DNA of 64,000 nucleotides from Bacillus sp. AFS055030 (GTDB lineage: Bacteria > Bacillota > Bacilli > Bacillales > Bacillaceae_G), in contig NZ_NUGT01000031.1 in the NCBI RefSeq assembly GCF_002574545.1, positions 1 to 64,000 on the forward strand, in the 5' to 3' direction. Numbering within the stretch: the stretch's first letter is position 1; every line of letters starts with the position of its first letter. This document shows, in pieces, positions 1 through 64,000 of this stretch. The notes under the pieces are model-generated. The model saw only the letters and a list, made by a program, of their open reading frames with translations, did not search any database and was not told the origin of the DNA. The translations under genes were made by a program, and so were the position numbers.

Positions 1-8
1 TATTTAAA

Positions 9-221
9 TTAGCATTTGTACATAGCAAGGTATAAATGATTGTTCCAAGGTTGGTCTAACACATTATTAATATAGTATTTCAAATATTTTTCATCCATTT
101 TGTCAAGCAAAAAAATGCCTCTCACATCACAAAAATGCAAAAGTTGGTCATCAACTTTACCCCATAGTTGCTCGTAAAAAGGTGATTGAGGTTTAAGGGT
201 TATTATTGTCAAAGAAATCAC
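9..221 (-). CDS. Small hypothetical protein coupled to the recombinase
   Basis: Seventy-residue protein of unknown function. It starts with GTG and its start overlaps the stop codon of the upstream recombinase gene (GTGA, 4-bp overlap), a layout typical of translational coupling. The sequence is rich in aromatic residues, with no signal peptide or membrane segment and no domain I recognise. Because it is coupled to the recombinase it could be an accessory factor of the same module, but that is inference. The stop codon lies within the window, so the gene is complete; whatever follows it lies off the left edge. Confidence 0.55.
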   Translation of the reverse strand: MISLTIITLKPQSPFYEQLWGKVDDQLLHFCDVRGIFLLDKMDEKYLKYYINNVLDQPWNNHLYLAMYKC

Positions 222-1567
222 TCCAATCCATCAAAGAAGTCTTCTAGTTCAGAATCTATTTCAACAACTTTACTACTTTCCAAAACTGTTAAATTAGTTT
301 TTTTCTTTCGGTTGTATTTCATTTGCTCTATATACTCTTTTTCTAACTCTGCCATATTGTCCAACATTTGATCGTGTGACTCACGATGTTTTTCTTCATC
401 AAAATAATGTTCGTAAACTTTTATGGTATCAGCATTTTTCCATTTTATATACTTAATAAGTTCATTTGTCCGATGTTTAATTTCAGCTTCTGTTTTGGAA
501 ATATTGTATATCTCTCGTAATCTAGTAGTAACAAACCAATGCCTTGTTTTATGAGGATTTAACTTAATCTTGCATTCTTCTATGGCTCTGCTCCAGTGAT
601 AATACCAAGCTTCATATGATAAGGGTGTCCCTAGTTCCGTAAGGAATATAGGAGCTTCATTTGGTAATACTTCAAATGTGCATTGAGTTACATCATACTG
701 GATTCGTTCTTTATTAATATATCGCATTAGTAATTTTACTGTATCTTTGCTAAATCTAAGGAACTTAACCCTTCTTCCGTGACTTCCTTTATTAAACGTA
801 CTGGCTTCTTGAAAACTTTTACGCGAGCGATAATCACCAATAGTTAATTCGATAACCTCTGTTGCTCTTGCTCCTGTTTCAAAAAGCATACGTGCAATAA
901 CCATTTCCCTTTGTGACCAGTTTACCTTTTTTCCTGCTTGATAGACCTGAGAAGGGAGGTAAGGATCATCAATAATTTCAGGCTGCCACTCCTCGTTAAT
1001 TAGCTTAAAATATGAATCAGTCAACCTTCTATGTGTCACAGCATCTTCCGTTCCTGCTTCAGATGGCATACGTGGCTTATCCTTTCTTACACCTACAGTT
1101 TGACTTTTATATTCGTCTAGAATTGCATAAGAATCAATCAAAGGATTCGAATAGTTGTACTGGTTTAATCGAATTAGAGATTTATAGAATGATTTCAATG
1201 CAGAGAGAAAACGGTTTACTGTATTGGGACTTTTGCTTGTTCGATTAACAAACCGAAAGGTGTCTTTTTCACGTACTTTGCAGTTCATCTCATTCATAAG
1301 ATAATCTTCTATTGCTACTCGTATGGCATCAGGAGGTTCATCCCACCTAACCCGATTCCCCTGGTAATTACTCGACTCATCTAGCCACCTAAAGAAAGGT
1401 AGAAGACATTTCAAATACGAGAGTGCAGAGCTTTTATCTATTCTGCCTATGCAATCGTGATAATGATCCGTCAAAGGTAAAAAAGGCTCCCATTCACCAT
1501 CAAAGACCAATAATTCATAGCGACTTTCAATCCCTTTGGGGCAATAATGGTATTGGTAGTTTCCCAT
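218..1567 (-). CDS. Tyrosine recombinase / phage-type integrase
   Basis: Site-specific recombinase of the tyrosine integrase family, 449 aa. The catalytic domain shows the first Arg in GARATEVIEL (near residue 234), the HxxR box in PHKTRHW (His339, Arg342, His343) and a candidate nucleophile Tyr in VYEHYF (residues 385-388). The N-terminal 200 residues fit a SAM-like core-binding domain. I prefer the ATG at 1567, 5 nt behind AGGTGA, over the upstream in-frame GTG at 1576. It lies 37 bp behind the excisionase-like gene and overlaps the small downstream ORF. The C-terminal tail beyond the Tyr is about 60 residues, rich in Lys and Glu, longer than in minimal integrases. It is probably the recombination enzyme of a mobile element or a domesticated recombinase; attachment sites were not identified. 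Confidence 0.85.
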   Translation of the reverse strand: MGNYQYHYCPKGIESRYELLVFDGEWEPFLPLTDHYHDCIGRIDKSSALSYLKCLLPFFRWLDESSNYQGNRVRWDEPPDAIRVAIEDYLMNEMNCKVREKDTFRFVNRTSKSPNTVNRFLSALKSFYKSLIRLNQYNYSNPLIDSYAILDEYKSQTVGVRKDKPRMPSEAGTEDAVTHRRLTDSYFKLINEEWQPEIIDDPYLPSQVYQAGKKVNWSQREMVIARMLFETGARATEVIELTIGDYRSRKSFQEASTFNKGSHGRRVKFLRFSKDTVKLLMRYINKERIQYDVTQCTFEVLPNEAPIFLTELGTPLSYEAWYYHWSRAIEECKIKLNPHKTRHWFVTTRLREIYNISKTEAEIKHRTNELIKYIKWKNADTIKVYEHYFDEEKHRESHDQMLDNMAELEKEYIEQMKYNRKKKTNLTVLESSKVVEIDSELEDFFDGLE

Positions 1568-1604
1568 ATAAATCACCTACTCACTTTTAAATATTGTTAA
1601 TCAC

Positions 1605-2153
1605 TTATTCCTCAAGCCAATTATAAAAAGGAACCCTTCGCTTAAAAGGTTCATCATTTGACTCTGCAACATTACTGATGTCCTTCTGTGATAAGTCATA
1701 GATTCTTTTGCTTTGTTTTTTTGGTAATTTTACTGGAACAGAAGTAGGGCTCCAGTTCTCACGAACTGCTTTTTTAATAAATCCGTCAGGATTTTTAACT
1801 TTTGATGTGGATTGCTGCATTATAAGAAGTATCTCCAACGTTCGTTTAATTCCTATAATAGATAGAACTGATAGAATATCACCGGTAGGAGAAGTAAGGG
1901 TAACAGCTTCGTATGCCAATTTGACTAAATCTGTCTCATCAGCATCAGGTTCCACTTCTAATTGTTCAATTGTTCCGACGGGAACAACAACTTTGTTTAA
2001 ATTTAATAAGTCACTTTCAGGAATTTTCCATCCTTCTTTGTCACTATTTCTAAATGAATTAGGTAATTTACCAGAACGAAGCCACCGTTTTATTGTTTCC
2101 TCGTGTTTTCCTAGTAAATCAGCTACCTCTTTTACTGAATATACTTTCGTCAT
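1605..2153 (-). CDS. Excisionase-like helix-turn-helix protein
   Basis: 182 aa with an N-terminal MerR/excisionase-type HTH (residues 1-50: VKEVADLLGKHEETIKRWLR, then a GKLP wing and a W-K-I-P-E-SDL end), the usual helix_turn_helix_17 layout. The rest is charged and has no recognised domain. It starts at ATG 2153 behind AAGGGGTG. It is the first gene of the module with the tyrosine recombinase, the common pairing of a recombination directionality factor or regulator with an integrase. It could equally act as a transcriptional regulator of the operon. Family assignment of the HTH is solid; the role is inferred. Confidence 0.75.
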   Translation of the reverse strand: MTKVYSVKEVADLLGKHEETIKRWLRSGKLPNSFRNSDKEGWKIPESDLLNLNKVVVPVGTIEQLEVEPDADETDLVKLAYEAVTLTSPTGDILSVLSIIGIKRTLEILLIMQQSTSKVKNPDGFIKKAVRENWSPTSVPVKLPKKQSKRIYDLSQKDISNVAESNDEPFKRRVPFYNWLEE

Positions 2154-2199
2154 TCTAACACCCCTTATAAAAATTAACGTTATGGGAATATACGTTCTT

Positions 2200-2228
2200 A
2201 TTATAGTGCAACATAATTGTCGTTGTAA
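2200..2228 (-). promoter_or_regulatory. Sigma-A promoter of the recombinase module
   Basis: On the minus strand TTACAA, a 17-bp spacer and a perfect TATAAT lie about 45 bp upstream of the HTH gene start. A short inverted repeat (AACGT...ACGTT, 2175-2195) lies between the promoter and the RBS and could be an autoregulatory site. Confidence 0.5.
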
Positions 2229-2286
2229 ATAATTAACTATTTTGCATAGTTGTGGTAGTAAATGAGGTCATTTAGAGGTCTAATTA

Positions 2287-2323
2287 ATAAAAAAGTACAC
2301 CACTATATTTAAGTGATGTACTT
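2287..2323 (-). terminator. Rho-independent terminator after the cupredoxin gene
   Basis: A 12-bp stem with one mismatch (AAGTACACCACT / AGTGATGTACTT) is followed by TTTTTT when read on the minus strand, about 100 nt past the cupredoxin stop. Confidence 0.75.
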
Positions 2324-2419
2324 AATTACTATTTAATGTGTGACATTAAAGACAAACATCCACTCTTTATATAAAAAGGTACATTCACTTACCCTTAATT
2401 TTACAGAGTAGCCATGACT

Positions 2420-2803
2420 TTATTTTACGATTACTTTTCCTACCATTCCAACATTAAAATGGTATTTACAAGTAAGATCATATGTATTTGCCTGATTTGC
2501 TAACACTGATATAGTTTTTTCCGTTTTTGGTTGCACTTCTACATCAATATTGAGCATTTTCACAGTAAAAGTATGTGGTTTACTCCCTTTATTTTTCAAT
2601 AATAAAGTTGTTTTTGTACCTTTTGGAATTGTGATGTTTTTCGGGTTAAAGTAATCATCATTCAACTCTACTACGATTGTTTGTGCTCGATTAGTTGTAT
2701 CTGAAACTTCTGATTCAGCATGAGCTATAAAATTTGCTGGTATTGCGAATGTCACAAGCGTCAAAATAACAATTAATCCTGAGAGCCAATTTTTTCTTAT
2801 CAG
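2420..2803 (-). CDS. Exported cupredoxin-domain protein, probable CTG start
   Basis: Small secreted protein with one cupredoxin fold. The mature part carries VVELNDDYFNPKNITIPKG, a KPHTF His and a C-terminal C-x-Y-H-F-N-x-G-M copper-site pattern (Cys, His, Met; first His in the KPHTF loop), as in plastocyanin-like CtaA/nitrosocyanin-type domains. The usual start codons give only a truncated leader (TTG at 2764). The strong RBS TAAAGGAGG lies 8-10 nt before a CTG at 2803, and translating from there yields a classical signal peptide (IRKNW, hydrophobic core, IAHA-E cleavage region). I therefore place the start at 2803, giving 127 aa; this is inference from RBS and leader. Electron transfer or copper binding outside the membrane is likely. 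Confidence 0.75.
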   Translation of the reverse strand: MIRKNWLSGLIVILTLVTFAIPANFIAHAESEVSDTTNRAQTIVVELNDDYFNPKNITIPKGTKTTLLLKNKGSKPHTFTVKMLNIDVEVQPKTEKTISVLANQANTYDLTCKYHFNVGMVGKVIVK

Positions 2804-2879
2804 TTGGATCTCCTCCTTTACTAAGCAATATTATTTTCCATTTGATGGAATATTATCACGTTTTTTTATTTGATCACTA

Positions 2880-2907
2880 AAAAAAACTGTCTTCTTATCG
2901 AAAACAG
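2880..2907 (-). terminator. Terminator after the flavin monooxygenase gene
   Basis: On the minus strand an 8-bp stem with one GU pair (CTGTTTTC / GAAGACAG, loop GATAA) is followed by seven T, 16 nt beyond the stop at 2923. Confidence 0.7.
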
Positions 2908-2922
2908 CTTACATTATTTCAG

Positions 2923-3972
2923 TTATTGATTTGCTTCCAACTTTGCTATTTCTTCTCGTACGATTGGTGCAACTTCCTTGCCTAGTAGTTCGATTGCTTT
3001 CATTACGTCTAAATGTGGCATCGATCCTACTGGTACATGAAGCATAAATCTTGTAATACCTACATTTTTACGAAGGTGGATGATTTTTTCTGCTACTGTT
3101 TTTGAATCACCAACATAAAGTGCACCTTCAAAACTTCTTGCCGCATCGAATGCAGCTCGGTCATATGTTCCCCAACCGCGTTCCTTACCAAGCTTATTCA
3201 TGACTTGCTGTGTTGAAGGGAAAAATTTATCAGCTGCAGTCATCGTATCCGCTGCGATGAACCCGTGTGAATGGGATGCAACCTGTAGTTTGTTTACATC
3301 ATGACCAGCATGAGCAGCTGCTTTTTTATAAAGCTCAACAAGTGGTGCGAACTGAATTGGACGACCACCTATAATTGCTAGTACAAGTGGAAGTCCTAAT
3401 AATCCAGCACGGACGACCGACTCCCTGTTCCCCCCACTTCCAATCCAAATTGGCAGAGGATCCTGTACTGGACGCGGATAAATACCAATATTGTTAATGG
3501 CAGGGCGATGTTTTCCACTCCACGTTACGAATTCAGATTTTTGCAAGTTAAGGAGTAAATCTAATTTTTCTTCAAAAAGTTCATCATAGTCGTTTAAATT
3601 ATAGCCAAATAAAGGAAAGGATTCGATAAATGAACCACGTCCCGCCATGATTTCCGCCCGACCATTCGAAATACCATCAAGCGTAGCAAAATCTTGAAAG
3701 ACTCTTACTGGATCCGCTGATGAAAGTACTGTTACAGCACTTGTTAGCCGAATACGATTTGTTTGTGAAGCAGCTGCTGCTAGTACGACAGCTGGCGATG
3801 AAGCTGCAAAATCATTACGATGATGTTCCCCTACACCAAATACATCTAATCCAACTTGATCAGCCAAAATAATCTCCTCAACCACTTCACGTAAACGTTC
3901 TGCATGGCTTATTACATCTCCTGTTTTTACATCAGGGGTTGTTTCTACAAAAGTACTGATCCCTATTTCCAT
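2923..3972 (-). CDS. LLM-class flavin-dependent oxidoreductase
   Basis: 349-aa member of the bacterial luciferase-like monooxygenase family (TIM barrel, FMN/FMNH2). Characteristic segments are the GVGEHH motif near residue 46, the LTSAVTVLSS strand near residue 77, the RAEIMAGRG segment near residue 105 and IWIGSGG near residue 177. It resembles the Atu2307/SP_0267-type subgroup, whose substrates are mostly unknown. The start is ATG 3972 with CGGAGGA 8 nt upstream. It stands alone between its own terminator and a gene-free stretch. Substrate cannot be told from the sequence. Confidence 0.85.
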   Translation of the reverse strand: MEIGISTFVETTPDVKTGDVISHAERLREVVEEIILADQVGLDVFGVGEHHRNDFAASSPAVVLAAAASQTNRIRLTSAVTVLSSADPVRVFQDFATLDGISNGRAEIMAGRGSFIESFPLFGYNLNDYDELFEEKLDLLLNLQKSEFVTWSGKHRPAINNIGIYPRPVQDPLPIWIGSGGNRESVVRAGLLGLPLVLAIIGGRPIQFAPLVELYKKAAAHAGHDVNKLQVASHSHGFIAADTMTAADKFFPSTQQVMNKLGKERGWGTYDRAAFDAARSFEGALYVGDSKTVAEKIIHLRKNVGITRFMLHVPVGSMPHLDVMKAIELLGKEVAPIVREEIAKLEANQ

Positions 3973-4330
3973 TAAACTATTCCTCCGAATTTATGTAGAT
4001 TTATAACAAACTTGAGAACCTTTAAAAGGTTTTACTTCAATATTTTATTAATTAAAATAAATATACCTCAAATTCGAGATAAATTCTAACAAAGTTGCTT
4101 TAGCGTTTTGAAGTAAGAGGATTGAATTATTTTCGGTGGTTATTAAATTCAATGAAAATATAACACTCTTTAAACAAATATCTAGTCTTATTTTTTTATT
4201 TATGTGTTGTGTTCATGATTAAAAAATATCATAACCTATTTAATTTGTGTTCTTTAATTAGAGATATCATCTTCACTTTAGAATACAATCTTATTATGAT
4301 TCTTTTTACTATATAGATGGAGTGAATTTA
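3973..4330. other. Intergenic region with no gene seen
   Basis: About 360 bp, very AT-rich. It holds the RBS of the divergent flavin monooxygenase gene and a small palindrome (AACCTTTAAAAGGTT near 4017) with no clear role. No ORF or relic recognised. Confidence 0.5.
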
Positions 4331-4855
4331 TTGTCAAAAATAGATGAATCAACCATTCAAATCGAACCATGGAACGAAGCAGATCTTAATTTACTTCTGT
4401 CATCAAATACGAATAGTATGATGAAATATCTTGGAGGACTTGAAAATTTGAAAGAAATTGTGAGTCGGCATAATCATTATCTTGAAATGAGCCGAATAGG
4501 TACAGGTCAAATGTTTGCGATCATTTTGCTTCCATATAGAACAAAAATTGGAACTGTTGGCTATTGGAATCGCATATGGGATGGTAAACTTGTTTGTGAA
4601 ATTGGTTGGAGTATTTTACCTCAATTTCAACGAAGAGGTATCGCAACAATCGCAGTAAAAAAAGCTATAAAGAAGGCACAAAAAGAAACTAAGCATAAAT
4701 ACATTCACGCTTTTCCAGCCGCTAATAACATTCCATCGAATAAAATATGTGAAAAGTTAAATTTTAAGTTTATTAAAAAATGTAATTTTGAATATCCAAT
4801 AGGTAAATTTATGGTATGTAATATGTGGCGACTAAAAACAAAAAAGAAAAATTGA
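4331..4855 (+). CDS. GNAT-family N-acetyltransferase
   Basis: GNAT acyltransferase of the RimJ/Acetyltransf_3 type, 174 aa from the chosen start. The acetyl-CoA binding region is visible around residues 88-110: a beta strand EIGWSILPQFQRRGIAT with the Q/RxxGxA/G signature, then a helix and an N-x-x-S-N-K-I-C-E-K-L-N-F segment typical of the C-terminal half. A TTG at 4331 has GGAG 8 nt upstream, whereas the in-frame GTG at 4322 has no RBS. It is a single gene followed by its own terminator. Substrate unknown. Confidence 0.8.
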   Translation: MSKIDESTIQIEPWNEADLNLLLSSNTNSMMKYLGGLENLKEIVSRHNHYLEMSRIGTGQMFAIILLPYRTKIGTVGYWNRIWDGKLVCEIGWSILPQFQRRGIATIAVKKAIKKAQKETKHKYIHAFPAANNIPSNKICEKLNFKFIKKCNFEYPIGKFMVCNMWRLKTKKKN

Positions 4856-4889
4856 AGTTAAGTCTAAAAATGGCTTAACTTTCTTTTTT
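4855..4889 (+). terminator. Terminator of the GNAT gene
   Basis: Perfect 8-bp stem AAGTTAAG / CTTAACTT with an 11-nt loop followed by TCTTTTTT, overlapping the stop codon. Confidence 0.8.
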
Positions 4890-4976
4890 AATCTTAAAAT
4901 CCGACATGTTAAGTCTATCTAAAATTCTATTAATCTCACAATTTTTTTAATGTAATAAGTAGATAATTTGTTTATG

Positions 4977-5013
4977 AAAAAAAGCCGACTCCAATATAGA
5001 TTGGTTCAGCTTT
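4977..5013 (-). terminator. Terminator of the 64-aa gene
   Basis: Read on the minus strand, AAGCTGA..CCAAT-CTAT-ATTGG..TCGGCTT forms a long hairpin followed by a T run, 9 nt past the stop at 5023. Confidence 0.8.
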
Positions 5014-5022
5014 ATGGATATA

Positions 5023-5217
5023 TTATTCAAAATAAAATAATGAATCTTGAGAAGCGTTTGTCTGATAGTAATTTACTAAATCTTCTACAGAGATTCCTCT
5101 AATTTCAGCAATATCATTAAAACTCATATCATAATGATACGACAGTTCATGCAAAGATAATGCTGGATCATTCCCTAATAATTCATAATCAGGTAAATTG
5201 TCAAATTGTTGTGACAT
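5023..5217 (-). CDS. Small hypothetical protein, HTH-like
   Basis: 64 aa from ATG 5217, which has AAGGAAG 9 nt upstream (an in-frame GTG at 5226 lies inside that RBS region). The second half (SLHELSYHYDMSFNDIAEIR then GISVEDLVNYY) looks like a degenerate helix-turn-helix of the sigma region-4 / XRE kind, but no family is recognised. Acidic overall, no membrane segment. It has its own strong terminator, which supports it being a real, monocistronic gene. Confidence 0.6.
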   Translation of the reverse strand: MSQQFDNLPDYELLGNDPALSLHELSYHYDMSFNDIAEIRGISVEDLVNYYQTNASQDSLFYFE

Positions 5218-5348
5218 ACTCTTCACTTCCTTTTACAGTTTCTTACTATCCTTTCCTAAAATTTACAAGTTTAGTCAAGATTCGCAAAAAGAATTGAATG
5301 TAGTAAGGTGTTTCTTATTCAAAACAATTTATACAGGGACGAAATATT

Positions 5349-6044
5349 CTAAATAGATCTCATGGTAGACAATGTTATAAAAGCATCTATAATCCTCAAT
5401 AATTTCTCTTTTTCTTCATTGCTTAACAGTGAATTCGCTTTACGAATAAGGTTCGTACCTTCGACCCAATCATTTTCTTCACTTGGTATATATCCAGCTA
5501 ATTGAATCAACTGAATAACCGGAACCCCAAGTGGTTCTGCCAATTTTCGTATAATTTCTATTGAAGGAATACCTCTTTTACCATTTTCGATTTGTGATAT
5601 ATATGAATGAGAGACGTTTGCTTTTGCTGCAAGGCATTTAATCGACAGATTATTTTTTAATCGTGTTTGTCTGACAAATTCCGAAAATATTTTTGAACGA
5701 TCCTCTTTGTTTTGATTCATACAGATAACATCTATTTTCCGTTTGCCTTCCAAATCTTTATTCTCTAGATTAAATAATTGATCTGAAATGCTTTGTAAAG
5801 GCGTTCTAAATCTTTCAGGTGCATTAATAATATAAGCACTCCAAAGTAATTCTTCAACATTTCCCCCTGTGACTTTTGCAATCGCTCTAGTTAATTTTTC
5901 TTCAGGTGGAGTCAATTTCGCGTTTTGTAATTTACTTAAATAGCTTTTGTCTTTTGAAAATCCCAACTTGTTCAATTCATTGGCTATCTCAGTCAAACTT
6001 AAATTAGAATTTTTTATATATCGCTTTAATAATTTGTAATACAT
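5349..6044 (-). CDS. XRE-family transcriptional regulator with two HTH regions
   Basis: 231 aa. The C-terminal half holds a clear XRE HTH (about residues 120-180): LAAKANVSHSYISQIENGKR followed by IRKLAEPLGVP. The N-terminal 60 residues also resemble a Cro/C1-like fold (LTEIANELNK...SYLSKLQNAK). ATG 6044 with AGGTG just upstream is preferred over an in-frame TTG at 6062. A perfect 11-bp inverted repeat (6087-6117) lies 43-73 nt before the start and is the obvious candidate for an autoregulatory operator. Target genes are not evident. Confidence 0.8.
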   Translation of the reverse strand: MYYKLLKRYIKNSNLSLTEIANELNKLGFSKDKSYLSKLQNAKLTPPEEKLTRAIAKVTGGNVEELLWSAYIINAPERFRTPLQSISDQLFNLENKDLEGKRKIDVICMNQNKEDRSKIFSEFVRQTRLKNNLSIKCLAAKANVSHSYISQIENGKRGIPSIEIIRKLAEPLGVPVIQLIQLAGYIPSEENDWVEGTNLIRKANSLLSNEEKEKLLRIIDAFITLSTMRSI

Positions 6045-6086
6045 GCTCACACCTATTTCCAACGTTATTCTATTTTTAAGTTTATG

Positions 6087-6117
6087 TGTACAACAGTAAC
6101 TTTGACACTGTTGTACA
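6087..6117. promoter_or_regulatory. Perfect inverted repeat, candidate operator of the XRE regulator
   Basis: TGTACAACAGT, 9-bp spacer, ACTGTTGTACA: two perfect 11-bp arms directly upstream of the XRE gene. No T run follows on either strand, so it is not a terminator. The left arm overlaps plausible -35 sequence of the minus-strand promoter. Confidence 0.6.
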
Positions 6118-6182
6118 TTGGGCTATTTAAAATTTCTTATTTTTGTGATGAGTTACTCAGAGACTAAGTTTTCAAAATAATG

Positions 6183-6221
6183 ATAAAAGAACTAAACCCA
6201 CTCTTTAAACTTTAGTGGGTT
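6183..6221 (-). terminator. Terminator of the yfiT-like gene
   Basis: Stem AACCCACT / AGTGGGTT with an 11-nt loop; on the minus strand it is followed by a U-rich tract (TTCTTTTATC), about 105 nt past the stop at 6326. Confidence 0.6.
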
Positions 6222-6325
6222 AGATTAAATCTTATCTATTTAAAATTCTTTTTCTTCGGAGTCCATATGTTATGAATTAAAATACTTTATACTAGATAAC
6301 TTGAGAAGATCATCCCATCTTTTGT

Positions 6326-6847
6326 TTAATTGTTATTGTTTTTCACTAAATTAATATGTGCTAAGTGATGTTCGCTATGCCAGGCGTATAAAGCTAGGAT
6401 GAAATCGATACTAATATTCAATTTAAGCTCAGGGTGATAACAAGTTCTTTTAAATTCTTCTTCTGTTAGTGATTCAAGTAAAACTACATAACGTTCATGA
6501 ATGCCTTCAATTATTTTTAAGGAACTATAAAAATCAATATTCGAATCATTTAATGAGATCCATGCATTTTCATCATAAGCTTTAATTGTAGGATTTTCTT
6601 CAGTTAAAGCTAATTTAACTCGAATAAGACTATTCATATGACTATCAGCAACATGATGAATAACTTGTTTTGGAGTCCAACCACCGTCTCGATAAGCTGT
6701 GTTTAATTGTTCTTCTGTAAGTGATGTGATCGCATCTTTATATTTATTAGGAGCATCTTTAAGTATTTTAATAAAATTTTTACGTTGTTGATGAGTATAA
6801 CTTGATGGTAAGTTAAATCTACCAATTGGATACTTTAAATGTTCCAT
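6326..6847 (-). CDS. YfiT-type DinB-family protein (putative bacillithiol transferase)
   Basis: 173 aa matching the YfiT/BstA subgroup of DinB-fold four-helix proteins: opening YPIGRFNLP near the N-terminus, the metal-ligand histidines in VIHHVADSH (near residue 64) and WHSEHHLAH near the C-terminus, and the GGWTPKQVIHH segment. YfiT is a Ni/Zn-binding protein, and family members are proposed to conjugate bacillithiol to electrophiles. Cytosolic. It has its own downstream hairpin. Confident on family; the reaction is from family knowledge only. Confidence 0.85.
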   Translation of the reverse strand: MEHLKYPIGRFNLPSSYTHQQRKNFIKILKDAPNKYKDAITSLTEEQLNTAYRDGGWTPKQVIHHVADSHMNSLIRVKLALTEENPTIKAYDENAWISLNDSNIDFYSSLKIIEGIHERYVVLLESLTEEEFKRTCYHPELKLNISIDFILALYAWHSEHHLAHINLVKNNNN

Positions 6848-6876
6848 TTCAAATCCCCCATTTATTAGTTATTTAT

Positions 6877-6913
6877 AAAAAAACAACAAAGCCTTTCAAA
6901 AGACTTTGTTGTT
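6877..6913 (-). terminator. Terminator of ppaC
   Basis: Perfect 10-bp stem AACAACAAAG / CTTTGTTGTT followed by TTTTTTT on the minus strand, 11 nt beyond the ppaC stop. Confidence 0.9.
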
Positions 6914-6923
6914 AAATTTCGAT

Positions 6924-7856
6924 TTAAAGTGTATTAAATGTTTCAGTTAAAACTGGAACGATTTGTTTTTTACGAGATACAACACCTTTTAGTAAAGCAG
7001 TGTTGTTTTCTAACGTTACATTGTATGCTTTTTCAACTGCGTTCGTAGCAGTCCCTTTAGCAACAGCGATTGAGTCATTTGTTAAAATATCTGTTACAAC
7101 GAATAAGAATAAGTCTAATCCTTTATTTGCAACGATTCCTTCAAGTACATTTTCTAATTCAGCTTGACGAGAAAGTACGTCATTTGTATCAACTGCGTTT
7201 ACTTGTGCGATTTCTACTTTATAGTTACCCATTTGGAATTCTTTCGCATCAAGTGAAACTAAAGACTCGATTGATTTATCAGCTAGATTTGCACCTGCTT
7301 TTAACATTTCAAGACCATATTCTTCTGCATTTACACCTGCGATTTCTGCAAGTTCTTTTGCAGCAGCAACATCTTGATTCGTACAAGTTGGAGATTTAAA
7401 TAATAATGTATCAGAAATGATCGCTGAAAGCATTAAACCAGCAACTTCTTTCTTAATTTCGATATTATTTTCTTTATATAATTTGTTTAAAATTGTAGCG
7501 GTACATCCAACAGGCTCACAACGATAGTATAAAGGATCGCTAGTTTCAAAATTAGCAATACGGTGGTGATCGATAACTTCAAGTACACGAACTTGTTCGA
7601 TACCATCAGCACTTTGTTGACGCTCATTATGGTCAACTAAAATGACATTATTTGTTTCAGCTGCAACTTTTTCTACTAAACGTGGTGCCTCAGATTTAAA
7701 CATATCAAGTGCAAATTGTGTTTCTGCACTTACTTCACCTAAACGAATTGCTTCAGCATTTTCACCTAATGCCTTTTTTAATTCTGCATAAGCAATTGCT
7801 GAACAAATTGTATCTGTATCTGGGTTCTTATGACCAAAAACTAGTACTTTTTCCAT
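6924..7856 (-). CDS. ppaC: Manganese-dependent inorganic pyrophosphatase
   Basis: Family II (DHH) pyrophosphatase, 310 aa, the usual length. It hydrolyses PPi to two phosphates in the cytosol and needs Mn. Seen are the [12 protein letters not shown] metal site at residues 8-19, the second metal Asp in ILVDHNE, the DHH motif in VIDHHRI and the C-terminal DHHA2 domain ending in [12 protein letters not shown] with the RKK substrate-binding signature. ATG 7856 is 6-7 nt behind AGGAGA; a TTG immediately before it is not needed. Monocistronic with a strong terminator. Confidence 0.97.
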
Positions 7857-7961
7857 CAAAAATTCTCCTAACTATTATCTTGTTTTTCATTTTTTTATGT
7901 AATTTAATGCCAAGAATTGGCTTTAATATAAAACGCTTCAATAATAATACCATATCAAAAT

Positions 7962-7986
7962 AAAAAAAAATAGCCAAAATGGCTAT
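7962..7986 (-). terminator. Terminator downstream of the 53-aa ORF
   Basis: Stem ATAGCC / GGCTAT with an AAAAT loop followed on the minus strand by about nine T. It lies between the 53-aa gene and the ppaC promoter region. Confidence 0.7.
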
Positions 7987-8078
7987 TCTTTACAGATTGA
8001 AGTCAAAGTCAAAAAATCATGACAATGTGACTAAATGAAAACGCTTAAATTTCAGGTCGCTAAGCCTATTCATTCTAA

Positions 8079-8240
8079 TTAATCTTTTGCATTTTTATAT
8101 GACATTGTTTCTGTAATTGGTTCGCTTTTTGGTAACCAATCAATTGGAATATCATCTGTAGTATTAAGATCTTCTAGTAATAATTCGTCAAAATTATTTT
8201 GATTTGATTCAATTGATTTGTTCTTTTTGGATTTACCCAT
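8079..8240 (-). CDS. Very small acidic hypothetical protein (53 aa)
   Basis: Begins MGKSKKNKS, then an Asn/Asp/Glu-rich middle (NFDELLLEDLNTTDD) and IPIDWLPKSEP. ATG 8240 is preceded by GAGGTG with 6-nt spacing. No signal peptide or membrane segment; family not recognised. It follows the SDR gene by 67 bp on the same strand and is followed by a strong hairpin at 7962-7986, so the two genes may form one transcript. A good RBS and terminator support that it is real. Confidence 0.55.
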   Translation of the reverse strand: MGKSKKNKSIESNQNNFDELLLEDLNTTDDIPIDWLPKSEPITETMSYKNAKD

Positions 8241-8307
8241 CTTTAACACCTCACTTAATCCTTACTAATTTGGATATAGTTTGTGTAAAAGGAGGCTTAG
8301 TTAATAC

Positions 8308-9000
8308 TTATTTTATGTTTTTTATAATAATTTCAGGTATAGATATATTTTTACGCGGTTTTATGTTTTCAATAATGATTTCAGCTATATCTTCTGGATC
8401 CATCATTTTAGACGTTTTATCCTCATCAAAAATACCTGCCCAAAAATCCGTATTCATTCCACCCATATATGCTGCAAATACTGAAATGGGGGTTCCTGTT
8501 AGTTCAACAACCAAACTTTCGGTAAAGCCCTTAACGCCAAATTTACTTGCGCAATAAACAGATTCTGTTGCTTTTCCAATTAGACCTGCAGTAGAAACAA
8601 TATTTACGATCGTTCCACTATTTTGTTTTTTCATCTGTTTCAAAACTTCTTGTGAACAGAAAATCGTTCCCTTCAGGTTAATATCGATCATATTATGTAC
8701 TGCTTCTACATTTAATTCTTCTGCAAGATCGAAAATTCCAACACCTGCATTATTAAATAAAAAATCAACTTTTCCATATGTTTGAATGATTGTATCAAAG
8801 ACTCTTTTTACATCTTCATATACTGAAACATCAACTGTATGTATTGAATAATTGTTAGGTAATTGTTTACCAATTTCTCTAAGTTTATTTTCAGTTCTTC
8901 CTAACAAACAAATATGAGCTCCATTTTCAGAATACTTTTTAGCTAATGACGCTCCTAATCCACTTCCTGCCCCTGTGATGATAACAACTTGATTTCCCAA
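8308..9000 (-). CDS. Short-chain dehydrogenase/reductase (SDR)
   Basis: Classical SDR, about 230 aa: cofactor motif TGAGSGLGASL at the N-terminus, NNAG (FLFNNAGVGIF), catalytic Ser in VNIVSTAGL and YCASK. It reduces or oxidises an alcohol/carbonyl with NAD(P); substrate unknown. An upstream ATG at 9066 would add 22 unusual residues, has no RBS and lies upstream of a TATAAT at 9043-9048, so I place the start at the TTG at 9000, directly before GNQVVIITG. The start remains uncertain. Confidence 0.8.
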   Translation of the reverse strand: MGNQVVIITGAGSGLGASLAKKYSENGAHICLLGRTENKLREIGKQLPNNYSIHTVDVSVYEDVKRVFDTIIQTYGKVDFLFNNAGVGIFDLAEELNVEAVHNMIDINLKGTIFCSQEVLKQMKKQNSGTIVNIVSTAGLIGKATESVYCASKFGVKGFTESLVVELTGTPISVFAAYMGGMNTDFWAGIFDEDKTSKMMDPEDIAEIIIENIKPRKNISIPEIIIKNIK

Positions 9001-9042
9001 TCTTATACCAACTTTCTTTAAAATATTTATCCGAATAATTTC

Positions 9043-9048
9043 ATTATA
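9043..9048 (-). promoter_or_regulatory. -10 box of the SDR gene
   Basis: Perfect TATAAT on the minus strand; the -35 (TTGTAT about 19 bp upstream) is weak. It puts transcription start near 9036, downstream of the ATG at 9066, and so helps choose the TTG start. Confidence 0.4.
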
Positions 9049-9105
9049 GCTATTAAACCAAAACATGATACAATTGTAAAAGTGTTTGATTAGGAGGTCG
9101 ATAAA

Positions 9106-10458
9106 TTGAATACTACTAAAACGGATAAAATTTCACGCTTTTTTAAACTACTACTTCCGATTTTAATCACTCAAGTGACATTATTTTCGATGTCATTTTT
9201 TGATACGATTATGTCTGGTAATAGTAGTCCAGGGGATTTAGCAGGGGTTGCGATCGGTGTTAGTATTTGGACTCCAATTAGTACGGGGTTAACTGGCATT
9301 TTAGTTGCAATTACGACAATGGTTGCCAATTTAAATGGTGCAAAAGAGGATGAAAAAATAACGCCCCTTGTTATGCAAGCTCTTTATTTGGCTGGTATTA
9401 TTGCAATTGTCATTATTATTATTGGTATATTTTCAATTCATCCAATCTTAAATCATATGAATCTTGATCCGAAAGTTCATCGTGTTGCCCTTCATTTCTT
9501 ATTTGCTTTATCATTTGGAATTTTACCTTTATTTCTATATACAGTCATTCGCCAGTTTATTGATGGTTTAGGTAAAACAAGAACTACTATGATTATTACT
9601 GTTATTTCAGTACCAGTTAACGTAATTTTGAACTATTTTCTTATATTCGGTAAAGCTGGTCTTCCACGTTTAGGCGGGGTTGGTTCAGGTGTAGCGTCTG
9701 CAATAACCTATTGGATTATTTTTGGAATTGCTTTTTACATTATTAAAACTAAAAAGCCTTTTAGTACGTTCAAACTTTTTAAAAATCTTCCTAGAATTTC
9801 ATTTGCAACTTGGAAAAGTATTTTAAAACTAGGAGTTCCAATAGGACTTAGTATCTTTTTTGAAGTAAGTGTATTCTCGGTAGTCACATTATTACTAAGT
9901 GAGTTTGATACTGAAACCATTGCTGCTCATACGGTGGCTATGAATTTTGCAAGTCTTCTCTATATGGTTCCATTAAGTATTTCGATGGCCTTAACAATCG
10001 CTGTCGGCTATGAAGTTGGAGCTAAAAAGTTTCAAAATGCAAAAGAATACAGCAAAATTGGTTTAGTAATGGCCGTATCAATTGCTTCATTTTTTGGGAT
10101 CATCATCTATTTATTCCGATATAATGTAGCAGGTTGGTATACAAATGATCCTTCTGTACAAATTTTAGCAGGCGGATTCTTAATCTTTGCAGTCATGTTC
10201 CAACTATTTGATGCAATTGCAGCGCCAATCCAAGGTGCCCTAAGAGGTTATAAAGATGTAAATGCTACGTTAATGATGATGATTTTGGCTTATTGGGTAA
10301 TCGCCTTACCAGTCGGCTATTTCCTCTCAAATACGAATCTTGGTGCAAAAGGATATTGGGTTGGTTTAATCGTTGGTTTAGGAGTGTCAGCACTAACATT
10401 ATCCATTCGATTAGTACAGTTACAAATTAAAAAACTAAAATTATCTAAAGCATCATAA
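9106..10458 (+). CDS. MATE-family multidrug efflux transporter
   Basis: 450-aa polytopic membrane protein with about 12 hydrophobic segments arranged as two related halves, typical of MATE antiporters (NorM/YojI type) that export cationic drugs using Na or H gradients. Seen are PILITQVTLFSMSFFDTIMSG near the N-terminus, GLGKTRTTMIITVISVPVN with a following NYFLIFGKAGLPRLGGVGSG, and the second-half SMALTIAVGYEVGA. It starts with TTG 9106, 8 nt after AGGAGG; no ATG fits. Divergent from the SDR gene and followed by a strong terminator. Confidence 0.92.
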   Translation: MNTTKTDKISRFFKLLLPILITQVTLFSMSFFDTIMSGNSSPGDLAGVAIGVSIWTPISTGLTGILVAITTMVANLNGAKEDEKITPLVMQALYLAGIIAIVIIIIGIFSIHPILNHMNLDPKVHRVALHFLFALSFGILPLFLYTVIRQFIDGLGKTRTTMIITVISVPVNVILNYFLIFGKAGLPRLGGVGSGVASAITYWIIFGIAFYIIKTKKPFSTFKLFKNLPRISFATWKSILKLGVPIGLSIFFEVSVFSVVTLLLSEFDTETIAAHTVAMNFASLLYMVPLSISMALTIAVGYEVGAKKFQNAKEYSKIGLVMAVSIASFFGIIIYLFRYNVAGWYTNDPSVQILAGGFLIFAVMFQLFDAIAAPIQGALRGYKDVNATLMMMILAYWVIALPVGYFLSNTNLGAKGYWVGLIVGLGVSALTLSIRLVQLQIKKLKLSKAS

Positions 10459-10461
10459 TGT

Positions 10462-10502
10462 AAAGGATGGGAAGCACGAATGCTAAAGCCCATCCTTTTT
10501 TG
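10462..10502 (+). terminator. Terminator of the MATE gene
   Basis: Perfect 10-bp stem AAAGGATGGG / CCCATCCTTT with a 17-nt loop and a following T run, just past the stop. Confidence 0.9.
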
Positions 10503-10506
10503 TATT

Positions 10507-11298
10507 CTATTCATCTTGTATTGTTATATTTGGATGATCATCATCAAATTGATCAAGTAATTCGCTTGGGATATGTTTTGGGATGACATCGGGTGGAAGT
10601 TCACCATCCATCCCTAAATAGTAATGCCGAATAGGCTTTAGTTCGTCATTTAATTCATAAACTAAAGGAATACTAGTTGGAATATTAAGCGAAGCAATTC
10701 CGTTAGCTGAGATTTGATCTAAATATTGCACGATTCCCCTCAACGTATTTCCATGTGCGGATATAATAACCTTTTTGCCTGATTTCAAGGCATGCGCAAT
10801 CTCTTCATCCCAATATTTTAATACTCTTTTTTCTGTGTCCTCCAAACTTTCAGTAAGCGGAAATTCATCTCTTGATAAGTCTTTATACCGTGGTTCATTT
10901 ATTTCATATCTTGGATCATCAATCTTTAGAGCGGGTGGTCTAACATTCATCGATCTTCTCCAAATATTAACCTGTTCTTCACCATATTTTTGCGCTGTTT
11001 CAGCTTTATTCAGCCCTTGAAGTGAACCGTAGTGGCGTTCATTTAATCTCCATGTTTTATGAACAGGAATCCACATCATATCAATCTCATTTAATATGAT
11101 CCATAATGTACGGATTGCTCTTTTAAGGACGGATGTATAGGCAATATCAAATGTAAATCCGTTTTTCCTTAAAATGATCCCAGCTTCTCTTGCTTCGGAA
11201 AGTCCGCTCTTTGTTAAATCAACATCTGTCCAACCTGTGAATCGATTTTCAACATTCCATAAACTTTGCCCGTGCCTGATTAATACAAGTTTAATCAT
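10507..11298 (-). CDS. gpmA: 2,3-bisphosphoglycerate-dependent phosphoglycerate mutase
   Basis: 263 aa; interconverts 3- and 2-phosphoglycerate in glycolysis. Histidine phosphatase fold with the phospho-accepting [10 protein letters not shown] at residues 7-16, [25 protein letters not shown] near residue 85 and the second catalytic His in [10 protein letters not shown]. It is somewhat longer than the common 230-250 aa enzymes, the extra residues being in the C-terminal tail. Bacilli usually rely on the Mn-dependent GpmI, so this is probably an auxiliary isoform. Starts at ATG 11298 behind GGAG. Confidence 0.93.
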
Positions 11299-11475
11299 AT
11301 GCTCTCCTTTAAAATCAATAAAATATGTTTTAGTTTGCTGAAATGTTCTTAATTTGATTCACATTCAAAGGGATTATGGAGAAGAAAGACAAATTTCATT
11401 TAATAAAATGATACATTAAAGGCTTGTTTGTAAACTAGTTTTTTTCCATATCTCAAATAATTAAATAGTAATGAA

Positions 11476-11513
11476 AACAAAAAGTCGATCTCCATTTTAT
11501 GAAATCGACTTTT
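11476..11513 (-). terminator. Terminator of dbpA
   Basis: Stem AAAAGTCGAT / ATCGACTTTT flanked by T-rich tracts on both strands; placed about 60 nt past the dbpA stop, it can act in either direction. Confidence 0.8.
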
Positions 11514-11572
11514 TTGTTCTTAAATAACCAATGCTACGTGAATAGTAGAGTAAAGGAAATTCACTAAATTCA

Positions 11573-13018
11573 TTATTTAATTGCTTTACTCACTTTTAAT
11601 TTTTTCCCTTTAACTGTCGCATTCTCCATTGCTTGTAAAACTAGTGATCCTTTTCCATTCAGAATATCAACATACGACATCTGATCATGAATGGTTATTA
11701 TGCCAATATCATCTACTGTTACGCCAGGGATTTTTGCAATTGTACCAACAAAATCAACAGCACGTATTTTCTTCTTTTTTCCTCCGCTGAAGTAAAGTTT
11801 CATAATATCTTGATTAATTCGGGCTGTTTTATTATTTCTTACTACTCGCCTGCTGTTAAGTTTTTCTTCAAAGATTGCTTTACGAGCAACTACGTCTTGA
11901 TGACTAGGTGCCTCTATACTAGGTATCTCAAATCCAATGTAATTTTCAATTGCTTTAACAAACTTCCCTTCAAACTGTGTAGAAAACGTAATGGCTTTTC
12001 CTTTATTTCCGGCACGGCCAGTTCTACCAGTACGATGCACATAGCTCTCTTTTTCCATCGGAACGTCATAATTGATGACTAATGTTACATTATCAATATC
12101 AATACCTCTGGCAGCTACGTCGGTTGCCACAAGATAACGGAAGTTCCCATTTTTAAACCCTTCCATTACAGCAAACCTGTCTTCTTGTTCCAGTCCCCCA
12201 TGGAGTCTTTCACATGTATAATTAGCTTTTTCCAGTTCACTAAACACAGTATCAACATTTTCTTTTGTTCGACAAAAAATTAGGCAGCTATCTGGATTTT
12301 CTACAACTGTGACGTCTTTTAGGAGTGAAATTTTATCTTCCTCTTTAACTTCTATTAAAAAATGTTCAATGGTATTAGCCGTTACTCCGGTTGATTCAAT
12401 CTCAATATGAACTGGATCTTTCATATATTTATGGCAAAGATTTTCAACATCTTTAGGTAAAGTAGCAGAAAAAACCATCGTTACGCGGTTTAAAGGTAAC
12501 TGGTTAATAATCGCTTCTACCTCATCAATAAAGCCTCTATTAAGCATCTCATCAGCTTCATCTATGATAAGATATTTTATTTGATCTATATTTAAGGTCT
12601 CTCGTTCAAGATGGTCTAGGACCCTTCCAGGTGTACCAACTACTACATGTGTTTTTTGTTCCAATTCTACCTTTTGTTTAGTAAACGGTTCTTTACCATA
12701 TACGGCCACCGCTTTTATGCGTTTAAATCTTCCAATATTCGTAATATCTTCACGGACTTGAGCTGCAAGCTCTCTAGTTGGAGTTAGTATTAAAGCCTGT
12801 GGTTTTTTTTCTTCCCATTCGATCATTTCGCAAACAGGAATACTATAAGCGGCCGTTTTCCCACTTCCTGTTTGAGACTTAACTACTAAATCTTGATTTT
12901 CCATTACCAATGGTATAACTTCACTCTGAACTTCAGTAGGAGTTTCGTATTTTAAAACCGTAAGTGCTCTTTTAATTTCATCACTTAGATGATAGTCCGC
13001 ATAACTTCTTTTAGTCAT
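11573..13018 (-). CDS. dbpA: DEAD-box ATP-dependent RNA helicase DbpA (YxiN type)
   Basis: 481 aa, the length of B. subtilis YxiN. Helicase core motifs in order: Q-motif region [12 protein letters not shown], Walker [27 protein letters not shown] in [14 protein letters not shown] and [10 protein letters not shown]. The C-terminal 75 residues form the DbpA RNA-binding domain ([45 protein letters not shown]) that targets hairpin 92 of 23S rRNA. It acts in 50S subunit assembly. Monocistronic with a downstream hairpin. Confidence 0.95.
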
Positions 13019-13220
13019 TTCTTAACCTCATTTTTGTTTTTTTCGCTATATGTATAGAGTTCTCCCTAAGAAAAATCATATTCATTAACCAAGTATGATT
13101 CATTATACTTGAAAAATGCAAGATAAAACGGTTTTCTTTTAAATTAAAAAAAGTAATAGAGTAAATTGGTAAGAAATTTAGGTTTGGACATACAAATGTA
13201 ATACAAAAATCAACATTCAA

Positions 13221-13359
13221 TTATTGAGCTGACTGTGTTGAAACCTGCCATATAACATCAAATTTATCTGTTACTTGTCCGTATAAAGGACTCCAAAAAA
13301 GTTTCATGCAGTGAAATAATCACTTTTCCACCATCTTCTATTTTAAATGTAATAGAAGC
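13221..13359 (-). pseudogene. Relic of a PhnB-like VOC/glyoxalase-fold gene
   Basis: In one frame the minus strand reads ITFKIEDGGKVIISLHETF; after a run of six T the frame shifts and continues WSPLYGQVTDKFDVIWQVS to a stop at 13221. Joined, these match the C-terminal half of PhnB-like VOC proteins (the ...GGKV...LxETFW...YGxVTDKFGVxW pattern). A stop codon lies just upstream and no N-terminal part was found. It is a truncated, frameshifted remnant. Confidence 0.75.
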
Positions 13360-13576
13360 TTATTTTAGAAAATCACAAATCGGTCTCAAATAGATTTTTT
13401 TACTTTATTTTGGTCATTAAAAATATTAATAAAAGCATAAAACGGTAGATTTTTCAGAATATTCATTTTATAATATTGAAAATGTACTTTTTTTAATTTA
13501 CCTCTCCACTTTAAAATGAATTTAATTTATCATATCGTTTGAAAAAAAGAGCCATTCATCACTTTTTTTATTACAT
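13360..13576. other. Intergenic, nothing recognised
   Basis: AT-rich stretch between the VOC relic and the next acetyltransferase gene. No hairpin with a T run and no further coding relic was recognised. Confidence 0.4.
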
Positions 13577-14122
13577 TCATTTTTTAAATCTACCCATTAT
13601 AATTGTATGATAAAATTTCCCATCAGAAAGTAGCTTATCGTTTTTTAAAATCCCTTCAACTTCAAAGCCTAACTTTTCATAAAGTTTAATTGCTTTTATA
13701 TTAGTTTCTAAAACACTCAAATTTATTTTATAAAGATTATTAGCATCTGCCCAAGAAATTGATTGTTTTAAAAGATGTTTACCAATTCCGTATCCCCAAT
13801 ATTCTTTTAAGACGCAAACGCCAAACTCTACTTTATGGGAAAGTCTCTTTAATAGATTTCCTTCACATCTAGAGAAACCTATTATTTTATCTTGAACTTC
13901 AGCTACTAAAAATAAATTATTAATCGTTTCTGTATCTGAGTTAATTAATTGTTCAAAGCCTTTTGGATCAATAAATGCTTCTCCTTTTTCTCGGTCTAAA
14001 TTTTCTGTTTCCCCGTCAATTTGTACTCTCAAACTAGATAATTGCTTCGCGTCAGTTATTAAGGCATGTCTAATAATATAATTAAGACCATTTATCGTAA
14101 ATTTCTGAGGTTGTATTTTCAT
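13577..14122 (-). CDS. GNAT-family N-acetyltransferase
   Basis: 181-aa acetyltransferase of the Acetyltransf_1/RimI-like type. The acetyl-CoA loop is seen in VCVLKEYWGYGIGKHLLKQS (Q/RxxGxG/A-like, here YWGYGIG) at about residues 105-125, followed by the KINLSVLETNIKAIKLYEKL signature (N-x-x-A-x-x-L-Y-x-K-x-G-F) and GFEVEGILKND. Of two tandem ATGs, the second (14122) has better spacing from AAGGAG. The substrate is unknown. It stands alone. Confidence 0.85.
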   Translation of the reverse strand: MKIQPQKFTINGLNYIIRHALITDAKQLSSLRVQIDGETENLDREKGEAFIDPKGFEQLINSDTETINNLFLVAEVQDKIIGFSRCEGNLLKRLSHKVEFGVCVLKEYWGYGIGKHLLKQSISWADANNLYKINLSVLETNIKAIKLYEKLGFEVEGILKNDKLLSDGKFYHTIIMGRFKK

Positions 14123-14311
14123 CATGTTCTCCTTACACTAGTATTTTTTATTTTTATAGAAATGAAGAATTGTTTGTATACTCCTTCAAATAGTGTGAAT
14201 AGACCTCACTCATCGCAACGATTTTAGATTCATACTAAAAGAGATCATCCTAATGTTAATATGAAAAGTTTTTAATCAAAACGATATTAATATGAAAGAG
14301 GTGTATCGAAA

Positions 14312-14731
14312 GTGGAATTTAGAAGTAGTGGAAGGCTTTCCAATTTTTTAGTTACCATATTGTTTACGATTTTTCTAATCACTTTCATCAATTATGTAAA
14401 AAGGCATGGATTTCCTCATACGATTAAATCATATCTGATTATGACGATAGTGGGATTAATTTTTCTATCTTATATTGGTTATATTCGTAGTATGGTTATA
14501 AGGATAAACGAACATGGTGTTACATACGAACATTGGGGATTAAAACAAACAATACCCGCTCATCATATTACACGTGTTAATTTACAATACCGATATAAAG
14601 AAACACCTTCACATAGTGCTTATCTAGTCATTAACCATCCCGAAGAATCTATTTTCATCCCATCTATGATGTTTCAAGGACAAATCGATCGGATCACAAA
14701 AGAAATCAGAAATATCATGATCTATTTATAA
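14312..14731 (+). CDS. Membrane protein with two TM helices and a PH-like domain
   Basis: 139 aa. Two hydrophobic segments (about residues 10-27 and 41-58) precede a C-terminal soluble part of about 80 residues (VIRINEHGVTYEHWGLKQTI, IPAHHITRVNLQYR) that resembles bacterial PH-like domains (DUF304 / EbsA-like). GTG 14312 is 8 nt behind GAGGTG. Function unknown; probably a cytoplasmic-membrane protein with the domain facing inside. It has its own terminator. Confidence 0.65.
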   Translation: MEFRSSGRLSNFLVTILFTIFLITFINYVKRHGFPHTIKSYLIMTIVGLIFLSYIGYIRSMVIRINEHGVTYEHWGLKQTIPAHHITRVNLQYRYKETPSHSAYLVINHPEESIFIPSMMFQGQIDRITKEIRNIMIYL

Positions 14732-14814
14732 AAGAACTGAAGTGAAGCATAAGTAGTTCAAATAATGTGGAGAAAATCTAAAATAACAGTGTAAATAAAT
14801 ACCTATAGCACATC

Positions 14815-14843
14815 AAAACGCTTGGAATATTCAAGCGTTTTTA
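14815..14843 (+). terminator. Terminator of the PH-like membrane protein gene
   Basis: Perfect 9-bp stem AAAACGCTT / AAGCGTTTT with a 9-nt loop and a T run, about 85 nt past the stop at 14731. Confidence 0.8.
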
Positions 14844-14995
14844 ATTAGCGAATATAACTTTTTGGTTACAACCTCTTTTAATCTTCCATAATGCATTGTA
14901 GATTGTCGCTTATTTGGGAGAATGCTAGTCTTCTTTTTGCATACTTTACATTGCAATCATTGAGTATTATTTAACGATTTACCTTGATTATAAAA

Positions 14996-15556
14996 TTATC
15001 GTTTTACTGCATCTACAATGATTGATGGAAACAGGACTTTTTCCCCGTGATTTCTAGGATCATATTTTTTCGAGCGGAAAATAACACCATCCTTGCCATC
15101 CCATTCATTAACGTGAAAATTTCCTTCTTCATCACAATATTCTAGTAGTTTAACTTCAAAACCCGCTGTTTCAAACAGATGAACTAGTGTTTTATAGTTA
15201 TATACTATTTTATGACTTGCAGCTGGATGATCTTTTGGTCCTGGTCCACCAACTTTAACAATACTTTGATAGGTATCGTCTTGAAAAAATCCATCTGGTA
15301 CGGCACAACGGATATAGCCCGATGGTTTTAAATAGTCATAACAAATTTTAGCAGCTTCTAAACCTTCATCATAAGTAAGGTGTTCCCACACATGTTCAGC
15401 TAAAATAGCTGCAATTGAATTTTTCTCAAATTTACTTTCCCAAGTTGACTTAACTAATAAATTAAGTTCTTCTTCCTGAGTTTGAATCCATGTTGGATTA
15501 TTGTTATATTCACCTGCTCCAATGACAATTTTTAATTCATCTTGTTTCATAACCAA
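14996..15556 (-). CDS. Putative class I SAM-dependent methyltransferase
   Basis: About 186 aa. The segment AAILAEHVWEHLTYDEGLEA followed by YLKPSGYIRCAVPDG is the post-I/motif II-III part of Methyltransf_11-type enzymes (EHVxEHL...LxPGGxxRxxVPD). The first strand KIVIGAGEYNN carries a short G-x-G loop, but the domain is compact compared with usual methyltransferases. TTG 15556 sits 6 nt behind GAGGTG; the ATG at 15550 is an alternative with 12-nt spacing. Substrate unknown; some proteins of this shape may not be active. Confidence 0.65.
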   Translation of the reverse strand: MVMKQDELKIVIGAGEYNNNPTWIQTQEEELNLLVKSTWESKFEKNSIAAILAEHVWEHLTYDEGLEAAKICYDYLKPSGYIRCAVPDGFFQDDTYQSIVKVGGPGPKDHPAASHKIVYNYKTLVHLFETAGFEVKLLEYCDEEGNFHVNEWDGKDGVIFRSKKYDPRNHGEKVLFPSIIVDAVKR

Positions 15557-15760
15557 TAGATTCACCTCATATTAAATTTGATCGATTAGTAATGTTCGGC
15601 AAAACATACATAAATTCCTTTAATAAAGTGCAGGAAAAAGTCAAAATTTAGAAGTGTAGATTATTTAAGTTATTTTTAAATAATTAACACTTCAAAAATT
15701 ATTTAATTTCTTCTACTCTATCTTGGGTATAATAATTCCAGTAAATGGAGGCGATATTAA

Positions 15761-16828
15761 ATGACCATTGATCGAATTTGTACGATAGGACCAGCTAGTT
15801 TTGATAAAAAAATACTGACTGAATTAATTGAGCATGGCATGACGATCGCAAGACTCAATTTTTCTCACGGAACACATGACAGTCACCATCATGTCATCGA
15901 ACTAATAAAAACGATCAGTAAAGAGACAGGAAAAGAAATCAAGATTTTAGGAGACCTCCAAGGTCCAAAAATTCGATTAGGTAAAATTGAAGGGGAAAAA
16001 ATAAATCTTGAACCTAATCAAACTTTCACACTCGTAATTGATGAGATTACAGGTGATCGTAATCAAGCAAGTGTCGATTACAAGGGGTTAATAAATGATG
16101 TGAAACAAGGAGATCGCATATTAATTAATGATGGTGAAGTGGAGTTATACGTTGAAAAGATAGAACAAAGTAAAATCATCACTTCTGTGAAAACAGGAGG
16201 TGAAATTTCTTCACATAAAGGGGTTAATTTACCTGGTGTTGTGACAAGTTTACCTGCTATTACTGAAAAAGACCGTAAAGACATCGAATTCATTTTACAA
16301 GAAAGTTTAGATTATATTGCATGCTCATTTATTCGACGAGCATCTCATTTACAGGAAATCAGAAGTTTTATGAAATTAAAAGGTGATAAAACACCTCAAT
16401 TAATCGCAAAAATTGAAACGATTGAAGCAATAAAAAATTTCCAAGAAATTAATAAAGAAACTGATGCTATCATGATTGCCCGTGGTGATTTAGGTGTTGA
16501 ACTTCCATATCAATGGATCCCACTCTTACAAAGAGCGATGATTCATGAGTGTAATTTAAATGGTACATATGTGATCACAGCAACCCAAATGCTACAATCT
16601 ATGATAGATCATTCACTCCCAACAAGAGCTGAAGTAACTGATGTATTTCAGGCTGTAATGGATGGGACCAATGCAGTCATGCTTTCCGCTGAAAGTGCTG
16701 CTGGCCACCATCCGATCGAAAGCATTGAAACATTAAAACTTGTATCCCAATTTGCTGAAACCGTAAAATCGAAATCTCCGTTTGATTTTGATGATATGCT
16801 TGAGTTGATCAACTCAACGATCAAATAA
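15761..16828 (+). CDS. Pyruvate kinase-like protein lacking the C-terminal domain
   Basis: 355 aa against about 470-590 for bacterial pyruvate kinases. The catalytic barrel is complete: RICTIGPAS, ARLNFSHG, LGDLQGPKIRLG, the B domain between, AKIET (lid/metal Glu), IARGDLGVELP, TATQMLQSM and TRAEVTDVFQAVMDGTNAVM. The protein ends about 20 residues after the last barrel helix, with no allosteric C-terminal alpha/beta domain. It stops cleanly at TAA followed by a strong terminator, so it is not an assembly break. It probably is a paralogue of the main enzyme, possibly not regulated by effectors. Whether it is active is unknown. Confidence 0.85.
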   Translation: MTIDRICTIGPASFDKKILTELIEHGMTIARLNFSHGTHDSHHHVIELIKTISKETGKEIKILGDLQGPKIRLGKIEGEKINLEPNQTFTLVIDEITGDRNQASVDYKGLINDVKQGDRILINDGEVELYVEKIEQSKIITSVKTGGEISSHKGVNLPGVVTSLPAITEKDRKDIEFILQESLDYIACSFIRRASHLQEIRSFMKLKGDKTPQLIAKIETIEAIKNFQEINKETDAIMIARGDLGVELPYQWIPLLQRAMIHECNLNGTYVITATQMLQSMIDHSLPTRAEVTDVFQAVMDGTNAVMLSAESAAGHHPIESIETLKLVSQFAETVKSKSPFDFDDMLELINSTIK

Positions 16829-16843
16829 ACTTGATCTTCTGAC

Positions 16844-16869
16844 AAAAACGCCCCAAAAGGGGCGTTTTT
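16844..16869. terminator. Bidirectional terminator between pyk-like and the 76-aa gene
   Basis: Perfect GC-rich 11-bp stem AAAAACGCCCC / GGGGCGTTTTT with AAAA loop and T runs on both strands; it can end both convergent genes. Confidence 0.95.
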
Positions 16870-16873
16870 AAAA

Positions 16874-17104
16874 TTACTTTTCTTTTTTATAAAATCGTTC
16901 ACCAGAATCTGGATTATAGTAAACTCTTGTTTTCTCTTTTGTTACAGGGTCAATATTAACTTCGCTAGTTCGTTGAAATCCTTCAGGTATTTGGTTTCCA
17001 TGATTTCGATTAAATCGTTTATCGTAAATAAAATAACCTAACAATAAACAAATAATGAGAAATAAAATTTGGATACCATAAAAACCGAAAATAACTGTTT
17101 TCAT
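16874..17104 (-). CDS. Small single-TM membrane protein
   Basis: 76 aa: an N-terminal hydrophobic helix (about residues 5-26, IQILFLIICLLLGYFIYDKR) and a hydrophilic tail ending RVYYNPDSGERFYKKEK. Family not recognised. Its ATG overlaps the stop of a truncated ybjQ relic (TAATG), so it was once translationally coupled to a YbjQ-like gene; today no good RBS precedes it, and its expression is uncertain. It shares the convergent terminator with the pyruvate kinase-like gene. Confidence 0.55.
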   Translation of the reverse strand: MKTVIFGFYGIQILFLIICLLLGYFIYDKRFNRNHGNQIPEGFQRTSEVNIDPVTKEKTRVYYNPDSGERFYKKEK

Positions 17105-17160
17105 TATATTTTCTCGACTACTTCATTCGTTCGATAAGTGATAAATTTAATCAAGTTTTT
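17104..17160 (-). pseudogene. C-terminal relic of a ybjQ-like gene
   Basis: About 57 bp on the minus strand match the 3' end of the intact ybjQ-like gene at 21198-21518, including an identical 25-bp block GTAGTCGAG..AAAAC spanning the stop codon. The relic reads TYRTNEVVEKI-stop where the intact copy reads [11 protein letters not shown]-stop. Homology ends abruptly near 17160; in-frame stops lie beyond. Confidence 0.75.
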
Positions 17161-17169
17161 CATGTAAAC

Positions 17170-17344
17170 AGACCCCCTAAGAGTATTGGTATTACAATAC
17201 TATACAATCTACTAACTAAATTATGACCGATATCAACTGTTTCAAGAAATATTAGGTAAGACCTAATTGGACGTTTAAATTAGCTAAATAGCATCCATCT
17301 GACTTACCTGTACTTGATTATAGCAATTTATCTTCGAGGGGTCT
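17170..17344. other. Possible structured or MITE-like 175-bp segment
   Basis: The segment is bounded by complementary ends AGACCCC (17170-17176) and GGGGTCT (17338-17344) and contains two perfect internal hairpins, AGTATTG..CAATACT (17183-17202) and ATTAGGT-AAG-ACCTAAT (17251-17267). It has no ORF. It could be a small RNA domain or a decayed small insertion with short terminal repeats. No match to a riboswitch class was recognised. Confidence 0.3.
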
Positions 17345-17508
17345 ATGCAATCATTGTAATAAAATTGATACTATTGTGAATTTTTTACGTTTCATTTCAT
17401 CCCCAGGTTATTACCAAAGATCTACAGAGTTCTCCCCATCTTTCAGGTAAGCACAATTAAAATGCCTGCAGCTTCACAAAATTCGCTGCAGGCACGTCGA
17501 TACTCCAA
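17345..17508. other. Intergenic, terminator of the propeller operon only
   Basis: Besides the hairpin at 17464-17493, the minus strand holds a GGGGATGA RBS-like site before a 14-codon ORF (MKRKKFTIVSILLQ) that stops at once; it looks like the start of a lost exported protein, not a gene. Confidence 0.35.
17464..17493 (-). terminator. Terminator of the propeller-protein operon
   Basis: Perfect 9-bp GC-rich stem GCCTGCAGC / GCTGCAGGC, 12-nt loop, followed by ATTTTAATT on the minus strand, 16 nt past the stop at 17509. Confidence 0.8.
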
Positions 17509-20076
17509 TTATTTGCTTTCTTCAATCATTTCAAAATATCGTCCAAACCAGTATGGTAAAGTGTAGGTGCTACTACTGAACATTGTTCCAGCTTTATAGT
17601 TATAGTTTGCATTTTTTGCATAAGTTACACCATTTTTTGTACGTTGGAATGGATTAATATTGTTCTTATGAACATTTTTTTCATCAAGTGGTAATGGATA
17701 GTTGGTTTGAGCTTTTCCACCATCTCGATCATTTGGTTCAATATAGAACACATCTTGTCGATCATATTGCGCATCAAAATTTATCTTTAATGCAGGCGTT
17801 CTGTATAAATATCTTACAGCTGATTTTAAATCAACTTTAGTATCTTCTGGATTTGCTAGTTGGTACAAGAATGTATAGAAAGGATTCTCTTCGCGTTTTT
17901 CGTTTTCATACCATTGACTAAACGCTTCTGTAATCTGTTTGAGTCTCTCTGGATTTTTTTCTTGTAAAATTAGCTGATAAACTGGGAACCAGCAAAGTTG
18001 TTCATCAGAGTAATTAATGTATTGTGTCCAATCTTTGTGCAATGTACCGTTAAGATTTGAATCTTCTTGTACGTCACCAGTATAGAAAGAAAGAATGTTG
18101 TCATATGTCACTGTTTCTTTATTATTACCAGAAAGATTATAACCCCAAGTAGCTTGACGAACAAGACGACGCTCTATATATTCCTGCGCCATATTTATAT
18201 AGCCTTTCCCATTTACATAAGGTTCAATTGAACTAAATGCCGAATCATATGTTAAATCGTAAGCTGACTTAAACTTTAGTTGTTCCATTGGATATTTTTC
18301 TTTTGTCACTGTAGCTGTTGTTTTTAATATAGCCATTAAATCTAAAGCTTTTAGTGGTCCATCTTCAAAGCCATAGGACAATGCATCCGTTCCATCTGGA
18401 TATACACCTACATTTTCTTCCCAAAGTGGCTGTTGTTTCATAAGATTTAAGTTATCGTCCAAATATTTAGCTGACCACTTTGCCCATTGCGTACTCTTTC
18501 CAGTTGCATCTTCTATATAATAGTTATCATTTTTAAGAATAAGATTTGTCATTTTCTCAGTTGCTTCTGCGATTAGATCTTTCATTTGAATTAACTCTGA
18601 TGTTGAATCGTCGCAAAGTAACGTATAAGCAGTTAAATACATAGCATATACCCCTGCAATCCCGTCAGAAGAAGTATCCGCTTTGTATGCAATTTGATTT
18701 AAATCAATGAAACCATCATTTCCGATTACACTTTTAGGAAATAGATCATTAAAAAATTGAGGTATTTTTTCATAAACTGGTACAGTTAATTGGAAAAGCG
18801 GTTTATTAGTCGCACTCGTCGTTTTATCATCTTTTGCGGTATTTTTGTTTGATGCATTTGTAATGACTGGCATTACCTGTTTATTCCCATTTGCGTCAAG
18901 TACATATATATCAGTACCTAGTTTTTGCCCTTCTGGACGTGTTTTATTAAGTTCTTCAATTGCTTCTTTAGTTAATTGATAACCGTTAAAACTCTTCGCA
19001 TCTTTCAAATCCGCTCCAGAATAAAGTTGATCTCCAAATTTTGTTTGTGCATCTTTTGTCACACGGACCATGGAATAACCAATTGGCTGTTTGTCAGTTC
19101 TTTGCATACTTGGAATAATACCATTTGGATTAGGAGAACCATCCATAATGTATTTGAACCATAGACCACCCTGTGTTTGGTAACCAAAATCTGTACTTCC
19201 CGGCAATTCACTCGTTAATGCATATGTTCTAACTGGGAATCCATTGTCTCGTCCTGAAATATAGTTCAATAAAAGGACAGCTTTTGTAGCTCTAATAGCT
19301 GCATCTTTAGCTGCTTTTATTTCTTGAATTTGTGCTGAAGTTGGATTCTTTCCATATTCACGTTTTAAAGTAAGATAACGATATGTTTCTCCAATTCCAT
19401 AATATGCTGTCCATAGGTTATCATTATCGACTGGTCCAGGATTTCCTATAAAAGAACCTGTAGGTGAATTATAATCTACATACTTTTTATTTGGATCTGA
19501 CTCAGTAAAAGTAAAAGAAGGATCAGCAATACTTCCACGACGATCAACTACTGGAACAAACTTTTCCATATAGTCTGCTTTTTCTTTCAAAGACTTTTTA
19601 GGCATCGCAATATGCGTTACACCAGATTCATTTTTTACCCAAATGCCACCTATTTCATCAGTTGCAAGTTGGAGTACATTGTCATCTCCGCCATAAAGAT
19701 ATCTTGGACCCGCAAAGTATTGAACGATGTCTCTTGGATCTTTTTCACTAAAATCAACCCGTTGTAAACCAGTTTTTGTTCCAATCCAATAAACACCGTC
19801 TGCATCTTTTATTGTGCTATTAACGTCTGCAATTACTGAACCTGGAAGAAAGTCTAGCGCTTGAGAGTTGGTAATCCAATTTAAATTTGTTGGAATTGAG
19901 GGATCTTCATTCTTAAAATAAGTAGTTACCTTTGTACGAACTGCTTCTAGTTTCACAGACTTATACTTCGCATGGTTCGGTGCTCCACTTGGAACACTAC
20001 TTTGTGCATAAACTTGCAATGGGAGTAAAACAGTCGTTAATCCAATAGCGAAAATTTTTTTTGAGAATTTCTTCAT
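17509..20076 (-). CDS. Large exported protein with propeller motifs, unknown function
   Basis: 855 aa. Signal peptide at residues 1-25 (MKKFSKK, hydrophobic core, QVYA-QS). Residues about 80-180 hold two blades of the two-component-regulator propeller type: DGVYWIGTKTGLQRVDF and GGIWVKNESGVTHIAM. The remaining 650 residues are alpha-helical with a GRDNGFPVRTYAL segment and WxAYYGIGETYRYLTLKR, which recalls (alpha/alpha) toroid carbohydrate enzymes, but no family is recognised. There is no transmembrane anchor. It lies 14 bp downstream of a smaller exported protein that also carries such motifs, behind AGGAGG, and both end at one terminator. It is probably a secreted sensor-like or carbohydrate-active protein; function unknown. 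Confidence 0.75.
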   Translation of the reverse strand: MKKFSKKIFAIGLTTVLLPLQVYAQSSVPSGAPNHAKYKSVKLEAVRTKVTTYFKNEDPSIPTNLNWITNSQALDFLPGSVIADVNSTIKDADGVYWIGTKTGLQRVDFSEKDPRDIVQYFAGPRYLYGGDDNVLQLATDEIGGIWVKNESGVTHIAMPKKSLKEKADYMEKFVPVVDRRGSIADPSFTFTESDPNKKYVDYNSPTGSFIGNPGPVDNDNLWTAYYGIGETYRYLTLKREYGKNPTSAQIQEIKAAKDAAIRATKAVLLLNYISGRDNGFPVRTYALTSELPGSTDFGYQTQGGLWFKYIMDGSPNPNGIIPSMQRTDKQPIGYSMVRVTKDAQTKFGDQLYSGADLKDAKSFNGYQLTKEAIEELNKTRPEGQKLGTDIYVLDANGNKQVMPVITNASNKNTAKDDKTTSATNKPLFQLTVPVYEKIPQFFNDLFPKSVIGNDGFIDLNQIAYKADTSSDGIAGVYAMYLTAYTLLCDDSTSELIQMKDLIAEATEKMTNLILKNDNYYIEDATGKSTQWAKWSAKYLDDNLNLMKQQPLWEENVGVYPDGTDALSYGFEDGPLKALDLMAILKTTATVTKEKYPMEQLKFKSAYDLTYDSAFSSIEPYVNGKGYINMAQEYIERRLVRQATWGYNLSGNNKETVTYDNILSFYTGDVQEDSNLNGTLHKDWTQYINYSDEQLCWFPVYQLILQEKNPERLKQITEAFSQWYENEKREENPFYTFLYQLANPEDTKVDLKSAVRYLYRTPALKINFDAQYDRQDVFYIEPNDRDGGKAQTNYPLPLDEKNVHKNNINPFQRTKNGVTYAKNANYNYKAGTMFSSSTYTLPYWFGRYFEMIEESK

Positions 20077-20090
20077 CTTTTTGTATCCTC

Positions 20091-20636
20091 CTATTTTTGC
20101 ACTAGATGTGAAACACCAGTTTCAGTAATTGCATAAATACCACTATGTCCATCATCTATTAAAAGAAGGACCTTATCATCCAACAAACTTCCATCTGACT
20201 TTGTATACTTTTTAATCTTATTACTCTTAAGGTTCGTCATTGTTACCCCTTCGTCTGATCCAACCCATAGAAAATTGCGCGTTTTGTCTAGAACTGATGA
20301 ATTAACGGACCTTAATGAAGGAAAAATAGATGGCTTTAAATTGAACTCTGAATTAACAAAAGTGACAGCATTTTTCAAATTTGGCATATATGTGTTTTTA
20401 TTAGCTATTTCAGGTTTATATGTAGGATCCTGTAAAAACTTTACATATTGCTTAACTGAACCTTCTGCCCCCTTATTTTCAAATAAATCCAAAACTTGAT
20501 TGTAATTATACTTCTCATTTGATACAGCATTTACTTTGTCTTTCATACCGGTCAGAACGATTCCAGACACTAGTGTTGCGCCCACAAAAGTTGATAGAAT
20601 TATTTTTCTTAAACTAAAACCTTTACCCACGCCCAT
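20091..20636 (-). CDS. Exported protein with a propeller motif, partner of the 855-aa protein
   Basis: 181 aa. N-terminal signal/anchor (KGFSLRKIILSTFVGATLVS) then an N-terminal region of about 80 residues (YNYNQVLDLFENKGAEGSVK) and two blades at the C-terminus: TRNFLWVGSDEGVTMTNL and HSGIYAITETGVSHL, the same repeat type as in the next gene. Too short for a full propeller, so it may complete one with its partner. ATG 20636 has a tight RBS; a GTG two codons later has better spacing from AAGGA. First gene of a two-gene operon. Confidence 0.7.
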   Translation of the reverse strand: MGVGKGFSLRKIILSTFVGATLVSGIVLTGMKDKVNAVSNEKYNYNQVLDLFENKGAEGSVKQYVKFLQDPTYKPEIANKNTYMPNLKNAVTFVNSEFNLKPSIFPSLRSVNSSVLDKTRNFLWVGSDEGVTMTNLKSNKIKKYTKSDGSLLDDKVLLLIDDGHSGIYAITETGVSHLVQK

Positions 20637-20926
20637 TTCCTTACCCCCTCGTATACGATTAAATACATCTCAATTATAAGAACAGCAATTTAAGTTAGTA
20701 AATTGGGGGATTTCTTATAAAACAATTAATAGATAATTAGAAATAATTAATAACAAGAATGTCGAATAACCAAGTTTTATAGAGGAATTTGAGTATTTTT
20801 GTATAATTACGACGTGAATATTATAAAAATAGTAATTTAATTGAAAATTTTTCTGAAAATATTTGGGGGAATTAAGCGGATTCTTAATTAGAAGATAATC
20901 CTATTTGGAGAATTAGGAATGATGTA

Positions 20927-20949
20927 TTTTGCCAACTAACTTGGCAAAA
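20927..20949. promoter_or_regulatory. Perfect palindrome TTTTGCCAA-N5-TTGGCAAAA
   Basis: Two perfect 9-bp arms with a 5-bp spacer and no T run on either side, about 290 bp upstream of the propeller operon. It looks like a protein-binding site; the binding regulator is unknown. Confidence 0.45.
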
Positions 20950-21107
20950 ATAATAAAATAAAGAAATAGTCTAAAATAAAAAGTGTGCGCCAAAAGTGTT
21001 GTACGTTATTTCTGTTAATTCGATATCTCGGGTTACCAATAACATACTTCATCACTGCTTTTTAATTTAAATTATTTTTTAAAGCTATTAATCTTTTTTA
21101 GCCATAG

Positions 21108-21182
21108 AAAAATCCCCTCTAAGTCACATTTATTTCTCCATGTTAACATGAAGGTTTTTTCAAATGTCTACCTAAAGGGGAT
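21108..21182 (-). terminator. Possible terminator of the ybjQ-like gene
   Basis: Arms ATCCCCTCTAAG and CTAAAGGGGAT can pair with one mismatch around a long loop of about 50 nt; on the minus strand a TTTTTC run follows. The long loop makes it doubtful. Confidence 0.35.
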
Positions 21183-21197
21183 CATATCAAGTTTTCA

Positions 21198-21518
21198 TTA
21201 TATTTTCTCGACTACAACAGCCGTTCCATAAGCAACAATTTCACTCATGTTTTGCCCAATTTCGCCTGAATCAAAGCGCATCATGATAATGGCATTCGCA
21301 TCCATTTCACTAGCATTTTTGGTCATACGATCCATCGCTTCTTTTCTCGCATCCTCAAGCATTGCAGTGTATTGTTTGATTTCTCCACCAACAAGACTTT
21401 TTAAACCAGCTAAAATATCGCCACCTAGTCCTCTACTACGGACAATTACGCCAAATACAGGTCCTTTTACTTCAACTAGTTTATACCCTTCAATGTTTTC
21501 AGTTGTAACTACGATCAT
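21198..21518 (-). CDS. YbjQ family protein (UPF0145, heavy-metal-binding-like)
   Basis: 106 aa with the YbjQ_1 signature: [55 protein letters not shown] and [14 protein letters not shown]. Members form pentamers of unknown function. ATG 21518 lies behind GAGGTG; the in-frame GTG at 21527 is part of that RBS. The 3' end is duplicated as a relic at 17104-17160, where it was fused to a small membrane protein gene; here no such gene follows. Confidence 0.88.
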
Positions 21519-21885
21519 TTTGTTCACCTCAAAATATTTATTCTGTACATAATTCTATTGAACCGATTATGTGTATGTATTTCAATACCATTTTTAAACT
21601 TCATTAGTTAAAAATGGAAAATTTGAAACGTATAATATAATAATTCTATGTATTAGGTTTAATCCCTTTTTAATTTTTTTCTTCAATTTTTCCAACAGCC
21701 ATTTGACTTTCGACGATATAATCATTCTCATTTTGTCATCCATCACTTTTCGAGTGTTCAATCATATTTCATCTTAATTAACATCTATAAATTAACAATT
21801 TATTGTATTCAAACTAAATACCACAAGGAAACTTATTACCTTGTGGTGTTTTTACGTGTTCATAAAGTTTTTAGTCATAATACTC
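21519..21885. other. Intergenic region, terminator only
   Basis: AT-rich stretch between ybjQ and the glycosyltransferase gene. Besides the hairpin at 21820-21847, no ORF or relic recognised. Confidence 0.5.
21820..21847 (-). terminator. Terminator of the UgtP-like gene
   Basis: Perfect 9-bp stem ACCACAAGG / CCTTGTGGT with a 10-nt loop; on the minus strand it is followed by ATTTAGTTT, and on the plus strand by GTTTTTAC, so it may work both ways. Confidence 0.65.
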
Positions 21886-22989
21886 CTAAGAAATTGAACT
21901 AAAAATATCATTGACAATTAATTCTGAACTAAAGCCTTTATTAAGTGCTGTTAATGATAGTTTCATTTGTTCTAAATGATTTGATTTGTGAAGAATTCGA
22001 TTAATATAATAAATTAATTCATTTAATGACTTCACTGTTACTGAAGCACCAGCATTTTCAAATAATAGGGAATTCTCTTTTTCTTGACCTGGTGTTGGTT
22101 TATATAGGATTGTTGGTAAACTACATGCAATACATTCTGATAATGTAATACCACCCGGTTTTGTGATTAAGATATCGGATTTTTTATACAAATTACGTAT
22201 ATTATTTACATAGCCAAATACTTGTAGTCTCCCTTCATATTCTTCAGTCATTTTATTTAATTTATTATAGAGGATGCGATTATAGCCACAAACAACAGCT
22301 ACGTTATGTTTTGTTTCAACGAGTAATTGCTTGGCCATTTTTTCAACGTCCTTTAATAATCCAACTGCCCCAGCAACGATTAATATTTGATCGTTTGATT
22401 TCGAATTACTTGTCCCTTCATTTAAAAAATTTAATTCTTTAAATTCCTGGCGAAGAGGTATACCACTTACAAATATTTTCGATAAAGAAACGCCTAAATT
22501 CACCATCTGATGTATTAATCCTTCAGTCGCTATATAGTAGCGATCAATTTCATTATGAATCCATGAACGGTGAATATAATAATCGGTAACAACTGTATAT
22601 AATTTACAAGGATGCGTCGAATATTTTTTCCATTTTGCAACGGAGCCAACTGGAAATGTAGTAATAATAATATCTGGCTTCTCTTTTTGAAGAATACTTT
22701 TTATATTCTTTCCGCATAATTCTAAAAATCTGTCAAATATGACTGTCCCAAATAATTTCTCAGTTCCATAGAAAAACCATTTATAAATTGTTTGGGCATG
22801 TTGAAATAATTGCAAATGAATATTTTTTGCAAATACATTAATTTTTGGATATGCTTCTTCGTATATATCAATAATTGTTACATCGTTAAAGTTTATATGT
22901 TCAAACTCACTTTTTAACGCTTTCGATACTTCTTTATGCCCATTTCCAAAACTCGATGTAACGACAAGTATTTTTGGCTGCAATACCAT
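21886..22989 (-). CDS. UgtP/MGDG synthase-like glycosyltransferase
   Basis: 367 aa, GT-B fold of family GT28. N-terminal domain with VVTSSFGNGHKEVSKAL (the glycine-rich MGDG_synth loop), ITTFPVGSVA and VTDYYIHRSW-like segments; C-terminal UDP-sugar site with VAGAVG, GYVNNI and KPGGITLSECIA. The closest known relative is B. subtilis UgtP, which adds glucose to diacylglycerol for glycolipid and lipoteichoic acid anchors at the cytoplasmic membrane face. ATG 22989 with AGAGG 9 nt upstream is preferred over TTG 22998. It could be a paralogue with another acceptor. Confidence 0.85.
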   Translation of the reverse strand: MVLQPKILVVTSSFGNGHKEVSKALKSEFEHINFNDVTIIDIYEEAYPKINVFAKNIHLQLFQHAQTIYKWFFYGTEKLFGTVIFDRFLELCGKNIKSILQKEKPDIIITTFPVGSVAKWKKYSTHPCKLYTVVTDYYIHRSWIHNEIDRYYIATEGLIHQMVNLGVSLSKIFVSGIPLRQEFKELNFLNEGTSNSKSNDQILIVAGAVGLLKDVEKMAKQLLVETKHNVAVVCGYNRILYNKLNKMTEEYEGRLQVFGYVNNIRNLYKKSDILITKPGGITLSECIACSLPTILYKPTPGQEKENSLLFENAGASVTVKSLNELIYYINRILHKSNHLEQMKLSLTALNKGFSSELIVNDIFSSIS

Positions 22990-23321
22990 ACTAATCAACC
23001 TCTCAGAATAGACAAATTAATTAAACGAATGTGTGAATTACTGCAAATAAAAGATAGGAATGCTAGTCTTTTCCTGACGTTTTTTAAAAGCTTTCAATTG
23101 ACTAAAAACATAAAGGGGCCAATTGAAATTATTCGTTCGATGCGTGACTTTCCACCATGAAATAATGACAATTTTGATTTTGATAATAATGCTATATACA
23201 TTAATTTTCTCCCATATTGATTTTTTATCCAATTACTACTCATTTTAGTTCATATCAATCAAGTATTAATGAAAAATTGAAATCATTTCTTAAATTCCCT
23301 CCAAATTTTTGAGCAGAAATT
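22990..23321. other. Intergenic region with an inverted repeat
   Basis: Holds the inverted repeat TTTCAATTG (23092-23100) / CAATTGAAA (23120-23128), about 105-140 bp upstream of the glycosyltransferase start, which could be a regulatory site. No ORF with an RBS. Confidence 0.35.
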
Positions 23322-23348
23322 AAAAAAGGCCTATTTTAAAATAGGTCC
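23322..23348 (-). terminator. Terminator of the serine hydrolase gene
   Basis: On the minus strand GACCTATTTTAAAATAGGCC with a GU pair forms a 10-bp stem and is followed by TTTTTT, about 80 nt past the stop at 23430. Confidence 0.75.
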
Positions 23349-23429
23349 TCTTTGTGTAGAGAAAGTACAAAAACTTGATTTTTTAGACTGTTGACAAACA
23401 ATATCAGTCTAAGAGGATATTTTATACTT

Positions 23430-24641
23430 TCAATTTGTTTTTAATAAGCTTTCTTCAATAACATATTTATAAATAACTTCTGCTAATTCTTTTTCTACTT
23501 CAAATCTTGAATTTTGGGATAAATCGAACTGGCTTCCGTTCAAGATAAAAATTATGCCAAATTGTTTCTCATCATGCCAATATAAATTACTAATTAATCC
23601 GTATGCTTCACCTGCATGTCCAATCATTTCTTTGTAATCCGGTAAGAAGTCGTGGCTAATATGAAAACCAAGACCCATTTTACTAAAAAAGTGATTATTT
23701 TCTTCTCTAGACCATTGAATTGATTTCATTAATTTTGAAGTTTTTTGTTCAAGCATTTGTTGTCCATTTAAACGCCCATTTAACATATGAGCTCGTAAAA
23801 ACTTACTTAATTCAACCGCAGTTGTCCTTAGTCCACCTTGAGGTTCAAATAATCCTCCATGATTTCCAATGATGTATTGATCCCAATGAGTTTTCGAATA
23901 ACCACTTTGCCTAACATCATCAATTGATACATTATATATATTTGTATCTTTATTTTTTTCATATAAATTTGCTAGTTCATGACTTTTGTTTATATTTGAA
24001 TATGAAAAAGCAACATTCTTCATTTCTAGTGGTTCAAATAAATTTTGTTTAATATATTGGTCAAATCGTAAACTAGTTACTCTTTCAATAATTGCACCGC
24101 ATATGATCGCACCAATATTTGAATACATCCAATCAGTTCCTGGTTTCCAATTCCCCCATATTTCTTTCGTAAAATAATTTCCATTTTCATTTAATAAATC
24201 TTTAAGTTGTATAGTAAAATTCGAATGTCCATCTTTAATAAACTTTGCATAAACACTATTCGATGCATCGTCTGAGTTAAGTGAAGATGTATGAGTTAAA
24301 ATTTGTCTCAATGTAATAAAAGAATTAGGAAAATTAGGATTTCTTACTTTAAAACCTAAATAATGACTAATATCTTGATTTAAATCGATTAATTTTCTTT
24401 CAACTAATTGCATGATTGCTGTAGCAGTAAACAGTTTTGAAATAGAAGCAATTCGAAACATCGTATTTTCAGTAACTAAGTCTCTTGTTTCTAAATTACG
24501 AAAACCATAAGCATCAGACCAAATCAGTTTATCTTTCAAAACTGCAGCTGCTTGACAGCCGACAATATTAAATTTGGCCATTATTAATTCAATTTCTTTT
24601 GATACAATTTTATTTTTTTGATGTTTAATATTGTTTGGCAT
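23430..24641 (-). CDS. Serine hydrolase of the class C beta-lactamase / PBP family
   Basis: 403 aa. Beta-lactamase fold (PF00144) with nucleophile motif SISK (RIASISKLFTATAIMQL, about residues 66-69), the Y-x-N motif in WMYSNIGAIICG (near residue 170) and the third motif HAG in MIGHAGEAYG (near residue 337). No signal peptide, so probably cytosolic or non-classically placed. Family members are esterases, D-aminopeptidases or carboxypeptidases; substrate cannot be assigned. ATG 24641 follows GGAGAGG. Monocistronic. Confidence 0.88.
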   Translation of the reverse strand: MPNNIKHQKNKIVSKEIELIMAKFNIVGCQAAAVLKDKLIWSDAYGFRNLETRDLVTENTMFRIASISKLFTATAIMQLVERKLIDLNQDISHYLGFKVRNPNFPNSFITLRQILTHTSSLNSDDASNSVYAKFIKDGHSNFTIQLKDLLNENGNYFTKEIWGNWKPGTDWMYSNIGAIICGAIIERVTSLRFDQYIKQNLFEPLEMKNVAFSYSNINKSHELANLYEKNKDTNIYNVSIDDVRQSGYSKTHWDQYIIGNHGGLFEPQGGLRTTAVELSKFLRAHMLNGRLNGQQMLEQKTSKLMKSIQWSREENNHFFSKMGLGFHISHDFLPDYKEMIGHAGEAYGLISNLYWHDEKQFGIIFILNGSQFDLSQNSRFEVEKELAEVIYKYVIEESLLKTN

Positions 24642-24812
24642 TTTAACCTCTCCAATCTATAAATTCAAGTGAATTTTATGTAAAATACTGTAATTTTTTT
24701 TTATGAAAAAATTTTTTAAAATGAAGCGTTTTCAAAGTTATTTTAATATTGTAATAGTCCTTACCTGTTGCTAAAATGAATCATAGAAAATGGAATTAAG
24801 GGGATAGAATGG

Positions 24813-25439
24813 ATGATTTTGATCGAGGTTTTTGTCTATGCAGGTATAATCGCTGCTAGCATTTCAGGTACTTTGGTTGGTATTCAAAAGAAATTGGACT
24901 TATTTGGTGTTGTTTTTTTAGCAGCTTGTACTGCGCTTGGCGGAGGGTTAATTCGTGATATTATTTTAGGTCAAACGGTTCCGAATGCTTTTGCAAAACC
25001 TCAATATTTTATCGTAAGTACAGTAGTATCAATTGTAACATGGTTATTTTATCAACGAACAATGCAGTTCCAATCAACTTTAATTATTACTGATGCAATT
25101 GGTTTAGGTGTTTTTACTGCTGTTGGTTCCTACTCGGCAATTGATCATGGCTTAAAAGGTTCTTTTTTAATTATTTCGATGGGATTAATCACTGGAATTG
25201 GTGGTGGAATTATGCGAGATGTATTCGCAAGAGAAATTCCATTTGTATTCCGAAAAGAAATTTATGCAATTGCAGCAATCATCGGATCGATAACAATTTT
25301 GTTTACACATGATGAATTTACTAAATTACAATCTTTGTATATTTGTTTTCTAATTACTACAGCAATTAGAATGATCGCTGTCCGATACAAAATGAACTTT
25401 CCTATTAGGAATGTAAATGATAAATCGTTTTTACTCTAA
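24813..25439 (+). CDS. TRIC-type cation channel family protein (UPF0126)
   Basis: 208-aa integral membrane protein with about six to seven helices made of two repeats, each with a glycine-rich kinked motif: ALGGGLIRDIILGQ at about residues 42-55 and GIGGGIMRDVFARE at about 128-141. This is the trimeric intracellular cation (TRIC) family, formerly UPF0126 (YvgT/YadS). Prokaryotic members are potassium-permeable channels. ATG 24813 is 8 nt behind AAGGGGA. Confidence 0.92.
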   Translation: MILIEVFVYAGIIAASISGTLVGIQKKLDLFGVVFLAACTALGGGLIRDIILGQTVPNAFAKPQYFIVSTVVSIVTWLFYQRTMQFQSTLIITDAIGLGVFTAVGSYSAIDHGLKGSFLIISMGLITGIGGGIMRDVFAREIPFVFRKEIYAIAAIIGSITILFTHDEFTKLQSLYICFLITTAIRMIAVRYKMNFPIRNVNDKSFLL

Positions 25440-25467
25440 GCTTAACAAACACGTTAAGCTATTTTTA
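25439..25467 (+). terminator. Terminator of the TRIC gene
   Basis: Perfect 8-bp stem AGCTTAAC / GTTAAGCT, 6-nt loop, then ATTTTTAA. Confidence 0.85.
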
Positions 25468-25497
25468 ATGGTCCTATCAAATAATTGAATAGGACCA
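25462..25497 (-). terminator. Terminator of the flavin reductase gene
   Basis: Perfect 9-bp stem TGGTCCTAT / ATAGGACCA; on the minus strand ATTAAAAATAG follows, on the plus strand ATTTATTTTATTT, so it may serve both convergent genes. Confidence 0.7.
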
Positions 25498-25503
25498 TTT
25501 ATT

Positions 25504-26055
25504 TTATTTGGAAACACTTTTTGATGCTAAGTAATCTTTATATAAAATTTCTTTTTGTACATATTCTTTTAATTCATCAATTACTTCAGCTACTTTTGAA
25601 AATGCTTCAGGCTTTACAACTGTATCATTTTCAAAATCAACTGGGTCTAAAACAAGTTGTTTTGGTAATGCGTTTCCATATACACCGCGAATTACTGTTC
25701 TCATACTATTTAAAGCGTTAATACCACCTTTTCCACCACCAGCTACTGCTAATAAAGAAATTGGCTTTTTCTTGAATGGTTCAGAACCTAATAGTTCAAC
25801 TAGGTTTTTTAAAGCTCCACTCATCGCATTATTGTACTCTGGCGTACAAAGTATGATTCCATCAGCATTAACTAGCAATTCTTTAATTGCTTTAACTGCT
25901 TCAAGTTCTTTTTGTTCAGCTTCCCCATTATAAAGAGGAACTTGTTCAAATGCTAAATCTAAATTTGTAAAATTATTAGAGTCTGCAATTTGTTTTGCTA
26001 AGAATCTAGTTCGACCATTTGCTCTAGGTGATCCATTTACTACTACGATATTCAT
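25504..26055 (-). CDS. NADPH-dependent FMN reductase / azoreductase-like
   Basis: 183 aa, flavodoxin-like FMN_red fold similar to B. subtilis YhdA. Seen are the FMN phosphate loop NGSPRANGRTR at residues 6-16, the CTPEYNNAMSGALKN motif (TPEYN...P/SGxLKN) near residue 75 that binds FMN, and the glycine-rich VAGGGKGG. It reduces flavins, quinones or azo compounds with NAD(P)H in the cytosol. ATG 26055 lies 7 nt behind GAGGGG; the GTG upstream overlaps the RBS. Confidence 0.9.
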   Translation of the reverse strand: MNIVVVNGSPRANGRTRFLAKQIADSNNFTNLDLAFEQVPLYNGEAEQKELEAVKAIKELLVNADGIILCTPEYNNAMSGALKNLVELLGSEPFKKKPISLLAVAGGGKGGINALNSMRTVIRGVYGNALPKQLVLDPVDFENDTVVKPEAFSKVAEVIDELKEYVQKEILYKDYLASKSVSK

Positions 26056-26413
26056 CAAATTTCCCCTCACAATTCAAAAAATAATCACTAAATTGACATA
26101 TATTTACAATCAAGCTATAAAACTACAAATAATAGTATAAATGAAATCTATTTATTTGCCTATTAATTTAAACAGAATTTAATGAAAACTTCGATTTTAT
26201 AAATTTTGAAAAGGTCTTGTAAAATATTTTTATTTAGAACTTCTAATTAAAGAAGTATCTTTCTTTTTTTCCCTTTTACTTCCTCATGAACACGTTATAT
26301 GATGTATGATTTATTCAAACCCTAAGATTAATTCAATTGATATAACTCTAAAGTTTAGTATATACTTATTTGACAGAATATTGAAATTACACATAGAATG
26401 GATGTGATACATA
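26056..26413. other. Divergent intergenic region
   Basis: About 360 bp between the flavin reductase and the DMT transporter. A TTGACA promoter near 26370 is the only feature seen; no ORF or relic. Confidence 0.5.
26370..26399 (+). promoter_or_regulatory. Sigma-A promoter of the DMT transporter
   Basis: TTGACA, 18-bp spacer, TAGAAT. It would start transcription near 26406, leaving a very short leader before the TTG codons at 26414 and 26423. Confidence 0.5.
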
Positions 26414-27328
26414 TTGGGGAATTTGGCAGTAAATAAAAAAGCGACAATTAGTATCATTATTGCAATGGCTACTTTCGGCACAGTAGGTTTCGTCGCTCCT
26501 CGAACCGGGCTAAAAGCTATTGATTTAGTTTTTATTAGATGTGTTTTTGCGAGCATATTTTTATTTTCCGTTTGGAATTTATCAGGGTTAGCTAAAAAAG
26601 AACTATTTAATAAAAAAGACATAGCTCTTTCTTTATTTAGTGGGATCTTATTAGTTTTGAATTGGGTATTTTTATTTAAATCATTTGAAAATTTATCAGT
26701 TACAATTTCAGTTTCAATTTATTATTTAGCCCCTGTTATTTTGTTCTTATTGGGAAGTTTAATTTATAAGGAAAAAATCACGATAATTCCTTTACTTGGG
26801 GTTTTAAGTAGTTTTATCGGATCTATTCTTTTATCTGGTATTAATTCCGATTTTACACTTGATAAATTCCTTTCGTCTGGTGTCATTTGGGCATTTCTTG
26901 CAGCAATCTTTTATGGGTTATTAATGATTGTAAATAAGGGGATTAATCAAACTAGCTCATATTTTACGACATTACTTCAAACAACATTAGGGTTTCTACT
27001 ATTAATTCCTTTTGTTAAATTTGATTCTTTTCAAAACTTACATTTAGAAAACTGGAGTTTTATTATCATTATTGGATTTGTTCACACAGGCGTTATTTAT
27101 GCATTATTTTTTGGTAATATTCGATTTTTACCTTCTAATATAATTGCTGTGTTAACATTTTTAGATCCTGCAGTTGCCATTGTTTTAGATACAGTCATTA
27201 CAGGATTTAAACCAACATTAACGCAAGTAATTGGAATTTTTATGACATTTTTAGGGATTGCTTTAATCTTGCTTCTGAATTCACCAAAGAAGCTATCGCA
27301 AAATTCAAATGAAAAAATTGCAAATTAA
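26414..27328 (+). CDS. EamA/DMT-family transporter
   Basis: 304-aa protein with ten predicted membrane helices in two EamA repeats (first FGTVGFVAPRTGLKAIDLVF, second from about residue 155, VIWAFLAAIFYGLLMIVNKG). C-terminal repeat ends ...FLDPAVAIVLDTVITGFKPT, the usual EamA signature region. Drug/metabolite exporters of this kind move amino acids or metabolites; substrate unknown. No ATG exists near the N-terminus; a TTG at 26414 or 26423 is the start, neither with an ideal RBS. Confidence 0.85.
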   Translation: MGNLAVNKKATISIIIAMATFGTVGFVAPRTGLKAIDLVFIRCVFASIFLFSVWNLSGLAKKELFNKKDIALSLFSGILLVLNWVFLFKSFENLSVTISVSIYYLAPVILFLLGSLIYKEKITIIPLLGVLSSFIGSILLSGINSDFTLDKFLSSGVIWAFLAAIFYGLLMIVNKGINQTSSYFTTLLQTTLGFLLLIPFVKFDSFQNLHLENWSFIIIIGFVHTGVIYALFFGNIRFLPSNIIAVLTFLDPAVAIVLDTVITGFKPTLTQVIGIFMTFLGIALILLLNSPKKLSQNSNEKIAN

Positions 27329-27361
27329 CGATTTATTCACTTAAAAAGAACGTTAACTTCA

Positions 27362-27390
27362 TTGTCAAACTATACTAAAAAGACTATAAT
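27362..27390 (+). promoter_or_regulatory. Strong sigma-A promoter of the candidate antisense RNA
   Basis: TTGTCA, 17-bp spacer, perfect TATAAT on the plus strand, pointing towards the 3' end of the holin-like toxin gene. No ORF follows before the terminator at 27486-27530. Confidence 0.7.
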
Positions 27391-27411
27391 TAAGTCATAA
27401 AGAATATACTA

Positions 27412-27438
27412 AAAAGGGATGTGCTGCGAACACACCCC
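27412..27438 (-). terminator. Second terminator of the toxin mRNA
   Basis: On the minus strand GGGGTGTG / CACATCCC (8 bp with one GU, loop TTCGCAG) is followed by TTTTTAG. If the first hairpin is read through, the toxin mRNA would end here and overlap the antisense RNA by over 100 nt. Confidence 0.65.
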
Positions 27439-27485
27439 TTCCGAGTAGTAATTGGTAAAGTTGCTTTCCTCGGATCCAGTGAAAA

Positions 27486-27530
27486 AATAATCACCACAAC
27501 CATTTGAGGGGTAGGGTGGTTATTTTTTTT
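27486..27530. terminator. Bidirectional terminator shared by toxin and antitoxin
   Basis: AATAATCACC / GGTGGTTATT (10 bp, one GU) with a 19-nt loop and T runs on both strands. The toxin stop codon lies within one arm. Confidence 0.75.
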
Positions 27531-27627
27531 TGCTAATGGAAATGATTATACCGATTATGCTTAAGATTACAGTTGAAGTTATCCCAACACATTGAATAAT
27601 TAAATTTGCAATCTCATAACCAGTCAC
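27520..27627 (-). CDS. Putative holin-like toxin, type I toxin-antitoxin
   Basis: 35 aa: a short N-terminus TGYEIANLI, a single hydrophobic helix from about residue 9 to 32 and a KKK end. This is the pattern of the putative holin-like toxin family (Hol_Tox; TxpA/BsrG-like: xxYE...TM...KKK). It starts with GTG 27627 behind a perfect GGGAGGTGA; an overlapping ATG is out of frame and meets TGA at once. The SD is partly paired in a leader hairpin. A convergent antisense RNA and shared terminator flank its 3' end. Membrane insertion and depolarisation is the family's expected effect. Confidence 0.75.
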   Translation of the reverse strand: MTGYEIANLIIQCVGITSTVILSIIGIIISISKKK

Positions 27628-27631
27628 ATTC

Positions 27632-27657
27632 TCACCTCCCTTCTTAGCGAAGAAAGG
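27632..27657 (-). promoter_or_regulatory. SD-occluding hairpin in the toxin leader
   Basis: In the mRNA CCTTTCTT-CGCT-AAGAAGGG forms an 8-bp stem whose 3' arm takes the first three G of the Shine-Dalgarno GGGAGGTGA. Similar 5' structures limit translation of type I toxins. Confidence 0.5.
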
Positions 27658-27683
27658 CACCTACCACAACTCTACTCTACCTA

Positions 27684-27692
27684 ATTTTACCA
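27684..27692 (-). promoter_or_regulatory. Extended -10 promoter of the toxin gene
   Basis: TGGTAAAAT on the minus strand, about 57 bp upstream of the GTG. The -35 region (TGGTGT) is poor. It would give a 5' leader of about 50 nt containing the hairpin. Confidence 0.45.
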
Positions 27693-27853
27693 TAAGAACA
27701 TCTAAAACACCAGAATGTATGTTCTGTTTTTACAATATTTGATTAGAGGCCATTTCGTCTATTCATGAAGAGTAACTTTTCCTAAAATTGCATTTTTTGA
27801 ACTTAATGAGGTAACTAGAATGAGGGGTTAATGAAAATCCATCAATATTAAGC

Positions 27854-28435
27854 TCATATTTCGAAATACCATTTTTTTAATTCTTCTAGTTTTTTACTTA
27901 CTTTCTTTCGTATTGAATTTTTTTCTTGAGTGGCTGCCGTTTCTAGTAAAAGTTGTTGATCTTGTTTTCTTTGTTCTCTCCATTCTTCTATCAGTAATCT
28001 AGTTTGCTTTTCTCGTTGTTTTAATACTTCTTTATGTTGTAGATCCATCTTTTTAGAAAGTCTTTCTTCCATTTCATTCATTAGTTTTTCAATTGTTTGT
28101 AATTGCTGTCCATTGTTTTTTTGTATTAAGTGCTCTGTTAAGGTTATAGACTTGTCTTCGTTTATCGTATCAGATTGAGGTATTAATCTATTGGTTTGCT
28201 CTATTATCATTCTCGCAGACTTTTCTAACGTCATACCGTCATGCTTACTTAATTCAATTAGTTTTTCGAATATTAAGACATCATAATTAGAATATTGTCG
28301 ATGTCCTCTACTATTCTTCTTAATCTTATAACCAACTTTCTCTAAGATGTCCTGATACTTTCTGAATGTACTAGGTTTCAAATCCAATTGCTCTCTTATT
28401 TGAGTACTAGTTAATATTACATCTCCGACTATCAT
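27854..28435 (-). CDS. MerR-like DNA-binding protein with coiled coil (plasmid/phage type)
   Basis: 193 aa. N-terminal MerR-like winged HTH (residues 8-75: LTSTQIREQLDLKPSTFRKY, then HRQYSNYDVLIFEKLIEL), followed from about residue 105 by a long Lys/Glu/Gln-rich coiled coil (EERLSKKMDLQHKEVLKQRE). This architecture is common on Bacillus plasmids and prophages (DUF3967-type). ATG 28435 is 9 nt behind AAGGAG. It sits beside the toxin-antitoxin locus and gene relics and so probably belongs to accessory DNA. Role in partition or regulation is inferred. Confidence 0.75.
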   Translation of the reverse strand: MIVGDVILTSTQIREQLDLKPSTFRKYQDILEKVGYKIKKNSRGHRQYSNYDVLIFEKLIELSKHDGMTLEKSARMIIEQTNRLIPQSDTINEDKSITLTEHLIQKNNGQQLQTIEKLMNEMEERLSKKMDLQHKEVLKQREKQTRLLIEEWREQRKQDQQLLLETAATQEKNSIRKKVSKKLEELKKWYFEI

Positions 28436-28550
28436 GCCCTCACACTCCTTACAATGCTTATATTCTATATAGGCATGCTATCTCCTTTTTGCATCGGTTA
28501 GATTAAGTCATGTTTCTATGTCTGAAATTTTCTCCCAATGATTTGGCTAA
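28436..28550. other. Intergenic, nothing recognised
   Basis: Upstream region of the MerR-like gene. The sequence before the alpha/beta hydrolase relic is already decayed and no further homology is legible. Confidence 0.3.
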
Positions 28551-28619
28551 CATTTAGCACCAGAGTTTATTGAAAATATTGATGAGTTCATAAATGAATT
28601 TTTAAAAAAATATAAATAA
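28551..28619 (+). pseudogene. C-terminal relic of an alpha/beta hydrolase
   Basis: A 23-codon open stretch reads HLAPEFIENIDEFINEFLKK and ends at a stop, matching the C-terminal GHL..PExF...I..FL pattern of alpha/beta-fold hydrolases where the His is catalytic. A stop codon directly precedes the His and nothing upstream is coding. Confidence 0.55.
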
Positions 28620-28652
28620 AAAAACTCATTTGTATTTTTGACAAATGAGTTT
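28605..28652 (-). terminator. Terminator of the 30-aa peptide gene
   Basis: Perfect 12-bp stem AAACTCATTTGT / ACAAATGAGTTT, 7-nt loop, followed by TTTTTTATTTATATTTTT on the minus strand. Confidence 0.85.
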
Positions 28653-28677
28653 ACATGATCAAGCTAATTACAATATT

Positions 28678-28770
28678 TTAGTTTAAAAGATATGTCATCA
28701 AAAGTATTACAAATACTGTTAAACCCGCTGATATTTTTAAGTTCCTACCTAAGTTTAAATGATTCACCAT
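28678..28770 (-). CDS. 30-aa membrane peptide
   Basis: MVNHLNLGRNLKI then a hydrophobic helix (about residues 14-29, SAGLTVFVILLMTYLL). GGGAG lies 2 nt before the ATG and 5 nt before the next codon, GTG (28767), so GTG may be the true start. A very strong terminator follows 26 nt downstream, which supports expression as a short RNA of its own. Family not recognised; KdpF-like size, but no kdp genes are near. It could be another small toxin. Confidence 0.45.
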   Translation of the reverse strand: MVNHLNLGRNLKISAGLTVFVILLMTYLLN

Positions 28771-28936
28771 ATCTCCCACTTTCAAATAAAATATTTTTTT
28801 AATATAAAATGTATTTTTAGAAATTTCGTTTTTTTATACAGATTAATCATACTAAGTATTCTTTTCTATTTCCATGTATAAAATGTGAACATTATTCAAT
28901 AAAAATTGGCTGTTTTATGATTCATAAAAATAACAA
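28771..28936. other. Intergenic, nothing recognised
   Basis: AT-rich upstream region of the 30-aa peptide gene. No convincing sigma-A promoter and no coding relic were seen. Confidence 0.3.
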
Positions 28937-29071
28937 TCAAAAAACTCCAATTGTTTGACAAAAAGTTGTTTTACCTGAACCAAATAATCCAGCAATTCCC
29001 AAAGACTGATTATCTGGTAATATTGCATCTAATTTATTAATATTATTTGCAATTAATTGACTGATCTTCAA
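28937..29071 (-). pseudogene. N-terminal fragment of a UvrA-like/ABC ATPase gene
   Basis: 44 codons from a TTG with AGAGG upstream: KISQLIANNINKLDAILPDN then LGIAGLFGSGKTTFCQTIG with a Walker A motif (GLFGSGKTTF), then an early stop. The pattern fits the first 45 residues of UvrA-like ATPases. The rest of the gene is missing on both sides. RBS and start are intact, so a fragment might still be translated. Confidence 0.6.
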
Positions 29072-29342
29072 ATTATTTTCCTCTCTCGTCTTATAAAATT
29101 TGAATAAATTATGAATGTTCTTTCCTTATATGACCTTTAGTTTCTGCAAATATACTTACAATTAATAGTTTACCAATTTAAGACAATAAAGGATATAATT
29201 CGCGAATGATAAAATGCTTTATATTTTGGATTTTCACAAATGAACAAAAGTCGAAATTTAATTTCTTGATTTTTTAGATTTTTTTGAAATTTAATTTCAA
29301 AAACGATAGACAATACTTTCCATTTTTGGTAGTTTTATATTA
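29072..29342. other. Intergenic upstream of the YngK-like gene
   Basis: No ORF or relic seen. The end of this stretch leads into the cre-like site. Confidence 0.4.
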
Positions 29343-29356
29343 TGTAAGCGCTACTA
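29343..29356 (+). promoter_or_regulatory. cre-like CcpA site upstream of the YngK-like gene
   Basis: TGTAAGCGCTACTA resembles the catabolite response element (TGWAANCGNTNWCA) with mismatches near its end, about 30 bp before the start codon. CcpA binding is plausible. Confidence 0.4.
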
Positions 29357-29384
29357 ATTTAATAGAAAGTAAGGTGAAACACTT

Positions 29385-30986
29385 ATGAAGAAAAGAAAAC
29401 TTGGTAAATATGCGATTGCTGCTACAGTAGGCGCATCGTTATTATTTCAACAAATTCAAAATGTTCATGCTGAAACTACTTCACAGTACTCAGTCCCGCC
29501 TAAGCATGAGTTGCGAGCAGCTTGGATTGCATCAGTTACAAATATCGATTGGCCATCAACTACTGGCTTGTCTGAAATGCAACAAAAATCAGAGTTTATT
29601 AAACTATTAAATGATGTAGAAAAGATGGGGATGAATTCAGTTGTTGTACAAATTAAGCCGACCGCTGATGCTTTTTATCCTTCTGAATATGGTCCTTGGT
29701 CTAAATACTTAACTGGTACACAAGGTAAGGATCCCGGCTATGATCCACTTGCATTTATGGTTGAAGAAGCACATAAACGAAATATTGAATTTCATGCTTG
29801 GTTTAATCCTTATCGTATTACGATGCCAAGAACTGCCCCAGGAGATGCGACTTTAGAAGATTTAAATACTTTAGCAGATAACCATCCTGCACGAAAACAT
29901 CCTGAATGGGTAGTCCCTTACGGAAAACAATTATATTTTGACCCGGGTAATCCAGATGCACGTCAATTTATTATTGATGGGATTATGGAAGTTGTAAAAA
30001 AATATGATATTGATGCAGTACACTTAGATGATTATTTTTATCCATATCGTATTGCAGGGCAAGAATTTCCTGATCAATCTTCATACGAAAAATATGGTAA
30101 ACAAAATTTTGCTAATATTGAAGATTGGCGACGAGAAAATGTAAATCAGTTTGTAAAAACTCTTCATCATTCAATAAAAAAAGAAAAAACATATGTTAAA
30201 TTTGGTATTAGTCCTTTTGGAGTTTGGCGTAATATTGCAAAAGACCCTACTGGTTCAAATACAACTGCTGGTCAAACAAATTACGATGATCTATTTGCGG
30301 ATACAAGAGAATGGATTAATAATGAATACATTGATTATATTACTCCTCAAATCTATTGGAATATAGGATTTGAACCAGCTGCATATGATAAGCTAGCAAA
30401 TTGGTGGACGAAGGAAGTAAAAGGTAAGAATGTTGATTTATATATTGGACAAGCTGATTATAAAATTAACGCTAACAATGAAGCATGGGCTCTTCCTGAT
30501 GAATTACCAAAACAAATTGCATTAAATCGTACAATTCCAGAAATCAAAGGTAGTATGCATTTTTCACTAAAAGACTTAAATCGAAATCCACTTGGTATTA
30601 AGGATCGCTTAAGCCAAGACTTATATAGAACAAAGGCATTAATACCTTCAATGCCATGGTTAGATGATCAAGCTCCAAAGCAACCAAAATTCGAAAACGC
30701 TCTTCGTACAAAAGATGGAATCCAACTTACTTTAAATACCCATCCAAATGATCAAGATGTTTCATATTATGTCGTTTACCGTTTTGACGGATTACAGAAA
30801 GATAGCATTGATGATCCAAGAAACATCTTAACTACCGTTCGCAAATCAGAAAATGGCAAAACAATCTATTTAGATACAACAGCAAATTTAGATAAAGACT
30901 ATACGTATGAAATAACTGCTGTAGATCGCCTTCATAATGAGAGTAAAGTAAGTAATCAAATAAAAGTTAAAGCTAGTAAAAAATAG
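29385..30986 (+). CDS. Secreted glycosyl hydrolase-like GHL10 protein (YngK-like)
   Basis: 533 aa. Signal peptide (KKRKLGKYAIAATVGASLLF, cleavage after VHA). GHL10/DUF187 barrel at about residues 40-400: ELRAAWIASVTNIDWPS, NSVVVQIKPTADAFYPS, EFHAWFNPYRIT, DAVHLDDYFYP, DYITPQIYWNIGF; the Asp pair in HLDDYF is the likely active-site region. The last 110 residues look like a fibronectin-III domain (YYVVYRFDG...YTYEITAVDRLHNES). It resembles B. subtilis YngK. It probably acts on an extracellular glycan; substrate unknown. A cre-like site precedes it and a strong terminator follows. Confidence 0.88.
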   Translation: MKKRKLGKYAIAATVGASLLFQQIQNVHAETTSQYSVPPKHELRAAWIASVTNIDWPSTTGLSEMQQKSEFIKLLNDVEKMGMNSVVVQIKPTADAFYPSEYGPWSKYLTGTQGKDPGYDPLAFMVEEAHKRNIEFHAWFNPYRITMPRTAPGDATLEDLNTLADNHPARKHPEWVVPYGKQLYFDPGNPDARQFIIDGIMEVVKKYDIDAVHLDDYFYPYRIAGQEFPDQSSYEKYGKQNFANIEDWRRENVNQFVKTLHHSIKKEKTYVKFGISPFGVWRNIAKDPTGSNTTAGQTNYDDLFADTREWINNEYIDYITPQIYWNIGFEPAAYDKLANWWTKEVKGKNVDLYIGQADYKINANNEAWALPDELPKQIALNRTIPEIKGSMHFSLKDLNRNPLGIKDRLSQDLYRTKALIPSMPWLDDQAPKQPKFENALRTKDGIQLTLNTHPNDQDVSYYVVYRFDGLQKDSIDDPRNILTTVRKSENGKTIYLDTTANLDKDYTYEITAVDRLHNESKVSNQIKVKASKK

Positions 30987-30991
30987 GAATA

Positions 30992-31030
30992 ATAAAGAGC
31001 TTCCAAATCAATTTAGGAAGCTCTTTATAC
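30992..31030. terminator. Bidirectional terminator between YngK-like and recQ
   Basis: Perfect 13-bp stem ATAAAGAGCTTCC / GGAAGCTCTTTAT with an 11-nt loop; T-rich flanks on both strands serve both convergent genes. Confidence 0.85.
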
Positions 31031-31052
31031 TTTTAGTGCACAAAAGTTACTA

Positions 31053-33164
31053 TTATGTAGCAGATTTCATAATCACTGCTTTAATCATAAAATAACTAAT
31101 TTCAGAAGGTAATTCATCTTTTATAGGTCGAAGCTTTTCGCTACCGACTGTATTAATTACTTCTTTAATTTGTTTTTCAATTTCATTTGGCACTACTTCA
31201 TCCCAATCAAACTGATCATCTTCTATTGCACTTTGCAGAATATGATTTTCAACGGTAGTCGTACTTAATCCTCTCTCTTCTGCAATTTGGGAAATAGAAA
31301 GTCCGTTTTGATAAGATTCATATGATATTTTGTGTGAAAGTACTTTATTAATTGTTGTCGCTTTTGGTTTTGTTGTCTCTGCTTCAATTTGGTTTTCTTC
31401 TTTATACTTCTTAATCACTTCTATAAATTGCTTACCAAATTTTTGTTGTTTTTGTAATCCGACACCTTTTGCTTGTAGGAATTCTTCGTCAGTAGTAGGA
31501 AGTAATTTACATAAATCTCGTAAAGTACTATCTGCAAAGACGACAAATGGTGGTACGCCAAGTTCTGATGCAATTTCTTTACGTAAACTTCGTAGTTGAT
31601 CAAATAAACCATTATCAACAGTTGTCATTTCAGTCACTTGGATTTCTTCTTTTTTCATTACGTTTATTTTATTTAGTAGTACTTCTCTTCCTCTATTTGT
31701 TACAGTTAACAATGGGAATTTACCACTTGTAACGCCAATATATTGTTCCGATGTTAAATAATCAATTAAATCGCCAACACTTTTTAATGTACGGTTTTTA
31801 AATAAACCGTATGTCGTTAAAGTATGAAAATTTAAGTCTATTAATTTTTTATTCATTGAACCTGTTAGTACTGATGCGACCATTGTTTTACCAAATCGTT
31901 CACCCATTCGGATAATGCAGGATAAAACGATTTGAGCATCAATTGTAATGTCTATTGCAGTCCGCTTGTCAATACAATTACTACACTTTCCGCAGGAGTG
32001 GTCACTTTCGTCCCCAAAGTATTTTAAAATAAATGCCTGTAAACATGTTTCGCAATAACTATAATCCTTCATTGATTGTAATTTAGAGATTTCTTGTTTT
32101 AGGCGATTAGGGTCAAAAGTTGATTGCTCAATTAAAAATCTTTGTATTTGAACATCTTGTGCCGTGAATAGTAAAATACATTCACTTTCTAACCCATCTC
32201 GACCTGCTCTTCCTGCCTCTTGATAATAGCTTTCCATATTTTTAGGCATTTGGTAATGGATTACGTATCTAACATTACTTTTGTCAATTCCCATTCCAAA
32301 AGCATTCGTAGCAACCATTACATTAATATTATCTTGCAAAAATGCATCTTGTTGTTTAGACCGTTCTGCATCGCTCAAGCCCGCATGGTATTTACCGACA
32401 GAAATTCCTTGGTTTTTTAATTTATTCGTAACATTATCTACTTCTTTTCTTGTTGCGGCGTAAATAATTCCTGATTCGTTTTTATTTTGTTTTATGTAAT
32501 TACAAATATAATCTAATCTATTTTGACCTCTAATGACTTTAAATGACAAATTTTCCCTTTCAAAGCCCGTAATGATTGTCGTTTCCTCATTTATGCCTAG
32601 TTGATTACAAATATCTGATTTAACTTGAGGAGTTGCCGTCGCAGTTAGTGCCAATATTGTTGGGTTTGTAGGCAATTCTTGTATTAAGTTTTTTATGCGT
32701 AAGTAACTTGGTCTAAAATCATGTCCCCATGACGATATACAGTGAGCTTCATCTACTGCAACAAGTAAGATTGGCAATCTTTTTAGCTCATTAATAAAAC
32801 TTTCTGATTCTAATCTTTCAGGTGCAACATATAAAATTTTGTATTCACCATAACTTAAATCCATCATTCTTTCATTTACTTCTTTATAAGAAAGAGAACT
32901 ATTAATAAATGTGGAAGGAATACCTACTTGATGCAATGCATCTACCTGGTCTTTCATTAAAGAGATTAAAGGAGAAATGACGAGGGTAATTCCTTGAAGA
33001 ATTGTCGCTGGAATTTGATAACAGATCGACTTCCCACCACCTGTAGGCATTATACCTGCAGTATGCTGGCCAGATAATACTCGTTCAATAATTTGTTCTT
33101 GTCCAGCTCTAAAATTTTCATAACCAAAATATTTTTTTAAGTTTTCTCTTGCAAGTGTAAGCAT
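31053..33164 (-). CDS. recQ: ATP-dependent DNA helicase RecQ
   Basis: 703 aa. Helicase core: MPTGGGKSICYQIP (Walker A, near residue 40), DEAH in AVDEAHCISSWGHDF, ALTATATP, AFGMGIDKSNVRYVIHY, QEAGRAGRDG. Zinc-binding cysteines in YSYCETC and SCGKCSNC (about residues 370-400), RQC winged helix, HRDC domain (SLRKEIASELGVPPFVVFAD) at about 520-590, and a C-terminal HTH_40 domain (GLSISQIAEERGLSTTTVE). 3'-5' helicase in recombination and fork repair. ATG 33164 follows AAGGAGG. Confidence 0.96.
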   Translation of the reverse strand: MLTLARENLKKYFGYENFRAGQEQIIERVLSGQHTAGIMPTGGGKSICYQIPATILQGITLVISPLISLMKDQVDALHQVGIPSTFINSSLSYKEVNERMMDLSYGEYKILYVAPERLESESFINELKRLPILLVAVDEAHCISSWGHDFRPSYLRIKNLIQELPTNPTILALTATATPQVKSDICNQLGINEETTIITGFERENLSFKVIRGQNRLDYICNYIKQNKNESGIIYAATRKEVDNVTNKLKNQGISVGKYHAGLSDAERSKQQDAFLQDNINVMVATNAFGMGIDKSNVRYVIHYQMPKNMESYYQEAGRAGRDGLESECILLFTAQDVQIQRFLIEQSTFDPNRLKQEISKLQSMKDYSYCETCLQAFILKYFGDESDHSCGKCSNCIDKRTAIDITIDAQIVLSCIIRMGERFGKTMVASVLTGSMNKKLIDLNFHTLTTYGLFKNRTLKSVGDLIDYLTSEQYIGVTSGKFPLLTVTNRGREVLLNKINVMKKEEIQVTEMTTVDNGLFDQLRSLRKEIASELGVPPFVVFADSTLRDLCKLLPTTDEEFLQAKGVGLQKQQKFGKQFIEVIKKYKEENQIEAETTKPKATTINKVLSHKISYESYQNGLSISQIAEERGLSTTTVENHILQSAIEDDQFDWDEVVPNEIEKQIKEVINTVGSEKLRPIKDELPSEISYFMIKAVIMKSAT

Positions 33165-33204
33165 GCTTGCCTCCTTTTTATTTTATTTGTACAATTCTAT
33201 TTTA

Positions 33205-33645
33205 CTATAAAGAAATTGAAGAAAGTAATTTTCTTAAGCCGTTTTCGAAATTCGTATTATCAAGCTTTTGGCGTTTTTTTGGTCCCTTCACTCGTCCACC
33301 AGCATTCCGAATTTTCTTTGAAACATATCTAGTATGTAAAAGTGAATCAATATTTTCATTTGTATATTGAAAACCGTTTTGATTTAATACGTAAGCATTC
33401 TTTGATAATACCATTGCTGCTAGACCATAATCTTGGGTAATGATGAGATCTCCTTTTTCAACCCGATTTACTAAAGCAAAATCAACTGCATCAGCACCTT
33501 GTGAAACAACGATTGTTTCAGCGCCTTCTCTTTGCATGATATGAGCAGTATCACATAATAAAAGAACGTTTATTTTAAATTCTGCTGCAATTTTAATTGT
33601 TTCTGAAACTACTGGACAACCATCTGCATCAATTAAAATTTTCAT
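33205..33645 (-). CDS. YaiI/YqxD family protein (UPF0178, DUF188)
   Basis: 146 aa, standard length. It opens with KILIDADGCPVVSETI, the conserved Asp-rich start of this PIN-like family, and carries VVSQGADAVDFALVNRVEKG and ITQDYGLAAMVLSKNA. Function not established; a nuclease-like role is suspected from the fold. Its start overlaps the end of rluF by 17 bp, so the two are cotranscribed. Confidence 0.92.
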   Translation of the reverse strand: MKILIDADGCPVVSETIKIAAEFKINVLLLCDTAHIMQREGAETIVVSQGADAVDFALVNRVEKGDLIITQDYGLAAMVLSKNAYVLNQNGFQYTNENIDSLLHTRYVSKKIRNAGGRVKGPKKRQKLDNTNFENGLRKLLSSISL

Positions 33646-34345
33646 TTGTTTCTTCCTCTTTCAATTGTTCTTTTAAATAAAATAGTTCGGCGTCTGTTAA
33701 TTTTCTCCATTTACCTATTTCTAGATTTTCCATATGGATATTCATAATTCGGATTCTTTTTAATTTAATCACTCTAAATCCAAAACTTTTTGCCATTTTC
33801 CGAATTTGACGATTTAAACCTTGCGTTAAAATAATTCGAAAAGTATAATCATCTATTTTTTCAACTTTACATTTTTTAGTTAAAACTGTTCCTATCTGTA
33901 CTCCATTTGACATACCATGAATAAATTCTGCATCAATTGGCTGATCAACTGTGACAATATACTCCTTTTCATGTCCATGTTCACTATGTAAAATTTTATG
34001 TGCAATAGGTCCGTCATTTGTGAGGATAATTAAACCTTCAGAATCTTTATCTAATCGACCAATTGGAAAAATCCTCTTTGGATAATTAATAAAATCAATT
34101 ATATTACCTTCTACAGTTCGTAATCCTGTACAAGTAATTCCTACTGGTTTATTTAAAATGATATAATCTTTTTCACTTGTCAAGTGAATAACTTCATCAT
34201 TTACTTGCACAAGATCGTCTTCTTCTACTATGCTGTTTTTTTCAGCAGTTAGTCCATTAATTTTAACTTGGCCAGAAGCAACTAATCGCTCTGCTGCTCT
34301 TCTCGAACAATACCCTGATGCGCTAATATAAACATTAATTCTCAA
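33629..34345 (-). CDS. rluF: 23S rRNA pseudouridine synthase, RluF type
   Basis: 238 aa. S4 RNA-binding domain at residues 1-60 (RINVYISASGYCSRRAAERL) and a RsuA/RluB/E/F catalytic domain with the active-site Asp in FPIGRLDKDSEGLIILTNDG (near residue 99), HEKEYIVTVD and LTQGLNRQIRKM. GITCTG and FINYPKRIFPIGRLDKDS are most like E. coli RluF, which modifies U2604 of 23S rRNA. TTG start at 34345 with GAGGAA 8-9 nt upstream. It overlaps the DUF188 gene. Confidence 0.88.
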   Translation of the reverse strand: MRINVYISASGYCSRRAAERLVASGQVKINGLTAEKNSIVEEDDLVQVNDEVIHLTSEKDYIILNKPVGITCTGLRTVEGNIIDFINYPKRIFPIGRLDKDSEGLIILTNDGPIAHKILHSEHGHEKEYIVTVDQPIDAEFIHGMSNGVQIGTVLTKKCKVEKIDDYTFRIILTQGLNRQIRKMAKSFGFRVIKLKRIRIMNIHMENLEIGKWRKLTDAELFYLKEQLKEEETNENFN

Positions 34346-34382
34346 TACTTATTCCTCTTTTACTAGTCTTTCTTTTATCATA

Positions 34383-34420
34383 ACAAAAAGTGCTGTGACA
34401 TAACAGTCATCACAACACTT
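34383..34420 (-). terminator. Terminator of the ankyrin gene
   Basis: AAGTGCTGTGA / TCACAACACTT, 11-bp stem with one mismatch, followed on the minus strand by TTTTTGTTATG, just past the stop at 34429. Confidence 0.75.
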
Positions 34421-34428
34421 CGAATTAT

Positions 34429-34932
34429 TTATAGGGTTACTTCTTTAAAAAAATTGATAAACTCTGAATTACCGCGTTCTTCAGCTATATCAATTGGCGT
34501 TTTACTAGAGTTATTTGTTTTAATTTTCGCACCGTTTTTTAACAAATAATTAGCAATAATCGTATTTCCTTCAAATGCTGCAATATGTAATGGAGTGTTA
34601 CCTTCATTATCGCTAATATTAGGATTTGCTCCATTCGTTAAAAGAAAATTGATCACTTCTATCGACTTAGCACCTGCAATTGCTGCATGGAGAGCTGTGT
34701 TTTGTGGGATGAATGAAAGCTTTGAGTGAGAAAGTGCATTGATCTTAGCACCATTTTTTACTAAAGTTTTTACAACTTCATATTGACCATAATGTGCAGC
34801 AATCCCAAGTAATGTTAACCCATGCTCATTTTCTTCATGAATCAAATTTGGCTGATCACTTATTATCTCAATTACAATGTCATTTTCACCTTTTTTTGTT
34901 GCGTCAAATAATTTTTCAAGTAAACTTTCCAT
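34429..34932 (-). CDS. Ankyrin-repeat protein
   Basis: 167 aa with four ankyrin repeats between about residues 33 and 160: GLTLLGIAAHYGQYEVVKTL, NTALHAAIAGAKSIEVINFL, GNTPLHIAAFEGNTIIANYL and a last KTPIDIAEERGNSEFINFF. The soluble protein is likely a protein-interaction module; partner unknown. ATG 34932 is 7 nt behind AAGGAGA; an in-frame upstream start at 34959 has no RBS. Own terminator. Confidence 0.9.
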   Translation of the reverse strand: MESLLEKLFDATKKGENDIVIEIISDQPNLIHEENEHGLTLLGIAAHYGQYEVVKTLVKNGAKINALSHSKLSFIPQNTALHAAIAGAKSIEVINFLLTNGANPNISDNEGNTPLHIAAFEGNTIIANYLLKNGAKIKTNNSSKTPIDIAEERGNSEFINFFKEVTL

Positions 34933-35017
34933 TTGATCTCTCCTTATTTCTACATTCAATATGTTGTCCGGTTGTTAGTACTTGGATGGTTCTAAAAGGA
35001 AAAATATCTATTGGGTA

Positions 35018-35635
35018 CTAGTCATTTAGACTTATCACTTTAATTGCAAGTTTTATAGCATCTGTCAAATCAGTTTGCGACCAACTTGGTAACTTCTGAT
35101 CAATTACTGCCATTTCATGTGAAGCAGGGATATGGATAAATCCACTCGGAACTTGCTTGTTTATTTTTTTTAATTCATTAAGCATCTGATACATAACGTT
35201 ATTACACAAATAAGTACCTGCAGAATTCGAAATTTCAGCTGGAAATTTGTGTTTGTTTAATTCATTAACAATGTTTTGAATTGGGAGTGTCGAAAATAGT
35301 CCATCCGGGCCTTCTGGATCGATTTTAGCCCCCTCATATTTATTCCCTTTATTATCTACTGCACCATCATTACAATTTATGGCGATCCGTTCTGGTGTTA
35401 TTTTAAATCTACCACCTGCTAATCCTAATGATATTACCGCAGATGGGTTATACAAATGAAACAATTTAATTAATTCATTACCTGCCTTACTGAAATCAAC
35501 AGGTAAAACAGCCCCGATAATTTGAAAACCTCCAACCTCTTGATTATTTAACTCTTTCACAATTTCTTCTGTAGGATTAATTGAAAAGTTCAAAAAAGGT
35601 TCAAAACCTGTTAACAATAATGTATTCAAAAGCAT
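35018..35635 (-). CDS. pcp: Pyroglutamyl-peptidase I
   Basis: 205 aa cysteine peptidase that removes N-terminal pyroglutamate from peptides in the cytosol. Seen are TGFEPFLNFSINPT at the N-terminus, the catalytic Glu in ITPERIAIN (near residue 79), the catalytic Cys in SNSAGTYLCNN (near residue 143) and the His in GFIHIPASHE (near residue 166). Length and motifs fit B. subtilis Pcp. It lies 85 bp upstream of the ankyrin gene on the same strand and may be cotranscribed with it. Confidence 0.95.
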   Translation of the reverse strand: MLLNTLLLTGFEPFLNFSINPTEEIVKELNNQEVGGFQIIGAVLPVDFSKAGNELIKLFHLYNPSAVISLGLAGGRFKITPERIAINCNDGAVDNKGNKYEGAKIDPEGPDGLFSTLPIQNIVNELNKHKFPAEISNSAGTYLCNNVMYQMLNELKKINKQVPSGFIHIPASHEMAVIDQKLPSWSQTDLTDAIKLAIKVISLND

Positions 35636-35796
35636 TCAGTCCTTTGGTAAAATTTAGATAGTGTAATAATTCGACAAGCTCAGTTTAATTTCCTTTCATT
35701 TTAGTAAAAGCCGTTTAAGTCTAAAGATTTACTATTAAAAACTATTTTTTCCTTTTGTTTCGTTTATTACGGTATGTGAAATTTTCATCATCAGAC

Positions 35797-35846
35797 AAAA
35801 AAAAAGAAACTTAAACCTCTCATTTAATAAAAGTTTAAGTCTCTTT
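35797..35846 (-). terminator. Terminator of the lacI-type gene
   Basis: AAAGAAACTTAAAC / GTTTAAGTCTCTTT, a 14-bp stem with one mismatch, followed by TTTTTTTTG on the minus strand. Confidence 0.85.
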
Positions 35847-35880
35847 TAGAAAAACTTAAGTTACTGATCGAACTTTCTAT

Positions 35881-36837
35881 TTAAGAAGAGCCACCAACAG
35901 TTAATGAAACTTCTATTTTCTCATTCTCAACAAATTCATTCGATATAAGTTTCAATAAATTTTTAGCCGCTAATGAACCCCAATCAAATGTAGAATAAGA
36001 TACTGTACTTAATCTTGGAGAAACATATTTTGATAATTCAATATTATCAAAACCTACAATAAAAACATCTTTACCAATTTTATATTGAGTATCTTGTAGA
36101 TAGTTATAGATCCCTATTGCCATTTCATCATTTAAACAAAAAATAGCACTTGGTTCATTATAGTTAGAAAAGATTTGTTGTGCTGCTAATTCGCCTGAAT
36201 CTTTCATGAAATTTCCAATGATCTCAATTAACTCAACATCAGGATAATTTGTTAATTCTTCTCGAACACCCTCTATACGTTTTCTTGAATCGTATGATCC
36301 ATCTGGCCCAGTTACGACATATACTTTTTTCACATCATTCGTAAGAAGCTCTTTAATCGCTAATTTAGCTCCGTGATTATTATCTAAAAGAACTCCTTTA
36401 ATATTGTTGTGCTGTAATTCTCGATCCATCACTACCATTTTATAATTTTTTTTAGCGTAATCTAAAAGTTCTTCATCTGAAAAAGCCTGATCTAAAATTA
36501 TTCCACCATCAATTACTTTTTCTAGTAAAAGGCGATGGGATTGCACGCCAGAACAAGCAATTAATTCATACCCCTTGTCGTTTAAAGCTTGTCTCATTCC
36601 TCTTAACAGTGGTCCGTAAAAATACCCGCCGTAATCAGCTAAAAATACCCCAATAATTTTTGTTTCTTTAACCTTTAACATTCTAGCAGCAGCATTAGGA
36701 ACATAACCTAATCTATTAGCAATCTTCATAATTCTGCTTCGAGTTTCTTCCGTTACTTTTGGGCTGCCATTCAATGCATATGACACTGTTGAAATGGAAA
36801 CTCCAGCTTCTTTGGCAATATCTTTTATTCCCGCCAT
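35881..36837 (-). CDS. LacI-family transcriptional regulator of the beta-glucan locus
   Basis: 318 aa. LacI-type HTH at residues 2-50 (IKDIAKEAGVSISTVSYALN, NGSPKVTEETR, the hinge helix LGYVPNAAARMLK) and a periplasmic-binding-like effector domain (IIGVFLADYGGYFYGPLLRG, FIVGFDNIELSKYVSPRLST). ATG 36837 is 8 nt behind GGAGG; the ATG at 36852 is part of that RBS. It is the last gene of the locus and likely binds GAAACGTTTC sites at 50655, 55811, 57291 and 57333, a palindrome with the central CG typical of LacI operators. The inducer is probably a sophorooligosaccharide (inference). Confidence 0.9.
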   Translation of the reverse strand: MAGIKDIAKEAGVSISTVSYALNGSPKVTEETRSRIMKIANRLGYVPNAAARMLKVKETKIIGVFLADYGGYFYGPLLRGMRQALNDKGYELIACSGVQSHRLLLEKVIDGGIILDQAFSDEELLDYAKKNYKMVVMDRELQHNNIKGVLLDNNHGAKLAIKELLTNDVKKVYVVTGPDGSYDSRKRIEGVREELTNYPDVELIEIIGNFMKDSGELAAQQIFSNYNEPSAIFCLNDEMAIGIYNYLQDTQYKIGKDVFIVGFDNIELSKYVSPRLSTVSYSTFDWGSLAAKNLLKLISNEFVENEKIEVSLTVGGSS

Positions 36838-37004
36838 CCCTTTTTCCTCCATTCTATGTATACCAAAAAGCCATTTTTTTTATCTTTTCTTTTTTTACGT
36901 TTAGATTAAATTTAGATGATTCATAATACCAATATTAATTTTATCAAAATTAAGGATTATTTTCCTACATTTTTTTATACCTTTGTACCTAAGAAGAATT
37001 ATTT

Positions 37005-37050
37005 AATAAAAGTGAGCACTGAAGTATTTCAACTTCAAGTGCCCACTTTT
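37005..37050 (-). terminator. Terminator of the GH144-type gene
   Basis: A long hairpin AAAAGTGAGCACTGAAG / CTTCAAGTGCCCACTTTT with one internal mismatch and one bulge, followed by ATTAAAT/T-rich sequence on the minus strand, 11 nt past the stop. Confidence 0.75.
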
Positions 37051-37060
37051 AAAAAAAAGT

Positions 37061-38290
37061 TTAAGAAGGTATTAAGTCTTTACGTTTCCAGCCTAAAAGT
37101 TCTGCACCTTTTTTTACATAATCGTTTTTCATGTATAAATCCCAAATTAATCCAGTTTCAAAGTTTTCAATCATAAGCAATGTAGCACCTTTATCAATTC
37201 CAATTACTCGATCTGACACCCAGTTTGATGAAACATCTCGATTATATGAATCTAGAAAACCATACTTGCTCCATAATTCAGGTACTTTTTCATAGAAATA
37301 ATTTAATGCTTCAATTGATTCTTTTGGTGTAAAGACAATCGACCCAGCTGCTGCCGCGGGTGCAATCGTACCATCATTTATAAACTGATCACAATTTGGA
37401 TGAAACGGTCCAGCTCCATATGCTTTATAACCGTGTGGTCCATCGCATGCAGTTAACCCCCATGCGTGTTCACTTTCTGCAAAAGTTTTAAAGCCCTGTG
37501 CATTATCATTACAATACTTCTTTGCTGCTAATGAAGCTTTCACGGAGTTTTCATGCCAATTAATTCCGTCTTCATCCACAATATTCATAAAATTAAACCA
37601 TGCATGTGAATATTGGTGAGTAAACAGCGCCCCTCCTGGTGAATGATAAAATTCATACTCATCATATTTTACTAAATCTCTTCTAAATCCATTGTAAATT
37701 TCCTTTGGAACCGGGTGAGTAGGAGATGCAACGCCAAAAATGTACTGCATCAACTGCTCTGCATACATATCCCAGTGACCAAATCCACCTGTTTCAGGAT
37801 GATACCCCATAAAATACATATTATTTTTTTCATCATAATACTTTTGCCAATTCACACGTTGAAAGATTTTTTCAAAAACTTCTTTAATTTCACCACCGAA
37901 ATATTCTGCAGATGTTACAGCACCATTTAGAAATAGAGATGTATCTATAATTGATGCACAATCATAAAATGCTTCAAATTTTTTTGCTGTTTCCATATGA
38001 AGGAAATGATAGAAAAAGCCTTCTGATTCTTCTGCATTATTTAAAAAGGTGTTTAATGTACCTAACGTTCTTTCATATCCTTCTTCGTATGTAATCCATT
38101 TTCTTTCAATCCCGATAATGATGGCACTCAAGCCAAATCCCACTGAGGCAATACTCGCCATATTTTTATTTGATCCTGCTGTATTATCACGTATTAAACC
38201 ATATCCTGGACTATTTTTATCTGCGTTTGCTTCATTCCAGAAAAAATCAAAACAACCTTTAGCTTCTAAATCTAAAATTCTCTTATCCAT
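37061..38290 (-). CDS. GH144-type endo-beta-1,2-glucanase-like enzyme
   Basis: 409 aa. The whole protein fits the Glycoamylase-like Pfam family (PF10091) whose characterised members define GH144, endo-beta-1,2-glucanase: CFDFFWNEANADKNSPGYGL, IASVGFGLSAIIIGIERKWI, GFFYHFLHMETAKK, GFGHWDMYAEQLMQYIFG and SPGGALFTHQYSHAWFNF. (alpha/alpha)6 barrel. There is no signal peptide, so it is predicted to be cytosolic, unlike secreted members. It follows a permease pair in the operon (58 bp gap) with GAGGTG 6 nt before ATG 38290. Substrate specificity is inferred from family plus the GH94 and GH3 neighbours. Confidence 0.82.
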   Translation of the reverse strand: MDKRILDLEAKGCFDFFWNEANADKNSPGYGLIRDNTAGSNKNMASIASVGFGLSAIIIGIERKWITYEEGYERTLGTLNTFLNNAEESEGFFYHFLHMETAKKFEAFYDCASIIDTSLFLNGAVTSAEYFGGEIKEVFEKIFQRVNWQKYYDEKNNMYFMGYHPETGGFGHWDMYAEQLMQYIFGVASPTHPVPKEIYNGFRRDLVKYDEYEFYHSPGGALFTHQYSHAWFNFMNIVDEDGINWHENSVKASLAAKKYCNDNAQGFKTFAESEHAWGLTACDGPHGYKAYGAGPFHPNCDQFINDGTIAPAAAAGSIVFTPKESIEALNYFYEKVPELWSKYGFLDSYNRDVSSNWVSDRVIGIDKGATLLMIENFETGLIWDLYMKNDYVKKGAELLGWKRKDLIPS

Positions 38291-38348
38291 TAACTACACC
38301 TCTTATTCTTAAATTTTATTAAAAAGCATTTAATAGATATCTTTTATA

Positions 38349-39290
38349 TTATTCGCCAGTAATACCTGAACGATCGACACTTTCAACAAACCATCTTTGC
38401 GTAATGAAGTAAATAACTAGTAACGGAATGATTGTTAGTAAAGTTCCCGCTAGTTCAATTCCTTCATTAATACTTGTCCCACTAGCACCGCCTTGTGCAG
38501 GAAATAATTTACTATAAGTTGCTACGAACTTTTGTAATTGAAGCGGTAGGGTTGATAATTTTTCGCCAAAATAGATTGATGCTAAGTAAGTTTCGTTCCA
38601 ATACCATACAAGTGAAAATAAAAACGAAATAATATATCCAGCAGATGCCATTGGAATAGCAATTTTAAAGAAAATTTTAAAATGGCCTGCTCCATCAAGT
38701 TGTGCAGCTTCTTCCAGTGATTTTGGAATCGATCGAAAGATTTGATAAAAAATTAAAATGAAAATCGCACTATTTAAACCCTGACCAAATATTGCTGGCA
38801 GTACATAGGCTGTGATGCTATCCAAAATATGAATTTTATTAAACAAAATATATCTTGGAATAACAGTAACCTGCGGCGGAATGACAAAGGTTGCTAGCAC
38901 TAAAATAAATAGAATGTTTTTACCTTTAAATTGAAATCTTGCAAATCCATAGCCAATGATTGAAGCAACAAATGCTTGTAAAATTGACGGTAATACAGTT
39001 ACGTAAATGGTTTGAAGTAATATTGGCCAATAATCTAGTACATCAAATGCTCGTTTATAATTGTCTGTATAAAGCTTTGTTGGAATCCAATTTACAAGAG
39101 AATTTAGTAGATCGTTTATATCTTTAAAGCTATAAGATAACATATATAATATAGGGTATAAGAATACAAAACCGATTCCGATCAATAATGCATACATTAG
39201 GATCTTTATAAGTAATCCATCATTACCCTTCATACCAAATAAGATTCTTCTTATTTTTGTAGAAATATCCTTTTTAATTCCTTGATTCAC
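38349..39290 (-). CDS. Carbohydrate ABC transporter permease (MalG type)
   Basis: 313 aa, six predicted helices with the MalG-type EAA loop EEAAQLDGAGHFKIFFKIAIP near residue 210 that docks on the ATPase. N-terminal 20 residues are cytosolic and basic. It starts with GTG 39290 behind AGGGGGG and lies 16 bp after the partner MalF-type gene. It ends the second permease pair of the locus. No ATPase gene is nearby. Substrate inferred as beta-1,2-gluco-oligosaccharide. Confidence 0.9.
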   Translation of the reverse strand: MNQGIKKDISTKIRRILFGMKGNDGLLIKILMYALLIGIGFVFLYPILYMLSYSFKDINDLLNSLVNWIPTKLYTDNYKRAFDVLDYWPILLQTIYVTVLPSILQAFVASIIGYGFARFQFKGKNILFILVLATFVIPPQVTVIPRYILFNKIHILDSITAYVLPAIFGQGLNSAIFILIFYQIFRSIPKSLEEAAQLDGAGHFKIFFKIAIPMASAGYIISFLFSLVWYWNETYLASIYFGEKLSTLPLQLQKFVATYSKLFPAQGGASGTSINEGIELAGTLLTIIPLLVIYFITQRWFVESVDRSGITGE

Positions 39291-39306
39291 TGTTATCCCC
39301 CCTATA

Positions 39307-40170
39307 TTATTTTTTTCTTTCTAAGAAAACAACCAACCAAACCATAATTAATAGAATAATGGTGATGATCACAAAATATATCCAAGAAAGTGCAGAAGCG
39401 TAGCCAAATCCAGTTTCAATTTTAAACATATTTTTTTTAATATGTTCTATAATTGGATTCATTGTGGAAATTGAGTACATAACTGTCGTATAAATAATGT
39501 TTACTAAAATCATAGGGAATAAGGTTGGTAAAGTAATTTTCCAAAAAATCTCCCATGTAGAAGCACCATCAATTTTTGCAGCCTCGTAAATTTGATTATC
39601 AACTTTTTGAAGAGCTGCAATAAAAATTAAAATTTGTACGCCAGTAAACCAAAGTAATAACACCATATTATCCATAATGTATAAAAATAAATTACTAAAA
39701 AAACCAGGATTTTCAGCAGCTAATTTATAAAATACATACTGTTTTATTTCAGGTATTGCAGTTACTCCTTGCTCTGTTAACTTATTTAAAACAGGTCCAC
39801 TACTAATAATGACAGGCAAGAAAAAAATCGTCCGAAAGAATCCACGAAATTTAATCGGTTGATTTAAAAGTATTGCAATTATTAATGCAATAATAACAAT
39901 GATCGGAACTGAGACTACTACATGCCCTGCAAAGTCTCCTATTTCTTTTAAGAACTCTACATCGGTCGTAAATGCATCCTGGTAATTTGCCCACTTTGCA
40001 AATTTTGTTTTTATACCGTTAGTTGTAATAATGACATTAAAAAAACTTAAATAGAGTGAGTACAAGATCGGATATGCTGTAAAAACTGCAAATCCAATCA
40101 CCCAAGGCAAAATAAAAATGTACCCTACCGTCTTTTTACTGTTTACTAATCTTGTAAAAATGTTATTCAT
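39307..40170 (-). CDS. Carbohydrate ABC transporter permease (MalF type)
   Basis: 287 aa with six predicted helices: VGYIFILPWVIGFAVFTAYP, then the EAA loop YEAAKIDGASTWEIFWKITL near residue 197. Starts at ATG 40170 with GGAGAAA upstream, overlapping the last 8 bp of the DUF5696-type gene, so it is translationally coupled to it. Pairs with the MalG-type gene that follows. The coupling ties this transporter to the DUF5696 protein. Confidence 0.9.
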   Translation of the reverse strand: MNNIFTRLVNSKKTVGYIFILPWVIGFAVFTAYPILYSLYLSFFNVIITTNGIKTKFAKWANYQDAFTTDVEFLKEIGDFAGHVVVSVPIIVIIALIIAILLNQPIKFRGFFRTIFFLPVIISSGPVLNKLTEQGVTAIPEIKQYVFYKLAAENPGFFSNLFLYIMDNMVLLLWFTGVQILIFIAALQKVDNQIYEAAKIDGASTWEIFWKITLPTLFPMILVNIIYTTVMYSISTMNPIIEHIKKNMFKIETGFGYASALSWIYFVIITIILLIMVWLVVFLERKK

Positions 40171-42427
40171 TGCTAGTTTCTCCTTTCATCACAGCAAAGT
40201 CTTTTGCTGCAACTGTAAGGCTACCTGATTTAAAAGGCATATTTGTATAGTTAATTATAAAACTCGAATTATTTGAATAAGTTACTTTTACAACACCTTC
40301 GCTTAGAACTTCTCTACTCATGATTGATTCGTTTTTTACTAACTTCAAACTTTTTTGAATAACACCATACTGATTAACGATTTCACTTTTCCAAGCTTTA
40401 TATTCAGAAGTATAAAGATCTCTAGAAGGCGTTTCAGAAAGTAAATACGAATTATTTCCAGTTAAGTAGAAAGATGGATAAGCTCCATAATCTATTAATC
40501 TTAAGAGCTCTTCCTTTTGATTTGACCAAAAATTGGAAAATGGCGCATAGTAATCAACATATCCTTTCAATACGATTTGAAGGAATGGTACAGTATCTGA
40601 AACATACAAATAATTAGATGAGCCCATTGGAATATCCAAATATTTATCTGTCATTCCCCAAGCATATACATTTGGTTGATATAGTGCCGTTTTATCAACA
40701 TCCCCGCTATTTAGTATGCTTAGAACTTTGTTATGCGATTGTTTACTTTCTTCTCTTGATGCTGTATGGCGATCATTAAATGCAGAATATAGCTCGCTTC
40801 CATTTGAGTCCACAGCTAGATTTTCCATTGAATATTTCTTGTATTCCTTTTTATCTTTCTTTGCATAGCTAATTGCTTTTTCAGGATGTAAATAATAGTA
40901 GTTGTATCCATTCTCTTCATCCAAAATTGCTTTTGTATTTACTTGTTTAGCTATATTCCCACCACCAAAGAGACTTGAAGACCCTTCATATGCCTTTACA
41001 TAATCTGTATAAAAGTATAATGGTACATCCTTTTTCTTTAGCTCTTTTACAGTTTCATTTACTTCGCCTTTACTACCTAACTTTCGTTCAAATGGAAATT
41101 TTTTCGGAAAAGTTCCAGTTAGTCCATTTTTATTCCATCCTTTATAGACGATAAAGAAATCATCTACACCATTTCTAACCAATTCATTTGCATATTTTGG
41201 AAGATTACTGATTGGAGTCATTGATACGACTGAATCCCAAAATAATCCTTCCTTTTTTTCTCCACCTAAAAATTCTAAGCGCAGCATCGGAGAGTCATTT
41301 GTTTTTTTCTTCAAAACTCCATTATTTACAAGATAGGATTGGTAGCTTTTGGCCATTCCCACATAGTTCGCATGATCATTTTCTAGTATTCTATAATGCA
41401 ATTTAATATCAAAATTGTTCCGTTTTTTCTGAAATAAATCCAATGCTTTTCCGCTTTTTTGATTTTTGCTTGTTGGTTGCTTATAAGCATAACGATAGGT
41501 GAAGTTGGATGTCACCCAATTAAACTCTGTAGATAATCCAGCTTTATATGCATCAATTCTCGCATAATTATCTCCATCTTCAATGATTCCTAATAGAGCA
41601 TTTTGATGTTCTCCATGAACAACACCAAATACAGGTATGCTTGCTCTATAACTTTCATTCGTGTCTTCTGATTGGGTTGCAAAAGAGATGCCCTTATCCT
41701 CTCCATACACTGTAGCACTATAAGGAGACTCCATCTTCACACCATTTTTTTCATATCGTATTAACGCTCCAGAACCATCTGGTATAAATAAATAACCTGG
41801 AATTTCATTCTCTTTTGAGGCTCCGAAAAAAGGATATACATTTGCCGATACAAGTTTGACTTTACCCATCTCGATAATACTTGCTTCAGGTATACTAACA
41901 ATGACCTCATCTTTGGCTAGCTCGACTGAAAGTTTCATTTTTATTTTTGCTTGTCCAAACGTTATATTTGCATCAAATCCGTTAGCTTTCTTTTTAAGAT
42001 TTATTTTGGCAGAATGTGTTGTAATACTTTCTTTTCTTAATTTCCCTTGTATATTTAAATATTCAATTGTAATTGCTGATTCCACGAATTGTTCCCATGT
42101 ACTATTTAACTTATATTTTTCCATGTGATCTACTGTTGAGCTCCAAATGTACCCGTTGGATTTATTCTTAACTTTAATTGCTAGAGATTCACTATTAACA
42201 TATAACTCTAGTTTTTTGTTTTCTGCTATTTTTTCAAAACCAGCTAAAGAAGAATTTTGACTTTTAATTTTATTTTTATGTACTTCCATTTGTGTAAACT
42301 GATTGGAGGCATACTTTTGCGTATTTTTGTTGACCGATGTAATAAGATCATTATTTTTTTCAGCATATACATTTGGTTGTATTGATAATAATAACAATGA
42401 ACTAGACAGTATAATTTTCTTATACAC
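40163..42427 (-). CDS. Exported DUF5696-type protein, glycosidase-like
   Basis: 754 aa. Signal peptide at residues 1-22 (KKIILSSSLLLLSIQPNVYA). Residues about 65-300 are a beta-rich domain resembling the N-terminal sandwiches of GH31/GH97/GH101 enzymes (ELYVNSESLAIKVKNKSNGY, PGYLFIPDGSGALIRY). Residues about 385-700 look like a TIM-type barrel (GVDDFFIVYKGWNKNG, VPLYFYTDYVKAYEG, LLRLIDYGAYPSFYLTGNNS). I recognise it as the DUF5696 group, found next to ABC transporter genes in Paenibacillus-like bacteria; no activity is established to my knowledge. GTG 42427 behind AGGAGGTAA overlaps the upstream gene by 8 bp. It may be the extracellular hydrolase or a surface glycan-binding partner of the transporter. 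Confidence 0.7.
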   Translation of the reverse strand: MYKKIILSSSLLLLSIQPNVYAEKNNDLITSVNKNTQKYASNQFTQMEVHKNKIKSQNSSLAGFEKIAENKKLELYVNSESLAIKVKNKSNGYIWSSTVDHMEKYKLNSTWEQFVESAITIEYLNIQGKLRKESITTHSAKINLKKKANGFDANITFGQAKIKMKLSVELAKDEVIVSIPEASIIEMGKVKLVSANVYPFFGASKENEIPGYLFIPDGSGALIRYEKNGVKMESPYSATVYGEDKGISFATQSEDTNESYRASIPVFGVVHGEHQNALLGIIEDGDNYARIDAYKAGLSTEFNWVTSNFTYRYAYKQPTSKNQKSGKALDLFQKKRNNFDIKLHYRILENDHANYVGMAKSYQSYLVNNGVLKKKTNDSPMLRLEFLGGEKKEGLFWDSVVSMTPISNLPKYANELVRNGVDDFFIVYKGWNKNGLTGTFPKKFPFERKLGSKGEVNETVKELKKKDVPLYFYTDYVKAYEGSSSLFGGGNIAKQVNTKAILDEENGYNYYYLHPEKAISYAKKDKKEYKKYSMENLAVDSNGSELYSAFNDRHTASREESKQSHNKVLSILNSGDVDKTALYQPNVYAWGMTDKYLDIPMGSSNYLYVSDTVPFLQIVLKGYVDYYAPFSNFWSNQKEELLRLIDYGAYPSFYLTGNNSYLLSETPSRDLYTSEYKAWKSEIVNQYGVIQKSLKLVKNESIMSREVLSEGVVKVTYSNNSSFIINYTNMPFKSGSLTVAAKDFAVMKGETSNE

Positions 42428-44444
42428 GAACCATTACCTCCTGGATTACAGAATAAACAAAATCAATTACTTGATTTAACAAAATATAAAGAACAAATAA
42501 TACAACAACTGTGATGACACAACTAAATAAAGTTAGTAATATATTTTTTATCGTCTCACCAATTGTAAAATTATGAATTTCCTTGATCATAATAAACAAG
42601 ATTAGTAGAGACCATCCAACCATTAACTGAGTTGAAAACGTAAAAAGAAACGATTCATTTATTGTAATAACTCTTGATAAAAGTGTTACTGGAACACTAA
42701 ATACTAAGTATGGAGCTAATGAATAAATTGTTCCGATATAAACATTTTTGAAACTACCTTCACCATCATTAATTGTACTAATTAAATAGTTCATAATGAC
42801 AAATAGCCCCAATGCTCCAAAAAAGATCGAAATGATTAAAAATAAACTAAACCGCTCTAGTAGTTCCGAGTTAAAAATGAATCCAGTAAAGTTTAGTGAA
42901 AGCAAATACTCGATGAAAAATAGTACATAAAAAATAGTCGCAGATAAGAAAGATGCTTTCTTTAATTTTTTAATCTCATAAAATGTGTCGATCGGATGTC
43001 TAAATAGTTTAAATATAAGTAATAACTCACTTACTAGTTTAATATTTTTAAATCGATTAACTTTTTCCCTTATTCCGTGAAAATAATCTTTTTTTCGATT
43101 TATATACCGAACTAAGTAATAAATGAAAATGACTAAAATGATAAAAGATAGGGCCTTTCCAGTATGTTTCTCCAATAGATTATGGCGAATTTCCCAAAAT
43201 GACTGTGAATATCCTTCTCGATTGTTAGCTAATTCAAATTCATTTAGTGAATGATTATATTCTTGTTGTTTATAATAAGCTTGTCCCATAGCTATATGTG
43301 CTAAGGAAAATGAACAATTTAATTGTAGAACTTCTTGCCAGTACTTTTGACTTTTTACATATAACCCTTCTTCAAAATATGCTAAACCTTCATGTAATTT
43401 ATTTGTAAATTCGGTTGGTTCAAAAATATGAATGATCCCTTGTTCAGCATCTGCAATATATAGATTCCCTTTTTTATCAACGCCAATACTTGATGGTTGT
43501 TTAAAAATCCCTTGTCGCTGAGCATTTGATTCTTTGCTACCAAATTTAAATAACAAATTTCCAGTGCTATCGTATTCATATACATAGCCATTAGAACTTA
43601 ACACGTAAAAATTCCCTTGGTTTCCTACAACGATATCGATTGCAGAATTAGATGAATAGACACCATCCTGAAGCATATTAGTACCTGCTACATTTAGCTT
43701 TTTAATTGCTTCACTTTCTAATCCATTTGTAACCGTATATACAATTCCCCTCTGATCAATATCGATACCAGTAGAAGCAATTGGTACATTCATAAAACCT
43801 TTTCTTTGCCCTGTTTTGGACATCACGTAATTTTTAAACGTTTGGAACAAGGATGTGGACGCTCTATTTGCTCCAAAATATCCAAGAAACTCTCCATCTT
43901 TATTAAGCTGAATAATCCCGTTGGCAGCTCCTTCACCGATAATATACATATTGCCTCTTCCATCCACAGATAGTTTAAGAGGTTTAAAAGGCTGTCCTTT
44001 TCCAAATAAAGGAGAATTAGGTTTCCCATACTCAGCAAGTAATTTTCCATCTAAAGAAAAACAATATACTGTTTCTTTTGCTACATCAGCTACAAAAAGT
44101 TTTTGATCCTTGTCAACTGAAATTCCGACAGGCTTCTCTAAAATACCTTTCCCAATTGTTTTAATGAATTTTCCAAATTGGTCGAATATAATAATCTCTT
44201 TACTTCCTGAATCGGCAACATAGATATTGTTAGTTTGATCAATAAATACATTCTCGGGTTTTATCATTTGATCATTCGAAAGGATTCCAACAGCCTCATA
44301 CGCAGTTTGTGTCTTAATTTCTTCTCCATCAATTGAGAGAGTATATGTTTTATAGGCATCCGCTGCATAAGTATTTGCTGGAAAGATCATGATCATCAAT
44401 ATCATAATTAATAGTAATTTAAAATGATTTTTGTTTTTAGTCAT
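42420..44444 (-). CDS. NHL-propeller/TPR protein with a Yip1-like membrane domain
   Basis: 674 aa. Signal peptide (to NTYA-AD, residue 28). Residues about 45-345 form an NHL-type propeller with repeated blades (MIKPENVFIDQTNNIYVADS, LEKPVGISVDKDQKLFVADV, FKQPSSIGVDKKGNLYIADA). Residues about 355-425 look like TPR repeats (AYYKQQEYNHSLNEFELAN). One TM helix near 440 is followed by a cytosolic linker and a C-terminal Yip1-like domain with about five helices (residues 510-670). So a large external sensor/scaffold is tied to a membrane domain. It is embedded between permease genes and coupled to the DUF5696 gene. Possible roles are sensing or organising the uptake complex; none is established. 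Confidence 0.75.
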   Translation of the reverse strand: MTKNKNHFKLLLIMILMIMIFPANTYAADAYKTYTLSIDGEEIKTQTAYEAVGILSNDQMIKPENVFIDQTNNIYVADSGSKEIIIFDQFGKFIKTIGKGILEKPVGISVDKDQKLFVADVAKETVYCFSLDGKLLAEYGKPNSPLFGKGQPFKPLKLSVDGRGNMYIIGEGAANGIIQLNKDGEFLGYFGANRASTSLFQTFKNYVMSKTGQRKGFMNVPIASTGIDIDQRGIVYTVTNGLESEAIKKLNVAGTNMLQDGVYSSNSAIDIVVGNQGNFYVLSSNGYVYEYDSTGNLLFKFGSKESNAQRQGIFKQPSSIGVDKKGNLYIADAEQGIIHIFEPTEFTNKLHEGLAYFEEGLYVKSQKYWQEVLQLNCSFSLAHIAMGQAYYKQQEYNHSLNEFELANNREGYSQSFWEIRHNLLEKHTGKALSFIILVIFIYYLVRYINRKKDYFHGIREKVNRFKNIKLVSELLLIFKLFRHPIDTFYEIKKLKKASFLSATIFYVLFFIEYLLSLNFTGFIFNSELLERFSLFLIISIFFGALGLFVIMNYLISTINDGEGSFKNVYIGTIYSLAPYLVFSVPVTLLSRVITINESFLFTFSTQLMVGWSLLILFIMIKEIHNFTIGETIKNILLTLFSCVITVVVLFVLYILLNQVIDFVYSVIQEVMVRV

Positions 44445-44465
44445 TTACTATCTCGCTCCTAGCAT

Positions 44466-45341
44466 TTACTTAATACCTGAATGAGCCATCGTATCCATTA
44501 CTTGCTTTTGCATAAATATAAAGATAATTAAGTTCGGAATAAACATAATTAATGAAGCTGCTGCTGTTAACCCAGTTCCGGCAACTGTATTCCCACTACC
44601 AGTAGTCAATGTGCTCATATAAAAAGCAAATGTTTTAATTCCTTCATTGTTAACATATAAATCTGACGTTTCAATGTTATTCCACACTACTTGAAAAGCT
44701 AATATTCCAACAGTGGCAATTGCAGGCTTAATATTTGGAATAATGATTCTGAAAAATATTTGAAAATCAGATGCTCCATCCATTCTAGCTGCTTCAAGCA
44801 ATTCATTTGGAATTTGATCAATAAATTGCTTAACAAGAAACAATCCTACAGGAAGCGCTAGTAAAGGTAGAATATGAACCGTAAAAGTATTAATTAAGTG
44901 TAATTTTTCGATAATGATATATCGAGGAATCGCAACGGCTGCAGGTACAAACATTAAAGCAAGTGTATTGACCTCAAATATTGTATTTTTTAACTTGAAT
45001 TGTTTCTTTGACAAAGCATATCCTGCCATCGTACTAATTAAGATGATTAAAACGACAACGACAATTGTTATTACAATACTATTAAATAAATATCTTGTAA
45101 TTGGCGTACCACCTACATTTCCACTCTCAAATAAATTAAGGAAGTTTTGTATTGTAGGCTTTTGTACAAAAAATCGTGGTGGGAATGCAAATAATTCATC
45201 AATTGGTTTAAAGGCATGATTAAATATGTAAACAATGGGAGATCCCATAAAAATTGCCATTGGAATTAAAATGAGATAGAACTTTAATTGACTTTTATGA
45301 AACTTTTTAGGGTTAATTTGTGTCCCTTGAAAAGAAGCCAT
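44466..45341 (-). CDS. Carbohydrate ABC transporter permease (MalG type)
   Basis: 291 aa, six predicted helices. EAA loop LLEAARMDGASDFQIFFRII near residue 195. N-terminal soluble stretch SFQGTQINPKKFHKS precedes the first helix. ATG 45341 follows AAGGAGGG and lies 28 bp after the MalF-type partner. First permease pair of the locus; located directly downstream of the fused solute-binding protein. Confidence 0.92.
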   Translation of the reverse strand: MASFQGTQINPKKFHKSQLKFYLILIPMAIFMGSPIVYIFNHAFKPIDELFAFPPRFFVQKPTIQNFLNLFESGNVGGTPITRYLFNSIVITIVVVVLIILISTMAGYALSKKQFKLKNTIFEVNTLALMFVPAAVAIPRYIIIEKLHLINTFTVHILPLLALPVGLFLVKQFIDQIPNELLEAARMDGASDFQIFFRIIIPNIKPAIATVGILAFQVVWNNIETSDLYVNNEGIKTFAFYMSTLTTGSGNTVAGTGLTAAASLIMFIPNLIIFIFMQKQVMDTMAHSGIK

Positions 45342-45369
45342 CTTATCCCTCCTTATCTATGAAGTTTAT

Positions 45370-46260
45370 TTAATCTTTCTCCTCAAATAGTTTTCTTGCT
45401 ACTTTTGAAAACAAGTAAACTACTAATAATAAAACGACAGAAATTGCTGCTGCATAACCCATTTCATATCGAATAAATCCATAATCATCAATATGATTGA
45501 CCATTAATTGACCTGCGTTTTGAGGTGTAGGATTTGTTCCTGAAAGTGCCACACCAATAGCCCCCGCCTGAAATGTATTTACTACTGCCATTACAGCACC
45601 AAATAGCATTTGAGGTTTCATAGATGGGATCGTAATGTAGATTATTTCTTGGAAACGATTTTTGATCCCATCAATATATCCAGCCTCATAAATTTCTGGA
45701 TTAATATTCAATATACCTGATAACATTGCTAAAAATCCTACACCCATACTTGTCCATAACGTTACAATAACCATGATTGTCATTAAGTATTCTGGAGATT
45801 GTAACCATTGTATTGGTTCGGTAATTAAATTTAAGTTGAGTAATAAACCATTTAAATATCCTGATGCATCTCCACTAAAAATGACTGTCCACAAAACGGT
45901 CATAGCAACTCCAGCTGTCATTGATGGTGAATATAGAATTAAAGCCAAAACTGTTCTTGGTTTATGTGGAATTTGGGCTAGCATCCAGGCCATTATAAAC
46001 GATAAAATATATCCCCCTGGGCCAACCAGTAGTGAAAACTTTAGTGTATTTGGCACAACATTTTGCATAAAAACTGCGTCTTGCGTTAATAAATTTACAT
46101 AATTCTTTAATCCAATAAACTTAGGAAATTCAATCGAGTTAAAATAAGTAAACGATAAACCAATTGCGATTAAAACGGGCACTATAATAAAAATTAAAAA
46201 TAGTAGAATATAAGGGCCAAGAAAGACCCACGCATTATAATCATTTTTTTTCTTATTCAT
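45370..46260 (-). CDS. Carbohydrate ABC transporter permease (MalF type)
   Basis: 296 aa with six predicted helices ([20 protein letters not shown] at the N-terminus). The EAA loop is divergent: [20 protein letters not shown] (Gly and Ile in place of the usual Ala and Ala), still with the central Gly. Its ATG overlaps the last 8 bp of the fused solute-binding protein gene. The divergent loop is a hint that it couples to a particular shared ATPase, but this is speculation. Confidence 0.9.
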
Positions 46261-49231
46261 TATTGGTACCTACCCATTTTTTGACTGTTTCTAATCTTGG
46301 AAGAATATATGGTTTGACAACTTTACCATCATTCATATAACCAAACTCCTCCATTTTTCTCCTAATTTCTCGATCCACAATTATAGTTGAATCATCGATG
46401 GAAGCACGTAGATTTGCACCATTAAACACAACTTTATTCCAAGTATTACTAATTTCACGTTCAATCATATACGCACCTGGTGTTTTTGGAACTTCCATTA
46501 AATATTTCCACTGCTCTAGAATGACCTTTTTATGATCTTCTGGAAGAGGAGAATTTTTAAAAGCTTCCAAATTGGCAGAATTCCACATATATTCTGTTCC
46601 ATAAATCGTTTGGAGGTTCGTTGCAAAATCGGTTTGAGTCTTAGTAGACATCCACCATTTTAATAGTTTCCAAGATTGCTCTTGTTTTTTACTTTTTTCG
46701 AACATCATCGCAGATTGCGCTGAACCAGTCGCCCACCTTGATACTGATCCATCTTTTTGCTCTACACCTGGATATAAGGCAATATCCCAAGAACCAGCGA
46801 TTTCTGGTGCTGCTGATGTTAATTTTATATAAGTCTCAAAATTAGATATTCCAATTGGTATCGATCCATATCGGAATGAATTATAAAAATTTGGGACCTG
46901 TAATGGTAAGCTATACATTGTGTATAAATCCGTCATCAATTTCATACCTTCTATTGATTCCTCTGAATCAATTGCTGTACTCATGCTATCTTTTGAATAA
47001 AGATCTCCACCGTGTTGATAAATAAAAGGTGCAGTAAACATGAATGCTTTATTAGCAGAGGTGCCCGATAATGGAACGAAGAAATTCAACCCATATCTTT
47101 GTAGTTCTGGTAGCATTTCTTTCACATCAGTCCAAGTATTTGGAATCGGAATATGTAGTTTATTTAATAGATCCTTGCGATAAAACAGAACGTAAAAATC
47201 CTGAGTTTCTGGTAATGCATATACTTTGTTATTAAGCATCATTGGCATAAATGCACCTGGAGAGAATTTTTGAATATATTCTTTAAAATCCTTGAATTTA
47301 CTAATATCAGCTGCAGCTCCACGCATTGCTAGTTCATATGGTGTGCCAACGCTAATTCCTAAGGCAACGTCTGGTTGTTGATTCCCCGCATTGGCAAGAA
47401 TTAATTTTTGCTCGTTCGGCATGACGGAAAACTTTACTTTGATCCCTGTTTCTTTCGTAAAAGTACTATCTGCCATATTCTGCATCAATTCGACATATTG
47501 TTGATTTCGATTTACCCAAACCTCAACCGTATCTTTGTCTACTGAAGTTGTGTCATATGTTTTATTTGTAAAAGAATAATAGAATTCTTTTACTTGGCTT
47601 GTTATCTTATTTACAAATCCTGTAGTAGCTTTAGGAAGCTTAGAATTACCATGCACATAAATTCGATCAATCAATAATGGTTGTGTTTGGAGCGAACTTT
47701 GAATATTCCCTAATATTTGTGCCGCTGAGTTTGACCCATCTGAAAGATCTGTTAACCGCTTTGGAATTTTATCAGGATCATTTTTTAGTTTATTTAATTT
47801 TGAAATAATTAATGTTAAATCAACCTCTTCTAATGATTTTTCATCGGTGTCATTTCCGTAAATTTTACGCAATTTGTTTTTATTTTCGACTAATTTTTCA
47901 GTCCAAGAAGTTAATTGTTCCTTTATATCAGGCAAGTATTCGGTAATTTTCCAATCACGATTTCGATCAGTCGAGTTACCTGTCAATTTTTTTATAGATA
48001 AACTTAAATCATTTATTTCATCCATTATTTCTTTTAAATTATGAATAATTGGTTCAACTGGTGATGCATCAGCAACTAAAGTAATCTCATGTTCACCCTT
48101 ATTTAAATAAAAGTAATACGGATTGTCTTTTTCGTCTGACAACGTTTCGTTGTGCCACTTTTCTGAAAAATCAAACTTGTAATGTTCTACTTCTTTAAAT
48201 GGTACTTTGCCATCTATTAGCACGCTTCTAAACACAGGAGAACCAGATTTATCATTTTGTAACATTTTGAAAGAAAGAACATAATTTCCCGCATTTTTCA
48301 CGTTTACTTTCCAAGTAACACTTTCTCCTGCTGATTCTCCACCATATAAAGTATTTAGTAATAATTCGTTACTCTTATATGGGATGACATCAGGGCTTTT
48401 AATTGAAGTTGGTCGGATTCTTGAAGTATTCTTAATAAACGGGCGTTCTGCTTCGATTGTGATTAAATCAGATTGCACTTTTTGGTTAAAATATTTTTCT
48501 TTATACTCTTTATATGAAAATAACTTTTTTGGTGATTTCACATAAACTTTCCCTAATAGCATATTTCCACTTGTATTTGTTAATGTAATTATATTTTTTC
48601 CCTTTTTCAAATGAAATCGTAATGGTTCTGGTTGTAAATTACTTGGGTCTTGAGCGAGTGCATGATTCCATTCCTTAATTTGAATTTGTTCTGGGATCAG
48701 TTCATTTCCATAGTTATTTTTTTCGAATTTTTTACTTTTATCTTTCCAATTAATTGGTGCTACTATTCTACGACTCTCATAAAACTGAAATTGTCCGTTT
48801 ATTTTAATAGATAGTTCTGGGTTTAAAATTTCTTTACTTAAACCATAATAATCGAACCCTATTTCATATAGTGCATCTTCAGGAATATTTACTTCGATAT
48901 CAATTGATTTATTATTAGAAAAGTTTATAACGCTTTCATTATAGTCCTTACTATTATTTGCAGATACGTATTCTTTTTTATCTACATTTTTAAATAAATT
49001 AGGAGAAACAGCACTTTCAAATGAAGTGCTGTTTTTAACTTGTTTCTCCCACTCTTTTAGGACTTGATGAAATTGTTTTTCTACTAAAGTCTGTTCACTT
49101 GTTTTCAGATCAGTAGCAGAATTTGTCATTTTAGTTCCTTCTGCACGAACACCTGAGACACTTAAAATATTGATACTACTAACTAATAAAACAATTGATA
49201 ACCATTTACTTAGTTTAGATACCAATGCCAT
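46253..49231 (-). CDS. Solute-binding protein fused to carbohydrate-binding-like domains
   Basis: 992 aa. Signal peptide ([20 protein letters not shown], cleavage after VRA). Residues about 80-250 and 260-415 are beta-sandwich segments like CBM domains ([40 protein letters not shown]), followed by a helical linker. From about residue 565 to the end is a family 1 extracellular solute-binding protein ([40 protein letters not shown]). There is no lipobox. The ATG at 49231 with GGAAGG is preferred; the frame is open to an adjoining TTG at 49255. It lies 24 bp after a lipoprotein SBP gene and overlaps the first permease gene. A dual-function binding protein for the transporter is likely. Confidence 0.85.
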
Positions 49232-49255
49232 CGATCCTTCCAAGCTATTACGCAA

Positions 49256-50611
49256 TTATTTTTTCATTGCATTAACTGCATTTTCGTATTGTTGTTGAGC
49301 TAAATCATTTAATTGCTTTGCATAGTCTTGATAATTAACTGATCCATATATGCTATCGTGTAATAAATCAGCTACTTTTGCATTATCATTTTCACCAATT
49401 TTAATTCCTGTAGTTGCTTCCCATCGTGACGCGGCATAACCCGGTACGATTTTAAATGGATCAATCATTGCTTTATCTAAATTCTCATATGCTTTTTGAA
49501 TACCTGGTACACCAACAATATCCCAATATTTTGCTAACACTTCCGAATCGGTAGAAATTGGTAAGGTATTAATTTCAATACCACTATTCGTACTTAGATC
49601 CATTCTTTTTAGGAAGCCATCTTTACCAAATGACATAAACTTGGCAAAGTCATATGCTTCTTTTTTATATTTTGTACTTTTTGCAACACCTAAGTAGTCA
49701 AGTGCCATTGCCGTTCTTCCGCCTGGGATTCCAATAAAATCCCAATCAAAATCTATATTTTTTGCAAAATCACTATTCATCCAAGTGCCACTCCAGAAAT
49801 ATGCAATTTGTCCTGCTTTAAATGCAGCTCCTATGTCATCGCCACTTAATTTATCTTTTTGTTCCTTATCTAAACCTTCATATGCGTATCCATTTGTTCC
49901 AAGGTCTTTTGCTGTTTTTACACCTTCAAACATTTCAGGTGTATCTAAGTGATATTTACCGCTTCCATATGTAAACCAATTTACATTTTCATTTTTCGCT
50001 CCTGAATACCAATCAACAAAATCCGTCGTTGAATTAATTCCTAGAATCCCTTTACCTAAATCCGTTGTATCTTTTATACCTTTAATAAAATCGGGTAAAG
50101 TAACTCCATGTTCAGGTGCATCAATGTTTGCATTATTAAAAATATCTTTGTTTACGTAGTATCCCATAAAATGTTGAGCAAATGGGATTGCATAAGTTTT
50201 GTCACTATTTTTCGTTGACTCTTTAACAGATTCTGGTAAACTAGTGAAGTCTTTATCTTCGTTAACTAAGTCTGAAAGATCAAGTAACCAATCATTCGTT
50301 AATCCTGATGGAATATCAGTTAACATAAACACATCTGGTAATTTCCCAGCACTAGCAGCTGTTGATAATGATCCTTTCCAATCATCGTTCGTAATACTTT
50401 CATCTATTTTGATATCGATGTTTTTGTGTGTTTTTTCGTATGCTTGAATCATTAAACGTTCTAAATTTTTTTCAGACTCTGTGCCAAGATTCCAGTTAGC
50501 ATAATTAATGACGATTTTTTTATCAGCGGTAGTTGAAGTAGATTCTTTGTTACAAGCAGCCATCGTTAATGCGACTGATGCTGCGGCGGCAATTTTCAGA
50601 ATTTTTTTCAT
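49256..50611 (-). CDS. Solute-binding lipoprotein of a carbohydrate ABC transporter (second copy)
   Basis: 451 aa. Lipobox TMAAC (Cys about residue 19) with a KKILKIAAAASVAL leader. Family 1 SBP: VINYANWNLGTESEKNLERL, GKLPDVFMLTDIPSGL, WDFIGIPGGRTAMALDYLGV. It is clearly a paralogue of the SBP at 55889-57253 (the same ANWN...EKNLER and DFIGIPGGR blocks). It has its own dual-controlled promoter and leads the operon of fused SBP, permeases, NHL-Yip1 and DUF5696 genes. Confidence 0.93.
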   Translation of the reverse strand: MKKILKIAAAASVALTMAACNKESTSTTADKKIVINYANWNLGTESEKNLERLMIQAYEKTHKNIDIKIDESITNDDWKGSLSTAASAGKLPDVFMLTDIPSGLTNDWLLDLSDLVNEDKDFTSLPESVKESTKNSDKTYAIPFAQHFMGYYVNKDIFNNANIDAPEHGVTLPDFIKGIKDTTDLGKGILGINSTTDFVDWYSGAKNENVNWFTYGSGKYHLDTPEMFEGVKTAKDLGTNGYAYEGLDKEQKDKLSGDDIGAAFKAGQIAYFWSGTWMNSDFAKNIDFDWDFIGIPGGRTAMALDYLGVAKSTKYKKEAYDFAKFMSFGKDGFLKRMDLSTNSGIEINTLPISTDSEVLAKYWDIVGVPGIQKAYENLDKAMIDPFKIVPGYAASRWEATTGIKIGENDNAKVADLLHDSIYGSVNYQDYAKQLNDLAQQQYENAVNAMKK

Positions 50612-50652
50612 TTTCTAATTCCTCCTAAATCTAATTGTATAATCAGGGGTTA

Positions 50653-50666
50653 TCGAAACGTTTCTA
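50653..50666. promoter_or_regulatory. LacI operator at the second SBP promoter
   Basis: ATCGAAACGTTTCTAT region with the perfect 10-bp palindrome GAAACGTTTC (50655-50664), starting right at the expected transcription start (about 50667). Same geometry as at the first SBP promoter. Confidence 0.7.
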
Positions 50667-50673
50667 TAAACTA

Positions 50674-50702
50674 ATTATACATAATACAGTAATCGCTTTC
50701 AA
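50674..50702 (-). promoter_or_regulatory. Sigma-A promoter of the second SBP operon
   Basis: TTGAAA, 17-bp spacer, TATAAT on the minus strand. It is followed by the LacI operator and an RBS AGGAGGA before ATG 50611. Confidence 0.85.
50688..50702 (-). promoter_or_regulatory. CcpA cre site overlapping the -35 box
   Basis: TTGAAAGCGATTACT matches the cre consensus WTGNAANCGNWNNCW at every defined position and covers the -35 hexamer, the repression position. Confidence 0.7.
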
Positions 50703-50764
50703 TTCCATTTTTAAATATTTAGTAAATTATTTGATAAGTTTGTCGAATTTTTAACATTTATATA

Positions 50765-50818
50765 ATAAATAAAACTAAACAACCACTCGAGACTTACAGC
50801 TCAAGTGGTTGTTTAGTT
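50765..50818 (-). terminator. Terminator after the second GH35 gene
   Basis: Stem of 18 bp (AACTAAACAACCACT..GA / TC..AGTGGTTGTTTAGTT) with one mismatch, followed by TTATTTATTA on the minus strand. It separates the GH35 gene from the next promoter. Confidence 0.85.
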
Positions 50819-53187
50819 TAAATATGATTAAGAAATTTTATTTCTGCTACTTTTTCTCGAGTGTTTATTTTTACGATGTATTGATCTAAATCAATTTGCT
50901 CTACTTTAATAGTATTATTTTCTTGCGGTATCCATTTTGTCGATTTAAATAAAAATTCTTCTTCTTGCATAATTTTCACACTTACATTTATTTCATTTTT
51001 TTCATGTTCAACTTCAAAGATTTCACCAGTGCCATACTCAATAAAAATACCTTCCGTTAATTTTACTTGAATCGGAAGAATTAGTCCGCCTTTACGGGGA
51101 ATCGTAATCTTTTTACCATTTAATAGCTTCTTACCTTTGTATGAAATAGTTGTTTCCTTTTCATATTCATCGAAATTATGTATGAATATGAATTTTGAAT
51201 CTTTTTGTGAAATACGAGCAAAAGCATCAATTGCTTCAATATTTTCATCAAAAACAAAATCACTATAAATCTCGAGTTTATTTGTTATTTTTTTGATCGC
51301 TTCTAACTGATAATCGAATTGTATTTCCATCCCTAAACCAATGACAACTACTTTACCGTCACCAATATTTTTTTCAAATGCAACAACATCTTTATCATCA
51401 TCTTCAGTCCACACAAACGCACCCTCAGCATGATTAAATGTTTGCATCATAGCTGCAATGTTTTCCATATTTTCAACAATAGCAAAACCATGTTTAATTT
51501 CCTTTTGTTCTACTTCAATAAAATCTTTCAATATCGTACATGGTGTACATTTCATTGTTTCAGTCGGTAATATAGGGAAAATGATCAGTTTCCCACCATT
51601 TTTAATATAGTTTACTAGTTTTTGTTGGATTTTAGCATCCATCCACTTTGTTGAGAACACCCATAAAGATGAGATTTCTTTGACATCAATCTCTTCATTT
51701 TCTAGTAGATTATAGCCGTCATAAGCTATATTGTTTATCGTAAGGCTTTTTGCTATTCCATTAAATAAAAACGCTTCTCTCCATTGCTCTATTTCTTTTA
51801 TCATTCCTTCTGTGTACTGATTATGAAATTCTGTCATAAAATAATCTGGATAAAATGCTAGATAGGTATTATATTCAGGTTTTGTTTTTAATAGTTCATC
51901 ATTATATACTTGGAACATCTTGCCTAAATGTTGGATTGTCTTATAGTGAGCTCTCTCTTTCCCCATAGCTGAAAGAGGTGCCTGCCATTCATGTCTTTTT
52001 CCAAATAATCCAATGTCTTCGTAATTTTCACCACTGACAAACATGTAATAATTTACTGCATTCATACCGTTTGCAAAACTTAATCTAGTAATTAAATCAA
52101 ACGCTGAAGGTTGTAATCTTGGTTTTTCTGTAATACAACCACCTTGAAACTCCGCTGAAAATAAAGGTTGATCTTTCGACTGAACTGATCTAGTAAATGC
52201 ATTTGCTACGATAATATCCGTATAATTATCGTATTCGAGATTCCCTATATAATAATCTCCAGCAATAATAACATCTTCTATTTTTGTCGTTTCAATTAAT
52301 TGTGAAATGCCAATTGGATATTTCATTCCTCTTTTTAAAATCCCACCAACTGTATCAAATCCATGTATATTTACAACGAATGGAACCATTATGTGATTTT
52401 TTACAGCATATTCTTTTAATGTTTCTATATATGTACGATAATGCTCACGCATAAATAAGCTATATTCATTTTGTAGAGCAAACGAGTACTGTTCTTCAAC
52501 CTTTTTCATCTTTTTTTGAACAAATTCTTCTATACTTGATATTTCATCAGTAAATATGTTTTGGAATTCTTCGAGACTATATTTTTGTTTCAAATACTCT
52601 TTAAAATAGTTTAAGGTCACATCATTAAAGTCACCTTGATTTGTTACCCAGTGAAACATACCTACTTCATTATCAAGCTGGAACATGATCACAGGACCAC
52701 CATTTTTAACTTGATATGGGGCAATGATTTCACATACATGATTGTACCAGTTTTCTGTTTTCTCTAAATAAATCGGGTGTAAATAACTAACTAAGCGTAC
52801 CGGATGACTTTCCCCTTTTTCATTTTTTGCTAATGCTTCGTCATAGTGATCAATAAACCACGTTGGTACACCGTGATCAACAATTTCTGCCATTACGTAT
52901 GGTCCTGGTCGAACTAGACAAAACATATCTTCATCTTTAATCATTTGAAGAAAAGTTTTCAAATCTTTTTCAGGCCTTGTTTTTCCAATTAAATCAATTT
53001 CTCCCTCAATTCTTTCATGAAACTGCCAAGGAATATATGTACTAACCATATTTGCTCCAGCAGCCTTAATTTGTTTAATTCGATTCTTCCATTCGCTTTG
53101 TGGTAGTCGAAAATAATGCAATTCTCCACCAAATAAAATGACTTCTTTTCCATTAATAATGACTTTTTCATCTTTTATTTGTATCAT
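50818..53187 (-). CDS. GH35-family glycoside hydrolase (second copy)
   Basis: 789 aa, no signal peptide. GH35 barrel: ELHYFRLPQSEWKNRIKQIK, ANMVSTYIPWQFHE, VRPGPYVMAEIVDHGVPTW, acid/base Glu in QLDNEVG (Glu174) and candidate nucleophile in FSAEFQGG (Glu346). The C-terminal 350 residues are sandwich domains. Classical GH35 are beta-galactosidases, but one characterised GH35 from Ignavibacterium acts as a beta-1,2-glucosyltransferase on sophorooligosaccharides; the neighbourhood favours a beta-1,2-gluco activity here (inference). It is a paralogue of the enzyme encoded upstream. RBS GGAG lies rather far (12 nt) before ATG 53187. Confidence 0.82.
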   Translation of the reverse strand: MIQIKDEKVIINGKEVILFGGELHYFRLPQSEWKNRIKQIKAAGANMVSTYIPWQFHERIEGEIDLIGKTRPEKDLKTFLQMIKDEDMFCLVRPGPYVMAEIVDHGVPTWFIDHYDEALAKNEKGESHPVRLVSYLHPIYLEKTENWYNHVCEIIAPYQVKNGGPVIMFQLDNEVGMFHWVTNQGDFNDVTLNYFKEYLKQKYSLEEFQNIFTDEISSIEEFVQKKMKKVEEQYSFALQNEYSLFMREHYRTYIETLKEYAVKNHIMVPFVVNIHGFDTVGGILKRGMKYPIGISQLIETTKIEDVIIAGDYYIGNLEYDNYTDIIVANAFTRSVQSKDQPLFSAEFQGGCITEKPRLQPSAFDLITRLSFANGMNAVNYYMFVSGENYEDIGLFGKRHEWQAPLSAMGKERAHYKTIQHLGKMFQVYNDELLKTKPEYNTYLAFYPDYFMTEFHNQYTEGMIKEIEQWREAFLFNGIAKSLTINNIAYDGYNLLENEEIDVKEISSLWVFSTKWMDAKIQQKLVNYIKNGGKLIIFPILPTETMKCTPCTILKDFIEVEQKEIKHGFAIVENMENIAAMMQTFNHAEGAFVWTEDDDKDVVAFEKNIGDGKVVVIGLGMEIQFDYQLEAIKKITNKLEIYSDFVFDENIEAIDAFARISQKDSKFIFIHNFDEYEKETTISYKGKKLLNGKKITIPRKGGLILPIQVKLTEGIFIEYGTGEIFEVEHEKNEINVSVKIMQEEEFLFKSTKWIPQENNTIKVEQIDLDQYIVKINTREKVAEIKFLNHI

Positions 53188-53311
53188 TTAGGAAATCAAC
53201 TCCAACTTTTAATAGATTAATAATGATAATTACTTATCCTCATCTTGCTTGATTCATCCGCCAAACTATTTCTCTTTACGTTCTAATTTACAGTTTCTAT
53301 ATATAATAGAA

Positions 53312-53342
53312 GAAACAGGAAATTCTAATGAAGTCCTGTTTC
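53312..53342 (-). terminator. Terminator after the first GH35 gene
   Basis: Perfect 9-bp stem GAAACAGGA / TCCTGTTTC with a 13-nt loop; TTCTTCTATT follows on the minus strand. It implies a separate promoter or read-through for the second GH35 gene. Confidence 0.65.
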
Positions 53343-53351
53343 ATTAACCTA

Positions 53352-55763
53352 CTACTTAAAATGTATTTTTAATTGATCGTCTACCTTGCCGTGTTTAGTA
53401 GACTTAACTAATATTGATTCACCTTGTTTTTCGATTTTATAGTCATCACTTGGTAAAATTTCTTTTTTCGTATAAAGTTTGATAATATCTTCCGCTTGAG
53501 TTAAACGAAATTCAATTGAATGATCCTCGATTCGTTGAATTTCTGCTGTCGCATATTCAATTAGAATTCCATTTATGTTTACATTAATTGGTAGCATCAC
53601 CCCATCTTTACTATTAAGAGTAAATTTTCGACCTTCGAATAACTGGGTACCATTATCATTTACATGGAATTGTTTATCAAAATCATCTAAATTTAAAATG
53701 TGAATAAACCGTTCGTTTTCTTCATTAATCGTAGATGTCATAAATATCCCATGATGGATAAAATCGTGTGTAAGCTTAGGTGACGCTCCAAGTTTTTCTA
53801 GTGCAGTCTTAAATAAATCGATGTCACAGCGATACGACATTGTAAATGCTATTACTCTACCTTTACCAACATTTATGTCAAAACCACAGACTTCATCTGA
53901 TCCGTACACATGAAACACCGGTTCACCTTTTGTGAGTTTAAAAGTTTGAGCCCTGTTTGAACGAACTTCTGGTCTTGGGTATGCCCAATTAGTTGGATAA
54001 ATTGATAGATAATGATATCGATCTTCAACTAGATCACCTGTATACTTTAGTCCTAGAGCATCAATTAAAATTGTACACTCATTGCCTTCGATATCATACA
54101 AAGGTAGTTGACCATAAACAAGTAATGAACCTCCTGCATTGACAAACTCTGCCAATTTTTGTTGGATCTGTTTGTGTAAATATTTTGCTGAAGGAAGAAC
54201 AATGACATTATTCTTTTCTGGATCTAATTGTTTATTTTGAATATCAATTGAACTAAAACGATATCCAGCTAATAACATAGCTCTTCCCATAATTTCCCAT
54301 GCTCCATATGAACGATTCATTTCAATATTTGAATAGATTTCTTTCATCTTTTCACTTTTTGGATATCGAGATTCAGTCATATAATAATCAGGAATGAAAG
54401 CAAAAGATACATTATCTAGTTCTTCATTCATAGTTGCTATCTTTTCTTCAACTGCCATGACGGTCTTGATTCCTCTTGCCATTCGTGGGTATGTATAGTT
54501 TAATTCACCCTCAGGACTAATTGGGGCAGCAAATCCATGCCTTTCACCCGTAAATGCTACTCGATCGTTTCCATCATTAACTTTTTGATCTAATCGATAA
54601 TTTCTACCGCCAGTCATTAAATAATAGTTAATTAATCGATTCCCTTGTGCAATACACATTCTATGTTTAAAATCTACAGCTGAAACGTCTAAGCGTCCTC
54701 CAAATGTCTCACCGTAGTTTGCGTCACCACAAGCAAATTCAACAGAAGTTAGTGGTTGATCTTCATTATGAACGGCATCCATAAAGCCATTAATTAAATA
54801 TAAATCTTGAAAACTATCCATATTTAAATTGCCGAAATAAATATCAGAACCTGAAATATATCCTTTGTCTTGCGTATAACTTTCATATAATTGACTTATA
54901 CCAATTGGATAAGTAAATCCACGTCCTCCACCTGTACCATGTATATTAATAACAAATGGAATATCCTTTACTCCAAATTCTTCGCAATATCTTCTTAACT
55001 CTTGAACATATCTAGCAAAACGATTTCTCATATAGTAGCCTAAATCAAAATGTAGTTCACTCGTGTATTCTTCCCTCGGTGAACGAATAAAGTCAATTCT
55101 ATTTTCGTAATCTTCGAGGTTAAATGGATAACGATTATTTAAAGTGTTTACATCGTATTTTTCTTTTAACCATTTGACAAAATCTTCTATTACATTTTCT
55201 GTTAAATCTGGTGTATTTGATACCCATGACAACATACCAATCTCATTATCTAGTTGGACACCAATAATATTTCCGCCATTTGTCTGTAATCTAGGTTTAA
55301 TAACTTTCATAATCACTTCATACCATTTTTTAGTTGCATGAAGGAAGTTTGGAGCTAAATAATCTAACGTTTTTGTCTCTGCCAGATTATGATCCCAGCC
55401 AATCGGAACAATCTCTGGATATTTTTTGTATACCCAAAAAGGAATCCCTTCATTTTTCATTTCAGCCATTATAAATGGCCCTGGACGAACTAAGAAATAA
55501 AGATCATTTTCTTCACATAAATCAATGAACTCCCCGATATTCAACTCAGGTCGAGTCCTTCCATCAACATCAAATTCTCCCTCGATAGGCTCGTGACAAA
55601 TCCAAGGTACGTATGATGCTACTGCATTACAACCGGATTCCTTTAATTTATCAATCCTGTCCTGCCATTCTTCTTTTTCCAAACGATAATAATGTATTTC
55701 ACCACAAGTAATAATGACGGGTTTTCCATCAATTTGGATTTGCTTATTTTTTATATCAACCAT
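53352..55763 (-). CDS. GH35-family glycoside hydrolase (first copy)
   Basis: 803 aa, no signal peptide. Same architecture as the next gene: EIHYYRLEKEEWQDRIDKLK, CNAVASYVPWICHEP, VRPGPFIMAEMKNEGIPFW, acid/base Glu in QLDNEIG (Glu174), nucleophile in TSVEFACG (Glu342), plus C-terminal sandwich domains. The WFGGLPAWL-type substrate loop of true beta-galactosidases is replaced by NEGIPFWVY. ATG 55763 is behind GAGGTGA. The intergenic region upstream holds a hairpin and a LacI operator. See the second copy for likely activity. Confidence 0.82.
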   Translation of the reverse strand: MVDIKNKQIQIDGKPVIITCGEIHYYRLEKEEWQDRIDKLKESGCNAVASYVPWICHEPIEGEFDVDGRTRPELNIGEFIDLCEENDLYFLVRPGPFIMAEMKNEGIPFWVYKKYPEIVPIGWDHNLAETKTLDYLAPNFLHATKKWYEVIMKVIKPRLQTNGGNIIGVQLDNEIGMLSWVSNTPDLTENVIEDFVKWLKEKYDVNTLNNRYPFNLEDYENRIDFIRSPREEYTSELHFDLGYYMRNRFARYVQELRRYCEEFGVKDIPFVINIHGTGGGRGFTYPIGISQLYESYTQDKGYISGSDIYFGNLNMDSFQDLYLINGFMDAVHNEDQPLTSVEFACGDANYGETFGGRLDVSAVDFKHRMCIAQGNRLINYYLMTGGRNYRLDQKVNDGNDRVAFTGERHGFAAPISPEGELNYTYPRMARGIKTVMAVEEKIATMNEELDNVSFAFIPDYYMTESRYPKSEKMKEIYSNIEMNRSYGAWEIMGRAMLLAGYRFSSIDIQNKQLDPEKNNVIVLPSAKYLHKQIQQKLAEFVNAGGSLLVYGQLPLYDIEGNECTILIDALGLKYTGDLVEDRYHYLSIYPTNWAYPRPEVRSNRAQTFKLTKGEPVFHVYGSDEVCGFDINVGKGRVIAFTMSYRCDIDLFKTALEKLGASPKLTHDFIHHGIFMTSTINEENERFIHILNLDDFDKQFHVNDNGTQLFEGRKFTLNSKDGVMLPINVNINGILIEYATAEIQRIEDHSIEFRLTQAEDIIKLYTKKEILPSDDYKIEKQGESILVKSTKHGKVDDQLKIHFK

Positions 55764-55786
55764 CTGATCACCTCATAAAAAACGCT

Positions 55787-55807
55787 AAAAAGGCTGAAAT
55801 GCCTTTT
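55787..55807 (-). terminator. Short hairpin between the first SBP and GH35 genes
   Basis: Stem AAAAGGC / GCCTTTT with a TGAAAT loop, followed by few T on the minus strand. A weak terminator or partial attenuator that would make SBP mRNA more abundant than GH35 mRNA. Confidence 0.5.
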
Positions 55808-55810
55808 AGG

Positions 55811-55820
55811 GAAACGTTTC
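55811..55820. promoter_or_regulatory. LacI operator upstream of the first GH35 gene
   Basis: Perfect GAAACGTTTC about 50 bp before the GH35 start. No clear sigma-A promoter was seen beside it, so it may work as a roadblock. Confidence 0.6.
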
Positions 55821-55888
55821 GATTTTTTAGTAAATTTTTTAGTCTTTTCTAGTAGAAGTATAGATTAGTAGCTTTTCTATTTGACAAT

Positions 55889-57253
55889 TTAATTAATAGC
55901 CTTTGTAATGACATCTACAGCTTCTTTATGGCTTTTATTTGCTAATTCATTTAGTTGTTTTGCATAATCTTGGTATTGTATTACCCCTTGAGATGCAAAA
56001 TTAAATAAGTCCCACACATTCGGATCATCTTTATCCCCGATTTTCACACCGATTTTTGCTTCCCAACGTGCTGGAATATATCCAGGTAAAGTTTTCATTG
56101 GATCGATTAAAGCATTATTTAAATGATCGTAAGTATTTTGAATGCCAGCAATGCTATAAATTTCCCAATACTTATCTAGTAATTCTTTGTCTGTTGAAAT
56201 TGGCAATGTAGTTAAATCTAATCCATTTTTCACACTCAAATTCATGCGCTCTTTGAATCCTTCTTTTCCAAATGACATAAATTTAGCGAAATCATATGCT
56301 TCTTTTGGATGCTTTGTATTTTTAGAAATTCCTAAATAGTCATTAACGATTGCTGCCCTTCCACCAGGAATCCCTATAAAATCCCAATCAAAGTTTAACT
56401 TTTTCGTAAAATTCGGAATATTGAATGTGCTACTATAATAAAGTGCAATTTGTCCTGATTCAAATGCTAGTCCTGCATCTTCACCGCTCAGTCCTTCTTG
56501 CTGTTCTTTTGTTAATTGTGAGTATGCATACCCATTAGATGCCAGCTCTTTCATTTTATTCATTCCATCAATCATTTCCTTTGAGTCTAAATGAAATGAA
56601 CCATCTGCATATGTATACCATCCTAATTTTGGATTTGCCGCACCGGGATACCATTCTACTAAACCTTGAGTACTTTCAATACCGACTGTTTTATTATCAA
56701 GATTCGTAGCTTTTTTTGCTAATGTTAAAAATTGATCGATTGAATAACCGCTTTTTGGAATATCTAAGTTTAAGCTATCAAGTATATTTTTATTTACAAA
56801 GTAACCCATAAAAAATTGAGCAAATGGTATTCCGAATACTTTTCCTTCGACCATTGAAGCATTTTTTACTGTATCAGAAATCTTAGAAAATTCCTCATCA
56901 TTATTTGTATACTTAGTAACATCTAATAACCAGTTATTTGCTAATCCTGTTGGAATATTATTTTGCATGAATACATCCGGTAATTTTCCTGCACTTGCCA
57001 ATGTACCTAGTGCCTGATTCCAATCACCATCTAACACTTCAACTTGAATATCAACATTCTTATGCTTTTTTTCGTATGCACTAATCATCATTCTCTCCAG
57101 ATTTTTTTCATTTTCTGGACCATTATTCCAATTGGCATATTTAATAACAATCTTTTCTTTATTTTCTGCAGTACCTGATGATTTTTCTTTCCCACATGCA
57201 GCTAAAGTAAAAACTAGGGTTGTAGCCATTGCAACTTTCATTAACTTGCTCAT
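55889..57253 (-). CDS. Solute-binding lipoprotein of a carbohydrate ABC transporter (first copy)
   Basis: 454 aa. Lipobox LAAC (LVFTLAAC, Cys about residue 20). Family 1 SBP with IKYANWNNGPENEKNLERMM, GKLPDVFMQNNIPTGLANNW and WDFIGIPGGRAAIVNDYLGI. It leads the transcript through the two GH35 genes. Promoter with LacI operator and cre upstream; RBS AGGAGG before ATG 57253. It probably captures oligosaccharides at the outer membrane face for the MalF/MalG pairs downstream. Confidence 0.93.
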   Translation of the reverse strand: MSKLMKVAMATTLVFTLAACGKEKSSGTAENKEKIVIKYANWNNGPENEKNLERMMISAYEKKHKNVDIQVEVLDGDWNQALGTLASAGKLPDVFMQNNIPTGLANNWLLDVTKYTNNDEEFSKISDTVKNASMVEGKVFGIPFAQFFMGYFVNKNILDSLNLDIPKSGYSIDQFLTLAKKATNLDNKTVGIESTQGLVEWYPGAANPKLGWYTYADGSFHLDSKEMIDGMNKMKELASNGYAYSQLTKEQQEGLSGEDAGLAFESGQIALYYSSTFNIPNFTKKLNFDWDFIGIPGGRAAIVNDYLGISKNTKHPKEAYDFAKFMSFGKEGFKERMNLSVKNGLDLTTLPISTDKELLDKYWEIYSIAGIQNTYDHLNNALIDPMKTLPGYIPARWEAKIGVKIGDKDDPNVWDLFNFASQGVIQYQDYAKQLNELANKSHKEAVDVITKAIN

Positions 57254-57290
57254 TCTTCTACCTCCTAATAAAATGATTTGTTATCCTTTC

Positions 57291-57300
57291 GAAACGTTTC
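57291..57300. promoter_or_regulatory. Second LacI operator of the first SBP promoter region
   Basis: Perfect GAAACGTTTC in the leader region, centred 42 bp downstream of the operator at 57331-57344, i.e. about four helical turns, suitable for looping. Confidence 0.6.
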
Positions 57301-57330
57301 ACTTTATAAAAAAATTAGTGCACACGTTTA

Positions 57331-57344
57331 TAGAAACGTTTCTA
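57331..57344. promoter_or_regulatory. Main LacI operator of the first SBP promoter
   Basis: Perfect 14-bp palindrome TAGAAACGTTTCTA, just downstream of the -10 box at the expected transcription start (about 57346). Confidence 0.75.
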
Positions 57345-57352
57345 TTAATCAA

Positions 57353-57381
57353 ATTGTACACATTTGTGTATGCGTTTTCAA
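57353..57381 (-). promoter_or_regulatory. Sigma-A promoter of the first SBP/GH35 operon
   Basis: TTGAAA, 17-bp spacer, TACAAT on the minus strand; the same layout as at 50674-50702. Confidence 0.8.
57367..57381 (-). promoter_or_regulatory. CcpA cre site overlapping the -35 box
   Basis: TTGAAAACGCATACA fits WTGNAANCGNWNNCW at all defined positions and covers the -35 hexamer. Confidence 0.7.
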
Positions 57382-57469
57382 TACTTTTTTCTTAAGGAAT
57401 TTAATACCTTTTTGACGAATTTTAAAAAACACTATAAAAAATATAAAGAATGTACGCTATTAATGGAAA

Positions 57470-57521
57470 TAAAGAAAAGTGAGGTTTAGGCAAATAATAG
57501 GCTTTAGCTAATACCTCACTT
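57470..57521 (-). terminator. Terminator of tgl
   Basis: AAGTGAGGT / ACCTCACTT outer stem with an inner TTAG/CTAA helix; TTTCTTTATT follows on the minus strand. Confidence 0.75.
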
Positions 57522-57558
57522 TGGTTTATGTTTTATCGTTTGTTAAACCCATTTCAGA

Positions 57559-58392
57559 TCACGTAAAGTAACTTAATAAATACTTATAATAATCAAATGA
57601 AATCGAACTTTCGTTATGATGAAAAACTATATTCCGATCTTTTTTAATTGATTGATCTCGTTGCCAGTTTGATAGTGCAGCCAAATGATTAAAATTTGGT
57701 CTTGTAACTGAATTAGATAGGAAAGCAGACCGATATGCTCCTGGCCATCTCATTTTATTTAGAGTATAAATCATTTGTTGAGCTGTCATTATTCCTAATC
57801 CATGTCCAAAAAACGTTCCATCTCCTAAAACAACGGCATTTTCTCCTCTCCACTCAGGGGTTAGTGGGTTAAATTCTGGATTATTAAAATATACAATATC
57901 TCCAGGTAAAATTTGGTTAGAATACTGCGCACCTATTCCTAAGTCAGGATCTGCATGCCAGCCGTATAAATAAATGTTTGGAAATAGTTGATTAAATAAG
58001 TTTTCACCAATCAGGTTTAAAATTGCGTGGTAATAAATAATGACCATTGCCGTAGCACATTCAAACGCATAAAGAGAACTATTAAAGTAAATATCTCTAA
58101 TCGCGTCAGAAGGCTTTACACCTCTTCGTAATAAGAATCCGCCTGTTCTCATTAAATGCCAATACATTGGATTACAGCGCGATCTTGCAAATACTGCAAA
58201 GTTAATTTTTCTTTGAAACATAGCTCTTGCACTTAAAATGATATTATTTCGCAACATATTTTCAAACTCATCAATCGATCGATCTGCATGAACCGTCGGA
58301 TTTTCATTCATCTGATGAAGTTTCATTTCACTAACACTTTCAGACGTCCTTGTCTCACTTTGTTCTATTGGTATGCCCGATAAATAATCCAT
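57559..58392 (-). CDS. tgl: Protein-glutamine gamma-glutamyltransferase (spore coat transglutaminase)
   Basis: 277 aa. Bacillus Tgl: catalytic Cys112 in FECATAMVIIYY, plus NCPMYWHLMRTGGFLLRRGV-like segment (RCNPMYWHL), LYGWHADPDLGIG with the catalytic His and PGDIVYFNNPEFNP. It crosslinks coat proteins (Gln-Lys isopeptide bonds) late in sporulation in the mother cell. No sigma-K promoter match was found by eye. It lies between the two parts of the glucan locus and has no functional link with them. Confidence 0.95.
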   Translation of the reverse strand: MDYLSGIPIEQSETRTSESVSEMKLHQMNENPTVHADRSIDEFENMLRNNIILSARAMFQRKINFAVFARSRCNPMYWHLMRTGGFLLRRGVKPSDAIRDIYFNSSLYAFECATAMVIIYYHAILNLIGENLFNQLFPNIYLYGWHADPDLGIGAQYSNQILPGDIVYFNNPEFNPLTPEWRGENAVVLGDGTFFGHGLGIMTAQQMIYTLNKMRWPGAYRSAFLSNSVTRPNFNHLAALSNWQRDQSIKKDRNIVFHHNESSISFDYYKYLLSYFT

Positions 58393-58901
58393 AATCTACC
58401 TCTTTTCAGCATCGAGTATTAACTTCCATATATACCCATCGTATTCAAAGTTCGCTTAATAGTGTATATTTACGAAAAAGCTTTCTCAATGGGTCCTTTT
58501 TGTTTACATAAATATAACGATGAATAAATTGTCCCCTAGTAGTTAGCTATTTTATCAATATAATTAATAAAGTTGATTTTCATTTCGAATACACATTACG
58601 ATTTCAATTCTTAAAAGATGTGGATGAAATTGTAAATATGACCGAAAAAATTTTAGCCAAAAATAAATAGGAACTTTAAAGTAATATAAGCACATAAAAG
58701 TACCGTATATACCCATCAAATTGGGAAAGGTATAATAGACCTTACATAATTTATATTTCTAATTTTATATTTGATCGCTATATATGTAGTTTCTGAAATT
58801 AACGTTATTATACTAAGCATAGATAGACATACGTGAAGAAATATACTACTTGAAAAGTGAAATCAATAACTACTATTTATGAAACAAGAGAGGAATTGAA
58901 T
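58393..58901. other. Divergent intergenic region between tgl and the MBL gene
   Basis: About 500 bp. A 12-bp direct repeat TATATACCCATC (58427 and 58708) and a TATAAT near 58732 are present. A 40-codon open stretch ending near 58671 was not recognised as a gene. Confidence 0.4.
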
Positions 58902-59750
58902 ATGAAAGATCAAAAAGTTTCTATAGACGTATACCATGCAGAAGAAGCGAATGTAAATGCCTATATTATTTCAGATAAAAAAGGAACATTTATTATAGAC
59001 TGTACACGAAACAGCATGGAGGCACGAAAAGTCGCAGCACTTGCACTGTCAAAGGGTTCTATTCCAAAGACAATGCTAATTACACACGGTCATCCGGATC
59101 ATTATCTCGGAATGGGGGCTATGTTGCAGGAATTTCCTGATCTTAAAATTGTCGTTGCTTCCCAGGAAGTAAAAGATGATATCATTAATTTTACGGAATG
59201 GATGGATTCTGTTAATTGGCTTGATAATGAAGTGCACATGAAACCAAAATCCGAAAAATATCCAGATGGATTTGATTATAATAAGCGACTTGAAGTTTTA
59301 GAAACAAATGAAATAGTCCTTCCTGGAGGTAGCGTACTTGAAGTTAATGTAGATTATCCTCCAACAGAGAGTGCCCATGTGACTACTCTTTATTCTCGTG
59401 ACCTAAATGCGTTCTTCAGTTCAGATCTTACTTACAATAAAGTTCACATTTGGCTAGGTGTTGGTGTTGAGCGAGAGCATATCAAAAACTGGCAGGAACA
59501 GTTAGCATTACTCATGGAAAAATACGGACCACTCAAACCGACGGTCTATCCTGGACATGGCGAAACGACGGATATATCAATTTTTGAAATCGATAAAAAA
59601 TACATGGATGATTTATTGAATGCAGTTCAAACATCTGACTCGGAAGATGAGGCGAAACAGAAAATGATGCAACTGTATCCCAAATGGCAGAATACAGAAT
59701 TTCTATTAACGCAGAGTATTAAGAATCAGTTTGAATTATCTCGTAAATAA
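58902..59750 (+). CDS. MBL-fold metallo-hydrolase
   Basis: 282 aa. Metallo-beta-lactamase fold with zinc ligands in THGHPDHYLG (HxHxDH, near residue 61), a downstream segment SAHVTTLY (His ligand), FSSDLTYN (Asp ligand) and YPGHGE (last His). It resembles quorum-lactonase/glyoxalase II-like hydrolases; substrate unknown. ATG 58902 with GAGG 8 nt upstream is preferred over the GTG at 58857. Monocistronic with its own terminator. Confidence 0.88.
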   Translation: MKDQKVSIDVYHAEEANVNAYIISDKKGTFIIDCTRNSMEARKVAALALSKGSIPKTMLITHGHPDHYLGMGAMLQEFPDLKIVVASQEVKDDIINFTEWMDSVNWLDNEVHMKPKSEKYPDGFDYNKRLEVLETNEIVLPGGSVLEVNVDYPPTESAHVTTLYSRDLNAFFSSDLTYNKVHIWLGVGVEREHIKNWQEQLALLMEKYGPLKPTVYPGHGETTDISIFEIDKKYMDDLLNAVQTSDSEDEAKQKMMQLYPKWQNTEFLLTQSIKNQFELSRK

Positions 59751-59795
59751 CCATATCATCTTACATTTATGCCTAAAGATGTTAATACAAAATAA

Positions 59796-59838
59796 AGGAT
59801 AGAAAAACAGCCATTGTTCTGCTATTTCTATCCTATTT
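59796..59838. terminator. Terminator between the MBL gene and the GH94 gene
   Basis: Perfect 10-bp stem AGGATAGAAA / TTTCTATCCT extended by AACAG/CTG; followed by ATTTTTGT on the plus strand and TTATTTTGT on the minus strand, so it can end both convergent genes. Confidence 0.8.
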
Positions 59839-59896
59839 TTGTACTATATTTGACCTCTTTTACGCTTACAAATTGCTTCCTATAACGGATTCATTA

Positions 59897-62800
59897 TTAG
59901 ATCGTAATATCAATATGATTCATACCATCATGTAAATGTTGTGCTAACTCATTAAATTGAATGAGTAAACCACCTTCACGGTATCGATTTTCCGTTGTTT
60001 TGAATCCTACTACATTATTATTTACTAATACTTTCTTTTCACCTTGATCCTTTAGGTGATAATTAAATGTTACTTTATATTTATCAATTGCAAATTCAAA
60101 ATTCAATCCGTCTAATTCTTTTGGCAGGACTGGGTCAATTACTAAATTTTTATCAAAACGACGAATACCTAAACTATTTGAAATTAGCTGATTTAGATAA
60201 ATTCCTGGGCCACTTGAATATATTCTCCATCCACCTTTTACCGATATTGTTCCATCTTTTAAACTAGAAAAATGTTCTTGTGCTTCATAACGATTATTAA
60301 ATTTACCATCCGAACTACTGAAATATGTATTACTTTGACGGTATTCAGCATTTGGTACAGCTTCTTTAAGATTAATCGGATTAATAACAGAAAGCGCTTG
60401 CCATACTTCATTTTCTTTTCCTAATTTAACCATCGCTTCGATAAATCGGATATGTGCATGAACATATTGTAAACCGATTTCTCTTCCAAAGTTAGAAGCT
60501 TGTTCTGCTCGCTTAAAGTTTTTACTCACTCCTCCTGCATAAGTAGCAGGCTTATTCATGAGTCGCACACCATCTGGGTGCTGTAAATGCTCCTTAATAA
60601 TCTCAAAATGATGATTCGCTTCCTCTAATGTAAATAATTCTGATATCATACTACGAGTCATCGGTAACAAACGATATTGGATGCCAGTTTTTTGGTCAGA
60701 TGGGTGAATCATCATCTCTGCTAAATTTGGATCTTCTAAATAGATAAACCCAGGGATAATATCCGTTTTTAACATATACTTTTTAAAATCAGCTTCGATT
60801 CCGTTTACTAATACATTAATTTCGTCAGACAAAACTTCATTAAACTCTTTTAACACAAAAGAAAATTGTTTTAATGTCTGGTAAGTAAGTGCAACGGTCC
60901 AACTACTTACCATATATTTTTTCAACTGGGCATTTGCAGGTTGAAGTGTATCATCCCAATCACCATCTCCATACGAAGAAAGATAGGTATCATGTAGAAA
61001 ATTATCTTTCATATACTTAATTTCTTTCTTTGCATGATCTAGTAAGCTTGATTTTCTTTTCGATAATTTAAATGTATCACGTTCGGTAAATGAAATTTCT
61101 TCTTCTAAAATACTAAAATCCTTCGTTGCTAAAAGATAATCACTTAAAGCTTTTAATGGCCAAACAATTATATCGCCGTGGCTTTCACCTGCTTGAATAC
61201 TAAAATATTTATCAAACATAAACCATTGCGGCCAATTGCCATCGTTTTCATATTGATGAGCGAAAACGGTAAGTAAGATTTCTTTTACTATTTCAAATTT
61301 ACCAGTGGCCATAAAGTATTCAACTGGACCTTGGCAAACATCTCTAGTTCCCCAAGCAGCACCGCCATATTGTTCTAATCCATGTGGGACTAAATAGTGG
61401 ATCATCATATTATGTGTATACCACCAAGTTAGTGTATTTAATTTTCCTAGTTCAGAAGGGATTTGTTTATTTAAAGATAGTTTAAACCCATTCATTAAGT
61501 TTTCGTAGAAATTACGGTATTTTACAATTTCACCTTCTAGTTCTCGATTCGTTTTAATAAATTTGCCACCATTAATTTGCCCTTGAATGGTCATTTCAAA
61601 TTCATTCGTTTCCTCCAAATCTAAAACAACTAAAGAAGCAGATAATGGAGCTGCGCCTGTAATTAACTCCCTTTCATCAGTTACGACCATTTTTGCACCT
61701 TCAAGATACATATGGTAGCAAAGATTTGGATATGTATTTGCAATAAAACAAGATTCATCTACAAAAAACGATAGTAATTGTCCATCTTGATTCATTTTAA
61801 ATGGAACTTCATATTCATTACCGTTCATTGTAATTTGATTTGTTACAATAAAACGATACTTTTCGCCGCTCATTGCATTTACATGAAGACGAATTTCAGG
61901 CATTTCCGTAGTAGTATAGTTTGTAACAATAAAGAGTTCGTTTTCTGTTTTATAATACCAACGCGCATAATTCAATCCAAGTTCATACATCGAAGGCATT
62001 GTTAGTAGATGATAAGTCCCTTCGATTTCAACATATATGCGTTGCCCAGAAGTTTTCATGACATTTAAACTATTTCTTGTATTAGACATCATTTTATTCA
62101 TAGATGTATTCCCAACGACTACTTGCGCATTAAATACACCATACATATATGAAGTTGACGTAATGATTTCTTCATTAATGACTAAGTTTTCACCGCTTAA
62201 TATGATATGACCGTGAGATCTTTCAACTAATCTTTCTTTTTCCTTTAAAACAACATGCTCATGTGTATCTGTAAAAAACGATAATAGTGTCTCTCCATCA
62301 TATTCCTCATGAGAGCGGCATGGAAAGTATTGAGAAATCTCTTCTTTTTCCATCGATAAGGTTTGTAGTGGTGAACCAAATTTTGGATTCGGTGTTAATT
62401 GACCAACCACTTCTAATTCACTCTGACCTTCGATTTGTTTCCAAGCTTCTTCGATTTCCTGCTCGTAATCTAATTTTGCAATTGCCGATTCTTGATTTTC
62501 CTTTGTTAACCCATAAAATACGATATTAGCTTTTTTATTTAAAAGCATCTTTTCAGATTGTAACGCAATATATGCAAATTCATATTGGTAAATTTCATTT
62601 GCAAGAGTTTCTTTATATAATGCCTCAGGTAGATCTGTTTCTTTATAAGATAATCCAAAAAATTGATATCCATCTGTAGAAAATCCTTTGACTTTAGATA
62701 AAGAACCTAATTGCAAGTATGGAAATTTTCCATCTTGAGGCTGATTTTGTCTTGAACATACAATATATCCTTTATCTTCAGTATTAAATACAGAATGACC

Positions 62801-63238
62801 AACGTATTGACTTACATACGCTTCATTTGATTGGACCATACCTTGATTTGCAAGGCCAACATCCTGACCATAAATGATATCGAACTCAATTTCTGACCCT
62901 TGAATTTCTACATCCCAGAACCAGATTGATTTGTCTGTTAATGTAAAAGTGACTCTGTATTTTACATTTGCTACTTTTCCTTCCCAAACAGCTTCTGTTT
63001 TTGAAAATTTAACTTTACTATTTGAACGAATGCCTAATAGTGGATAAACTTGTAAACCATCCTGTAAATAAAGTCGTAAATATAGATTACTAGCTGCACC
63101 ATCAATTGGATTTGAACGTAGTTGGTTAATCATTATGGTACCATTTTTCATTTCAAATAAATCACCACTATTTAAAAATGAAACTGTCGTATTACCTGCT
63201 TTTAAAAGATATTTATCTTTAACTTTCAAGTTAATCAT
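59897..63238 (-). CDS. GH94 phosphorylase, probable 1,2-beta-oligoglucan phosphorylase (SOGP)
   Basis: 1113 aa, matching the length of characterised 1,2-beta-oligoglucan phosphorylases (Listeria innocua Lin1839 type, about 1090 aa). N-terminal beta-sandwich, then the (alpha/alpha)6 barrel with GAAWGTRDVCQGPVEYF near residue 620 and the general acid region GDGDWDDTLQPAN near residue 760, and the phosphate/Gly-rich GGWRIYSSGPGIYL near residue 1000. It phosphorolyses beta-1,2-glucans to glucose 1-phosphate, saving ATP. No signal peptide. It follows the GH3 gene by 30 bp, as in the Listeria SOGP cluster, and has RBS GGGAGG. Confidence 0.88.
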   Translation of the reverse strand: MINLKVKDKYLLKAGNTTVSFLNSGDLFEMKNGTIMINQLRSNPIDGAASNLYLRLYLQDGLQVYPLLGIRSNSKVKFSKTEAVWEGKVANVKYRVTFTLTDKSIWFWDVEIQGSEIEFDIIYGQDVGLANQGMVQSNEAYVSQYVGHSVFNTEDKGYIVCSRQNQPQDGKFPYLQLGSLSKVKGFSTDGYQFFGLSYKETDLPEALYKETLANEIYQYEFAYIALQSEKMLLNKKANIVFYGLTKENQESAIAKLDYEQEIEEAWKQIEGQSELEVVGQLTPNPKFGSPLQTLSMEKEEISQYFPCRSHEEYDGETLLSFFTDTHEHVVLKEKERLVERSHGHIILSGENLVINEEIITSTSYMYGVFNAQVVVGNTSMNKMMSNTRNSLNVMKTSGQRIYVEIEGTYHLLTMPSMYELGLNYARWYYKTENELFIVTNYTTTEMPEIRLHVNAMSGEKYRFIVTNQITMNGNEYEVPFKMNQDGQLLSFFVDESCFIANTYPNLCYHMYLEGAKMVVTDERELITGAAPLSASLVVLDLEETNEFEMTIQGQINGGKFIKTNRELEGEIVKYRNFYENLMNGFKLSLNKQIPSELGKLNTLTWWYTHNMMIHYLVPHGLEQYGGAAWGTRDVCQGPVEYFMATGKFEIVKEILLTVFAHQYENDGNWPQWFMFDKYFSIQAGESHGDIIVWPLKALSDYLLATKDFSILEEEISFTERDTFKLSKRKSSLLDHAKKEIKYMKDNFLHDTYLSSYGDGDWDDTLQPANAQLKKYMVSSWTVALTYQTLKQFSFVLKEFNEVLSDEINVLVNGIEADFKKYMLKTDIIPGFIYLEDPNLAEMMIHPSDQKTGIQYRLLPMTRSMISELFTLEEANHHFEIIKEHLQHPDGVRLMNKPATYAGGVSKNFKRAEQASNFGREIGLQYVHAHIRFIEAMVKLGKENEVWQALSVINPINLKEAVPNAEYRQSNTYFSSSDGKFNNRYEAQEHFSSLKDGTISVKGGWRIYSSGPGIYLNQLISNSLGIRRFDKNLVIDPVLPKELDGLNFEFAIDKYKVTFNYHLKDQGEKKVLVNNNVVGFKTTENRYREGGLLIQFNELAQHLHDGMNHIDITI

Positions 63239-63268
63239 ACTAATCCTCCCCTATTTTGATTATGTAGC

Positions 63269-64000
63269 TTATTTAATCAGTTTAAATTTTTCGGTTAAAA
63301 CATTTTCACTATTTGTACCGACATACAGCTCAAATAGACCGGAATCACTTTTAAATTCTAAATTAGCATGATAGTATCGTAATTGTTCTTCTTTTAAAGT
63401 AAACGTAACTTTACATGTTTCACCTGGATCTAATTTTACTTTCTTGAAGTCTTTTAATTCTTTTACTGGTCGCACAACATCCCCAGAAAGATCTCGAACA
63501 TAAAGTTGCACAATTTCTTCCCCTGTATAATTTCCAGTATTCTTAATATTGATTGAAATTTCTAATGGTTTCTCCATTTCTATGACATCAGTAGATAAAT
63601 TTAAATCACTATAGGTAAAGTTTGTATAACTTAAACCAAAACCAAATGGTAAAAGCGGTTCATTAGGAATATCCAAATACTTAGAAACATAATGATCAGG
63701 ACTAAACTCATTAAAAGGGCGTCCTGTATTAAATGAATTGTAATATACCGGAATCTGACCAACTGAAAATGGGAATGACATCGTCAATTTTCCAGAAGGA
63801 TTCACATCTCCGAAAAGAATATTTGAAACTGCTGTAGCTCCTTCAGTTCCAGGAAACCATGCTTCTAAGACAGCATCCGCTTCATCTAACACACCATATA
63901 AATCTAGTGGACGCCCATTAAATAAAACAATTACCATTGGTTTATTTAATTTTTTAATATGCGATATTAATTCTAACTGAGCATTTGGTAATCGAATATC
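63269..64000 (-). CDS. GH3 beta-glucosidase, partial (cut by right edge)
   Basis: About 243 C-terminal residues are visible and the frame stays open to the window end. Seen are LPNAQLELISHIKKLNKPMV and VLFNGRPLDL (GH3 C-terminal domain), DAVLEAWFPGTEGATAVSNI with the FGDVNPSGKLTMSFP motif, and a terminal fibronectin-III-like domain (LEISINIKNTGNYTGEEIVQ, RPVKELKDFKKV). This fits Listeria Lin1840-type enzymes that hydrolyse sophorose and short beta-1,2-glucans. Upstream of the GH94 gene in one transcript; the promoter lies outside the window. Confidence 0.9.
   Translation of the reverse strand, partial: DIRLPNAQLELISHIKKLNKPMVIVLFNGRPLDLYGVLDEADAVLEAWFPGTEGATAVSNILFGDVNPSGKLTMSFPFSVGQIPVYYNSFNTGRPFNEFSPDHYVSKYLDIPNEPLLPFGFGLSYTNFTYSDLNLSTDVIEMEKPLEISINIKNTGNYTGEEIVQLYVRDLSGDVVRPVKELKDFKKVKLDPGETCKVTFTLKEEQLRYYHANLEFKSDSGLFELYVGTNSENVLTEKFKLIK

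Follow-up and report, generated by a model that had tools for sequence, protein, structure and literature searches.

Two permease pairs, an NHL-Yip1 protein and a DUF5696 protein form a conserved gene module, a candidate composite ABC importer for long glycan chains

In the 64-kb stretch of DNA analysed here (the window), the genes of an NHL-TPR-Yip1 protein and a DUF5696 protein lie side by side between two MalF-MalG permease pairs, and this module is present in Bacillota, Chloroflexota and Mycoplasmatota. In our judgement there is about an even chance that it encodes a composite ABC importer that takes up long glycan chains, with the NHL-Yip1 protein as its scaffold. The NHL-Yip1 protein would be a membrane protein whose propeller faces outward and which connects both permease pairs with the external proteins; DUF5696 would be held on this scaffold, holding or threading the glycan chain in a glycosidase-derived groove; the large binding protein, mostly without a lipid anchor, would pass the chain on; and a shared UgpC/MsmX-type ATPase would power the uptake. 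The cargo in the window would be beta-1,2-glucan, linear or perhaps cyclic, in chains long enough to require an intracellular GH144 enzyme, after which SOGP, GH3 and GH35 enzymes would complete the breakdown. Co-inheritance of genes is not proof of a complex.

The window locus and its overlapping genes

On its - strand the window has, in reading order, a GH3 fragment, SOGP, second solute-binding protein (SBP), two GH35 enzymes, lipoprotein-like SBP, 1000-aa binding protein, MalF1, MalG1, NHL-TPR-Yip1, DUF5696, MalF2, MalG2, GH144-type enzyme and LacI regulator. The features, including two further genes between SOGP and the second SBP, are the following:

63269..63937, - strand: GH3 glycosidase, C-terminal part (PF01915 from profile position 114; PF14310)
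59897..63238, - strand: 1,2-beta-oligoglucan phosphorylase relative (SOGP, GH94; SOGP_N, SOGP_2nd; 5h3z, 1036.9 bits)
58857..59750, + strand: metallo-beta-lactamase-fold gene
57559..58392: transglutaminase gene
55889..57253, - strand: second ordinary lipoprotein-like SBP (PF01547, 79.3 bits; lipobox by eye)
53352..55763, - strand: GH35-type enzyme, nearest PDB chain a beta-1,2-glucosyltransferase (7vkx, 4.9e-60)
50818..53187, - strand: GH35-type enzyme, no signal peptide seen (PF01301, 160.9 bits)
49256..50611, - strand: ordinary lipoprotein-like SBP (PF01547, 95.7 bits; nearest PDB 22hh, 1.6e-86)
46253..49255, - strand: 1000-aa binding protein (carbohydrate-module-like N-terminus, coiled-coil-like stretch, C-terminal SBP_bac_1)
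45370..46260, - strand: MalF1-type permease, first pair (PF00528, 42.2 bits)
44466..45341, - strand: MalG1-type permease, first pair (PF00528, 65.4 bits; clade of 43 rows, 100/99)
42420..44444, - strand: NHL propeller, TPR-like helices and Yip1 membrane domain, 674 aa, export signal (Pfam, AF2)
40163..42427, - strand: DUF5696 protein, 754 aa, export signal, GH129-like fold
39307..40170, - strand: MalF2-type permease, second pair (PF00528, 36.7 bits; conserved order)
38349..39290, - strand: MalG2-type permease, second pair (PF00528, 65.7 bits; clade of 52 rows, 100/99)
37061..38290, - strand: GH144-type beta-1,2-glucanase relative (PF10091, 241.8 bits; 8xul, 9.7e-57; 5gzh, 3.7e-39)
35881..36852, - strand: LacI-type regulator (PF00356, 67.4 bits)

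The GH3 glycosidase probably starts beyond the window end. Related genes span from 35881 to past that end and are interrupted by the + strand gene at 58857-59750, so the locus is not one operon throughout; an earlier note on this DNA had placed the two genes inside a sugar ABC operon.

The NHL-TPR-Yip1 gene (44444-42420, start ATG) ends on the 8 nt with which the DUF5696 gene (42427-40163, start GTG) begins, GTGTATAA, and the DUF5696 gene in turn shares its last 8 nt, ATGAATAA, with the MalF-type gene at 40170-39307; both overlaps are, to the base, those that the earlier note had reported. An additional 8-nt overlap joins the gene of the 1000-aa binding protein (ending at 46253) to MalF1 (starting at 46260). 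Across loci, the NHL-Yip1 and DUF5696 genes overlapped at 92 of 96 junctions, and because the value was -8 nt in 66 of the 96 this overlap is more than chance. Overlap was also found at 80 of 104 DUF5696-MalF2 junctions, most commonly of 4 nt, and at 80 of 100 junctions between the large SBP and MalF1. Where NHL and Yip1 were separate genes, Yip1 and DUF5696 overlapped at only 5 of 17 junctions.

Linkage and gene order across genomes

Linkage was followed in 299 genomes of the window organism's order and 348 genomes of its phylum, partial low-score PF18952 matches being removed before the counts in both samples. In the order sample, 58 genomes had a PF18952 match at E 0.001 and 44 had one above the cut-off; 57 full-length DUF5696 places in 43 genomes were left, and the TPR-Yip1 part of the window protein matched in 43 of the 299 genomes at 1e-8. 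All 57 DUF5696 places had a Yip1 part at most 5 kb away, the opposite of the two genes occurring mostly apart, which the earlier note had named as an outcome that would tell against it. Conversely, 68 of the 69 Yip1 pieces had DUF5696 within 5 kb, and the unpaired one (G081:C109) acquired a DUF5696 partner once all candidates were scored. The genomes with DUF5696 and those with the Yip1 part were identical sets, 43 and 43 in the order sample and 33 and 33 in the phylum sample. A fringe match (G000:C66) and similar ones are, we would guess, GH13 enzymes.

Among the 348 phylum genomes, 42 had a PF18952 match, and 33 had the Yip1 part. With at most three candidates scored per genome, the phylum set held 51 full-length or nearly full-length DUF5696 places in 33 genomes, and 47 of these had a Yip1 part within 5 kb; the other four sat in three genomes, with only three candidates scored in each. 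Only 67 of the 93 phylum Yip1 pieces had DUF5696 within 5 kb, the 26 without it being attributed by us to the scoring of at most three DUF5696 candidates per genome; the unpaired places lay in genomes with more candidates. In seven genomes chosen for their many matches, where all candidates were scored, 60 of 68 DUF5696 places and 60 of 64 NHL/Yip1 places paired. Of the eight DUF5696 places left unpaired, five began no more than 520 bases from a contig start. These seven-genome counts were taken after dropping 4 of 72 DUF5696 rows, 17 of 81 NHL/Yip1 rows (split genes counted once, and one fragment) and 2 of 39 rows of large binding proteins.

Gene order was read by six-frame search in 120 loci, comprising 40 stretches of 11-20 kb chosen from the match lists and the best 80 of 249 relatives; the query for the 80 was the window's close clade, and the set leans to beta-1,2-glucan loci. 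At least five loci were counted twice, five pairs among the 118 called DUF5696 ORFs (window included) being one locus seen twice. NHL/Yip1, which is one gene or, in part of the family, two adjacent genes, was the nearest recognised gene upstream of DUF5696 in all 120 loci, MalF-MalG lay downstream of DUF5696 in 113, and the full order of 1000-aa binding protein, MalF1, MalG1, NHL(-)Yip1, DUF5696, MalF2 and MalG2 was found in 102. The pairing counts and this order together ruled out chance proximity of DUF5696 and NHL/Yip1. Plasmid records of Paenibacillus cellulosilyticus and Butyrivibrio fibrisolvens, which were annotated independently, had the same order, with the labels 'YIP1 family protein' and 'DUF5696 domain-containing protein'.

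Eleven of the 18 loci outside the full order reached a contig or stretch end. Three loci (L044, L048 and L050) had complete parts with the binding protein-MalF-MalG set placed downstream; three more (L038-L040) were without the large binding protein and the first permease pair within a 20-kb stretch; and in L042 the upstream large binding protein and first pair were missing and the stretch stopped after DUF5696. The seven many-match genomes carried 20, 11, 10, 10, 8, 5 and 4 DUF5696 places (fragments included), that is, 8 to 20 in five of them, and 10, 6, 4, 4, 4, 5 and 4 large binding proteins, which were fewer than the DUF5696 places in five of the seven (for example, 4 versus 10). NHL/Yip1 lay within 8 kb of 30 of the 37 large binding proteins, and only 30 of the 64 NHL/Yip1 places had a large binding protein within that distance. 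From these copy counts, the smallest recurring unit is therefore NHL/Yip1, DUF5696, MalF2 and MalG2. Because of L038-L040, L042 and the shortfall of large binding proteins, both permease pairs do not have to belong to a single complex.

The proteins of the module

The combination of an SBP_bac_1 binding protein with PF00528 MalF/MalG-type permeases that is typical of a CUT1-type importer is present. The CUT1 type has a single permease heterodimer per system; gene content and the MalG tree indicated two module-specific permease pairs, which may work in one system or in two. The maximum-likelihood tree of MalG had 115 rows, made up of 96 MalG (kept from 206 MalG ORFs after near copies were dropped) and 19 other permeases of the window's genome. 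The upstream MalG1 formed a clade of 43 rows (100/99, two rows from rearranged loci included) and the downstream MalG2 one of 52 rows (100/99), the 19 other permeases and an unrelated L139 permease lying outside both. The module thus combines two permease lineages that are both specific to it, and the second conserved pair ruled out an ordinary single-pair sugar operon. Other rows branched between the two clades, but at weak deep forks (86/92 and 86/59), so that MalG1 and MalG2 may or may not be sisters. One UgpC-type ATPase gene above the cut-off was found in the window's genome, outside the window; in Paenibacillus cellulosilyticus such a gene lies directly upstream of the module.

By eye, all four permeases had EAA-like loops, which would suit two independent ABC importers in one operon, with NHL-Yip1 and DUF5696 as assembly or folding helpers. 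The loci that have NHL-Yip1, DUF5696 and MalF2/G2 without the first pair nearby, and the large binding proteins outnumbered by DUF5696, point the same way; the module-specificity of both the MalG1 and the MalG2 type, and the placement of NHL/Yip1 and DUF5696 between the pairs in the loci of full order, speak against it, and we consider this arrangement quite unlikely.

In a profile of 31 large binding proteins, the C-terminal SBP domain was nearest to Lin1841 (5ysb, 9.8e-31), a middle stretch resembled cycloisomaltooligosaccharide glucanotransferase and another stretch resembled designed coiled coils; Pfam recognised CBM_35 in 4 of the 31. Of 104 large binding proteins, 4 had a lipobox-like motif within their first 45 aa (misplaced starts could conceal some), compared with 76 of 81 short SBPs within the first 60 aa, and none was seen in the 1000-aa binding protein of the window.

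The naming of the NHL-TPR-Yip1 protein in the earlier note was borne out by Pfam matches above the cut-offs to NHL (41.5 bits) and Yip1 (PF04893, 43.2 bits versus a cut-off of 28.6), TPR models matching only below cut-off; NHL and Yip1 were both matched at E 0.001 in all 51 members of the NHL-Yip1 family set (A4). Structure prediction, a check which that note had suggested, gave an AF2 model (mean pLDDT 85) with a propeller, TPR-like helices and then a membrane domain, and a fold search, with propeller proteins among the matches listed, placed the propeller nearest to TRIM-family NHL domains. Hydrophobic segments were found at the N-terminus and at 431-449, 499-517, 532-550, 600-618 and 635-653, and the stretch 450-498 is basic (14 K/R versus 5 D/E), in agreement with an external propeller and an internal position of the 450-498 loop. 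The N-terminus of the DUF5696 protein is hydrophobic as well. These features agree with the earlier proposal that both proteins are exported, as predicted here, and that one joins an external propeller to a multi-helix membrane domain.

That proposal went on to assign them the roles of a surface hydrolase plus a sensor or scaffold, from which we keep the scaffold as the inferred role of NHL-Yip1, the hydrolase and the sensor standing only as rivals. As a sensor or gate, NHL-Yip1 and DUF5696 would report substrate or regulate the transporter rather than guide a chain: an outside propeller with TPR-like helices and a membrane domain could relay a signal, and one plasmid module adjoins a histidine kinase and a response regulator. 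Pfam found no signalling domain in NHL-Yip1 or DUF5696, however, and a LacI regulator is already in the window locus; of the readings weighed here, this one seems to us the least probable.

The identity of the DUF5696 protein, also given in the earlier note, was confirmed by PF18952 (606 bits versus a cut-off of 25.6). Residues 64-754 have a GH129 fold, with the GH129 alpha-N-acetylgalactosaminidase NagBb (5wzn) and the GH129-like DagB (5opq) as relatives, and a profile from the close DUF5696 set gave weaker PDB matches than one from a diverse set. Residue columns were read from ORFs of 690-1000 aa, 117 of which were kept and 87 once near copies were removed. Column 437, aligned with D330 of NagBb (a catalytic Asp), is T in the window protein and was acidic in 6 of the 87 members. 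The Asp of 'LHLDGW' was rejected as the counterpart of the NagBb nucleophile: the residue count places D330 eight residues further, and 5wzq was changed at H and D positions that seem to belong to another site. PMC5698469 names Asp435 of NagBb as catalytic; this residue lies outside the profile alignment, and column 540, guessed from spacing, was acidic in 53 of 87. Among 30 divergent members, both 540 and 611 were acidic in one, and 540 or 549 plus 611 in 14.

The window protein retains two other barrel acids and may be active; we read DUF5696 as a putative glycan-holding relative of glycosidases. If DUF5696 were instead an active surface glycosidase trimming the substrate, with NHL-Yip1 anchoring it near the permeases, an acid in the D330 column, and acids at 540 together with 611 in divergent members, would not be expected to be so rare. 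The clans concerned are mostly alpha-glycosidases and the probable cargo here is beta-linked, which also argues against such an enzyme, and we hold it to be unlikely.

Cargo, significance and known systems

The cargo of the window locus is probably beta-1,2-glucan, because the locus encodes SOGP, GH35 and a GH144 enzyme without a signal peptide; by homology, a set for beta-1,2-glucan utilisation (SOGP, GH144 and beta-1,2-active GH35 relatives) is all in the window. Among 20 chosen neighbours of the module elsewhere, 19 belonged by Pfam to carbohydrate-active or sugar-metabolism families (GH30, GH106, apiosidase, GH31, melibiase, two GH26, GH9, arabinofuranosidase, pullulanase-like, FGGY kinase, L-arabinose isomerase, three GH43, GH10, two GH2 and GH3) and one (L049) to a peptidase family. 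In Paenibacillus cellulosilyticus the module has flavin-dependent oxidoreductases as neighbours, so some cargoes may be compounds other than glycans.

By a crude hydrophobicity rule on N-termini, a signal-like start was found in none of 61 GH35 ORFs, none of 24 SOGP ORFs and 21 of 64 GH144 ORFs, and 42 of the 50 loci with GH144 held a GH144 ORF without one. The single PF10091 match in the window's genome is the enzyme at 37061..38290, in which no signal peptide was seen. Judged by eye, the neighbouring GH10, GH26 (L036), GH9, GH30 and pullulanase-like enzymes had no hydrophobic start, and signal-like starts were seen in the enzymes of L041 (GH26), L046 (GH43) and L120 (GH2-like). Because of these last three and the 21 GH144 ORFs, some cleavage may take place outside the cell.

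To our knowledge, little has been described of how Gram-positive bacteria import polymers that exceed the size range of ordinary sugar importers. Seven or eight genes in a fixed set, with two permease pairs, two proteins lacking an assigned role and inside enzymes, would allow bulk polysaccharide import to be tested directly by genetics. They would also give DUF5696 and the NHL-Yip1 proteins of bacteria a function, and would serve as a genome marker of glycan-foraging loci. A wider reading, possible but doubtful, is that the module is the counterpart of SusCD in Gram-positives and Chloroflexota, one large complex with four permease subunits on NHL-Yip1, DUF5696 as a retired glycosidase threading intact polysaccharides to the pore and endo-enzymes inside, and that it has radiated to many glycans. 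Pfam found no TonB-dependent porin/SusC or SusD domain among the ten window proteins scanned.

The literature search returned no papers for DUF5696, and for Yip1 with solute-binding, NHL or permease nothing on the module in the titles and abstract openings listed, subscription journals being mostly outside the search; the earlier note had also called the role of these proteins in the transporter undescribed. PMC8861115, PMC12369401 and PMC11842490 mention, for beta-1,2-glucooligosaccharides, an SBP or an ABC transporter; their accessible portions do not name DUF5696 or NHL-Yip1, and PMC12102758 does not mention 'transporter'.

In the accessible portions of PMC12369401 and PMC8861115, the Listeria innocua beta-1,2-glucan cluster (lin1839-1841) comprises SOGP, GH3 and, as part of an ABC transporter, the Sopn-binding SBP Lin1841. 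The window shares with it SOGP and GH3 relatives, and the SBP domain of the large binding proteins is nearest to Lin1841; unlike that cluster, as so described, the window has two permease pairs, NHL-Yip1, DUF5696, the 1000-aa binding protein and GH144. The Ignavibacterium album cluster resembles the window in GH144, a GH35 beta-1,2-glucosyltransferase relative, GH94 and an SBP; there, TonB-dependent uptake was speculated to precede the ABC step, and DUF5696 and Yip1 are not named in the same portion of the source (PMC8861115). DUF5696 has the fold of the GH129 enzyme NagBb and the GH129-like DagB but does not keep the D330 column and, unlike them, is tied to an ABC importer.

The alginate importer of Sphingomonas, AlgS-AlgM1M2-AlgQ, takes in a polymer that is cut inside, as the proposed module would; it differs in having one permease pair and is not known to include DUF5696 or NHL-Yip1. 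The SusC/SusD pairs of Bacteroidota are found as numerous paralogues in a single genome, next to glycan enzymes of many kinds; the module likewise occurs in multiple copies in some genomes near varied glycan enzymes but, unlike SusC/SusD, is built on ABC permeases of the cytoplasmic membrane.

Genes of the window locus

Two genes interrupt the beta-1,2-glucan locus, which lies on the - strand:

57559-58392, transglutaminase (PF20085)
58857-59750, metallo-beta-lactamase-fold gene (+ strand)

The closest PDB entries to the ordinary solute-binding protein (49256-50611) were 22hh-22hl (1.6e-86), whose sole name is 'Extracellular solute-binding protein family 1'; a solved structure exists for a near relative.

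Gene content of related modules

A complete module accompanied by SOGP and GH144 was found in Listeria newyorkensis (L101), and the MalG proteins nearest by tree path to those of the window were from this locus. Paired GH144 copies, one with and one without a signal-like N-terminus, were present in 13 of the 50 GH144 loci (L073-L152 and others), including many Chloroflexota loci in the range L124 to L150. On a Paenibacillus cellulosilyticus plasmid (L168), the module has a UgpC ATPase gene of its own and several LLM flavin-dependent oxidoreductases adjoin it, suggesting that its cargo may be something other than plain glycan.

Multiplication of DUF5696

Five genomes of the phylum, 2-3 Mb in size (G338, G360, G380, G433 and G462) and among seven selected for their many matches, each had 8 to 20 DUF5696 places, fragments included, but fewer large binding proteins (only 4 to 10). 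We read this multiplication as a radiation like that of SusCD, the glycan importer of Bacteroidota.
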